DNA of 64,000 bases from Zeus faber. Its lineage: Eukaryota; Chordata; Actinopteri; Zeiformes; Zeidae. The stretch is taken from assembly GCA_960531495.1 (NCBI GenBank), contig CAUIJY010000068.1:992001-1056000 (forward strand), written 5' to 3'. The position numbers were made by a program, and so were the translations under genes. The notes beneath the pieces were generated by a model. That model ran no database searches. It was not told the origin of the DNA and saw only the letters and a list, made by a program, of their open reading frames with translations. This document shows positions 1-64,000 of the stretch, one piece after another. Within the stretch, counting starts at the first letter, position 1; each line of letters starts with the position of its first letter.

Positions 1-208
1 TGTAAATACTGTTATGAACTGATTTGTAATGGGAAAGTACTGTTTGCAAAAGAGTTTTTGGCACATCTAACAAGTTTTTCTGAAATTACGAGCAGTTTCA
101 TAAAAACCTGCATGGGGGGCAAACATGGCATTTTCAGGCCATTTAAAGACTGAAAGGATGTTTTGAGTAAAGGTTTCTGTCATGACTCTCTAGGACCTGC
201 TCAGATAG
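1..208 (+). repeat. Reference monomer, type A (AGAG / six-G type)
   Basis: This is the first complete monomer and I use it for numbering. Landmarks by monomer position: AGTACT at 36-41, GCAAAAGAG then T5 at 55-59, a second T5 at 75-79, the single CpG at 89-90 within ATTACGAGC, A5 at 102-106, a run of six G ending the CATGGGGGGC motif, TTTAAA at 142-147, and TCATGA at 180-185. Type A is recognised by AGAG, CGAGCAG, the six-G run, ACATGG instead of ACAAGG, and GGCCATTT. The hand-counted G+C is 78 of 208. The type recurs throughout 1-38,300, usually followed by a type B monomer. Confidence 0.9.
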
Positions 209-416
209 TGTAAATACTGTTATGAACTGATTTGTAATGGGAAAGTACTGTTTGCAAAACAGTTTTTGGCACATCTAACAAGTTTTTCTGAAATTACAAG
301 CATTTTCATAAAAACCTGCATGGATGGCAAACAAGGCATTTCCTGGAAATTTAAAGACCGAAAGAATGTTTTGAGTAAAGGTTTCTGTCATGACTCTGTA
401 GGAACTGCTCAGATAG
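209..416 (+). repeat. Monomer type G (GACCGAAAGAATG type)
   Basis: It is distinguished by GGAAATTT, then GACCGAAAGAATG where most monomers have GACTGAAAGGATG, and by an ending CTGTAGGAACTGCTC. The extra CpG in GACCG is a second methylation-sensitive position. Related copies occur at about 4,580, 8,535, 10,620, 11,245 and 17,281, and many times between 19,363 and 36,418, where this back half is often a junction partner in hybrid monomers. This copy carries a private TTTCCTGG in place of TTTTCAGG near 339-346, which breaks the second dyad. Confidence 0.8.
247..263. other. Perfect 7-bp dyad, first clear copy (monomer positions 39-55)
   Basis: The 17 bases ACTGTTT-GCA-AAACAGT have perfectly complementary 7-base arms around a 3-base spacer. 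The same dyad is present in every monomer of the ACAG type. In AGAG monomers one arm base changes (C to G). In GCAGAACAG monomers the innermost pair becomes T-G. In GTATTG monomers the other arm changes (C to T). A cruciform, a protein-binding site or chance are all possible, and nothing here proves function. Confidence 0.7.
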
Positions 417-755
417 TGTAAATACTGTTATGAACTCATTTGTAATGGGAAAGTACTGTTTGAAAAAGAGTTTTTGGCACATCTAACAAGTTTTTCGGAA
501 ATTATGAGCATTTTCATAAAAACCTGCATGGATGGCAAACAAGGCATTTTCAGGCAATTTGGAGACTGAAAGGATGTTTTGAGTAAAGGTTTCTGTCATG
601 ACTCTCTAGGACCTGCTCAGATAGTGTAAATACTGTTATGAACTGATTTGTAATGGGAAAGTACCGTTTGCAAAACAGTTTTTGGCACATCTAACAAGTT
701 TTTCTGAAATTACGAGCAGTTTCATAAAAACCTGCATGGGGGGCAAACATGGCAT

Positions 756-779
756 TTTCAGGCAATTTAAAGACTGAAA
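756..779. other. Second dyad enclosing TTTAAA (monomer positions 132-155)
   Basis: TTTCAG at 756-761 and CTGAAA at 774-779 are exact reverse complements flanking a 12-base loop that contains the palindrome TTTAAA. The arrangement is kept in most monomers. It is lost in those with GACCG, TTTTTAGG or TTTTATGC. Two hybrid-monomer junctions (near 34,895-34,904 and 36,351-36,360) fall inside this loop. Confidence 0.6.
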
Positions 780-2082
780 GGATGTTTTGAGTAAAGGTTT
801 CTGTCATGACTCTCTAGGACCTGCTCAGATAGTGTAAATACTGTTATGAACTGATTTGTAATGGGAAAGTACTGTTTGCAAAAGAGTTTTTGGCACATCT
901 AACAAGTTTTTCTGAAATTACAAGCATTTTCATAAAAACCTGCATGGATGGCAAACAAGGCATTTTCAGGCAATTTAAAGACTGAAAGGATGTTTTGAGT
1001 AAAGGTTTCTGTCATAACTCTTTAGGAACTGCTCAGATAGGGTAAATACTGTTATGAACTGATTTGTAATGGGAAAGTACTGTTTGCAAAACAGTTTTTG
1101 GCACATCTAACAAGTTTTTCTGAAATTACGTGCAGTTTCATAAAAACCTGCATGGGTGGCAAACAAGGCATTTTCAGGCAATTTAAAGACTGAAAGGATG
1201 TTTTGAGTAAAGGTTTCTGTCATAACTCTTTAGGAACTGCTCAGATAGGGTAAATACTGTTATGAACTCATTTGTAATGGGAAAGTACTGTTTGCAGAAC
1301 AGTTTTTGGCACATCTTACAATTTTTTTCTGAAATTACGAGCATTTTCATAAAAACCTGCATGGATGGCAAACAAGGCATTTTCAGGCAATTTAAAGACT
1401 GAAAGGATGTTTTGAGTAAAGGTTTCTGTCATAAATCTGTAGGAACTGCTCAGATAGTGTAAATACTGTTATGAACTCATTTGTATTGGGAAAGTACTGT
1501 TTGCAGAACAGTTTTTGGCACATCTAACAATTTTTTTCTGAAATTACGAGCATTTTCATAAAAAACTGCATGGATGGCAAACAAGGCATTTTCAGGAAAT
1601 TTAAAGACTGAAAGGCTGTTTTGAGTAAAGGTTTCTGTCATGACTCTCTAGGACCTGCTCAGATAGTGTAAATACTGTTATGAACTGATTTGTAATGGGA
1701 AAGTATTGTTTGCAAAACAGTTTTTGGCACATCTAACAAGTTTTTCTGAAATTACAAGCATTTTCATAAAAACCTGCATGGATGGCAAACAAGGCATTTT
1801 CAGGCAATTTGAAGACTGAAAGGATGTTTTGAGTAAAGGTTTCTGTCATGACTCTGTAGGACCTGCTCAGATAGTGTAAATACTGTTATGAACTGATTTG
1901 TAATGGGAAAGTACTGTTTGCAAAAGAGTTTTTGGCACATCTAACAAGTTTTTCTGAAATTACGAGCAGTTTCATAAAAACCTGCATGGGTGGCAAACAA
2001 GGCATTTTCAGGCAATTTAAAGACTGAAAGGATGTTTTGAGTAAAGGTTTCTGTCATAACTCTCTAGGACCTGCTCAGATAG

Positions 2083-2290
2083 TGTAAATACTGTTATGAA
2101 CTGATTTGTAATGGGAAAGTATTGTTTGCAAAACAGTTTTTGGCACATCTAACAAGTTTTTCTGAAATTACGAGCATTTTCATAAAAACCTGCATGGATG
2201 GCAAACAAGGCATTTTCAGGCAATTTAAAGACTGAAAGAATGTTTTGAATAAAGGTTTCTGTCATGACTCTGTAGGAACTGCTCAGATAG
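2083..2290 (+). repeat. Monomer type F (GTATTG / GAATGTTTTGAATAAAG type)
   Basis: Recognised by GTATTG replacing GTACTG, ACAG, CGAGCATTTTC (or CAAGCATTTTC), and GAATGTTTTGAATAAAGG where most monomers have GGATGTTTTGAGTAAAGG. It is almost always followed by a type E monomer, so F-E is a stable pair that travels as a unit. Examples are 2,083/2,291, about 2,915/3,123, and many between 14,000 and 38,000. Confidence 0.8.
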
Positions 2291-2498
2291 TGTAAATACT
2301 GTTATGAACTCATTTGTAATTGGAAAGTACTGTTTGCAAAATAATTTTTGGCACATCTAACAAGTTTTTCTGAAATTACAAGCACTTTCATAAAAACCTG
2401 CATGGATGGCAAACAAGGCATTTTTAGGCAATTTAAAGACTGAAAGGATGTTTTGAGTAAAGGTTTCTGTCATGACTCTCTAGGACCTGCTCAGATAG
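2291..2498 (+). repeat. Monomer type E (ATAAT / CAAGCACTTTC type)
   Basis: Recognised by AACTCATTT, TAATTGG, AAAATAATTTTT in place of AAAACAGTTTTT, CAAGCACTTTC, and GGCATTTTTAGGC. The ATAAT change destroys the right arm of the first dyad and TTTTTAGG weakens the second, so this monomer keeps neither dyad intact. It is the regular 3' partner of type F. Confidence 0.8.
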
Positions 2499-3330
2499 TG
2501 TAAATACTGTTATGAACTGATTTGTAATGGGAAAGTACTGTTTGCAAAAGAGTTTTTGGCACATCTAACAAGTTTTTCTGAGATTACGTGCAGTTTCATA
2601 AAAACCTGCATGGGTGGCAAACAAGGCATTTTCAGGCAATTTAAAGACTGAAAGGATATTTTGAGTAAAGGTTTCTGTCATGACTCTGTAGGACCTGCTC
2701 AGATAGTGTAAATACTGTTATGAACTGATTTGTAATGGGAAAGTACTGTTTGCAAAAGAGTTTTTGGCACATCTAACAAGTTTTTCTGAAATTACGAGCA
2801 GTTTCATAAAAACCTGCATGGGTGGCAAACAAGGCATTTTCAGGCAATTTAAAGACTGAAAGGATGTTTTGAGTAAAGGTTTCTGTCATGACTCTCTAGG
2901 ACCTGCTCAGATAGTGTAAATACTGTTATGAACTGATTTGTAATGGGAAAGTATTGTTTGCAAAACAGTTTTTGGCACATCTAACAAGTTTTTCTGAAAT
3001 TACGAGCATTTTCATAAAAACCTGCATGGATGGCAAACAAGGCATTTTCAGGCAATTTAAAGACTGAAAGAATGTTTTGAATAAAGGTTTCTGTCATGAC
3101 TCTGTAGGAACTGCTCAGATAGTGTAAATACTGTTATGAACTCATTTGTAATTGGAAAGTACTGTTTGCAAAATAATTTTTGGCACATCTAACAAGTTTT
3201 TCTGAAATTACAAGCACTTTCATAAAAACCTGCATGGATGGCAAACAAGGCATTTTTAGGCAATTTAAAGACTGAAAGGATGTTTTGAGTAAAGGTTTCT
3301 GTCATGACTCTCTAGGACCTGCTCAGATAG

Positions 3331-3538
3331 TGTAAATACTGTTATGAACTGATTTGTAATGGGAAAGTACTGTTTGCAAAAGAGTTTTTGGCACATCTAA
3401 CAAGTTTTTCTGAAATTACGTGCAGTTTCATAAAAACCTGCATGGGTGGCAAACAAGGCATTTTCAGGCAATTTAAAGACTGAAAGGATGTTTTGAGTAA
3501 AGGTTTCTGTCATAACTCTTTAGGAACTGCTCAGATAG
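3331..3538 (+). repeat. Monomer type C (CGTGCAG / GGGTGG type)
   Basis: Recognised by AAAAGAG, ATTACGTGCAG (A to T just after the CpG) and CATGGGTGGC. A sub-variant with GAGATTACG occurs near 2,579, 3,619 and 5,699. Another, ending in GGATATTTTGAG, occurs near 2,654 and 5,776 and repeatedly from 17,646 to 36,570. Confidence 0.75.
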
Positions 3539-3746
3539 TGTAAATACTGTTATGAACTGATTTGTAATGGGAAAGTACTGTTTGCAAAAGAGTTTTTGGC
3601 ACATCTAACAAGTTTTTCTGAGATTACGTGCAGTTTCATAAAAACCTGCATGGGTGGCAAACAAGGCATTTTCAGGCAATTTAAAGACTGAAAGGATGTT
3701 TTGAGTAAAGGTTTCTGTCATGACTCTCTAGGACCTGCTCAGATAG

Positions 3747-3955
3747 TGTAAATACTGTTATGAACTGATTTGTAATGGGAAAGTACTGTTTGCAGAACAG
3801 TTTTTGGCACATCTAACAATTTTTTTCTGAAATTACGAGCAGTTTCATAAAAAACTGCATGGATGGCAAACAAGGCATTTTCAGGCAATTTAAAGACTGA
3901 AAGGATGTTTTGAGTAAAGGTTTCTGTCATGACTCTCTAGGACCTGCTCAGATAG
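3747..3955 (+). repeat. Monomer type D (GCAGAACAG, long T-tract, 209 bp)
   Basis: Here CAAGTTTTTCTG is replaced by CAATTTTTTTCTG, which adds one base and makes the monomer 209 bp. It also carries GCAGAACAG, which shortens the first dyad by one pair. A close relative has CTTACAAT before the T-tract. These 209-bp monomers account for most of the net length drift across the window. Confidence 0.8.
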
Positions 3956-4371
3956 TGTAAATACTGTTATGAACTCATTTGTAATTGGAAAATACTGTTT
4001 GCAAAATAATTTTTGGCACATCTAACAAGTTTTTCTGAAATTACAAGCACTTTCATAAAAACCTGCATGGGGGGCAAACATGGCATTTTCAGGCCATTTA
4101 AAGACTGAAAGGATGTTTTGAGTAAAGGTTTCTGTCATGACTCTCTAGGTCCTGCTCAGATAGTGTAAATACTGTTATGAACTGATTTGTAAAGGGAAAG
4201 TACTGTTTACAAAAGAGTTTTTGGCACATCTAACAAGTTTTTCTGAAATTACGAGCAGTTTCATAAAAACCTGCATGGGGGGCAAACATGGCATTTTCAG
4301 GCCATTTAAAGACTGAAAGGATGTTTTGAGTAAAGGTTTCTGTCATGACTCTCTAGGACTTGCTCAGATAG

Positions 4372-4579
4372 TGTAAATACTGTTATGAACTGATTTGTAA
4401 TGGGAAAGTACTGTTTGCAAAACAGTTTTTGGCACATCTAACAAGTTTTTCTGAAATTACGAGCAGTTTCATAAAAACCTGCATGGGGGGCAAACATGGC
4501 ATTTTCAGGCCATTTAAAGACTGAAAGGATGTTTTGAGTAAAGGTTTCTGTCATGACTCTCTAGGACTTGCTCAGATAG
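4372..4579 (+). repeat. Monomer type B (ACAG / six-G / GGACTTGCTC type)
   Basis: Recognised by AAAACAG, CGAGCAG, the six-G run with ACATGG, GGCCATTT, and an ending GGACTTGCTC. It usually follows type A and precedes a type G monomer. The first dyad is intact in this type. Confidence 0.75.
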
Positions 4580-7500
4580 TGTAAATACTGTTATGAACTG
4601 ATTTGTAATGGGAAAGTACTGTTTGCAAAACAGTTTTTGGCACATCTAACAAGTTTTTCTGAAATTACGTGCAGTTTCATAAAAACCTGCATGGATGGCA
4701 AACAAGGCATTTTCAGGAAATTTAAAGACCGAAAGAATGTTTTGAGTAAAGGTTTCTGTCATGACTCTGTAGGACCTGCTCAGATAGTGTAAAAGCTGTT
4801 ATGAACTGATTTGTAATGGGAAAGTACTGTTTGCAAAACAGTTTTTGGCACATCTAACAAGTTTTTCTGAAATTACGTGCAGTTTCATAAAAACCTGCAT
4901 GGCTGGCAAACAAGGCATTTTCAGGCAATTTAAAGACTGAAAGGATGTTTTGAGTAAAGGTTTCTGTCATGACTCTCTAGGACCTGCTCAGATAGTGTAA
5001 ATACTGTTATGAACTGATTTGTAATGGGAAAGTACTGTTTGCAGAACAGTTTTTGGCACATCTAACAATTTTTTTCTGAAATTACGAGCAGTTTCATAAA
5101 AACCTGCATGGATGGCAAACAAGGCATTTTCAGGCAATTTAAAGACTGAAAGGATGTTTTGAGTAAAGGTTTCTGTCATGACTCTCTAGGACCTGCTCAG
5201 ATAGTGTAAATACTGTTATGAACTCATTTGTAATTGGAAAGTACTGTTTGCAAAATAATTTTTGGCACATCTAACAAGTTTTTCTGAAATTACAAGCACT
5301 TTCATAAAAACCTGCATGGATGGCAAACAAGGCATTTTTAGGCAATTTAAAGACTGAAAGGATGTTTTGAGTAAAGGTTTCTGTCATGACTCTCTAGGAC
5401 CTGCTCAGATAGTGTAAATACTGTTATGAACTGATTTGTAATGGGAAAGTACTGTTTGCAAAAGAGTTTTTGGCACATCTAACAAGTTTTTCTGAAATTA
5501 CGTGCAGTTTCATAAAAACCTGCATGGGTGGCAAACAAGGCATTTTCAGGCAATTTAAAGACTGAAAGGATGTTTTGAGTAAAGGTTTCTGTCATAACTC
5601 TTTAGGAACTGCTCAGATAGTGTAAATACTGTTATGAACTGATTTGTAATGGGAAAGTACTGTTTGCAAAAGAGTTTTTGGCACATCTAACAAGTTTTTC
5701 TGAGATTACGTGCAGTTTCATAAAAACCTGCATGGGTGGCAAACAAGGCATTTTCAGGCAATTTAAAGACTGAAAGGATATTTTGAGTAAAGGTTTCTGT
5801 CATGACTCTGTAGGACCTGCTCAGATAGTGTAAATACTGTTATGAACTGATTTGTAATGGGAAAGTACTGTTTGCAAAAGAGTTTTTGGCACATCTAACA
5901 AGTTTTTCTGAAATTACGAGCAGTTTCATAAAAACCTGCATGGGTGGCAAACAAGGCATTTTCAGGCAATTTAAAGACTGAAAGGATGTTTTGAGTAAAG
6001 GTTTCTGTCATAACTCTCTAGGACCTGCTCAGATAGTGTAAATACTGTTATGAACTGATTTGTAATGGGAAAGTATTGTTTGCAAAACAGTTTTTGGCAC
6101 ATCTAACAAGTTTTTCTGAAATTACGAGCATTTTCATAAAAACCTGCATGGGTGGCAAACAAGGCATTTTCAGGCAATTTAAAGACTGAAAGAATGTTTT
6201 GAATAAAGGTTTCTGTCATGACTCTGTAGGAACTGCTCAGATAGTGTAAATACTGTTATGAACTGATTTGTAATGGGAAAGTATTGTTTGCAAAACAGTT
6301 TTTGGCACATCTAACAAGTTTTTCTGAAATTACGAGCATTTTCATAAAAACCTGCATGGGTGGCAAACAAGGCATTTTTAGGCAATTTAAAGACTGAAAG
6401 GATGTTTTGAGTAAAGGTTTCTGTCATGACTCTCTAGGACCTGCTCAGATAGTGTAAATACTGTTATGAACTGATTTGTAATGGGAAAGTACTGTTTGCA
6501 AAAGAGTTTTTGGCACATCTAACAAGTTTTTCTGAAATTACGAGCAGTTTCATAAAAACCTGCATGGGGGGCAAACATGGCATTTTCAGGCCATTTAAAG
6601 ACTGAAAGGATGTTTTGAGTAAAGGTTTCTGTCATGACTCTCTAGGACTTGCTCAGATAGTGTAAATACTGTTATGAACTGATTTGTAATGGGAAAGTAC
6701 TGTTTGCAAAACAGTTTTTGGCACATCTAACAAGTTTTTCTGAAATTACGTGCAGTTTCATAAAAACCTGCATGGGTGGCAAACAAGGCATTTTCAGGCA
6801 ATTTAAAGACTGAAAGGATGTTTTGAGTAAAGGTTTCTGTCATAACTCTGTAGGAACTGCTCAGATAGTGTAAATACTGTTATGAACTCATTTGTAATGG
6901 GAAAGTACTGTTTGCAGAACAGTTTTTGGCACATCTTACAATTTTTTTCTGAAATTACGAGCATTTTCATAAAAACCTGCATGGATGGCAAACAAGGCCT
7001 TTTCAGGTAATTTAAAGACTGAAAGGATGTTTTGAGTAAAGGTTTCTGTCATAAATCTGTAGGAACTGCTCAGATAGTGTAAATACTGTTATGAACTCAT
7101 TTGTTATGGGAAAGTACTGTTTGCAAAAGAGTTTTTGGCACATCTAACAAGTTTTTCTGAAATTACAAGCACTTTCATAAAAACCTGCATGGATGGCAAA
7201 CAAGGCATTTTATGCAATTTAAAGACTGAAAGGATGTTTTGAGTAAAGGTTTCTGTCATGACTGTCTAGGACCTGCTCAGATAGTGTAAATACTGTTATG
7301 AACTGATTTGTAATGGGAAAGTACTGTTTGCAAAATAGTTTTTGGCACATCTTACAATTTTTTTCTGAAATTACGAGCATTTTCAAAAAAACCTGCATGG
7401 ATGGCAAACAAGGCATTTTCAGGCAATTTAAAGACTGAAAGGATGTTTTGAGTAAAGGTTTCTGTCATGACTCTGTAGGACCTGCTCAGATAGTGTAAAT

Positions 7501-9374
7501 ACTGTTATGAACTGATTTGTAATGGGAAAGTACTGTTTGCAAAACAGTTTTTGGCACATCTAACAAGTTTTTCTGAAATTACGTGCAGTTTCATAAAAAC
7601 CTGCATGGGTGGCAAACAAGGCATTTTCAGGCAATTTAAAGACTGAAAGGATGTTTTGAGTAAAGGTTTCTGTCATGACTCTCTAGGACCTGCTCAGATA
7701 GTGTAAATACTGTTATGAACTGATTTGTAATGGGAAAGTACTGTTTGCAGAACAGTTTTTGGCACATCTAACAATTTTTTTCTGAAATTACGAGCAGTTT
7801 CATAAAAAACTGCATGGATGGCAAACAAGGCATTTTCAGGCAATTTAAAGACTGAAAGGATGTTTTGAGTAAAGGTTTCTGTCATGACTCTCTAGGACCT
7901 GCTCAGATAGTGTAAATACTGTTATGAACTCATTTGTAATTGGAAAATACTGTTTGCAAAATAATTTTTGGCACATCTAACAAGTTTTTCTGAAATTACA
8001 AGCACTTTCATAAAAACCTGCATGGATGGCAAACAAGGCATTTTTAGGCAATTTAAAGACTGAAAGGATGTTTTGAGTAAAGGTTTCTGTCATGACTCTC
8101 TAGGTCCTGCTCAGATAGTGTAAATACTGTTATGAACTGATTTGTAAAGGGAAAGTACTGTTTGCAAAAGAGTTTTTGGCACATCTAACAAGTTTTTCTG
8201 AAATTACGAGCAGTTTCATAAAAACCTGCATGGGGGGCAAACATGGCATTTTCAGGCCATTTAAAGACTGAAAGGATGTTTTGAGTAAAGGTTTCTGTCA
8301 TGACTCTCTAGGACTTGCTCAGATAGTGTAAATACTGTTATGAACTGATTTGTAATGGGAAAGTACTGTTTGCAAAACAGTTTTTGGCACATCTAACAAG
8401 TTTTTCTGAAATTACGAGCAGTTTCATAAAAACCTGCATGGGGGGCAAACATGGCATTTTCAGGCCATTTAAAGACTGAAAGGATGTTTTGAGTAAAGGT
8501 TTCTGTCATGACTCTCTAGGACTTGCTCAGATAGTGTAAATACTGTTATGAACTGATTTGTAATGGGAAAGTACTGTTTGCAAAACAGTTTTTGGCACAT
8601 CTAACAAGTTTTTCTGAAATTACGTGCAGTTTCATAAAAACCTGCATGGATGGCAAACAAGGCATTTTCAGGAAATTTAAAGACCGAAAGAATGTTTTGA
8701 GTAAAGGTTTCTGTCATGACTCTGTAGGACCTGCTCAGATAGTGTAAAAGCTGTTATGAACTGATTTGTAATGGGAAAGTACTGTTTGCAAAACAGTTTT
8801 TGGCACATCTAACAAGTTTTTCTGAAATTACGTGCAGTTTCATAAAAACCTGCATGGCTGGCAAACAAGGCATTTTCAGGCAATTTAAAGACTGAAAGGA
8901 TGTTTTGAGTAAAGGTTTCTGTCATGACTCTCTAGGACCTGCTCAGATAGTGTAAATACTGTTATGAACTGATTTGTAATGGGAAAGTACTGTTTGCAGA
9001 ACAGTTTTTGGCACATCTAACAATTTTTTTCTGAAATTACGAGCAGTTTCATAAAAACCTGCATGGATGGCAAACAAGGCATTTTCAGGCAATTTAAAGA
9101 CTGAAAGGATGTTTTGAGTAAAGGTTTCTGTCATGACTCTCTAGGACCTGCTCAGATAGTGTAAATACTGTTATGAACTCATTTGTAATTGGAAAGTACT
9201 GTTTGCAAAATAATTTTTGGCACATCTAACAAGTTTTTCTGAAATTACAAGCACTTTCATAAAAACCTGCATGGATGGCAAACAAGGCATTTTTAGGCAA
9301 TTTAAAGACTGAAAGGATGTTTTGAGTAAAGGTTTCTGTCATGACTCTCTAGGACCTGCTCAGATAGTGTAAAT

Positions 9375-10199
9375 CCTGTTATGAACTGATTTGTAAAGGG
9401 AAAGTACTGTTTGCAAAAGAGTTTTTGGCACATCTAACAAGTTTTTCTGAAATTACGAGCAGTTTCATAAAAACCTGCATGGGGGGCAAACATGGCATTT
9501 TCAGGCCATTTAAAGACTGAAAGGATGTTTTGAGTAAAGGTTTCTGTCATGACTCTCTAGGACTTGCTCAGATAGTGTAAATACTGTTATGAACTGATTT
9601 GTAATGGGAAAGTACTGTTTGCAAAACAGTTTTTGGCACATCTAACAAGTTTTTCTGAAATTACGAGCAGTTTTATAAAAACCTGCATGGGGGGCAAACA
9701 TGGCATTTTCAGGCCATTTAAAGACTGAAAGGATGTTTTGAGTAAAGGTTTCTGTCATGACTCTCTAGGACTTGCTCAGATAGTGTAAATACTGTTATGA
9801 ACTGATTTGTAATGGGAAAGTACTGTTTGCAAAACAGTTTTTGGCACATCTAACAAGTTTTTCTGAAATTACGTGCAGTTTCATAAAAACCTGCATGGAT
9901 GGCAAACAAGGCATTTTCAGGAAATTTAAAGACCGAAAGAATGTTTTGAGTAAAGGTTTCTGTCATGACTCTGTAGGAACTGCTCAGATAGTGTAAATAC
10001 TGTTATGAACTGATTTGTAATGGGAAAGTACTGTTTGCAAAAGAGTTTTTGGCACATCTAACAAGTTTTTCTGATATTACGTGCAGTTTCATAAAAACCT
10101 GCATGGGTGGCAAACAAGGCATTTTCAGGCAATTTAAAGACTGAAAGGATGTTTTGAGTAAAGGTTTCTGTCATAACTCTGTAGGAACTGCTCAGATAG
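9375..10199 (+). repeat. Satellite segment between duplicated blocks
   Basis: About four monomers: two six-G types, a type G at about 9,785-9,990, and an AGAG monomer with the private change TCTGATATTACG near 10,072. It resembles 8,130-8,740 displaced by about 1,249 bp (six monomers plus 1), so it is probably a further short copy of the preceding block. No other feature is seen. Confidence 0.7.
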
Positions 10200-11640
10200 T
10201 GTAAATACTGTTATGAACTCATTTGTAATGGGAAAGTACTGTTTGCAGAACAGTTTTTGGCACATCTTACAATTTTTTTCTGAAATTACGAGCATTTTCA
10301 TAAAAACCTGCATGGATGGCAAACAAGGCATTTTCAGGCAATTTAAAGACTGAAAGGATGTTTTGAGTAAAGGATGCTGTCATGACTCTGTAGGACCTGC
10401 TCAGATAGTGTAAATACTGTTATGAACTGATTTGTAATGGGAAAGTACTGTTTGCAAAACAGTTTTTGGCACATCTAACAAGTTTTTCTGAAATTACGTG
10501 CAGTTTCATAAAAACCTGCATGGATGGCAACCAAGGCATTTTCAGGCAATTTAAAGACTGAAAGGATGTTTTGAGTAAAGGTTTCTGTCATGACTCTCTA
10601 GGACCTGCTCAGATAGTGTAAATACTGTTATGAACTGATTTGTAATGGGAAAGTACTGTTTGCAAAACAGTTTTTGGCACATCTAACAAGTTTTTCTGAA
10701 ATTACAAGCATTTTCATAAAAACCTGCATAGATGGAAAACAAGGCATTTTCAGGAAATTTAAAGACCGAAAGAATGTTTTGAGTAAAGGTTTCTGTCATG
10801 ACTATGTAGGAACTGCTCAGATAGTGTAAATACTGTTATGAACTCATTTGTAATGGGAAAGTACTGTTTGCAGAACAGTTTTTGGCACATCTTACAATTT
10901 TTTTCTGAAATTACGAGCATTTTCATAAAAACCTGCATGGATGGCAAACAAGGCATTTTCAGGCAATTTAAAGACTGAAAGGATGTTTTGAGTAAAGGAT
11001 GCTGTCATGACTCTGTAGGACCTGCTCAGATAGTGTAAATACTGTTATGAACTGATTTGTAATGGGAAAGTACTGTTTGCAAAACAGTTTTTGGCACATC
11101 TAACAAGTTTTTCTGAAATTACGTGCAGTTTCATAAAAACCTGCATGGATGGCAACCAAGGCATTTTCAGGCAATTTAAAGACTGAAAGGATGTTTTGAG
11201 TAAAGGTTTCTGTCATGACTCTCTAGGACCTGCTCAGATAGTGTAAATACTGTTATGAACTGATTTGTAATGGGAAAGTACTGTTTGCAAAACAGTTTTT
11301 GGCACATCTAACAAGTTTTTCTGAAATTACAAGCATTTTCATAAAAACCTGCATAGATGGAAAACAAGGCATTTTCAGGAAATTTAAAGACCGAAAGAAT
11401 GTTTTGAGTAAAGGTTTCTGTCATGACTATGTAGGAACTGCTCAGATAGTGTAAATACTGTTATGAACTCATTTGTAATGGGAAAGTACTGTTTGCAGAA
11501 CAGTTTTTGGCACATCTTACAATTTTTTTCTGAAATTACGAGCATTTTCATAAAAACCTGCATGGATGGCAAACAAGGCATTTTCAGGCAATTTAAAGAC
11601 TGAAAGGATGTTTTGAGTAAAGGTTTCTGTCATGACTCTG
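10200..11640 (+). repeat. 625-bp trimer higher-order repeat, two copies and a partial third
   Basis: Monomer starts at 10,200, 10,825 and 11,450 are 625 bp apart (208 + 208 + 209). Shared rare markers are AAAGGATGCTGTC (10,369 and 10,994), GGCAACCAAGG (about 10,526 and 11,151), TGCATAGATGGAAAAC (about 10,725 and 11,350) and GACTATGTAGG (about 10,800 and 11,425). The third copy loses AAAGGATGCTG and drifts away after about 11,620. The same trimer composition in diverged form appears near 40,300-40,960 and 43,020-43,640. Confidence 0.85.
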
Positions 11641-14448
11641 TAGGACCTGCTCAGATAGTGTAAATACTGTTATGAACTGATTTGTAACGTGAAAGTACTG
11701 TTTGCAAAAGAGTTTTTGGCACATCTAACAAGTTTTTTCTGAAATTACGAGCAGTTTCATAAAAACCTGCATGGGGGGCAAACATGGCATTTTCAGGAAA
11801 TTTAAAGACTGAAAGGATGTTTTGAGTAAAGGTTTCTGTCATGACTCTCTAGGACCTGCTCAGATAGTGTAAATACTGTTATGAACTGATTTGTAATGGG
11901 AAAGTACTGTTTGCAAAACAGTTTTTGGCACATCCAACAAGTTTTTCTGAAATTACAAGCACTTTCATAAAAACCTGCATGGATGGCAAACAAGGCATTT
12001 TCAGGCAATTTAAAGACTGAAAGGATGTTTTGAGTAAAGATTTCTGTCATGACTCTGTAGGAACTGCTCAGATAGTGTAAATACTGTTATGAACTCATTT
12101 GTTATGGGAAAGTACTGTTTGCAAAAGAGTTTTTGGCACATCTAACAAGTTTTTCTGAAATTACAAGCACTTTCATAAAAACCTGCATGGATGGCAAACA
12201 AGGCATTTTTAGGCAATTTAAAGACTGAAAGGATGTTTTGAGTAAAGGTTTCTGTCATGACTCTCTAGGACCTGCTCAGATAGTGTAAATACTGTTATGA
12301 ACTGATTTGTAATGGGAAAGTACTGTTTGCAAAAGAGTTTTTGGCACATCTAACAAGTTTTTCTGAAATTACGAGCAGTTTCATAAAAACCTGCATGGGG
12401 GGCAAACATGGCATTTTCAGGCCATTTAAAGACTGAAAGGATGTTTTGAGTAAAGGTTTCTGTCATGACTCTCTAGGACTTGCTCAGATAGTGTAAATAC
12501 TGTTATGAACTGATTTGTAATGGGAAAGTACTGTTTGCAAAACAGTTTTTGGCACATCTAACAAGTTTTTCTGAAATTACGAGCAGTTTCATAAAAACCT
12601 GCATGGGGGGCAAACATGGCATTTTCAGGCCATTTAAAGACTGAAAGGATGTTTTGGGTAAAGGTTTCTGTCATGACTCTCTAGGACTTGCTCAGATAGT
12701 GTAAATACTGTTATGAACTGATTTGTAATGGGAAAGTACTGTTTGCAAAACAGTTTTTGGCACATCTAACAAGTTTTTCTGAAATTACGAGCAGTTTCAT
12801 AAAAACCTGCATGGGTGGCAAACAAGGCATTTTCAGGCCATTTAAAGACTGAAAGGATGTTTTGAGTAAAGGTTTCTGTCATGACTCTGTAGGAACTGCT
12901 CAGATAGTGTAAATACTGTTATGAACTGATTTGTAATGGGAAAGTACTGTTTGCAAAAGAGTTTTTGGCACATCTAACAAGTTTTTCTGAAATTACGAGC
13001 AGTTTCATAAAAACCTGCATGGGTGGCAAACAAGGCATTTTCAGGCCATTTAAAGACTGAAAGGATGTTTTGAGTAAAGGTTTCTGTCATGACTCTGTAG
13101 GAACTGCTCAGATAGTGTAAATACTGTTATGAACTCATTTGTAATGGGAAAGTACTGTTTGCAGAACAGTTTTTGGCACATCTTACAATTTTTTTCTGAA
13201 ATTACGAGCATTTTCATAAAAACCTGCATGGATGGCAAACAAGGCATTTTCAGGTAATTTAAAGACTGAAAGGATGTTTTGAGTAAAGGTTTCTGTCATA
13301 AATCTGTAGGAACTGCTCAGATAGTGTAAATACTGTTATGAACTCATTTGTAATGGGAGAATACTGTTTGCAGAACAGTTTTTGGCACATCTAACAATTT
13401 TTTTCTGAAATTACGAGCATTTTCATAAAAAACTGCATGGATGGCAAACAAGGCATTTTCAGGAAATTTAAAGACTGAAAGGCTGTTTTGAGTAAAGGTT
13501 TCTGTCATGACTCGCTAGGACCTGCTCGGATAGTGTAAATACTGTAATGAACTGATTTGTAATGGGAAAGTAGTGTTTGCAAAACAGTTTTTGGCACATC
13601 TAACAAGTTTTTCTGAAATTACGAGCAGTTTCATAAAAACCTGCATGGATGGCAAACAAGGCATTTTCAGGCAATTTAAAGACTGAAAGGATGTTTTGAG
13701 TAAAGGTTTCTGTCATGACTCTCTAGGACCTGCTCAGATAGTGTAAATACTGTTATAAACTGATTTGTAATGGGAAAGTACTGTTTGCAAAAGAGTTTTT
13801 GGCACATCTAACAAGTTTTTCTGAAATTACGTGCAGTTTCATAAAAACCTGCATGGGTGGCAAACAAGGCATTTTTAGGCAATTTAAAGACTGAAAGGAT
13901 GTTTTGAGTAAAGGTTTCTGTCATGACTCTCTAGGACCTGCTCAGATAGTGTAAATACTGTTATGAACTGATTTGTAATGGGAAAGTATTGTTTGCAAAA
14001 CAGTTTTTGGCACATCTAACAAGTTTTTCTGAAATTACGAGCATTTTCATAAAAACCTGCATGGATGGCAAACAAGGCATTTTCAGGCAATTTAAAGACT
14101 GAAAGAATGTTTTGAATAAAGGTTTCTGTCATGACTCTGTAGGAACTGCTCAGATAGTGTAAATTCTGTTATGAACTCATTTGTAATTGGAAAGTACTGT
14201 TTGCAAAATAATTTTTGGCACATCTAACAAGTTTTTCTGAAATTACGAGCAGTTTCATAAAAACCTGCATGGGTGGCAAACAAGGCATTTTCAGGCCATT
14301 TAAAGACTGAAAGGATGTTTTGAGTAAAGGTTTCTGTCATGACTCTGTAGGAACTGCTCAGATAGTGTAAATACTGTTATGAACTCATTTGTAATGGGAA
14401 AGTACTGTTTGCAGAACAGTTTTTGGCACATCTTACAATTTTTTTCTG
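11641..14448 (+). repeat. Mixed monomers with a 1,250-bp hexamer echo
   Basis: About 13 monomers. The stretch 12,966-13,425 reappears at 14,216-14,675 with an offset of 1,250 bp (six monomers plus 2), including the markers CAGGTAATTT and GGGAGAATACTG. Between the echoes are private variants such as GACTCGCTAGG, CTCGGATAG and ACTGTAATGAAC near 13,510-13,550. A close relative of that unusual monomer is found once more at about 38,500-38,740. No gene is seen. Confidence 0.75.
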
Positions 14449-16240
14449 AAATTACGAGCATTTTCATAAAAACCTGCATGGATGGCAAACAAGGCATTTT
14501 CAGGTAATTTAAAGACTGAAAGGATGTTTTGAGTAAAGGTTTCTGTCATAAATCTGTAGGAACTGCTCAGATAGTGTAAATACTGTTATGAACTCATTTG
14601 TAATGGGAGAATACTGTTTGCAGAACAGTTTTTGGCACATCTAACAATTTTTTTCTGAAATTACGAGCATTTTCATAAAAACCTGCATGGATGGCAAACA
14701 AGGCATTTTCAGGCAATTTAAAGACTGAAAGAATGTTTTGAATAAAGGTTTCTGTCATGACTCTGTAGGAACTGCTCAGATAGTGTAAATTCTGTTATGA
14801 ACTCATTTGTAATTGGAAAGTACTGTTTGCAAAATAATTTTTGGCACATCTCACAAGTTTTTCTGAAATTACAAGCACTTTCATAAAAACCTGCATGGAT
14901 GGCAAACAAGGCATTTTTAGGCAATTTAAAGACTGAAAGGATGTTTTGAGTAAAGGTTTCTGTCATGACTCTCTAGGACCTGCTCAGATAGTGTAAATAC
15001 TGTTATGAACTGATTTGTAATGGGAAAGTACTGTTTGCAAAAGAGTTTTTGGCACATCTAACAAGTTTTTCTGAAATTACGAGCAGTTTCATAAAAACCT
15101 GCATGGGGGGCAAACATGGCATTTTCAGGCCATTTAAAGACTGAAAGGATGTTTTGAGTAAAGGTTTCTGTCATGACTCTCTAGGACTTGCTCAGATAGT
15201 GTAAATACTGTTATGAACTGATTTGTAATGGGAAAGTACTGTTTGCAAAACAGTTTTTGGCACATCTAACAAGTTTTTCTGAAATTACGAGCAGTTTCAT
15301 AAAAACCTGCATTGGGGGCAAACATGGCATTTTCAGGCCATTTAAAGACTGAAAGGATGTTTTGAGTAAAGGTTTCTGTCATGACTGTCTAGGACCTGCT
15401 CAGATAGTGTAAATACTGTTATGAACTGATTTGTAATGGGAAAGTACTGTTTGCAAAATAGTTTTTGGCACATCTTACAATTTTTTTCTGAAATTACGAG
15501 CATTTTCATAAAAACCTGCATGGATGGCAAACAAGGCATTTTCAGGCAATTTAAAGACTGAAAGGATGTTTTGAGTAAAGGTTTCTGTCATGACTCTCTA
15601 GGACCTGCTCAGATAGTGTAAATACTGTTATGAACTGATTTGTAATGGGAAAGTTCTGTTTGCAAAAGAGTTTTTGGCACATCTAACAAGTTTTTCTGAA
15701 ATTACGAGCAGTTTCATAAAAACCTGCATGGATGGCAACCAAGGCATTTTCAGGCAATTTAAAGACTGAAAGGATGTTTTGAGTAAAGGTTTCTGTCATG
15801 ACTCTCTAGGACCTGCTCAGATAGTGTAAATACTGTTATGAACTGATTTGTAATGGGAAAGTATTGTTTGCAAAACAGTTTTTGGCACATCTAACAAGTT
15901 TTTCTGAAATTACGAGCATTTTCATAAAAACCTGCATGGATGGCAAACAAGGCATTTTCAGGCAATTTAAAGACTGAAAGAATGTTTTGAATAAAGGTTT
16001 CTGTCATGACTCTGTAGGAACTGCTCAGATAGTGTAAATACTGTTATGAACTCATTTGTAATTGGAAAGTACTGTTTGCAAAATAATTTTTGGCACATCT
16101 AACAAGTTTTTCTGAAATTACAAGCACTTTCATAAAAACCTGCATGGATGGCAAACAAGGCATTTTTAGGCAATTTAAAGACTGAAAGGATGTTTTGAGT
16201 AAAGGTTTCTGTCATGACTCTCTAGGACCTGCTCAGATAG

Positions 16241-16448
16241 TGTAAATACTGTTATAAACTGGTTTGTAATGGGAAAGTACTGTTTGCAAAAGAGTTTTTG
16301 GCACATCTAACAAGTTTTTCTGAAATTACGTGCAGTTTCATAAAAACCTGCATGGGTGGCAAACAAGGCATTTTTAGGCAATTTAAAGACTGAAAGGATG
16401 TTTTGAGTAAAGGTTTCTGTCATGACTCTCTAGGACCTGCTCAGATAG
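16241..16448 (+). repeat. Monomer type H (TTATAAACTGGTTTG type)
   Basis: Recognised by TTATAAACTGGTTTG near the monomer start, where others have TTATGAACTGATTTG, then AAAAGAG, CGTGCAG and TTTTTAGGC. A sub-variant with CACATCCAAC (for example 18,329-18,503) marks a branch that always leads into the AGTCAG junction. Type H is confined to about 16,200-37,440, so it is a regional marker. Confidence 0.8.
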
Positions 16449-17072
16449 TGTAAATACTGTTATGAACTGATTTGTAATGGGAAAGTATTGTTTGCAAAAC
16501 AGTTTTTGGCACATCTAACAAGTTTTTCTGAAATTACAAGCATTTTCATAAAAACCTGCATGGATGGCAAACAAGGCATTTTCAGGCAATTTAAAGACTG
16601 AAAGAATGTTTTGAATAAAGGTTTCTGTCATGACTCTGTAGGAACTGCTCAGATAGTGTAAATACTGTTATGAACTCATTTGTAATTGGAAAGTACTGTT
16701 TGCAAAATAATTTTTGGCACATCTAACAAGTTTTTCTGAAATTACAAGCACTTTCATAAAAACCTGCATGGATGGCAAACAAGGCATTTTTAGGCAATTT
16801 AAAGACTGAAAGGATGTTTTGAGTAAAGGTTTCTGTCATGACTCTCTAGGACCTGCTCAGATAGTGTAAATACTGTTGTGAACTGATTTGTAATGGGAAA
16901 GTACTGTTTGCAAAAGAGTTTTTGGCACATCTAACAAGTTTTTCTGAAATTACGAGCAGTTTCATAAAAACCTGCATGGGGGGCAAACATGGCATTTTCA
17001 GGCCATTTAAAGACTGAAAGGATGTTTTGAGTAAAGGTTTCTGTCATGACTCTCTAGGACTTAGTCAGATAG

Positions 17073-17280
17073 TGTAAATACTGTTATGAACTGATTTGTA
17101 ATGGGAAAGTACTGTTTGCAAAACAGTTTTTGGCACATCTAACAAGTTTTTCTGAAATTACGAGCAGTTTCATAAAAACCTGCTTGGGGGGCAAACATGG
17201 CATTTTCAGGCCATTTAAAGACTGAAAGGATGTTTTGAGTAAAGGTTTCTGTCATGACTCTCTAGGACTTGCTCAGATAG
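17073..17280 (+). repeat. Monomer type I (CCTGCTTGGGGGG, preceded by TTAGTCAG)
   Basis: It begins just after a monomer whose end reads GGACTTAGTCAG in place of GGACTTGCTCAG, and carries CCTGCTTGGGGGGC where related monomers have CCTGCATGGGGGGC. The marker pair repeats 14 more times to 38,071, although the last following monomer has reverted to CCTGCATGG. It serves as a landmark for block copying in regions 2 and 3. Confidence 0.85.
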
Positions 17281-19650
17281 TGTAAATACTGTTATGAACT
17301 GATTTGTAATGGGAAAGTACTGTTTGCAAAACAGTTTTTGGCACATCTAACAAGTTTTTCTGAAATTACGTGCAGTTTCATAAAAACCTGCATGGATGGC
17401 AAACAAGGCATTTTCAGGAAATTTAAAGACCGAAAGAATGTTTTGAGTAAAGGTTTCTGTCATGACTCTGTAGGAACTGCTCAGATAGTGTAAATACTGT
17501 TATGAACTGATTTGTAATGGGAAAGTACTGTTTGCAAAAGAGTTTTTGGCACATCTAACAAGTTTTTCTGAAATTACGTGCAGTTTCATAAAAACCTGCA
17601 TGGGTGGCAAACAAGGCATTTTCAGGCAATTTAAAGACTGAAAGGATATTTTGAGTAAAGGTTTCTGTCATGACTCTGTAGGACCTGCTCAGATAGTGTA
17701 AATACTGTTATGAACTGATTTGTAATGGGAAAGTACTGTTTGCAAAAGAGTTTTTGGCACATCTAACAAGTTTTTCTGAAATTACGAGCAGTTTCATAAA
17801 AACCTGCATGGGTGGCAAACAAGGCATTTTCAGGCAATTTAAAGACTGAAAGGATGTTTTGAGAAAAGGTTTCTGTCATAACTCTCTAGGACCTGCTCAG
17901 ATAGTGTAAATACTGTTATGAACTGATTTGTAATGGGAAAGTATTGTTTGCAAAACAGTTTTTGGCACATCTAACAAGTTTTTCTGAAATTACGAGCATT
18001 TTCATAAAAACCTGCATGGATGGCAAACAAGGCATTTTCAGGCAATTTAAAGACTGAAAGAATGTTTTGAATAAAGGTTTCTGTCATGACTCTGTAGGAA
18101 CTGCTCAGATAGTGTAAATACTGTTATGAACTCATTTGTAATTGGAAAGTACTGTTTGCAAAATAATTTTTGGCACATCTAACAAGTTTTTTTGAAATTA
18201 CAAGCACTTTCATAAAAACCTGCATGGATGGCAAACAAGGCATTTATAGGCAATTTAAAGACTGAAAGGATGTTTTGAGTAAAGGTTTCTGTCATGACTC
18301 TCTAGGACCTGCTCAGATAGTGTAAATACTGTTATAAACTGGTTTGTAATGGGAAAGTACTGTTTGCAAAAGAGTTTTTGGCACATCCAACAAGTTTTTC
18401 TGAAATTACGTGCAGTTTCATAAAAACCTGCATGGGTGGCAAACAAGGCATTTTTAGGCAATTTAAAGACTGAAAGGATGTTTTGAGTAAAGGTTTCTGT
18501 CATGACTCTCTAGGACTTAGTCAGATAGTGTAAATACTGTTATGAACTGATTTGTAATGGGAAAGTACTGTTTGCAAAACAGTTTTTGGCACATCTAACA
18601 AGTTTTTCTGAAATTACGAGCAGTTTCATAAAAACCTGCTTGGGGGGCAAACATGGCATTTTCAGGCCATTTAAAGACTGAAAGGATGTTTTGAGTAAAG
18701 GTTTCTGTCATGACTCTCTAGGACTTGCTCAGATAGTGTAAATACTGTTATGAACTGATTTGTAATGGGAAAGTACTGTTTGCAAAAGAGTTTTTGGCAC
18801 ATCTAACAAGTTTTTCTGAAATTACGTGCAGTTTCATAAAAACCTGCATGGGTGGCAAACAAGGCATTTTCAGGCAATTTAAAGACTGAAAGGATATTTT
18901 GAGTAAAGGTTTCTGTCATGACTCTGTAGGACCTGCTCAGATAGTGTAAATACTGTTATGAACTGATTTGTAATGGGAAAGTACTGTTTGCAAAAGAGTT
19001 TTTGGCACATCTAACAAGTTTTTCTGAAATTACGAGCAGTTTCATAAAAACCTGCATGGGGGGCAAACATGGCATTTTCAGGCCATTTAAAGACTGAAAG
19101 GATGTTTTGAGTAAAGGTTTCTGTCATGACTCTCTAGGACTTAGTCAGATAGTGTAAATACTGTTATGAACTGATTTGTAATGGGAAAGTACTGTTTGCA
19201 AAACAGTTTTTGGCACATCTAACAAGTTTTTCTGAAATTACGAGCAGTTTCATAAAAACCTGCTTGGGGGGCAAACATGGCATTTTCAGGCCATTTAAAG
19301 ACTGAAAGGATGTTTTGAGTAAAGGTTTCTGTCATGACTCTCTAGGACTTGCTCAGATAGTGTAAATACTGTTATGAACTGATTTGTAATGGGAAAGTAC
19401 TGTTTGCAAAACAGTTTTTGGCACATCTAACAAGTTTTTCTGAAATTACGTGCAGTTTCATAAAAACCTGCATGGATGGCAAACAAGGCATTTTCAGGAA
19501 ATTTAAAGACCGAAAGAATGTTTTGAGTAAAGGTTTCTGTCATGACTCTGTAGGAACTGCTCAGATAGTGTAAATACTGTTATGAACTGATTTGTAATGG
19601 GAAAGTACTGTTTGCAAAAGAGTTTTTGGCACATCTAACAAGTTTTTCTG

Positions 19651-22600
19651 AAATTACGAGCATTTTCATAAAAACCTGCATGGATGGCAAACAAGGCATT
19701 TTCAGGTAATTTAAAGACTGAAAGGATGTTTTGAGTAAAGGTTTCTGTCATAAATCTGTAGGAACTGCTCAGATAGTGTAAATACTGTTATGAACTCATT
19801 TGTAATGGGAGAATACTGTTTGCAGAACAGTTTTTGGCACATCTAACAATTTTTTTCTGAAATTACGAGCATTTTCATAAAAACCTGCATGGATGGCAAA
19901 CAAGGCATTTTCAGGCAATTTAAAGACTGAAAGAATGTTTTGAATAAAGGTTTCTGTCATGACTCTGTAGGAACTGCTCAGATAGTGTAAATTCTGTTAT
20001 GAACTCATTTGTAATTGGAAAGTACTGTTTGCAAAATAATTTTTGGCACATCTCACAAGTTTTTCTGAAATTACAAGCACTTTCATAAAAACCTGCATGG
20101 ATGGCAAACAAGGCATTTTTAGGCAATTTAAAGACTGAAAGGATGTTTTGAGTAAAGGTTTCTGTCATGACTCTCTAGGACCTGCTCAGATAGTGTAAAT
20201 ACTGTTATGAACTGATTTGTAATGGGAAAGTACTGTTTGCAAAAGAGTTTTTGGCACATCTAACAAGTTTTTCTGAAATTACGAGCAGTTTCATAAAAAC
20301 CTGCATGGGGGGCAAACATGGCATTTTCAGGCCATTTAAAGACTGAAAGGATGTTTTGAGTAAAGGTTTCTGTCATGACTCTCTAGGACTTGCTCAGATA
20401 GTGTAAATACTGTTATGAACTGATTTGTAATGGGAAAGTACTGTTTGCAAAACAGTTTTTGGCACATCTAACAAGTTTTTCTGAAATTACGAGCAGTTTC
20501 ATAAAAACCTGCATTGGGGGCAAACATGGCATTTTCAGGCCATTTAAAGACTGAAAGGATGTTTTGAGTAAAGGTTTCTGTCATGACTGTCTAGGACCTG
20601 CTCAGATAGTGTAAATACTGTTATGAACTGATTTGTAATGGGAAAGTACTGTTTGCAAAATAGTTTTTGGCACATCTTACAATTTTTTTCTGAAATTACG
20701 AGCATTTTCATAAAAACCTGCATGGATGGCAAACAAGGCATTTTCAGGCAATTTAAAGACTGAAAGGATGTTTTGAGTAAAGGTTTCTGTCATGACTCTC
20801 TAGGACCTGCTCAGATAGTGTAAATACTGTTATGAACTGATTTGTAATGGGAAAGTTCTGTTTGCAAAAGAGTTTTTGGCACATCTAACAAGTTTTTCTG
20901 AAATTACGAGCAGTTTCATAAAAACCTGCATGGATGGCAACCAAGGCATTTTCAGGCAATTTAAAGACTGAAAGGATGTTTTGAGTAAAGGTTTCTGTCA
21001 TGACTCTCTAGGACCTGCTCAGATAGTGTAAATACTGTTATGAACTGATTTGTAATGGGAAAGTATTGTTTGCAAAACAGTTTTTGGCACATCTAACAAG
21101 TTTTTCTGAAATTACGAGCATTTTCATAAAAACCTGCATGGATGGCAAACAAGGCATTTTCAGGCAATTTAAAGACTGAAAGAATGTTTTGAATAAAGGT
21201 TTCTGTCATGACTCTGTAGGAACTGCTCAGATAGTGTAAATACTGTTATGAACTCATTTGTAATTGGAAAGTACTGTTTGCAAAATAATTTTTGGCACAT
21301 CTAACAAGTTTTTCTGAAATTACAAGCACTTTCATAAAAACCTGCATGGATGGCAAACAAGGCATTTTTAGGCAATTTAAAGACTGAAAGGATGTTTTGA
21401 GTAAAGGTTTCTGTCATGACTCTCTAGGACCTGCTCAGATAGTGTAAATACTGTTATAAACTGGTTTGTAATGGGAAAGTACTGTTTGCAAAAGAGTTTT
21501 TGGCACATCTAACAAGTTTTTCTGAAATTACGTGCAGTTTCATAAAAACCTGCATGGGTGGCAAACAAGGCATTTTTAGGCAATTTAAAGACTGAAAGGA
21601 TGTTTTGAGTAAAGGTTTCTGTCATGACTCTCTAGGACCTGCTCAGATAGTGTAAATACTGTTATGAACTGATTTGTAATGGGAAAGTATTGTTTGCAAA
21701 ACAGTTTTTGGCACATCTAACAAGTTTTTCTGAAATTACAAGCATTTTCATAAAAACCTGCATGGATGGCAAACAAGGCATTTTCAGGCAATTTAAAGAC
21801 TGAAAGAATGTTTTGAATAAAGGTTTCTGTCATGACTCTGTAGGAACTGCTCAGATAGTGTAAATACTGTTATGAACTCATTTGTAATTGGAAAGTACTG
21901 TTTGCAAAATAATTTTTGGCACATCTAACAAGTTTTTCTGAAATTACAAGCACTTTCATAAAAACCTGCATGGATGGCAAACAAGGCATTTTTAGGCAAT
22001 TTAAAGACTGAAAGGATGTTTTGAGTAAAGGTTTCTGTCATGACTCTCTAGGACCTGCTCAGATAGTGTAAATACTGTTGTGAACTGATTTGTAATGGGA
22101 AAGTACTGTTTGCAAAAGAGTTTTTGGCACATCTAACAAGTTTTTCTGAAATTACGAGCAGTTTCATAAAAACCTGCATGGGGGGCAAACATGGCATTTT
22201 CAGGCCATTTAAAGACTGAAAGGATGTTTTGAGTAAAGGTTTCTGTCATGACTCTCTAGGACTTAGTCAGATAGTGTAAATACTGTTATGAACTGATTTG
22301 TAATGGGAAAGTACTGTTTGCAAAACAGTTTTTGGCACATCTAACAAGTTTTTCTGAAATTACGAGCAGTTTCATAAAAACCTGCTTGGGGGGCAAACAT
22401 GGCATTTTCAGGCCATTTAAAGACTGAAAGGATGTTTTGAGTAAAGGTTTCTGTCATGACTCTCTAGGACTTGCTCAGATAGTGTAAATACTGTTATGAA
22501 CTGATTTGTAATGGGAAAGTACTGTTTGCAAAACAGTTTTTGGCACATCTAACAAGTTTTTCTGAAATTACGTGCAGTTTCATAAAAACCTGCATGGATG

Positions 22601-24852
22601 GCAAACAAGGCATTTTCAGGAAATTTAAAGACCGAAAGAATGTTTTGAGTAAAGGTTTCTGTCATGACTCTGTAGGAACTGCTCAGATAGTGTAAATACT
22701 GTTATGAACTGATTTGTAATGGGAAAGTACTGTTTGCAAAAGAGTTTTTGGCACATCTAACAAGTTTTTCTGAAATTACGTGCAGTTTCATAAAAACCTG
22801 CATGGGTGGCAAACAAGGCATTTTCAGGCAATTTAAAGACTGAAAGGATATTTTGAGTAAAGGTTTCTGTCATGACTCTGTAGGACCTGCTCAGATAGTG
22901 TAAATACTGTTATGAACTGATTTGTAATGGGAAAGTACTGTTTGCAAAAGAGTTTTTGGCACATCTAACAAGTTTTTCTGAAATTACGAGCAGTTTCATA
23001 AAAACCTGCATGGGTGGCAAACAAGGCATTTTCAGGCAATTTAAAGACTGAAAGGATGTTTTGAGAAAAGGTTTCTGTCATAACTCTCTAGGACCTGCTC
23101 AGATAGTGTAAATACTGTTATGAACTGATTTGTAATGGGAAAGTATTGTTTGCAAAACAGTTTTTGGCACATCTAACAAGTTTTTCTGAAATTACGAGCA
23201 TTTTCATAAAAACCTGCATGGATGGCAAACAAGGCATTTTCAGGCAATTTAAAGACTGAAAGAATGTTTTGAATAAAGGTTTCTGTCATGACTCTGTAGG
23301 AACTGCTCAGATAGTGTAAATACTGTTATGAACTCATTTGTAATTGGAAAGTACTGTTTGCAAAATAATTTTTGGCACATCTAACAAGTTTTTTTGAAAT
23401 TACAAGCACTTTCATAAAAACCTGCATGGATGGCAAACAAGGCATTTTTAGGCAATTTAAAGACTGAAAGGATGTTTTGAGTAAAGGTTTCTGTCATGAC
23501 TCTCTAGGACCTGCTCAGATAGTGTAAATACTGTTATAAACTGGTTTGTAATGGGAAAGTACTGTTTGCAAAAGAGTTTTTGGCACATCCAACAAGTTTT
23601 TCTGAAATTACGTGCAGTTTCATAAAAACCTGCATGGGTGGCAAACAAGGCATTTTTAGGCAATTTAAAGACTGAAAGGATGTTTTGAGTAAAGGTTTCT
23701 GTCATGACTCTCTAGGACTTAGTCAGATAGTGTAAATACTGTTATGAACTGATTTGTAATGGGAAAGTACTGTTTGCAAAACAGTTTTTGGCACATCTAA
23801 CAAGTTTTTCTGAAATTACGAGCAGTTTCATAAAAACCTGCTTGGGGGGCAAACATGGCATTTTCAGGCCATTTAAAGACTGAAAGGATGTTTTGAGTAA
23901 AGGTTTCTGTCATGACTCTCTAGGACTTGCTCAGATAGTGTAAATACTGTTATGAACTGATTTGTAATGGGAAAGTACTGTTTGCAAAAGAGTTTTTGGC
24001 ACATCTAACAAGTTTTTCTGAAATTACGTGCAGTTTCATAAAAACCTGCATGGGTGGCAAACAAGGCATTTTCAGGCAATTTAAAGACTGAAAGGATATT
24101 TTGAGTAAAGGTTTCTGTCATGACTCTGTAGGACCTGCTCAGATAGTGTAAATACTGTTATGAACTGATTTGTAATGGGAAAGTACTGTTTGCAAAAGAG
24201 TTTTTGGCACATCTAACAAGTTTTTCTGAAATTACGAGCAGTTTCATAAAAACCTGCATGGGGGGCAAACATGGCATTTTCAGGCCATTTAAAGACTGAA
24301 AGGATGTTTTGAGTAAAGGTTTCTGTCATGACTCTCTAGGACTTAGTCAGATAGTGTAAATACTGTTATGAACTGATTTGTAATGGGAAAGTACTGTTTG
24401 CAAAACAGTTTTTGGCACATCTAACAAGTTTTTCTGAAATTACGAGCAGTTTCATAAAAACCTGCTTGGGGGGCAAACATGGCATTTTCAGGCCATTTAA
24501 AGACTGAAAGGAAGTTTTGAGTAAAGGTTTCTGTCATGACTCTCTAGGACTTGCTCAGATAGTGTAAATACTGTTATGAACTGATTTGTAATGGGAAAGT
24601 ACTGTTTGCAAAACAGTTTTTGGCACATCTAACAAGTTTTTCTGAAATTACGTGCAGTTTCATAAAAACCTGCATGGATGGCAAACAAGGCATTTTCAGG
24701 AAATTTAAAGACCGAAAGAATGTTTTGAGTAAAGGTTTCTGTCATGACTCTGTAGGAACTGCTCAGATAGTGTAAATACTGTTATGAACTGATTTGTAAT
24801 GGGAAAGTACTGTTTGCAAAAGAGTTTTTGGCACATCTAACAAGTTTTTCTG
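19651..24852 (+). repeat. 5,202-bp block (25 monomers), tandem copy 2
   Basis: This is the second copy of the preceding block and starts inside a hybrid monomer at about 19,570-19,778. The front half (AAAAGAG, CTAACAAG) continues the end of copy 1. The back half (CGAGCATTTTC, CAGGTAATTT) matches 14,449 onward. The switch lies within the shared 15 bases at 19,644-19,658. The match to copy 1 ends near 24,850, where this copy continues with CGTGCAG as in the ordinary parent monomer. That is the expected structure of a simple tandem duplication by unequal exchange. Confidence 0.9.
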
Positions 24853-27800
24853 AAATTACGTGCAGTTTCATAAAAACCTGCATGGGTGGCAAACAAGGCA
24901 TTTTCAGGCAATTTAAAGACTGAAAGGATATTTTGAGTAAAGGTTTCTGTCATGACTCTGTAGGACCTGCTCAGATAGTGTAAATACTGTTATGAACTGA
25001 TTTGTAATGGGAAAGTACTGTTTGCAAAAGAGTTTTTGGCACATCTAACAAGTTTTTCTGAAATTACGAGCAGTTTCATAAAAACCTGCATGGGTGGCAA
25101 ACAAGGCATTTTCAGGCAATTTAAAGACTGAAAGGATGTTTTGAGAAAAGGTTTCTGTCATAACTCTCTAGGACCTGCTCAGATAGTGTAAATACTGTTA
25201 TGAACTGATTTGTAATGGGAAAGTATTGTTTGCAAAACAGTTTTTGGCACATCTAACAAGTTTTTCTGAAATTACGAGCATTTTCATAAAAACCTGCATG
25301 GATGGCAAACAAGGCATTTTCAGGCAATTTAAAGACTGAAAGAATGTTTTGAATAAAGGTTTCTGTCATGACTCTGTAGGAACTGCTCAGATAGTGTAAA
25401 TACTGTTATGAACTCATTTGTAATTGGAAAGTACTGTTTGCAAAATAATTTTTGGCACATCTAACAAGTTTTTCTGAAATTACAAGCACTTTCATAAAAA
25501 CCTGCATGGATGGCAAACAAGGCATTTTTAGGCAATTTAAAGACTGAAAGGATGTTTTGAGTAAAGGTTTCTGTCATGACTCTCTAGGACCTGCTCAGAT
25601 AGTGTAAATACTGTTATAAACTGGTTTGTAATGGGAAAGTACTGTTTGCAAAAGAGTTTTTGGCACATCTAACAAGTTTTTCTGAAATTACGTGCAGTTT
25701 CATAAAAACCTGCATGGGTGGCAAACAAGGCATTTTTAGGCAATTTAAAGACTGAAAGGATGTTTTGAGTAAAGGTTTCTGTCATGACTCTCTAGGACCT
25801 GCTCAGATAGTGTAAATACTGTTATGAACTGATTTGTAATGGGAAAGTATTGTTTGCAAAACAGTTTTTGGCACATCTAACAAGTTTTTCTGAAATTACA
25901 AGCATTTTCATAAAAACCTGCATGGATGGCAAACAAGGCATTTTCAGGCAATTTAAAGACTGAAAGAATGTTTTGAATAAAGGTTTCTGTCATGACTCTG
26001 TAGGAACTGCTCAGATAGTGTAAATACTGTTATGAACTCATTTGTAATTGGAAAGTACTGTTTGCAAAATAATTTTTGGCACATCTAACAAGTTTTTCTG
26101 AAATTACAAGCACTTTCATAAAAACCTGCATGGATGGCAAACAAGGCATTTTTAGGCAATTTAAAGACTGAAAGGATGTTTTGAGTAAAGGTTTCTGTCA
26201 TGACTCTCTAGGACCTGCTCAGATAGTGTAAATACTGTTGTGAACTGATTTGTAATGGGAAAGTACTGTTTGCAAAAGAGTTTTTGGCACATCTAACAAG
26301 TTTTTCTGAAATTACGAGCAGTTTCATAAAAACCTGCATGGGGGGCAAACATGGCATTTTCAGGCCATTTAAAGACTGAAAGGATGTTTTGAGTAAAGGT
26401 TTCTGTCATGACTCTCTAGGACTTAGTCAGATAGTGTAAATACTGTTATGAACTGATTTGTAATGGGAAAGTACTGTTTGCAAAACAGTTTTTGGCACAT
26501 CTAACAAGTTTTTCTGAAATTACGAGCAGTTTCATAAAAACCTGCTTGGGGGGCAAACATGGCATTTTCAGGCCATTTAAAGACTGAAAGGATGTTTTGA
26601 GTAAAGGTTTCTGTCATGACTCTCTAGGACTTGCTCAGATAGTGTAAATACTGTTATGAACTGATTTGTAATGGGAAAGTACTGTTTGCAAAACAGTTTT
26701 TGGCACATCTAACAAGTTTTTCTGAAATTACGTGCAGTTTCATAAAAACCTGCATGGATGGCAAACAAGGCATTTTCAGGAAATTTAAAGACCGAAAGAA
26801 TGTTTTGAGTAAAGGTTTCTGTCATGACTCTGTAGGAACTGCTCAGATAGTGTAAATACTGTTATGAACTGATTTGTAATGGGAAAGTACTGTTTGCAAA
26901 AGAGTTTTTGGCACATCTAACAAGTTTTTCTGAAATTACGTGCAGTTTCATAAAAACCTGCATGGGTGGCAAACAAGGCATTTTCAGGCAATTTAAAGAC
27001 TGAAAGGATATTTTGAGTAAAGGTTTCTGTCATGACTCTGTAGGACCTGCTCAGATAGTGTAAATACTGTTATGAACTGATTTGTAATGGGAAAGTACTG
27101 TTTGCAAAACAGTTTTTGGCACATCTAACAAGTTTTTCTGAAATTACGAGCAGTTTCATAAAAACCTGCTTGGGGGGCAAACATGGCATTTTCAGGCCAT
27201 TTAAAGACTGAAAGGATGTTTTGAGTAAAGGTTTCTGTCATGACTCTCTAGGACTTGCTCAGATAGTGTAAATACTGTTATGAACTGATTTGTAATGGGA
27301 AAGTACTGTTTGCAAAACAGTTTTTGGCACATCTAACAAGTTTTTCTGAAATTACGTGCAGTTTCATAAAAACCTGCATGGATGGCAAACAAGGCATTTT
27401 CAGGAAATTTAAAGACCGAAAGAATGTTTTGAGTAAAGGTTTCTGTCATGACTCTGTAGGAACTGCTCAGATAGTGTAAATACTGTTATGAACTGATTTG
27501 TAATGGGAAAGTACTGTTTGCAAAAGAGTTTTTGGCACATCTAACAAGTTTTTCTGAAATTACGTGCAGTTTCATAAAAACCTGCATGGGTGGCAAACAA
27601 GGCATTTTCAGGCAATTTAAAGACTGAAAGGATATTTTGAGTAAAGGTTTCTGTCATGACTCTGTAGGACCTGCTCAGATAGTGTAAATACTGTTATGAA
27701 CTGATTTGTAATGGGAAAGTACTGTTTGCAAAAGAGTTTTTGGCACATCTAACAAGTTTTTCTGAAATTACGAGCAGTTTCATAAAAACCTGCATGGGTG

Positions 27801-30800
27801 GCAAACAAGGCATTTTCAGGCAATTTAAAGACTGAAAGGATGTTTTGAGAAAAGGTTTCTGTCATAACTCTCTAGGACCTGCTCAGATAGTGTAAATACT
27901 GTTATGAACTGATTTGTAATGGGAAAGTATTGTTTGCAAAACAGTTTTTGGCACATCTAACAAGTTTTTCTGAAATTACGAGCATTTTCATAAAAACCTG
28001 CATGGATGGCAAACAAGGCATTTTCAGGCAATTTAAAGACTGAAAGAATGTTTTGAATAAAGGTTTCTGTCATGACTCTGTAGGAACTGCTCAGATAGTG
28101 TAAATACTGTTATGAACTCATTTGTAATTGGAAAGTACTGTTTGCAAAATAATTTTTGGCACATCTAACAAGTTTTTTTGAAATTACAAGCACTTTCATA
28201 AAAACCTGCATGGATGGCAAACAAGGCATTTTTAGGCAATTTAAAGACTGAAAGGATGTTTTGAGTAAAGGTTTCTGTCATGACTCTCTAGGACCTGCTC
28301 AGATAGTGTAAATACTGTTATAAACTGGTTTGTAATGGGAAAGTACTGTTTGCAAAAGAGTTTTTGGCACATCCAACAAGTTTTTCTGAAATTACGTGCA
28401 GTTTCATAAAAACCTGCATGGGTGGCAAACAAGGCATTTTTAGGCAATTTAAAGACTGAAAGGATGTTTTGAGTAAAGGTTTCTGTCATGACTCTCTAGG
28501 ACTTAGTCAGATAGTGTAAATACTGTTATGAACTGATTTGTAATGGGAAAGTACTGTTTGCAAAACAGTTTTTGGCACATCTAACAAGTTTTTCTGAAAT
28601 TACGAGCAGTTTCATAAAAACCTGCTTGGGGGGCAAACATGGCATTTTCAGGCCATTTAAAGACTGAAAGGATGTTTTGAGTAAAGGTTTCTGTCATGAC
28701 TCTCTAGGACTTGCTCAGATAGTGTAAATACTGTTATGAACTGATTTGTAATGGGAAAGTACTGTTTGCAAAAGAGTTTTTGGCACATCTAACAAGTTTT
28801 TCTGAAATTACGTGCAGTTTCATAAAAACCTGCATGGGTGGCAAACAAGGCATTTTCAGGCAATTTAAAGACTGAAAGGATATTTTGAGTAAAGGTTTCT
28901 GTCATGACTCTGTAGGACCTGCTCAGATAGTGTAAATACTGTTATGAACTGATTTGTAATGGGAAAGTACTGTTTGCAAAAGAGTTTTTGGCACATCTAA
29001 CAAGTTTTTCTGAAATTACGAGCAGTTTCATAAAAACCTGCATGGGGGGCAAACATGGCATTTTCAGGCCATTTAAAGACTGAAAGGATGTTTTGAGTAA
29101 AGGTTTCTGTCATGACTCTCTAGGACTTAGTCAGATAGTGTAAATACTGTTATGAACTGATTTGTAATGGGAAAGTACTGTTTGCAAAACAGTTTTTGGC
29201 ACATCTAACAAGTTTTTCTGAAATTACGAGCAGTTTCATAAAAACCTGCTTGGGGGGCAAACATGGCATTTTCAGGCCATTTAAAGACTGAAAGGATGTT
29301 TTGAGTAAAGGTTTCTGTCATGACTCTCTAGGACTTGCTCAGATAGTGTAAATACTGTTATGAACTGATTTGTAATGGGAAAGTACTGTTTGCAAAACAG
29401 TTTTTGGCACATCTAACAAGTTTTTCTGAAATTACGTGCAGTTTCATAAAAACCTGCATGGATGGCAAACAAGGCATTTTCAGGAAATTTAAAGACCGAA
29501 AGAATGTTTTGAGTAAAGGTTTCTGTCATGACTCTGTAGGAACTGCTCAGATAGTGTAAATACTGTTATGAACTGATTTGTAATGGGAAAGTACTGTTTG
29601 CAAAAGAGTTTTTGGCACATCTAACAAGTTTTTCTGAAATTACGTGCAGTTTCATAAAAACCTGCATGGGTGGCAAACAAGGCATTTTCAGGCAATTTAA
29701 AGACTGAAAGGATATTTTGAGTAAAGGTTTCTGTCATGACTCTGTAGGACCTGCTCAGATAGTGTAAATACTGTTATGAACTGATTTGTAATGGGAAAGT
29801 ACTGTTTGCAAAAGAGTTTTTGGCACATCTAACAAGTTTTTCTGAAATTACGAGCAGTTTCATAAAAACCTGCATGGGTGGCAAACAAGGCATTTTCAGG
29901 CAATTTAAAGACTGAAAGGATGTTTTGAGAAAAGGTTTCTGTCATAACTCTCTAGGACCTGCTCAGATAGTGTAAATACTGTTATGAACTGATTTGTAAT
30001 GGGAAAGTATTGTTTGCAAAACAGTTTTTGGCACATCTAACAAGTTTTTCTGAAATTACGAGCATTTTCATAAAAACCTGCATGGATGGCAAACAAGGCA
30101 TTTTCAGGCAATTTAAAGACTGAAAGAATGTTTTGAATAAAGGTTTCTGTCATGACTCTGTAGGAACTGCTCAGATAGTGTAAATACTGTTATGAACTCA
30201 TTTGTAATTGGAAAGTACTGTTTGCAAAATAATTTTTGGCACATCTAACAAGTTTTTCTGAAATTACAAGCACTTTCATAAAAACCTGCATGGATGGCAA
30301 ACAAGGCATTTTTAGGCAATTTAAAGACTGAAAGGATGTTTTGAGTAAAGGTTTCTGTCATGACTCTCTAGGACCTGCTCAGATAGTGTAAATACTGTTA
30401 TAAACTGGTTTGTAATGGGAAAGTACTGTTTGCAAAAGAGTTTTTGGCACATCTAACAAGTTTTTCTGAAATTACGTGCAGTTTCATAAAAACCTGCATG
30501 GGTGGCAAACAAGGCATTTTTAGGCAATTTAAAGACTGAAAGGATGTTTTGAGTAAAGGTTTCTGTCATGACTCTCTAGGACCTGCTCAGATAGTGTAAA
30601 TACTGTTATGAACTGATTTGTAATGGGAAAGTATTGTTTGCAAAACAGTTTTTGGCACATCTAACAAGTTTTTCTGAAATTACAAGCATTTTCATAAAAA
30701 CCTGCATGGATGGCAAACAAGGCATTTTCAGGCAATTTAAAGACTGAAAGAATGTTTTGAATAAAGGTTTCTGTCATGACTCTGTAGGAACTGCTCAGAT

Positions 30801-33800
30801 AGTGTAAATACTGTTATGAACTCATTTGTAATTGGAAAGTACTGTTTGCAAAATAATTTTTGGCACATCTAACAAGTTTTTCTGAAATTACAAGCACTTT
30901 CATAAAAACCTGCATGGATGGCAAACAAGGCATTTTTAGGCAATTTAAAGACTGAAAGGATGTTTTGAGTAAAGGTTTCTGTCATGACTCTCTAGGACCT
31001 GCTCAGATAGTGTAAATACTGTTGTGAACTGATTTGTAATGGGAAAGTACTGTTTGCAAAAGAGTTTTTGGCACATCTAACAAGTTTTTCTGAAATTACG
31101 AGCAGTTTCATAAAAACCTGCATGGGGGGCAAACATGGCATTTTCAGGCCATTTAAAGACTGAAAGGATGTTTTGAGTAAAGGTTTCTGTCATGACTCTC
31201 TAGGACTTAGTCAGATAGTGTAAATACTGTTATGAACTGATTTGTAATGGGAAAGTACTGTTTGCAAAACAGTTTTTGGCACATCTAACAAGTTTTTCTG
31301 AAATTACGAGCAGTTTCATAAAAACCTGCTTGGGGGGCAAACATGGCATTTTCAGGCCATTTAAAGACTGAAAGGATGTTTTGAGTAAAGGTTTCTGTCA
31401 TGACTCTCTAGGACTTGCTCAGATAGTGTAAATACTGTTATGAACTGATTTGTAATGGGAAAGTACTGTTTGCAAAACAGTTTTTGGCACATCTAACAAG
31501 TTTTTCTGAAATTACGTGCAGTTTCATAAAAACCTGCATGGATGGCAAACAAGGCATTTTCAGGAAATTTAAAGACCGAAAGAATGTTTTGAGTAAAGGT
31601 TTCTGTCATGACTCTGTAGGAACTGCTCAGATAGTGTAAATACTGTTATGAACTGATTTGTAATGGGAAAGTACTGTTTGCAAAAGAGTTTTTGGCACAT
31701 CTAACAAGTTTTTCTGAAATTACGTGCAGTTTCATAAAAACCTGCATGGGTGGCAAACAAGGCATTTTCAGGCAATTTAAAGACTGAAAGGATATTTTGA
31801 GTAAAGGTTTCTGTCATGACTCTGTAGGACCTGCTCAGATAGTGTAAATACTGTTATGAACTGATTTGTAATGGGAAAGTACTGTTTGCAAAAGAGTTTT
31901 TGGCACATCTAACAAGTTTTTCTGAAATTACGAGCAGTTTCATAAAAACCTGCATGGGTGGCAAACAAGGCATTTTCAGGCAATTTAAAGACTGAAAGGA
32001 TGTTTTGAGAAAAGGTTTCTGTCATAACTCTCTAGGACCTGCTCAGATAGTGTAAATACTGTTATGAACTGATTTGTAATGGGAAAGTATTGTTTGCAAA
32101 ACAGTTTTTGGCACATCTAACAAGTTTTTCTGAAATTACGAGCATTTTCATAAAAACCTGCATGGATGGCAAACAAGGCATTTTCAGGCAATTTAAAGAC
32201 TGAAAGAATGTTTTGAATAAAGGTTTCTGTCATGACTCTGTAGGAACTGCTCAGATAGTGTAAATACTGTTATGAACTCATTTGTAATTGGAAAGTACTG
32301 TTTGCAAAATAATTTTTGGCACATCTAACAAGTTTTTTTGAAATTACAAGCACTTTCATAAAAACCTGCATGGATGGCAAACAAGGCATTTTTAGGCAAT
32401 TTAAAGACTGAAAGGATGTTTTGAGTAAAGGTTTCTGTCATGACTCTCTAGGACCTGCTCAGATAGTGTAAATACTGTTATAAACTGGTTTGTAATGGGA
32501 AAGTACTGTTTGCAAAAGAGTTTTTGGCACATCCAACAAGTTTTTCTGAAATTACGTGCAGTTTCATAAAAACCTGCATGGGTGGCAAACAAGGCATTTT
32601 TAGGCAATTTAAAGACTGAAAGGATGTTTTGAGTAAAGGTTTCTGTCATGACTCTCTAGGACTTAGTCAGATAGTGTAAATACTGTTATGAACTGATTTG
32701 TAATGGGAAAGTACTGTTTGCAAAACAGTTTTTGGCACATCTAACAAGTTTTTCTGAAATTACGAGCAGTTTCATAAAAACCTGCTTGGGGGGCAAACAT
32801 GGCATTTTCAGGCCATTTAAAGACTGAAAGGATGTTTTGAGTAAAGGTTTCTGTCATGACTCTCTAGGACTTGCTCAGATAGTGTAAATACTGTTATGAA
32901 CTGATTTGTAATGGGAAAGTACTGTTTGCAAAAGAGTTTTTGGCACATCTAACAAGTTTTTCTGAAATTACGTGCAGTTTCATAAAAACCTGCATGGGTG
33001 GCAAACAAGGCATTTTCAGGCAATTTAAAGACTGAAAGGATATTTTGAGTAAAGGTTTCTGTCATGACTCTGTAGGACCTGCTCAGATAGTGTAAATACT
33101 GTTATGAACTGATTTGTAATGGGAAAGTACTGTTTGCAAAAGAGTTTTTGGCACATCTAACAAGTTTTTCTGAAATTACGAGCAGTTTCATAAAAACCTG
33201 CATGGGGGGCAAACATGGCATTTTCAGGCCATTTAAAGACTGAAAGGATGTTTTGATTAAAGGTTTCTGTCATGACTCTCTAGGACTTAGTCAGATAGTG
33301 TAAATACTGTTATGAACTGATTTGTAATGGGAAAGTACTGTTTGCAAAACAGTTTTTGGCACATCTAACAAGTTTTTCTGAAATTACGAGCAGTTTCATA
33401 AAAACCTGCTTGGGGGGCAAACATGGCATTTTCAGGCCATTTAAAGACTGAAAGGATGTTTTGAGTAAAGGTTTCTGTCATGACTCTCTAGGACTTGCTC
33501 AGATAGTGTAAATACTGTTATGAACTGATTTGTAATGGGAAAGTACTGTTTGCAAAACAGTTTTTGGCACATCTAACAAGTTTTTCTGAAATTACGTGCA
33601 GTTTCATAAAAACCTGCATGGATGGCAAACAAGGCATTTTCAGGAAATTTAAAGACCGAAAGAATGTTTTGAGTAAAGGTTTCTGTCATGACTCTGTAGG
33701 AACTGCTCAGATAGTGTAAATACTGTTATGAACTGATTTGTAATGGGAAAGTACTGTTTGCAAAAGAGTTTTTGGCACATCTAACAAGTTTTTCTGAAAT

Positions 33801-34754
33801 TACGTGCAGTTTCATAAAAACCTGCATGGGTGGCAAACAAGGCATTTTCAGGCAATTTAAAGACTGAAAGGATATTTTGAGTAAAGGTTTCTGTCATGAC
33901 TCTGTAGGACCTGCTCAGATAGTGTAAATACTGTTATGAACTGATTTGTAATGGGAAAGTACTGTTTGCAAAAGAGTTTTTGGCACATCTAACAAGTTTT
34001 TCTGAAATTACGAGCAGTTTCATAAAAACCTGCATGGGTGGCAAACAAGGCATTTTCAGGCAATTTAAAGACTGAAAGGATGTTTTGAGAAAAGGTTTCT
34101 GTCATAACTCTCTAGGACCTGCTCAGATAGTGTAAATACTGTTATGAACTGATTTGTAATGGGAAAGTATTGTTTGCAAAACAGTTTTTGGCACATCTAA
34201 CAAGTTTTTCTGAAATTACGAGCATTTTCATAAAAACCTGCATGGATGGCAAACAAGGCATTTTCAGGCAATTTAAAGACTGAAAGAATGTTTTGAATAA
34301 AGGTTTCTGTCATGACTCTGTAGGAACTGCTCAGATAGTGTAAATACTGTTATGAACTCATTTGTAATTGGAAAGTACTGTTTGCAAAATAATTTTTGGC
34401 ACATCTAACAAGTTTTTTTGAAATTACAAGCACTTTCATAAAAACCTGCATGGATGGCAAACAAGGCATTTTTAGGCAATTTAAAGACTGAAAGGATGTT
34501 TTGAGTAAAGGTTTCTGTCATGACTCTCTAGGACCTGCTCAGATAGTGTAAATACTGTTATAAACTGGTTTGTAATGGGAAAGTACTGTTTGCAAAAGAG
34601 TTTTTGGCACATCCAACAAGTTTTTCTGAAATTACGTGCAGTTTCATAAAAACCTGCATGGGTGGCAAACAAGGCATTTTTAGGCAATTTAAAGACTGAA
34701 AGGATGTTTTGAGTAAAGGTTTCTGTCATGACTCTCTAGGACTTAGTCAGATAG

Positions 34755-34962
34755 TGTAAATACTGTTATGAACTGATTTGTAATGGGAAAGTACTGTTTG
34801 CAAAACAGTTTTTGGCACATCTAACAAGTTTTTCTGAAATTACGAGCAGTTTCATAAAAACCTGCTTGGGGGGCAAACATGGCATTTTCAGGCCATTTAA
34901 AGACCGAAAGAATGTTTTGAGTAAAGGTTTCTGTCATGACTCTGTAGGAACTGCTCAGATAG
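34755..34962 (+). repeat. Hybrid monomer (type I front, type G back)
   Basis: The front carries the type I signature CCTGCTTGGGGGGC...GGCC and the back carries GACCGAAAGAATG...GGAACTGC from type G. In the neighbouring copies (for example after 32,663) these signatures sit in two successive monomers. The hybrid therefore marks loss of exactly one 208-bp repeat length. The switch is confined to the 10 shared bases ATTTAAAGAC at 34,895-34,904. Confidence 0.85.
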
Positions 34963-36210
34963 TGTAAATACTGTTATGAACTGATTTGTAATGGGAAAGT
35001 ACTGTTTGCAAAAGAGTTTTTGGCACATCTAACAAGTTTTTCTGAAATTACGTGCAGTTTCATAAAAACCTGCATGGGTGGCAAACAAGGCATTTTCAGG
35101 CAATTTAAAGACTGAAAGGATATTTTGAGTAAAGGTTTCTGTCATGACTCTGTAGGACCTGCTCAGATAGTGTAAATACTGTTATGAACTGATTTGTAAT
35201 GGGAAAGTACTGTTTGCAAAAGAGTTTTTGGCACATCTAACAAGTTTTTCTGAAATTACGAGCAGTTTCATAAAAACCTGCATGGGTGGCAAACAAGGCA
35301 TTTTCAGGCAATTTAAAGACTGAAAGGATGTTTTGAGAAAAGGTTTCTGTCATAACTCTCTAGGACCTGCTCAGATAGTGTAAATACTGTTATGAACTGA
35401 TTTGTAATGGGAAAGTATTGTTTGCAAAACAGTTTTTGGCACATCTAACAAGTTTTTCTGAAATTACGAGCATTTTCATAAAAACCTGCATGGATGGCAA
35501 ACAAGGCATTTTCAGGCAATTTAAAGACTGAAAGAATGTTTTGAATAAAGGTTTCTGTCATGACTCTGTAGGAACTGCTCAGATAGTGTAAATACTGTTA
35601 TGAACTCATTTGTAATTGGAAAGTACTGTTTGCAAAATAATTTTTGGCACATCTAACAAGTTTTTTTGAAATTACAAGCACTTTCATAAAAACCTGCATG
35701 GATGGCAAACAAGGCATTTTTAGGCAATTTAAAGACTGAAAGGATGTTTTGAGTAAAGGTTTCTGTCATGACTCTCTAGGACCTGCTCAGATAGTGTAAA
35801 TACTGTTATAAACTGGTTTGTAATGGGAAAGTACTGTTTGCAAAAGAGTTTTTGGCACATCTAACAAGTTTTTCTGAAATTACGTGCAGTTTCATAAAAA
35901 CCTGCATGGGTGGCAAACAAGGCATTTTTAGGCAATTTAAAGACTGAAAGGATGTTTTGAGTAAAGGTTTCTGTCATGACTCTCTAGGACCTGCTCAGAT
36001 AGTGTAAATACTGTTATAAACTGGTTTGTAATGGGAAAGTACTGTTTGCAAAAGAGTTTTTGGCACATCCAACAAGTTTTTCTGAAATTACGTGCAGTTT
36101 CATAAAAACCTGCATGGGTGGCAAACAAGGCATTTTTAGGCAATTTAAAGACTGAAAGGATGTTTTGAGTAAAGGTTTCTGTCATGACTCTCTAGGACTT
36201 AGTCAGATAG

Positions 36211-36418
36211 TGTAAATACTGTTATGAACTGATTTGTAATGGGAAAGTACTGTTTGCAAAACAGTTTTTGGCACATCTAACAAGTTTTTCTGAAATTACG
36301 AGCAGTTTCATAAAAACCTGCTTGGGGGGCAAACATGGCATTTTCAGGCCATTTAAAGACCGAAAGAATGTTTTGAGTAAAGGTTTCTGTCATGACTCTG
36401 TAGGAACTGCTCAGATAG
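36211..36418 (+). repeat. Second copy of the type I/G hybrid monomer
   Basis: Identical in structure to the hybrid 1,456 bp upstream, with the switch at 36,351-36,360. Since the same rare junction occurs twice at exactly seven monomers' distance, the deletion probably happened once and the seven-monomer block was then duplicated. Confidence 0.8.
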
Positions 36419-38300
36419 TGTAAATACTGTTATGAACTGATTTGTAATGGGAAAGTACTGTTTGCAAAAGAGTTTTTGGCACATCTAACAAGTTTTTCTG
36501 AAATTACGTGCAGTTTCATAAAAACCTGCATGGGTGGCAAACAAGGCATTTTCAGGCAATTTAAAGACTGAAAGGATATTTTGAGTAAAGGTTTCTGTCA
36601 TGACTCTGTAGGACCTGCTCAGATAGTGTAAATACTGTTATGAACTGATTTGTAATGGGAAAGTACTGTTTGCAAAAGAGTTTTTGGCACATCTAACAAG
36701 TTTTTCTGAAATTACGAGCAGTTTCATAAAAACCTGCATGGGTGGCAAACAAGGCATTTTCAGGCAATTTAAAGACTGAAAGGATGTTTTGAGAAAAGGT
36801 TTCTGTCATAACTCTCTAGGACCTGCTCAGATAGTGTAAATACTGTTATGAACTGATTTGTAATGGGAAAGTATTGTTTGCAAAACAGTTTTTGGCACAT
36901 CTAACAAGTTTTTCTGAAATTACGAGCATTTTCATAAAAACCTGCATGGATGGCAAACAAGGCATTTTCAGGCAATTTAAAGACTGAAAGAATGTTTTGA
37001 ATAAAGGTTTCTGTCATGACTCTGTAGGAACTGCTCAGATAGTGTAAATACTGTTATGAACTCATTTGTAATTGGAAAGTACTGTTTGCAAAATAATTTT
37101 TGGCACATCTAACAAGTTTTTTTGAAATTACAAGCACTTTCATAAAAACCTGCATGGATGGCAAACAAGGCATTTTTAGGCAATTTAAAGACTGAAAGGA
37201 TGTTTTGAGTAAAGGTTTCTGTCATGACTCTCTAGGACCTGCTCAGATAGTGTAAATACTGTTATAAACTGGTTTGTAATGGGAAAGTACTGTTTGCAAA
37301 AGAGTTTTTGGCACATCTAACAAGTTTTTCTGAAATTACGTGCAGTTTCATAAAAACCTGCATGGGTGGCAAACAAGGCATTTTTAGGCAATTTAAAGAC
37401 TGAAAGGATGTTTTGAGTAAAGGTTTCTGTCATGACTCTCTAGGACATGCTCAGATAGTGTAAATACTGTTATGAACTGATTTGTAATGGGAAAGTATTG
37501 TTTGCAAAACAGTTTTTGGCACATCTAACAAGTTTTTCTGAAATTACAAGCATTTTCATAAAAACCTGCATGGATGGCAAACAAGGCATTTTCAGGCAAT
37601 TTAAAGACTGAAAGAATGTTTTGAATAAAGGTTTCTGTCATGACTCTGTAGGAACTGCTCAGATAGTGTAAATACTGTTATGAACTCATTTGTAATTGGA
37701 AAGTACTGTTTGCAAAATAATTTTTGGCACATCTAACAAGTTTTTCTGAAATTACAAGCACTTTCATAAAAACCTGCATGGATGGCAAACAAGGCATTTT
37801 TAGGCAATTTAAAGACTGAAAGGATGTTTTGAGTAAAGGTTTCTGTCATGACTCTCTAGGACCTGCTCAGATAGTGTAAATACTGTTGTGAACTGTTTTG
37901 TAATGGGAAAGTACTGTTTGCAAAAGAGTTTTTGGCACATCTAACAAGTTTTTCTGAAATTACGAGCAGTTTCATAAAAACCTGCATGGGGGGCAAACAT
38001 GGCATTTTCAGGCCATTTAAAGACTGAAAGGATGTTTTGAGTAAAGGTTTCTGTCATGACTCTCTAGGACTTAGTCAGATAGTGTAAATACTGTTATGAA
38101 CTGATTTGTAATGGGAAAGTACTGTTTGCAAAACAGTTTTTGGCACATCTAACAAGTTTTTCTGAAATTACGAGCAGTTTCATAAAAACCTGCATGGGGG
38201 GCAAACATGGCATTTTCAGGCCATTTAAAGACTGAAAGGATGTTTTGAGTAAAGGTTTCTGTCATGACTCTCTAGGACTTGCTCAGATAGTGTAAATACT

Positions 38301-39264
38301 GTTATGAACTGATTTGTAATGGGAAAGTACTGTTTGCAAAACAGTTTTTGGCACATCTAACAAGTTTTTCTGAAATTACGTGCAGTTTCATAAAAACCTG
38401 CATGGGTGGCAAACAAGGCATTTTCAGGCAATTTAAAGACTGAAAGGATGTTTTGAGTAAAGGTTTCTGTCATAACTCTGTAGGAACTGCTCAGATAGTG
38501 TAAATACTGTTATGAACTCATTTGTAATGGGAGAGTACTGTTTGCAGAACAGTTTTTGGCACATCTAACAATTTTTTTCTGAAATTACGAGCATTTTCAT
38601 AAAAAACTGCATGGATGGCAAACAAGGCATTTTCAGGAAATTTAAAGACTGAAAGGCTGTTTTGAGTAGCGGTTTCTGTCATGACTCGCTAGGACCTGCT
38701 CGGATAGTGTAAATACTGTAATGAACTGATTTGTAATGGGAAAGTATTGTTTGCAAAACAGTTTTTGGCACATCTAACAAGTTTTTCTGAAATTACAAGC
38801 ATTTTCATAAAAACCTGCATGGATGGCAAACAAGACATTTTCAGGCAATTTAAAGACTGAAAGAATGTTTTGAATAAAGGTTTCTGTCATGACTCTGTAG
38901 GAACTGCTCAGATAGTGTAAATACTGTTATGAACTCATTTGTAATTGGAAAGTACTGTTTGCAAAACAGTTTTTGGCACATCTAACAAGTTTTTCTGAAA
39001 TTACAAGCACTTTCATAAAAACCTGCATGGATGGCAAACAAGGCATTTTCAGGCAATTTAAAGACTGAAAGGATGTTTTGAGTAAAGATTTCTGTCATGA
39101 CTCTGTAGGAACTGCTCAGATAGTGTAAATACTGTTATGAACTCATTTGTTATGGGAAAGTACTGTTTGCAAAAGAGTTTTTGGCACATCTAACAAGTTT
39201 TTCTGAAATTACAAGCACTTTCATAAAAACCTGCATGGATGGCAAACAAGGCATTTTATGCAAT
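38301..39264 (+). repeat. Transition segment between the mosaic and the tetramer region
   Basis: About five monomers without a clear higher-order period. One at about 38,500-38,740 carries GAGTAGCGG, GACTCGCTAGG, CTCGGATAG and ACTGTAATGAAC. Except for GAGTAGCGG these changes match the monomer near 13,500, about 25 kb away, so it shares ancestry with region 1. Another reads ACAAGACATTT near 38,831. This is the point where type H, the AGTCAG marker and most six-G monomers disappear from the array. Confidence 0.7.
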
Positions 39265-42200
39265 TTAAAGACTGAAAGGATGTTTTGAGTAAAGGTTTCT
39301 GTCATGACTGTCTAGGACCTGCTCAGATAGTGTAAATACTGTTATGAACTGATTTGTAATGGGAAAGTACTGTTTGCAAAATAGTTTTTGGCACATCTTA
39401 CAATTTTTTTCTGAAATTACGAGCATTTTCATAAAAACCTGCATGGATGGCAAACAAGGCATTTTCAGGCAATTTAAAGACTGAAAGGATGTTTTGAGTA
39501 AAGGTTTCTGTCATGACTCTGTAGGACCTGCTCAGATAGTGTAAATACTGTTATGAACTGATTTGTAATGGGAAAGTACTGTTTGCAAAACAGTTTTTGG
39601 CACATCTAACAAGTTTTTCTGAAATTACGTGCAGTTTCATAAAAACCTGCATGGGTGGCAAACAAGGCATTTTCAGGCAATTTAAAGACTGAAAGGATGT
39701 TTTGAGTAAAGGTTTCTGTCATGACTCTCTAGGACCTGCTCAGATAGTGTAAATACTGTTATGAACTGATTTGTAATGGGAAAGTACTGTTTGCAGAACA
39801 GTTTTTGGCACATCTAACAATTTTTTTCTGAAATTACGAGCAGTTTCATAAAAACCTGCATGGATGGCAAACAAGGCATTTTCAGGCAATTTAAAGACCG
39901 AAAGACTGTTTTGAGTAAAGGTTTCTGTCATGACTCTGTAGGAACTGCTCAGATAGTGTAAATACTGTTATGAACTCATTTGTAATGGGAAAGTACTGTT
40001 TGCAGAACAGTTTTTGGCACCTCTTACAATTTTTTTCTGAAATTACGAGCATTTTCATAAAAACCTGCATGGATGGCAAACAAGGCATTTTATGCAATTT
40101 AAAGACTGAAAGGATGTTTTGAGTAAAGGTTTCTGTCATGACTGTCTAGGACCTGCTCAGATAGTGTAAATACTGTTATGAACTGATTTGTAATGGGAAA
40201 GTACTGTTTGCAAAATAGTTTTTGGCACATCTTACAATTTTTTTCTGAAATTACGAGCATTTTCATAAAAACCTGCATGGATGGCAAACAAGGCATTTTC
40301 AGGCAATTTAAAGACTGAAAGGATGTTTTGAGTAAAGGTTTCTGTCATGACTCTGTAGGACCTGCTCAGATAGTGTAAATACTGTTATGAACTGATTTGT
40401 AATGGGAAAGTACTGTTTGCAAAACAGTTTTTGGCACATCTAACAAGTTTTTCTGAAATTACGTGCAGTTTCATAAAAACCTGCATGGATGGCAACCAAG
40501 GCATTTTCAGGCAATTTAAAGACTGAAAGGATGTTTTGAGTAAAGGTTTCTGTCATGACTCTCTAGGACCTGCTCAGATAGTGTAAATACTGTTATGAAC
40601 TGATTTGTAATGGGAAAGTACTGTTTGCAAAACAGTTTTTGGCACATCTAACAAGTTTTTCTGAAATTACAAGCATTTTCATAAAAACCTGCATGGATGG
40701 AAAACAAGGCATTTTCAGGAAATTTAAAGACCGAAAGAATGTTTTGAGTAAAGGTTTCTGTCATGACTCTGTAGGAACTGCTCAGATAGTGTAAATACTG
40801 TTATGAACTCATTTGTAATGGGAAAGTACTGTTTGCAGAACAGTTTTTGGCACATCTTACAATTTTTTTCTGAAATTACGAGCATTTTCATAAAAACCTG
40901 CATGGATGGCAAACAAGGCATTTTCAGGCAATTTAAAGACTGAAAGGATGTTTTGAGCAAAGGTTTCTGTCATGACTCTGTAGGACCTGCTCAGATAGTG
41001 TAAATACTGTTATGAACTGATTTGTAACGTGAAAGTACTGTTTGCAAAAGAGTTTTTGGCACATCTAACAAGTTTTTCTGAAATTACAAGCACTTTCATA
41101 AAAACCTGCATGGATGGCAAACAAGGCATTTTATGCAATTTAAAGACTGAAAGGATGTTTTGAGTAAAGGTTTCTGTCATGACTGTCTAGGACCTGCTCA
41201 GATAGTGTAAATACTGTTATGAACTGATTTGTAATGGGAAAGTACTGTTTGCAAAATAGTTTTTGGCACATCTTACAATTTTTTTCTGAAATTACGAGCA
41301 TTTTCATAAAAACCTGCATGGATGGCAAACAAGGCATTTTCAGGCAATTTAAAGACTGAAAGGATGTTTTGAGTAAAGGTTTCTGTCATGACTCTGTAGG
41401 ACCTGCTCAGATAGTGTAAATACTGTTATGAACTGATTTGTAATGGGAAAGTACTGTTTGCAAAACAGTTTTTGGCACATCTAACAAGTTTTTCTGAAAT
41501 TACGTGCAGTTTCATAAAAACCTGCATGGGTGGCAAACAAGGCATTTTCAGGCAATTTAAAGACTGAAAGGATGTTTTGAGTAAAGGTTTCTGTCATGAC
41601 TCTCTAGGACCTGCTCAGATAGTGTAAATACTGTTATGAACTGATTTGTAATGGGAAAGTACTGTTTGCAGAACAGTTTTTGGCACATCTAACAATTTTT
41701 TTCTGAAATTACGAGCAGTTTCATAAAAACCTGCATGGATGGCAAACAAGGCATTTTCAGGCAATTTAAAGACCGAAAGACTGTTTTGAGTAAAGGTTTC
41801 TGTCATGACTCTGTAGGAACTGCTCAGATAGTGTAAATACTGTTATGAACTCATTTGTAATGGGAAAGTACTGTTTGCAGAACAGTTTTTGGCACCTCTT
41901 ACAATTTTTTTCTGAAATTACGAGCATTTTCATAAAAACCTGCATGGATGGCAAACAAGGCATTTTATGCAATTTAAAGACTGAAAGGATGTTTTGAGTA
42001 AAGGTTTCTGTCATGACTGTCTAGGACCTGCTCAGATAGTGTAAATACTGTTATGAACTGATTTGTAATGGGAAAGTACTGTTTGCAAAATAGTTTTTGG
42101 CACATCTTACAATTTTTTTCTGAAATTACGAGCATTTTCATAAAAACCTGCATGGATGGCAAACAAGGCATTTTCAGGCAATTTAAAGACTGAAAGGATG

Positions 42201-43432
42201 TTTTGAGTAAAGGTTTCTGTCATGACTCTGTAGGACCTGCTCAGATAGTGTAAATACTGTTATGAACTGATTTGTAATGGGAAAGTACTGTTTGCAAAAC
42301 AGTTTTTGGCACATCTAACAAGTTTTTCTGAAATTACGTGCAGTTTCATAAAAACCTGCATGGGTGGCAAACAAGGCATTTTCAGGCAATTTAAAGACTG
42401 AAAGGATGTTTTGAGTAAAGGTTTCTGTCATGACTCTCTAGGACCTGCTCAGATAGTGTAAATACTGTTATGAACTGATTTGTAATGGGAAAGTACTGTT
42501 TGCAGAACAGTTTTTGGCACATCTAACAATTTTTTTCTGAAATTACGAGCAGTTTCATAAAAACCTGCATGGATGGCAAACAAGGCATTTTCAGGCAATT
42601 TAAAGACCGAAAGACTGTTTTGAGTAAAGGTTTCTGTCATGACTCTGTAGGAACTGCTCAGATAGTGTAAATACTGTTATGAACTCATTTGTAATGGGAA
42701 AGTACTGTTTGCAGAACAGTTTTTGGCACCTCTTACAATTTTTTTCTGAAATTACGAGCATTTTCATAAAAACCTGCATGGATGGCAAACAAGGCATTTT
42801 ATGCAATTTAAAGACTGAAAGGATGTTTTGAGTAAAGGTTTCTGTCATGACTGTCTAGGACCTGCTCAGATAGTGTAAATACTGTTATGAACTGATTTGT
42901 AATGGGAAAGTACTGTTTGCAAAATAGTTTTTGGCACATCTTACAATTTTTTTCTGAAATTACGAGCATTTTCATAAAAACCTGCATGGATGGCAAACAA
43001 GGCATTTTCAGGCAATTTAAAGACTGAAAGGATGTTTTGAGTAAAGGTTTCTGTCATGACTCTGTAGGACCTGCTCAGATAGTGTAAATACTGTTATGAA
43101 CTGATTTGTAATGGGAAAGTACTGTTTGCAAAACAGTTTTTGGCACATCTAACAAGTTTTTCTGAAATTACGTGCAGTTTCATAAAAACCTGCATGGATG
43201 GCAACCAAGGCATTTTCAGGCAATTTAAAGACTGAAAGGATGTTTTGAGTAAAGGTTTCTGTCATGACTCTCTAGGACCTGCTCAGATAGTGTAAATACT
43301 GTTATGAACTGATTTGTAATGGGAAAGTACTGTTTGCAAAACAGTTTTTGGCACATCTAACAAGTTTTTCTGAAATTACAAGCATTTTCATAAAAACCTG
43401 CATGGATGGAAAACAAGGCATTTTCAGGAAAT
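39265..43432 (+). repeat. 834-bp tetramer higher-order repeat with an inserted diverged stretch
   Basis: Tetramer units lie at about 39,265-40,098, 41,140-41,973 and 41,974-42,807. Each has an ATAG monomer ending upstream in GACTGTCTAGG, a CGTGCAG/GGGTGG monomer, a 209-bp GCAGAACAG monomer, and a GACCGAAAGACTG monomer with the rare GGCACCTCTTAC (near 40,016, 41,891 and 42,725). Between the first and second unit, 40,099-41,139 carries other monomers (GGCAACCAAGG, GGAAAACAAGG, GTAACGTGAAAG). Most of that stretch reappears after 42,808 with an offset of 2,709 bp. Unit length is 834 because 209-bp monomers outweigh the 207-bp TTTTATGC monomer. Confidence 0.85.
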
Positions 43433-45928
43433 TTAAAGACCGAAAGAATGTTTTGAGTAAAGGTTTCTGTCATGACTCTGTAGGAACTGCTCAGATAGTG
43501 TAAATACTGTTATGAACTCATTTGTAATGGGAAAGTACTGTTTGCAGAACAGTTTTTGGCACATCTTACAATTTTTTTCTGAAATTACGAGCATTTTCAT
43601 AAAAACCTGCATGGATGGCAAACAAGGCATTTTCAGGCAATTTAAAGACTGAAAGGATGTTTTGAGTAAAGGTTTCTGTCATGACTCTGTAGGACATGCT
43701 CAGATAGTGTAAATACTGTTATGAACTGATTTGTAATGTGAAAGTACTGTTTGCAAAAGAGTTTTTGGCACATCTAACAAGTTTTTCTGAAATTAAGAGC
43801 AGTTTCATAAAAACCTGCATGGGGGGCAAACATGGCATTTTCAGGCAATTTAAAGACTGAAAGGATGTTTTGAGTAAAGGTTTCTGTCATGACTCTCTAG
43901 GACCTGCTCAGATAGTGTAAATACTGTTATGAACTGATTTGTAATGGGAAAGTACTGTTTGCAAAACAGTTTTTGGCACATCTAACAAGTTTTTCTGAAA
44001 TTACAAGCACTTTCATAAAAACCTGCATGGATGGCAAACAAGGCATTTTATGCAATTTAAAGACTGAAAGGATGTTTTGAGTAAAGGTTTCTGTCATGAC
44101 TGTCTAGGACCTGCACAGATAGTGTAAATACTGTTATGAACTGATTTGTAATGGGAAAGTACTGTTTGCAAAACAGTTTTTGGCACATCTAACAAGTTTT
44201 TCTGAAATTACAAGCATTTTCATAAAAACCTGCATGGATGGCAAACAAGGCATTTTCAGGAAATTTAAAGACCGAAAGAATGTTTTGAGTAAAGGTTTCT
44301 GTCATGACTCTGTAGGAACTGCTCAGATAGTGTAAATACTGTTATGAACTCATTTGTAATGGGAAAGTACTGTTTGCAGAACAGTTTTTGGCACATCTTA
44401 CAATTTTTTTCTGAAATTACGAGCATTTTCATAAAAACCTGCATGGATGGCAAACAAGGCATTTTCAGGAAATTTAAAGACTGAAAGGATGTTTTGAGTA
44501 AAGGTTTCTGTCATGACTCTGTAGGACCTGCTCAGATAGTGTAAATACTGTTATGAACTGATTTGTAATGTGAAAGTACTGTTTGCAAAAGAGTTTTTGG
44601 CACATCTAACAAGTTTTTCTGAAATTAAGAGCAGTTTCATAAAAACCTGCATGGGGGGCAAACATGGCATTTTCAGGCAATTTAAAGACTGAAAGGATGT
44701 TTTGAGTAAAGGTTTCTGTCATGACTCTCTAGGACCTGCTCAGATAGTGTAAATACTGTTATGAACTGATTTGTAATGGGAAAGTACTGTTTGCAAAACA
44801 GTTTTTGGCACATCTAACAAGTTTTTCTGAAATTACAAGCACTTTCATAAAAACCTGCATGGATGGCAAACAAGGCATTTTATGCAATTTAAAGACTGAA
44901 AGGATGTTTTGAGTAAAGGTTTCTGTCATGACTGTCTAGGACCTGCTCAGATAGTGTAAATACTGTTATGAACTGATTTGTAATGGGAAAGTACTGTTTG
45001 CAAAACAGTTTTTGGCACATCTAACAAGTTTTTCTGAAATTACAAGCATTTTCATAAAAACCTGCATGGATGGCAAACAAGGCATTTTCAGGAAATTTAA
45101 AGACCGAAAGAATGTTTTGAGTAAAGGTTTCTGTCATGACTCTGTAGGAACTGCCCAGATAGTGTAAATACTGTTATGAACTCATTTGTAATGGGAAAGT
45201 ACTGTTTGCAGAACAGTTTTTGGCACATCTTACAATTTCTTTCTGAAATTACGAGCATTTTCATAAAAACCTGCATGGATGGCAAACAAGGCATTTTCAG
45301 GCAATTTAAAGACTGAAAGGATGTTTTGAGTAAAGGTTTCTGTCATGACTCTGTAGGACCTGCTCAGATAGTGTAAATACTGTTATGAACTGATTTGTAA
45401 TGTGAAAGTACTGATTGCAAAAGAGTTTTTGGCACATCTAACAAGTTTTTCTGAAATTACGAGCAGTTTCATAAAAACCTGCATGGGGGGCAAACATGGC
45501 ATTTTCAGGCAATTTAAAGACTGAAAGGATGTTTTGAGTAAAGGTTTCTGTCATGACTCTCTAGGACCTGCTCAGATAGTGTAAATACTGTTATGAACTG
45601 ATTTGTAATGGGAAAGTACTGTTTGCAAAACAGTTTTTGGCACATCTAACAAGTTTTTCTGAAATTACAAGCACTTTCATAAAAACCTGCATGGATGGCA
45701 AACAAGGCATTTTATGCAATTTAAAGACTGAAAGGATGTTTTGAGTAAAGGTTTCTGTCATGACTGTCTAGGACCTGCTCAGATAGTGTAAATACTGTTA
45801 TGAACTGATTTGTAATGGGAAAGTACTGTTGCAAAACAGTTTTTGGCACATCTAACAAGTTTTTCTGAAATTACAAGCATTTTCATAAAAACCTGCATGG
45901 ATGGCAAACAAGGCATTTTCAGGAAATT
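43433..45928 (+). repeat. 832-bp tetramer higher-order repeat, three copies
   Basis: Units at 43,433-44,264, 44,265-45,096 and 45,097-45,928. Each has a GACCGAAAGAATG/GCAGAACAG monomer (209), a TAATGTGAAAG/AGAG monomer with the six-G run, an ACAG/CAAGCACTTTC monomer with TTTTATGC (207), and an ACAG/CAAGCATTTTC monomer. The first two copies share ATTAAGAGC, which removes the CpG, while the third keeps ATTACGAGC. Copy 3 has private changes ACTGATTGC, TGCCCAGATAG and a T-tract interrupted by C near 45,239. These make it the most diverged of the three. Confidence 0.85.
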
Positions 45929-46316
45929 TAAAGACCGAAAGAATGTTTTGAGTAAAGGTTTCTGTCATGACTCCGTAGGAACTGCTCAGATAGTGTAAAT
46001 ACTGTTATGAACTCATTTGTTATGGGAAAGTACTGTTTGCAAAAGAGTTTTTGGCACATCTAACAAGTTTTTCTGAAATTACAAGCACTTTCATAAAATC
46101 CTGCATGGATGGCAAACAAGGCATTTTTAGGCAATTTAAAGACTGAAAGGATGTTTTGAGTAAAGGTTTCTGTCATAACTCTGTAGGAACTGCTCAGATA
46201 GAGTAAATACTGTTATGAACTGATTTGTAATGGGAAAGTACTGTTTGCAAAACAGTTTTTGGCACATCTAACAAGTTTTTCTGAAATTACGTGCAGTTTC
46301 ATAAAAACCTGCATGG
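45929..46316 (+). repeat. Interruption of the 832-bp tetramer
   Basis: Rather than the expected next unit, this stretch has a TTATGGG/AAAAGAG/CAAGCACTTTC monomer with the private CATAAAATCCTGC, then a CGTGCAG/GGGTGG monomer preceded by GATAGAGTAAAT. The tetramer resumes near 46,440 and a further unit follows to about 47,430. The monomer just before this stretch contains ACTGTTGC near 45,828 (one T lost from the usual ACTGTTTGC), which changes the spacing of the first dyad. Confidence 0.7.
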
Positions 46317-49300
46317 GTGGCAAACAAGGCATTTTCAGGCAATTTAAAGACTGAAAGGATGTTTTGAGTAAAGGTTTCTGTCATAACTCTGTAGGAACTG
46401 CTCAGATAGTGTAAATACTGTTATGAACTCATTTGTAATGGGAAAGTACTGTTTGCAAAACAGTTTTTGGCACATCTAACAAGTTTTTCTGAAATTACAA
46501 GCACTTTCATAAATACCTGCATGGATGGCAAACAAGGCATTTTATGCAATTTAAAGACTGAAAGGATGTTTTGAGTAAAGGTTTCTGTCATGACTGTCTA
46601 GGACCTGCTCAGATAGTGTAAATACTGTTATGAACTGATTTGTAATGGGAAAGTACTGTTTGCAAAACAGTTTTTGGCACATCTAACAAGTTTTTCTGAA
46701 ATTACAAGCATTTTCATAAAAACCTGCATGGATGGCAAACAAGGCATTTTCAGGAAATTTAAAGACCGAAAGAATGTTTTGAGTAAAGGTTTCTGTCATG
46801 ACTCTGTAGGAACTGCTCAGATAGTGTAAATACTGTTATGAACTCATTTGTAATGGGAAAGTACTGTTTGCAGAACAGTTTTTGGCACATCTTACAATTT
46901 TTTTCTGAAATTACGAGCATTTTCATAAAAACCTGCATGGATGGCAAACAAGGCATTTTCAGGCAATTTAAAGACTGAAAGGATGTTTTGAGTAAAAGTT
47001 TCTGTCATGACTCTGTAGGACCTGCTCAGATAGTGTAAATACTGTTATGAACTGATTTGTAATGTGAAAGTACTGTTTGCAAAAGAGTTTTTGGCACATC
47101 TAACAAGTTTTTCTGAAATTACGAGCAGTTTCATAAAAACCTGCATGGGGGGCAAACATGGCATTTTCAGGCAATTTAAAGACTGAAAGGATGTTTTGAG
47201 TAAAGGTTTCTGTCATGACTCTCTAGGACCTGCTCAGATAGTGTAAATACTGTTATGAACTGATTTGTAATGGGAAAGTACTGTTTGCAAAACAGTTTTT
47301 GGCACATCTAAGAAGTTTTTCTGAAATTACAAGCACTTTCATAAAAACCTGCATGGATGGCAAACAAGGCATTTTATGCAATTTAAAGACTGAAAGGATG
47401 TTTTGAGTAAAGGTTTCTGTCATGACTGTCTAGGACCTGCTCAGATAGTGTAAATACTGTTATGAACTGATTTGTAATGGGAAAGTACTGTTTGCAAAAG
47501 AGTTTTTGGCACATCTAACAAGTTTTTCTGAAATTACAAGCACTTTCATAAAAACCTGCATGGGTGGCAAACAAGGCATTTTCAGGCAATTTAAAGACTG
47601 AAAGGATGTTTTGAGTAAAGGTTTCTGTCATAACTCTGTAGGAACTGCTCAGATAGTGTAAATACTGTTATGAACTCATTTGTAATGGGAAAGTACTGTT
47701 TGCAGAACAGTGTTTGGCACATCTAACAATTTTTTTCTGAAATTACGAGCAGTTCCATAAAAAACTGCATGGATGGCAAACAAGGACTTTTCAGGCAATT
47801 TAAAGACTGAAAGGATGTTTTGAGTAAAGGTTTCTGTCATGACTCTCTAGGACCTGCTCAGATAGTGTAAATACTGTTATGAACTGATTTGTAATGGGAA
47901 AGTACTGTTTGCAAAATAGTTTTTGGCACATCTAACAAGTTTTTCTGAAATTACGAGCAGTTCCATAAAAAACTGCATGGGTGGCAAACAAGGCATTTTC
48001 AGGCAATTTAAAGACTGAAAGGATGTTTTGAGTAAAGGTTTCTGTCATAACTCTGTAGGAACTGCTCAGATAGTGTAAATACTGTTATGAACTCATTTGT
48101 AATGGGAAAGTACTGTTTGCAGAACAGTTTTTGGCACATCTAACAAGTTTTTCTGAAATTATGAGCATTTTCATAAAAACCTGCATGGATGGCAAACAAG
48201 GCATTTTTAGGAAATTTATAGACCGAAAGAATGTTTTGAGTAAAGGTTTCTGTCATGACTCTGTAGGAACTGCTCAGATAGTGTAAATACTGTTATGAAC
48301 TCATTTGTAATGGGAAAGTACTGTTTGCAAAAGAGTTTTTGGCACATCTAACAAGTTTTTCTGAAATTATGAGCATTTTCATAAAAACCTGCATTGATGG
48401 CAAACAAGGCATTTTCAGGCAATTTGAAGACTGAAAGGATGTTTTGAGTAAATGTTTCTGTCATGACTCTCTAGGACTTGCTCAGATAGTGTAAATACTG
48501 TTATGAACTGATTTGTAATGGGAAATTACTGTTTGCAAAACAGTTTTTTGCACATCTAACAAGTTTTTCTGAAATTACAAGCATTTTCATAAAAACCTGC
48601 ATGGATGGCAAACAAGGCATTTTCAGGCAATTTAAAGACTGAAAGGATGTTTTGAGTAAAGGTTTCTGTCATAAATCTGTAGGAACTGCTCAGATAGTGT
48701 AAATACTGTTATGAACTCATTTGTAATGGGAAAGTACTGTTTGCAGAACAGTTTTTGGCACATCTAACAAGTTTTTCTGAAATTACGAGCATTTTCATAA
48801 AAACCTGCATGGATGGCAAACAAGGCATTTTCAGGCAATTTAAAGACTGAAAGGATGTTTTGAGTAAAGGTTTCTGTCATAAATCTGTAGGAACTGCTCA
48901 GATAGTGTAAATACTGTTATGAACTCATTTGTAATGGGAAAGTACTGTTTGCAGAACAGTTTTTGGCACATCTAACAATTTTTTTCTGAAATTACGAGCA
49001 TTTTCATTAAAAACTGCATGGATGGCAAACAAGGCATTTTCAGGCAATTTAAAGACTGAAAGGATGTTTTGAGTAAAGGTTTCTGTCATAACTCTGTAGG
49101 AACTGCTCAGATAGTGTAAATACTGTTATGAACTCATTTGTAATGGGAAAGTACTGTTTGCAGAACAGTTTTTGGCACATCTAACAAGTTTTTCTGAAAT
49201 TATGAGCATTTTCATAAAAACCTGCATTGATGGCAAACAAGGCATTTTCAGGCAATTTGAAGACTGAAAGGATGTTTTGAGTAAAGGTTTCTGTCATGAC

Positions 49301-52030
49301 TCTCTAGGACTTGCTCCGATAGTGTAAATACTGTTATGAACTGATTTGTAATGGGAAAGTACTGTTTGCAAAACAGTTTTTTGCACATCTAACAAGTTTT
49401 TCTGAAATTACAAGCATTTTCATAAAAACCTGCATGGATGGCAAACAAGGCATTTTCAGGCAATTTAAAGATTGAAAGGATGTTTTGAGTAAAGGTTTCT
49501 GTCATAAATCTGTAGGAACTGCTCAGATAGTGTAAATACTGTTATGAACTCATTTGTAATGGGAAAGTACTGTTTGCAGAACAGTTTTTGGCACATCTAA
49601 CATTTTTTTTCTGAAATTACGAGCATTTTCATAAAAAACTGCATGGATGGCAAACAAGGCATTTTCAGGAAATTTAAAGACTGAAAGGCTGTTTTGAGTA
49701 AAGGTTTCTGTCATGACTCTCTAGGACTTGCTCAGATAGTGTAAATACTGTTATGAACTGATTTGTAATGGGAAAGTATTGTTTGCAAAACAGTTTTTGG
49801 CACATCTAACAAGTTTTTCTGAAATTACAAGCATTTGCATAAAAACCTGCATGGATGGCAAACAAGGCATTTTCAGGCAATTTAAAGCCTGAAAGGATGT
49901 TTTGAGTAAAGGTTTCTGTCATAACTCTGTAGGAACTGCTCAGATAGTGTAAATACTGTTATGAACTCATTTGTAATAGGAAAGTACTGTTTGCAGAACA
50001 GTTTTTGGCACATCTAACAATTTTTTTCTGAAATTACGAGCAGTTTCATAAAAAACTGCATGGATGGCAAACAAGGACTTTTCAGGCAATTTAAAGACTG
50101 AAAGGATGTTTTGAGTAAAGGTTTCTGTCATGACTCTCTAGGACCTGCTCAGATAGTGTAAATACTGTTATGAACTCATTTGTAATGGGAAAGTACTGTT
50201 TGCAAAAGAGTTTTTGGCACATCTAACAAGTTTTTCTGAAATTATGAGCATTTTCATAAAAACCTGCATTGATGGCAAACAAGGCATTTTCAGGCAATTT
50301 AAAGACTGAAAGGATGTTTTGAGTAAAGGTTTCTGTCATAAATCTGTAGGAACTGCTCAGATAGTGTAAATACTGTTATGAACTCATTTGTAATGGGAAA
50401 GTACTGTTTGCAGAACAGTTTTTGGCACATCTAACAATTTTTTTCTGAAATTACGAGCATTTTCATAAAAAACTGCATGGATGGCAAACAAGGCATTTTC
50501 AGGAAATTTAAAGACTGAAAGGCTGTTTTGAGTAAAGGTTTCTGTCATGACTCTCTAGGACTTGCTCAGATAGTGTAAATACTGTAATGAACTGATTTGT
50601 AATGGGAAAGTATTGTTTGCAAAACAGTTTTTGGCACATCCAACAAGTTTTTTGAAATTACAAGCATTTTCATAAAAACCTGCATGGATGGCAAACAAGG
50701 CATTTTCAGGCAATTTAAAGACTGAAAGAATGTTTTGAATAAAGGTTTCTGTCATGACTCTGTAGGAACTGCTCAGATAGTGTAAATACTGTTATGAACT
50801 CATTTGTAATTGGAAAGTACTGTTTGCAAAATCGTTTTTGGCACATCTAACAAGTTTTTCTGAAATTATGAGCATTTTCATAAAAACCTGCATGGATGGC
50901 AAACAAGGCATTTTCAGGCAATTTAAAGACTGAAAGGATGTTTTGAGTAAAGGTTTCTGTCATAAATCTGTAGGAACTGCTCAGATAGTGTAAATACTGT
51001 TATGAACTCATTTGTAATGGGAAAGTACTGTTTGCAGAACAGTTTTTGGCACATCTAACATTTTTTTTCTGAAATTACGAGCATTTTCATAAAAAACTGC
51101 ATGGATGGCAAACAAGGCATTTTCAGGAAATTTAAAGACTGAAAGGCTGTTTTGAGTAAAGGTTTCTGTCATGACTCTCTAGGACTTGCTCAGATAGTGT
51201 AAATACTGTTATGAACTGATTTGTAATGGGAAAGTATTGTTTGCAAAACAGTTTTTGGCACATCTAACAAGTTTTTCTGAAATTACAAGCATTTGCATAA
51301 AAACCTGCATGGATGGCAAACAAGGCATTTTCAGGCAATTTAAAGACTGAAAGAATGTTTTGAATAAAGGTTTCTGTCATGACTCTGTAGGAACTGCTCA
51401 GATAGTGTAAATACTGTTATGAACTCATTTGTAATTGGAAAGTACTGTTTGCAAAATCGTTTTTGGCACATCTAACAAGTTTTTCTGAAATTATGAGCAT
51501 TTTCATAAAAACCTGCATGGATGGCAAACAAGGCATTTTCAGGCAATTTGAAGACTGAAAGGATGTTTTGAGTAAAGGTTTCTGTCATCACTCTGTAGGA
51601 CCTGCTCAGATAGTGTAAATACTGTTATGAACTCATTTGTATTGGGAAAGTACTGTTTGCAAAAGAGTTTTTGGCACATCTATCAAGTTTTTTCTGAAAT
51701 TACGAGCATTTTCTTAAAAAACTGCATGGATGGCAAACAAGGCATTTTCAGGCAATTTAAAGACTGAAAGAATGTTTTGAATAAAGGTTTCTGTCATGAC
51801 TCTGTAGGAACTGCTCAGATAGTGTAAATACTGTTATGAACTCATTTGTAATTGGAAAGTACTGTTTGCAAAATAGTTTTTGGCACATCTAACAAGTTTT
51901 TCTGAAATTATGAGCATTTTCATAAAAACCTGCATGGATGGCAAACAAGGCATTTTCAGGCAATTTAAAGACTGAAAGGATGTTTTGAGTAAAGGTTTCT
52001 GTCATAAATCTGTAGGAACTGCTCAGATAG

Positions 52031-53280
52031 TGTAAATACTGTTATGAACTCATTTGTATTGGGAAAGTACTGTTTGCAAAAGAGTTTTTGGCACATCTAA
52101 CAAGTTTTTTCTGAAATTACGAGCATTTTCATAAAAAACTGCATGGATGGCAAACAAGGCATTTTCAGGAAATTTAAAGACTGAAAGGCTGTTTTGAGTA
52201 AAGGTTTCTGTCATGACTCTCTAGGACCTTCTCAGATAGTGTAAATACTGTTATGAACTGATTTGTAATGGGAAAGTATTGTTTGCAAAACAGTTTTTGG
52301 CACATCTAACAAGTTTTTCTGAAATTACAAGCATTTGCATAAAAACCTGCATGGATGGCAAACAAGGCATTTTCAGGCAATTTAAAGACTGAAAGAATGT
52401 TTTGAATAAAGGTTTCTGTCATGACTCTGTAGGAACTGCTCAGATAGTGTAAATACTGTTATGAACTCATTTGTAATTGGAAAGTACTGTTTGCAAAATA
52501 GTTTTTGGCACATCTAACAAGTTTTTCTGAAATTATGAGCATTTTCATAAAAACCTGCATGGATGGCAAACAAGGCATTTTCAGGCAATTTGAAGACTGA
52601 AAGGATGTTTTGAGTAAAGGTTTCTGTCATAAATCTGTAGGAACTGCTCAGATAGTGTAAATACTGTTATGAACTCATTTGTATTGGGAAAGTACTGTTT
52701 GCAAAAGAGTTTTTGGCACATCTAACAAGTTTTTTCTGAAATTACGAGCATTTTCATAAAAAACTGCATGGATGGCAAACAAGGCATTTTCAGGAAATTT
52801 AAAGACTGAAAGGCTGTTTTGAGTAAAGGTTTCTGTCATGACTCTCTAGGACCTTCTCAGATAGTGTAAATACTGTTATGAACTGATTTGTAATGGGAAA
52901 GTATTGTTTGCAAAACAGTTTTTGGCACATCTAACAAGTTTTTCTGAAATTACAAGCATTTGCATAAAAACCTGCATGGATGGCAAACAAGGCATTTTCA
53001 GGCAATTTAAAGACTGAAAGAATGTTTTGAATAAAGGTTTCTGTCATGACTCTGTAGGAACTGCTCAGATAGTGTAAATACTGTTATGAACTCATTTGTA
53101 ATTGGAAAGTACTGTTTGCAAAATAGTTTTTGGCACATCTAACAAGTTTTTCTGAAATTATGAGCATTTTCATAAAAACCTGCATGGATGGCAAACAAGG
53201 CATTTTCAGGCAATTTGAAGACTGAAAGGATGTTTTGAGTAAAGGTTTCTGTCATGACTCTGTAGGACCTGCTCAGATAG
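52031..53280 (+). repeat. 625-bp trimer higher-order repeat, two copies
   Basis: Units at 52,031-52,655 and 52,656-53,280. Each has a TGTATTGGG/AAAAGAG monomer with ACAAGTTTTTTCTG (209), a GTATTG/ACAG monomer with CAAGCATTTGCAT, and a TAATTGG/ATAG monomer with TATGAGC. The rare GGACCTTCTCAG marks both copies (52,222 and 52,847). Composition differs from the 625-bp trimer near 10,200, so trimers of the same length formed more than once. Confidence 0.85.
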
Positions 53281-55363
53281 TGTAAATACTGTTATGAACT
53301 CATTTGTATTGGGAAAGTTCTGTTTGCAAAATAGTTTTTGGCACATCTAACAAGTTTTTTCTGAAAATACGAGCATTTTCATAAAAAACTGCATGGATGG
53401 CAAACAAGGCATTTTGAGGCAATTTAAAGACTGAAAGGATGTTTTGAGTAAAGGTTTCTGTCATAACTCTGTAGGAACTGCTCAGATAGTGTAAATACTG
53501 TTATGAACTGATTTGTAATGGGAAAGTACAGTTTGCAAAAGAGTTTTTGGCACATCTAACAAGTTTTTCTAAAATTACGTGCAGTTTCATAAAAACCTGC
53601 ATGGGTGGCAAACAAGGCATTTTCAGGCAATTTAAAGACTGAAAGGATGTTTTGAGTAAAGGTTTCTGTCATAACTCTGTAGGAACTGCTCAGATAGTGT
53701 AAATACTGTTATGAACTCATTTGTAATGGGAAAGTACTGTTTGCAGAACAGTTTTTGGCACATCTAACAAGTTTTTCTGAAATTACAAGCATTTGCATAA
53801 AAACCTGCATGGATGGCAAACAAGGCATTTTCAGGCAATTTAAAGACTGAAAGAATGTTTTGAATAAAGGTTTCTGTCATGACTCTGTAGGAACTGCTCA
53901 GATAGTGTAAATACTGTTATGAACTCATTTGTAATTGGAAAGTACTGTTTGCAAAATAGTTTTTGGCACATCTAACAAGTTTTTCTGAAATTATGAGCAT
54001 TTTCATAAAAACCTGCATGGATGGCAAACAAGGCATTTTCAGGCAATTTGAAGACTGAAAGGATGTTTTGAGTAAAGGTTTCTGTCATGACTCTGTAGGA
54101 CCTGCTCAGATAGTGTAAATACTGTTATGAACTCATTTGTATTGGGAAAGTTCTGTTTGCAAAATAGTTTTTGGCACATCTAACAAGTTTTTTCTGAAAA
54201 TACGAGCATTTTCATAAAAAACTGCATGGATGGCAAACAAGGCATTTTGAGGCAATTTAAAGACTGAAAGGATGTTTTGAGTAAAGGTTTCTGTCATAAC
54301 TCTGTAGGAACTGCTCAGATAGTGTAAATACTGTTATGAACTGATTTGTAATGGGAAAGTACAGTTTGCAAAAGAGTTTTTGGCACATCTAACAAGTTTT
54401 TCTAAAATTACGTGCAGTTTCATAAAAACCTGCATGGGTGGCAAACAAGGCATTTTCAGGCAATTTAAAGACTGAAAGGATGTTTTGAGTAAAGGTTTCT
54501 GTCATAACTCTGTAGGAACTGCTCAGATAGTGTAAATACTGTTATGAACTCATTTGTAATGGGAAAGTACTGTTTGCAGAACAGTTTTTGGCACATCTAA
54601 CAAGTTTTTCTGAAATTACAAGCATTTGCATAAAAACCTGCATGGATGGCAAACAAGGCATTTTCAGGCAATTTAAAGACTGAAAGAATGTTTTGAATAA
54701 AGGTTTCTGTCATGACTCTGTAGGAACTGCTCAGATAGTGTAAATACTGTTATGAACTCATTTGTAATTGGAAAGTACTGTTTGCAAAATAGTTTTTGGC
54801 ACATCTAACAAGTTTTTCTGAAATTATGAGCATTTTCATAAAAACCTGCATGGATGGCAAACAAGGCATTTTCAGGCAATTTGAAGACTGAAAGGATGTT
54901 TTGAGTAAAGGTTTCTGTCATGACTCTGTAGGACCTGCTCAGATAGTGTAAATACTGTTATGAACTCATTTGTATTGGGAAAGTTCTGTTTGCAAAATAG
55001 TTTTTGGCACATCTAACAAGTTTTTTCTGAAAATACGAGCATTTTCATAAAAAACTGCATGGATGGCAAACAAGGCATTTTGAGGCAATTTAAAGACTGA
55101 AAGGATGTTTTGAGTAAAGGTTTCTGTCATAACTCTGTAGGAACTGCTCAGATAGTGTAAATACTGTTATGAACTGATTTGTAATGGGAAAGTACAGTTT
55201 GCAAAAGAGTTTTTGGCACATCTAACAAGTTTTTCTAAAATTACGTGCAGTTTCATAAAAACCTGCATGGGTGGCAAACAAGGCATTTTCAGGCAATTTA
55301 AAGACTGAAAGGATGTTTTGAGTAAAGGTTTCTGTCATAACTCTGTAGGAACTGCTCAGATAG
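53281..55363 (+). repeat. 833-bp tetramer higher-order repeat, two and a half copies
   Basis: Units start at 53,281, 54,114 and 54,947. Each has a GGGAAAGTTCTG monomer with CTGAAAATACGAGC (209) and GCATTTTGAGGC, a GTACAGTTTGC monomer with TCTAAAATTACG, a GCAGAACAG/CAAGCATTTGCAT hybrid, and a TATGAGC monomer with GGCAATTTGAAG. The third unit breaks off after two monomers near 55,363. Two of its four monomers also occur in the preceding 625-bp trimer, so the tetramer probably grew from the trimer by adding a new pair. Confidence 0.85.
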
Positions 55364-56313
55364 TGTAAATACTGTTATGAACTCATTTGTAATGGGAAAG
55401 TACTGTTTGCAGAACAGTTTTTGGCACATCTAACAATTTTTTTCTGAAATTACGAGCAGTTCCATAAAAAACTGCATGGATGGCAAACAAGGACTTTTCA
55501 GGCAATTTAAAGACTGAAAGGATGTTTTGAGTAAAGGTTTCTGTCATGACTCTCTAGGACCTGCTCAGATAGTGTAAATACTGTTATGAACTGATTTGTA
55601 ATGGGAAAGTACTGTTTGCAAAATAGTTTTTGGCACATCTAACAAGTTTTTCTGAAATTACGTGCAGTTTCATAAAAACCTGCATGGGTGGCAAACAAGG
55701 CATTTTCAGGCAATTTAAAGACTGAAAGGATGTTTTGAGTAAAGGTTTCTGTCATAACTCTGTAGGAACTGCTCAGATAGTGTAAATACTGTTATGAACT
55801 CATTTGTAATGGGAAAGTACTGTTTGCAGAACAGTTTTTGGCACATCTAAAAAAAATTTTCTGAAATTACGAGCAGTTCCATAAAAAACTGCATGGATGG
55901 CAAACAAGGACTTTTCAGGCAATTTAAAGACTGAAAGGATGTTTTGAGTAAAGGTTTCTGTCATGACTCTCTAGGACCTGCTCAGATAGTGTAAATACTG
56001 TTATGAACTGATTTGTAATGGGAAAGTACTGTTTGCAGAACAGCTTTTGGCACATCTAACATTTTTTTTCTGAAATTACGAGCATTTTCATTAAAAACTG
56101 CATGGATGGCAAACAAGGCATTTTCAGGCAATTTAAAGACTGAAAGGATGTTTTGAGTAAAGGTTTCTGTCATAACTCTGTAGGAACTGCTCAGATAGTG
56201 TAAATACTGTTATGAACTCATTTGTAATGGGAAAGTACTGTTTGCAGAACAGTTTTTGGCACATCTAACAATTTTTTCTGAAATTACGAGCAGTTTCATA
56301 AAAAACTGCATGG
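55364..56313 (+). repeat. Diverged monomers at the end of block copy 1
   Basis: About four and a half monomers rich in GCAGAACAG with CAGTTCCATAAAAAACTGC and AAGGACTTTTC. One has an unusual A8T4 run (55,849-55,860) in place of AACAAT followed by T6. Another has CAGCTTTTGG near 56,041. The equivalent of this stretch in copy 2 lies beyond the window. Confidence 0.7.
55841..55863. other. A8T4 run replacing the usual T-tract
   Basis: After GCACATCT the sequence reads A8 then T4 before CTG; sister monomers have AACAA followed by T7. Monomer length is unchanged, but four neighbouring bases differ and all became A. I saw no second copy. It may be a clustered mutation by template switching at a homopolymer or a base-calling error. 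Confidence 0.7.
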
Positions 56314-59300
56314 ATGGCAAACAAGGCATTTTCAGGCAATTTAAAGACTGAAAGGATGTTTTGAGTAAAGGTTTCTGTCATAACTCTGTAGGAACTGCTC
56401 AGATAGTGTAAATACTGTTATGAACTCATTTGTAATGGGAAAGTACTGTTTGCAAAACAGTTTTTGGCACATCTAACAAGTTTTTCTGAAATTACAAGCA
56501 CTTTCATAAATACCTGCATGGATGGCAAACAAGGCATTTTATGCAATTTAAAGACTGAAAGGATGTTTTGAGTAAAGGTTTCTGTCATGACTGTCTAGGA
56601 CCTGCTCAGATAGTGTAAATACTGTTATGAACTGATTTGTAATGGGAAAGTACTGTTTGCAAAACAGTTTTTGGCACATCTAACAAGTTTTTCTGAAATT
56701 ACAAGCATTTTCATAAAAACCTGCATGGATGGCAAACAAGGCATTTTCAGGAAATTTAAAGACCGAAAGAATGTTTTGAGTAAAGGTTTCTGTCATGACT
56801 CTGTAGGAACTGCTCAGATAGTGTAAATACTGTTATGAACTCATTTGTAATGGGAAAGTACTGTTTGCAGAACAGTTTTTGGCACATCTTACAATTTTTT
56901 TCTGAAATTACGAGCATTTTCATAAAAACCTGCATGGATGGCAAACAAGGCATTTTCAGGCAATTTAAAGACTGAAAGGATGTTTTGAGTAAAAGTTTCT
57001 GTCATGACTCTGTAGGACCTGCTCAGATAGTGTAAATACTGTTATGAACTGATTTGTAATGTGAAAGTACTGTTTGCAAAAGAGTTTTTGGCACATCTAA
57101 CAAGTTTTTCTGAAATTACGAGCAGTTTCATAAAAACCTGCATGGGGGGCAAACATGGCATTTTCAGGCAATTTAAAGACTGAAAGGATGTTTTGAGTAA
57201 AGGTTTCTGTCATGACTCTCTAGGACCTGCTCAGATAGTGTAAATACTGTTATGAACTGATTTGTAATGGGAAAGTACTGTTTGCAAAACAGTTTTTGGC
57301 ACATCTAAGAAGTTTTTCTGAAATTACAAGCACTTTCATAAAAACCTGCATGGATGGCAAACAAGGCATTTTATGCAATTTAAAGACTGAAAGGATGTTT
57401 TGAGTAAAGGTTTCTGTCATGACTGTCTAGGACCTGCTCAGATAGTGTAAATACTGTTATGAACTGATTTGTAATGGGAAAGTACTGTTTGCAAAAGAGT
57501 TTTTGGCACATCTAACAAGTTTTTCTGAAATTACAAGCACTTTCATAAAAACCTGCATGGGTGGCAAACAAGGCATTTTCAGGCAATTTAAAGACTGAAA
57601 GGATGTTTTGAGTAAAGGTTTCTGTCATAACTCTGTAGGAACTGCTCAGATAGTGTAAATACTGTTATGAACTCATTTGTAATGGGAAAGTACTGTTTGC
57701 AGAACAGTGTTTGGCACATCTAACAATTTTTTTCTGAAATTACGAGCAGTTCCATAAAAAACTGCATGGATGGCAAACAAGGACTTTTCAGGCAATTTAA
57801 AGACTGAAAGGATGTTTTGAGTAAAGGTTTCTGTCATGACTCTCTAGGACCTGCTCAGATAGTGTAAATACTGTTATGAACTGATTTGTAATGGGAAAGT
57901 ACTGTTTGCAAAATAGTTTTTGGCACATCTAACAAGTTTTTCTGAAATTACGAGCAGTTCCATAAAAAACTGCATGGGTGGCAAACAAGGCATTTTCAGG
58001 CAATTTAAAGACTGAAAGGATGTTTTGAGTAAAGGTTTCTGTCATAACTCTGTAGGAACTGCTCAGATAGTGTAAATACTGTTATGAACTCATTTGTAAT
58101 GGGAAAGTACTGTTTGCAGAACAGTTTTTGGCACATCTAACAAGTTTTTCTGAAATTATGAGCATTTTCATAAAAACCTGCATGGATGGCAAACAAGGCA
58201 TTTTTAGGAAATTTATAGACCGAAAGAATGTTTTGAGTAAAGGTTTCTGTCATGACTCTGTAGGAACTGCTCAGATAGTGTAAATACTGTTATGAACTCA
58301 TTTGTAATGGGAAAGTACTGTTTGCAAAAGAGTTTTTGGCACATCTAACAAGTTTTTCTGAAATTATGAGCATTTCCATAAAAACCTGCATTGATGGCAA
58401 ACAAGGCATTTTCAGGCAATTTGAAGACTGAAAGGATGTTTTGAGTAAAGGTTTCTGTCATGACTCTCTAGGACTTGCTCAGATAGTGTAAATACTGTTA
58501 TGAACTGATTTGTAATGGGAAATTACTGTTTGCAAAACAGTTTTTTGCACATCTAACAAGTTTTTCTGAAATTACAAGCATTTTCATAAAAACCTGCATG
58601 GATGGCAAACAAGGCATTTTCAGGCAATTTAAAGACTGAAAGGATGTTTTGAGTAAAGGTTTCTGTCATAAATCTGTAGGAACTGCTCAGATAGTGTAAA
58701 TACTGTTATGAACTCATTTGTAATGGGAAAGTACTGTTTGCAGAACAGTTTTTGGCACATCTAACAAGTTTTTCTGAAATTACGAGCATTTTCATAAAAA
58801 CCTGCATGGATGGCAAACAAGGCATTTTCAGGCAATTTAAAGACTGAAAGGATGTTTTGAGTAAAGGTTTCTGTCATAAATCTGTAGGAACTGCTCAGAT
58901 AGTGTAAATACTGTTATGAACTCATTTGTAATGGGAAAGTACTGTTTGCAGAACAGTTTTTGGCACATCTAACAATTTTTTTCTGAAATTACGAGCATTT
59001 TCATTAAAAACTGCATGGATGGCAAACAAGGCATTTTCAGGCAATTTAAAGACTGAAAGGATGTTTTGAGTAAAGGTTTCTGTCATAACTCTGTAGGAAC
59101 TGCTCAGATAGTGTAAATACTGTTATGAACTCATTTGTAATGGGAAAGTACTGTTTGCAGAACAGTTTTTGGCACATCTAACAAGTTTTTCTGAAATTAT
59201 GAGCATTTTCATAAAAACCTGCATTGATGGCAAACAAGGCATTTTCAGGCAATTTGAAGACTGAAAGGATGTTTTGAGTAAAGGTTTCTGTCATGACTCT

Positions 59301-61610
59301 CTAGGACTTGCTCCGATAGTGTAAATACTGTTATGAACTGATTTGTAATGGGAAAGTACTGTTTGCAAAACAGTTTTTTGCACATCTAACAAGTTTTTCT
59401 GAAATTACAAGCATTTTCATAAAAACCTGCATGGATGGCAAACAAGGCATTTTCAGGCAATTTAAAGATTGAAAGGATGTTTTGAGTAAAGGTTTCTGTC
59501 ATAAATCTGTAGGAACTGCTCAGATAGTGTAAATACTGTTATGAACTCATTTGTAATGGGAAAGTACTGTTTGCAGAACAGTTTTTGGCACATCTAACAT
59601 TTTTTTTCTGAAATTACGAGCATTTTCATAAAAAACTGCATGGATGGCAAACAAGGCATTTTCAGGAAATTTAAAGACTGAAAGGCTGTTTTGAGTAAAG
59701 GTTTCTGTCATGACTCTCTAGGACTTGCTCAGATAGTGTAAATACTGTTATGAACTGATTTGTAATGGGAAAGTATTGTTTGCAAAACAGTTTTTGGCAC
59801 ATCTAACAAGTTTTTCTGAAATTACAAGCATTTGCATAAAAACCTGCATGGATGGCAAACAAGGCATTTTCAGGCAATTTAAAGCCTGAAAGGATGTTTT
59901 GAGTAAAGGTTTCTGTCATAACTCTGTAGGAACTGCTCAGATAGTGTAAATACTGTTATGAACTCATTTGTAATAGGAAAGTACTGTTTGCAGAACAGTT
60001 TTTGGCACATCTAACAATTTTTTTCTGAAATTACGAGCATTTTCATAAAAAACTGCATGGATGGCAAACAAGGCATTTTCAGGAAATTTAAAGACTGAAA
60101 GGCTGTTTTGAGTAAAGGTTTCTGTCATGACTCTCTAGGACTTGCTCAGATAGTGTAAATACTGTAATGAACTGATTTGTAATGGGAAAGTATTGTTTGC
60201 AAAACAGTTTTTGGCACATCCAACAAGTTTTTTGAAATTACAAGCATTTTCATAAAAACCTGCATGGATGGCAAACAAGGCATTTTCAGGCAATTTAAAG
60301 ACTGAAAGAATGTTTTGAATAAAGGTTTCTGTCATGACTCTGTAGGAACTGCTCAGATAGTGTAAATACTGTTATGAACTCATTTGTAATTGGAAAGTAC
60401 TGTTTGCAAAATCGTTTTTGGCACATCTAACAAGTTTTTCTGAAATTATGAGCATTTTCATAAAAACCTGCATGGATGGCAAACAAGGCATTTTCAGGCA
60501 ATTTAAAGACTGAAAGGATGTTTTGAGTAAAGGTTTCTGTCATAAATCTGTAGGAACTGCTCAGATAGTGTAAATACTGTTATGAACTCATTTGTAATGG
60601 GAAAGTACTGTTTGCAGAACAGTTTTTGGCACATCTAACATTTTTTTTCTGAAATTACGAGCATTTTCATAAAAAACTGCATGGATGGCAAACAAGGCAT
60701 TTTCAGGAAATTTAAAGACTAAAAGGCTGTTTTGAGTAAAGGTTTCTGTCATGACTCTCTAGGACTTGCTCAGATAGTGTAAATACTGTTATGAACTGAT
60801 TTGTAATGGGAAAGTATTGTTTGCAAAACAGTTTTTGGCACATCTAACAAGTTTTTCTGAAATTACAAGCATTTGCATAAAAACCTGCATGGATGGCAAA
60901 CAAGGCATTTTCAGGCAATTTAAAGACTGAAAGAATGTTTTGAATAAAGGTTTCTGTCATGACTCTGTAGGAACTGCTCAGATAGTGTAAATACTGTTAT
61001 GAACTCATTTGTAATTGGAAAGTACTGTTTGCAAAATCGTTTTTGGCACATCTAACAAGTTTTTCTGAAATTATGAGCATTTTCATAAAAACCTGCATGG
61101 ATGGCAAACAAGGCATTTTCAGGCAATTTGAAGACTGAAAGGATGTTTTGAGTAAAGGTTTCTGTCATCACTCTGTAGGACCTGCTCAGATAGTGTAAAT
61201 ACTGTTATGAACTCATTTGTATTGGGAAAGTACTGTTTGCAAAAGAGTTTTTGGCACATCTATCAAGTTTTTTCTGAAATTACGAGCATTTTCTTAAAAA
61301 ACTGCATGGATGGCAAACAAGGCATTTTCAGGCAATTTAAAGACTGAAAGAATGTTTTGAATAAAGGTTTCTGTCATGACTCTGTAGGAACTGCTCAGAT
61401 AGTGTAAATACTGTTATGAACTCATTTGTAATTGGAAAGTACTGTTTGCAAAATAGTTTTTGGCACATCTAACAAGTTTTTCTGAAATTATGAGCATTTT
61501 CATAAAAACCTGCATGGATGGCAAACAAGGCATTTTCAGGCAATTTAAAGACTGAAAGGATGTTTTGAGTAAAGGTTTCTGTCATAAATCTGTAGGAACT
61601 GCTCAGATAG

Positions 61611-62860
61611 TGTAAATACTGTTATGAACTCATTTGTATTGGGAAAGTACTGTTTGCAAAAGAGTTTTTGGCACATCTAACAAGTTTTTTCTGAAATTAC
61701 GAGCATTTTCATAAAAAACTGCATGGATGGCAAACAAGGCATTTTCAGGAAATTTAAAGACTGAAAGGCTGTTTTGAGTAAAGGTTTCTGTCATGACTCT
61801 CTAGGACCTTCTCAGATAGTGTAAATACTGTTATGAACTGATTTGTAATGGGAAAGTATTGTTTGCAAAACAGTTTTTGGCACATCTAACAAGTTTTTCT
61901 GAAATTACAAGCATTTGCATAAAAACCTGCATGGATGGCAAACAAGGCATTTTCAGGCAATTTAAAGACTGAAAGAATGTTTTGAATAAAGGTTTCTGTC
62001 ATGACTCTGTAGGAACTGCTCAGATAGTGTAAATACTGTTATGAACTCATTTGTAATTGGAAAGTACTGTTTGCAAAATAGTTTTTGGCACATCTAACAA
62101 GTTTTTCTGAAATTATGAGCATTTTCATAAAAACCTGCATGGATGGCAAACAAGGCATTTTCAGGCAATTTGAAGACTGAAAGGATGTTTTGAGTAAAGG
62201 TTTCTGTCATAAATCTGTAGGAACTGCTCAGATAGTGTAAATACTGTTATGAACTCATTTGTATTGGGAAAGTACTGTTTGCAAAAGAGTTTTTGGCACA
62301 TCTAACAAGTTTTTTCTGAAATTACGAGCATTTTCATAAAAAACTGCATGGATGGCAAACAAGGCATTTTCAGGAAATTTAAAGACTGAAAGGCTGTTTT
62401 GAGTAAAGGTTTCTGTCATGACTCTCTAGGACCTTCTCAGATAGTGTAAATACTGTTATGAACTGATTTGTAATGGGAAAGTATTGTTTGCAAAACAGTT
62501 TTTGGCACATCTAACAAGTTTTTCTGAAATTACAAGCATTTGCATAAAAACCTGCATGGATGGCAAACAAGGCATTTTCAGGCAATTTAAAGACTGAAAG
62601 AATGTTTTGAATAAAGGTTTCTGTCATGACTCTGTAGGAACTGCTCAGATAGTGTAAATACTGTTATGAACTCATTTGTAATTGGAAAGTACTGTTTGCA
62701 AAATAGTTTTTGGCACATCTAACAAGTTTTTCTGAAATTATGAGCATTTTCATAAAAACCTGCATGGATGGCAAACAAGGCATTTTCAGGCAATTTGAAG
62801 ACTGAAAGGATGTTTTGAGTAAAGGTTTCTGTCATGACTCTGTAGGACCTGCTCAGATAG
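61611..62860 (+). repeat. 625-bp trimer higher-order repeat in block copy 2
   Basis: This is the copy of 52,031-53,280 displaced by 9,580 bp, with GGACCTTCTCAG at 61,802 and 62,427. I noticed no difference between the two pairs of trimers, so the trimer doubled before the large block was duplicated. Confidence 0.85.
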
Positions 62861-64000
62861 TGTAAATACTGTTATGAACTCATTTGTATTGGGAAAGTTC
62901 TGTTTGCAAAATAGTTTTTGGCACATCTAACAAGTTTTTTCTGAAAATACGAGCATTTTCATAAAAAACTGCATGGATGGCAAACAAGGCATTTTGAGGC
63001 AATTTAAAGACTGAAAGGATGTTTTGAGTAAAGGTTTCTGTCATAACTCTGTAGGAACTGCTCAGATAGTGTAAATACTGTTATGAACTGATTTGTAATG
63101 GGAAAGTACAGTTTGCAAAAGAGTTTTTGGCACATCTAACAAGTTTTTCTAAAATTACGTGCAGTTTCATAAAAACCTGCATGGGTGGCAAACAAGGCAT
63201 TTTCAGGCAATTTAAAGACTGAAAGGATGTTTTGAGTAAAGGTTTCTGTCATAACTCTGTAGGAACTGCTCAGATAGTGTAAATACTGTTATGAACTCAT
63301 TTGTAATGGGAAAGTACTGTTTGCAGAACAGTTTTTGGCACATCTAACAAGTTTTTCTGAAATTACAAGCATTTGCATAAAAACCTGCATGGATGGCAAA
63401 CAAGGCATTTTCAGGCAATTTAAAGACTGAAAGAATGTTTTGAATAAAGGTTTCTGTCATGACTCTGTAGGAACTGCTCAGATAGTGTAAATACTGTTAT
63501 GAACTCATTTGTAATTGGAAAGTACTGTTTGCAAAATAGTTTTTGGCACATCTAACAAGTTTTTCTGAAATTATGAGCATTTTCATAAAAACCTGCATGG
63601 ATGGCAAACAAGGCATTTTCAGGCAATTTGAAGACTGAAAGGATGTTTTGAGTAAAGGTTTCTGTCATGACTCTGTAGGACCTGCTCAGATAGTGTAAAT
63701 ACTGTTATGAACTCATTTGTATTGGGAAAGTTCTGTTTGCAAAATAGTTTTTGGCACATCTAACAAGTTTTTTCTGAAAATACGAGCATTTTCATAAAAA
63801 ACTGCATGGATGGCAAACAAGGCATTTTGAGGCAATTTAAAGACTGAAAGGATGTTTTGAGTAAAGGTTTCTGTCATAACTCTGTAGGAACTGCTCAGAT
63901 AGTGTAAATACTGTTATGAACTGATTTGTAATGGGAAAGTACAGTTTGCAAAAGAGTTTTTGGCACATCTAACAAGTTTTTCTAAAATTACGTGCAGTTT
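62861..64000 (+). repeat. 833-bp tetramer in block copy 2, cut by the window
   Basis: This is the copy of 53,281-54,420. One full unit is at 62,861-63,693 and a second begins at 63,694. CTGAAAATAC is seen at 62,941 and 63,774, again 833 bp apart. The last monomer start is 63,903 and only 98 bp of it are inside the window, ending in CGTGCAGTTT. Confidence 0.85.

Follow-up and report, generated by a model that had tools for sequence, protein, structure and literature searches.

A probable recent tandem duplication of 48 monomers in a megabase-scale 208-bp satellite array of Zeus faber

The window, i.e., the whole 64,000-bp stretch of DNA analysed here, corresponds to positions 992,001-1,056,000 of contig C77 (2.63 Mb) in a Zeus faber genome of 803 Mb and 153 contigs. 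A sequence-only reading had noticed that rare markers in its last part recur at exactly 9,997 bp and then at exactly 9,580 bp, and had proposed a very recent tandem duplication of a 48-monomer block. The locus raises the question of whether a satellite array can grow by units of tens of monomers at once, and by which route such a unit would be copied.

The satellite array and its genomic setting

The whole window is composed of one satellite:

1-64,000, plus strand: 208-bp satellite array (TRF: period 208, 307.5 copies, 94% matches)

It contains 307 full monomers of 207-209 bp, all in one orientation, and 132 of them are distinct. The mean pairwise difference among these 307 monomers was 11.08 in 209 aligned columns, i.e., about 5%. 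When the flanks were added (264 kb in total), the same satellite was found throughout in the same orientation, and N was absent. Because all of the 1,267 monomers in the 264 kb were within 206-211 bp (1,267/1,267), no out-of-phase joints were seen there. Samples of 600 bases taken along the contig showed the satellite in 15 of 20 cases, from base 1 to 1,650,600, and the remaining five, from 1,800,001 onward, were other sequence. The contig begins within the array, whose span of at least 1.65 Mb was sampled, continuous reading being confined to the 264 kb. A long head-to-tail array of one monomer was thus found, which is satellite DNA by definition. The samples at 1,800,001 and 2,000,001, past the array, start with a GAAA-type simple repeat.

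A satellite 34-mer, searched with at most 2 mismatches, matched the genome 6,771 times in forward and 76 times in reverse orientation. Among the matches listed were the contigs C77, C17, C95, and C10, i.e., at least 4 of the 153. C17 (31.65 Mb) has the satellite close to its start, and C10 includes copies on the minus strand, with a changed base in the motif and a spacing that is often about 414 bp.

In the alignment of the 307 monomers, columns 50, 94, and 189 (0-based) showed a strong split between two or three bases. Column 50 sits within a short consensus inverted repeat, CTGTTT-GCA-AAACAG, which is broken in 148 of the 307 monomers. The DNA fold of a single monomer was not unusual (z = -0.16). 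The CpG observed/expected ratio was 0.135 in the 264 kb, and such a low value suggests a methylated genome. Twelve ORFs of at least 80 aa were predicted, each of 82 aa on the minus strand between 11,802 and 42,848, and none was found within the duplicated block.

No match was obtained in Rfam at gathering thresholds or between the satellite and phage sequences. The exact satellite 20-mer was absent from viral and genome contig collections, from which the window's own genome is possibly excluded. In the titles and abstract openings of the open-licence papers listed (30 of 184 in the largest search), no description of the 208-bp satellite was found, and none of the open-licence papers searched contained two of six monomer 12-mers.

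The duplicated block and its later changes

The two copies of the block were delimited as follows:

46,318-56,314, plus strand: copy 1 of the block (9,997 bp, 48 monomers; fixed-offset comparison)
56,315-64,000 in the window, on to 65,060, plus strand: copy 2 of the block (8,746 bp in total; fixed-offset comparison)

All counts between copy 1 and copy 2 rest on fixed-offset comparisons, including DNA beyond 64,000. At an offset of +9,997, the copies agreed from 46,318 to 50,042 with two mismatches (48,379 T/C; 48,453 T/G). At +9,580, they agreed from 50,396 to 54,603 with one mismatch (51,141 G/A). After 54,603 and up to 56,091, the offset was +8,747, with one tetramer fewer and three substitutions (55,856; 56,062; 56,080). 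Following a 1-bp deletion, the offset of +8,746 was free of mismatches to 56,326. In total, the copies are separated by six substitutions, one 1-bp deletion, and the 417 bp and 833 bp that are absent from copy 2, which gives its length (9,997 - 417 - 833 - 1 = 8,746). The 42 monomers retained by both copies follow a single order in a single phase.

These comparisons reproduced both marker spacings, i.e., the shift between them is 417 bp or two monomers, and the three single-base differences that had been counted over about 7.7 kb are exactly those at 48,379, 48,453, and 51,141. The proposed 9,997-bp unit of 48 monomers stood, but its start had to be moved from 46,317 to 46,318, since 46,317 mismatches. 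Both ends of the duplication are now located, copy 2 ending at 65,060. The segment 54,421-56,313, whose recurrence beyond 64,000 had been left to be checked, has its counterpart in copy 2, minus one tetramer. The event can be called very recent in relative terms, as six substitutions over 8,746 aligned bases amount to 0.07%. An adjacent copy in the same orientation, matching at both ends, makes the block a tandem (segmental) duplication in the assembled sequence.

The point at which the copies are joined was narrowed to a short tract:

56,315-56,326, plus strand: junction identity tract of 12 bp, within the chimeric monomer 56,200-56,407 (mismatch bounds)

The exchange point is confined to these 12 bp because the last mismatch on the left is at 46,317 and the first on the right is at 56,327. 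It is placed 115-126 bases into the monomer beginning at 56,200, where the block end is joined to the block start in register. Of the 11 columns that distinguish its two parents, the junction monomer, an exact chimera, departs from one parent at 6 and from the other at 5.

Four features record changes inside the copies:

49,979-50,459, plus strand: region of the 417-bp (two-monomer) segment absent from copy 2 (ambiguous breakpoints 49,979-50,042 and 50,396-50,459)
59,946-60,154, plus strand: chimeric monomer at the two-monomer loss in copy 2 (identical monomer in copy 3 at 65,362)
53,074-55,573, plus strand: nested tetramers, in three rounds in copy 1 (the last round closing with a different monomer) and in two rounds each in copies 2 and 3 (monomer strings, 833-bp shift)
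59,789-64,000 in the window, plus strand: 26-monomer (5,416-bp) unit 59,789-65,204, re-duplicated (sequence comparison)

The breakpoint of the 417-bp change is ambiguous over 64 bp. Three copy-1 monomers, at 49,949, 50,158, and 50,366, are represented by one copy-2 monomer at 59,946, which is composed of the left of the first and the right of the third. A recent duplication of a dimer within copy 1 does not account for the 417 bp, because copy-1 monomers two units apart near this place differ at 7-13 columns, and the 417 bp preceding the segment differ from it at 17 places. The same differences favour reading the change as a loss in copy 2. The tetramer count may have changed in either direction, through an extra round acquired by copy 1 or a round lost from copy 2.

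Beyond the window, a third copy extends from 65,205 to about 71,040-71,073 as a tandem repeat of the right part of copy 2. It carries 416 extra bp next to a cluster of about five or six mismatches, and a global alignment of copy 1 with copy 3 is unreliable, i.e., the aligned stretches have no common end. Copy 3 shares the chimera and the tetramer count of copy 2. At the copy-2 changes 60,721, 64,603, and 64,827 and at the 1-bp deletion, it is the same as copy 1. Only copy 1 carries the substitution at 56,062, and those at 48,379 and 48,453 fall outside the extent of copy 3. The simplest order of events would be the 48-mer duplication, then the two-monomer loss and the tetramer change, then the 26-mer duplication, and finally the later substitutions. 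The order holds if the 417-bp change was indeed a loss.

The block compared with the rest of the array

Within the 264 kb, pairs of 40-monomer blocks taken over the full range of lags (n = 753,377, overlapping and related pairs included) showed a mean of 437 differences with an sd of 39. Only 4 of the 753,377 pairs had at most 20 differences. They were at lag 42, and at every other lag even the closest pair had more than 100 differences. The 48-mer pair is invisible in this fixed-lag test because monomer indels break the lag. When the order of monomers was shuffled (n = 200), the longest run with at most one difference per monomer was 4, whereas the pieces of the duplication gave runs of 19, 9, 7, and 6.

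The resemblance of the copies would also be found if the 9,997-bp unit were a true higher-order repeat (HOR) with many copies elsewhere, two of which happen to be in the window. Parts of the block do appear again, at 65-71 kb and at 75-85 kb. However, eight of the nine monomers at 46,411-48,282 match exactly only their copy-2 counterpart within the 264 kb, and the ninth has 5 matches. The window shows no periodicity at lag 48, where the mean difference is 10.22 (overall mean, 11.08), a value higher than those at lags 3, 4, and 10. With two full copies only in the 264 kb and no dominant lag in the window, the 48-mer does not form an HOR array there, and such an origin is considered very improbable.

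Duplications of other sizes are common in the same DNA. The 264 kb contained 240 runs of at least 5 monomers with no more than 2 differences each, of which 55 were tandem-like (run at least half of the lag) and had lags between 4 and 43 monomers. Under stricter criteria, 39 clean tandem runs with lags of 4 to 42 monomers were retained in the 264 kb. These runs are not independent, i.e., several copy one another. The largest clean run, a 42-mer of 8,744 bp, shows 0 differences in 41 monomer pairs. In window coordinates, the pair spans -92,315 to about -74,790, i.e., C77 899,685 to about 917,210, and is probably younger than the 48-mer duplication. In the window itself, tandem duplications were found at 14,441-24,860 (25 monomers, 5,202 bp, 2 differences) and 22,267-31,893 (23 monomers, 4,784 bp, 1 difference), together with 43-monomer, 10-monomer, and 20-monomer spacings.

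The 48-mer is the longest unit among the tandem events found in these 264 kb of an array of at least 1.65 Mb. Nevertheless, the event is not exceptional in the array and is one of many. The earlier suggestion that amplification units can reach tens of monomers is well founded, as the 48-mer, the 42-mer, and the 25- and 23-monomer runs all are of such size. The accompanying statement that these units lie far beyond the nested tetramers and trimers overstated the contrast, since the sizes are continuous from small to large (10, 20, 23, 25, 42, 43).

The copies could also have been produced in the assembly, when two haplotypes or two passes of a graph loop were joined end to end. The difference of 0.07% and the whole-monomer indels would also fit allelic haplotypes, and the contig starts inside the array, hence the assembly is difficult. 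Against such an artefact, the joint has just 12 bp in common with the alternative path. A false overlap join normally requires far more shared sequence. The 264 kb are free of N, many further duplications are found nearby, and copies 1 and 2 each have private differences. In addition, copy 3 has the chimera of copy 2 and lacks its private changes, which is expected of successive real duplications. An artefact of this kind, with a false join at 56,315, is accordingly rated improbable.

Repair route and growth of the array

We consider it very probable that the block is a real and recent head-to-tail duplication of 48 monomers in a megabase-scale 208-bp array, made by homologous out-of-register repair. 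The junction preserves the monomer phase and lies in an identity tract between homologous monomers. Preserved phase and joints in identity tracts therefore point to homology-directed repair out of register. In the proposed course, a break or a stalled fork within the array would be repaired from a wrong but homologous monomer 48 units off, on the sister chromatid or the homologue. The repair would proceed by unequal crossing over or by out-of-register break-induced replication (BIR). Resolution would take place in the 12-bp identity between monomers about 5% divergent, which would keep the monomer phase. Similar events would later have removed two monomers from copy 2, shifted the tetramer count in one copy, and re-duplicated the right 26 monomers. 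No selected function is needed for the explanation.

That the copies were made by BIR and not by reciprocal unequal crossing over is given slightly less than an even chance. In the excerpted text of a review, unequal exchange and BIR are presented as two models of satellite HOR growth, and complex nested HOR structures are argued to be creatable by BIR (PMC8997354). Both nested tetramers and re-duplication in series are seen in the block. However, the end products of BIR are identical to those of unequal crossing over, and the same final sequence can be left by unequal crossing over, by BIR, or by a copy excised as a circle and then reinserted. Unequal crossing over and BIR would thus not be separable on the present data, and BIR is one form of the repair proposed above and does not compete with it.

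The length of junction tracts was also compared with that expected under uniform crossover. The 18 events comprised 17 of the 39 clean runs and the 9,997 event, which was added by hand, and the choice was post hoc. The 22 excluded runs had negative or >208-bp tracts, were duplicates of one event, or, in one case, ran off the data; -38,544 (tract 163) was excluded without good reason. The mean tract of the 18 chosen events was 66.9 bp versus 48.3 bp expected (one-sided P = 0.037), and restoring -38,544 and -52,076 gave P = 0.013 and 0.004. The excess of long tracts stems from small duplications. The five events of at least 4 kb had a mean tract of 38.0 versus 44.5 expected (P = 0.51), and the 12-bp tract of the 48-mer junction falls below the 32 bp of the size-biased expectation for that joint. 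Therefore, tract length gives no support for homologous repair in large events, the 48-mer included. The crossover weight per 26-bp bin of the monomer ranged from 1.12 to 4.03 in the 18 events. An intra-monomer crossover hotspot is not claimed, as the tract borders sit at variable columns regardless.

A comparable case, which may be regarded as a close published precedent, is the alpha satellite of human chromosome 21. According to the excerpted report, it has a two-copy 52mer HOR, with copies 0.2% apart, among shorter HORs (PMC12385485). Both cases comprise two copies of about fifty monomers with low divergence, and both, as far as the excerpt of that report goes, were reported without raw read-level validation. 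The excerpt gives monomers of about 171 bp, a mean divergence of 17.7% within the unit, and two complete copies for the 52mer (PMC12385485), whereas the present monomers are 208 bp and about 5% apart, and copy 2 is without six monomers.

On the orangutan Y chromosome, a 58mer superHOR is described in excerpt with 67 copies and 0.25% divergence between canonical copies (PMC12428378). Its unit of tens of monomers, its variants by whole monomer rows, and its very low divergence resemble the present block. However, it forms a 67-copy array, whereas two full copies and a partial third were found here. The HOR growth models, as excerpted, likewise include in-register duplications and deletions of monomer sets, and nesting (PMC8997354). 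Those models are generic, whereas the 48-mer case is one particular array known from its sequence only. For humans, the excerpted source documents HOR amplification that was both recent and saltatory (PMC11062924).

Since the 48-mer duplication, about four whole-monomer changes have taken place, i.e., the 417-bp loss, the tetramer change, the 26-mer duplication, and the 416-bp gain. The point changes between copies 1 and 2 are six substitutions and one 1-bp deletion, a count that excludes the copy-3 cluster of about five mismatches. Large rearrangements are thus about as frequent as point changes in this small copy family.

The event itself is ordinary and expected behaviour of satellite DNA. 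Its meaning is in the record, which is a clean and nearly mutation-free one of satellite array growth, in which both borders, the chimera at the junction, and the subsequent edits can be placed within a few bases. With a monomer divergence of about 5% and no dominating HOR, single events are separable, and the size spectrum and relative rates are measurable. We suggest, tentatively and at less than even confidence, that large rearrangements accumulate in this array about as fast as point mutations, and that kilobase-scale duplications of broad sizes, without a preferred HOR length, may rebuild it within a few substitutions per 10 kb.
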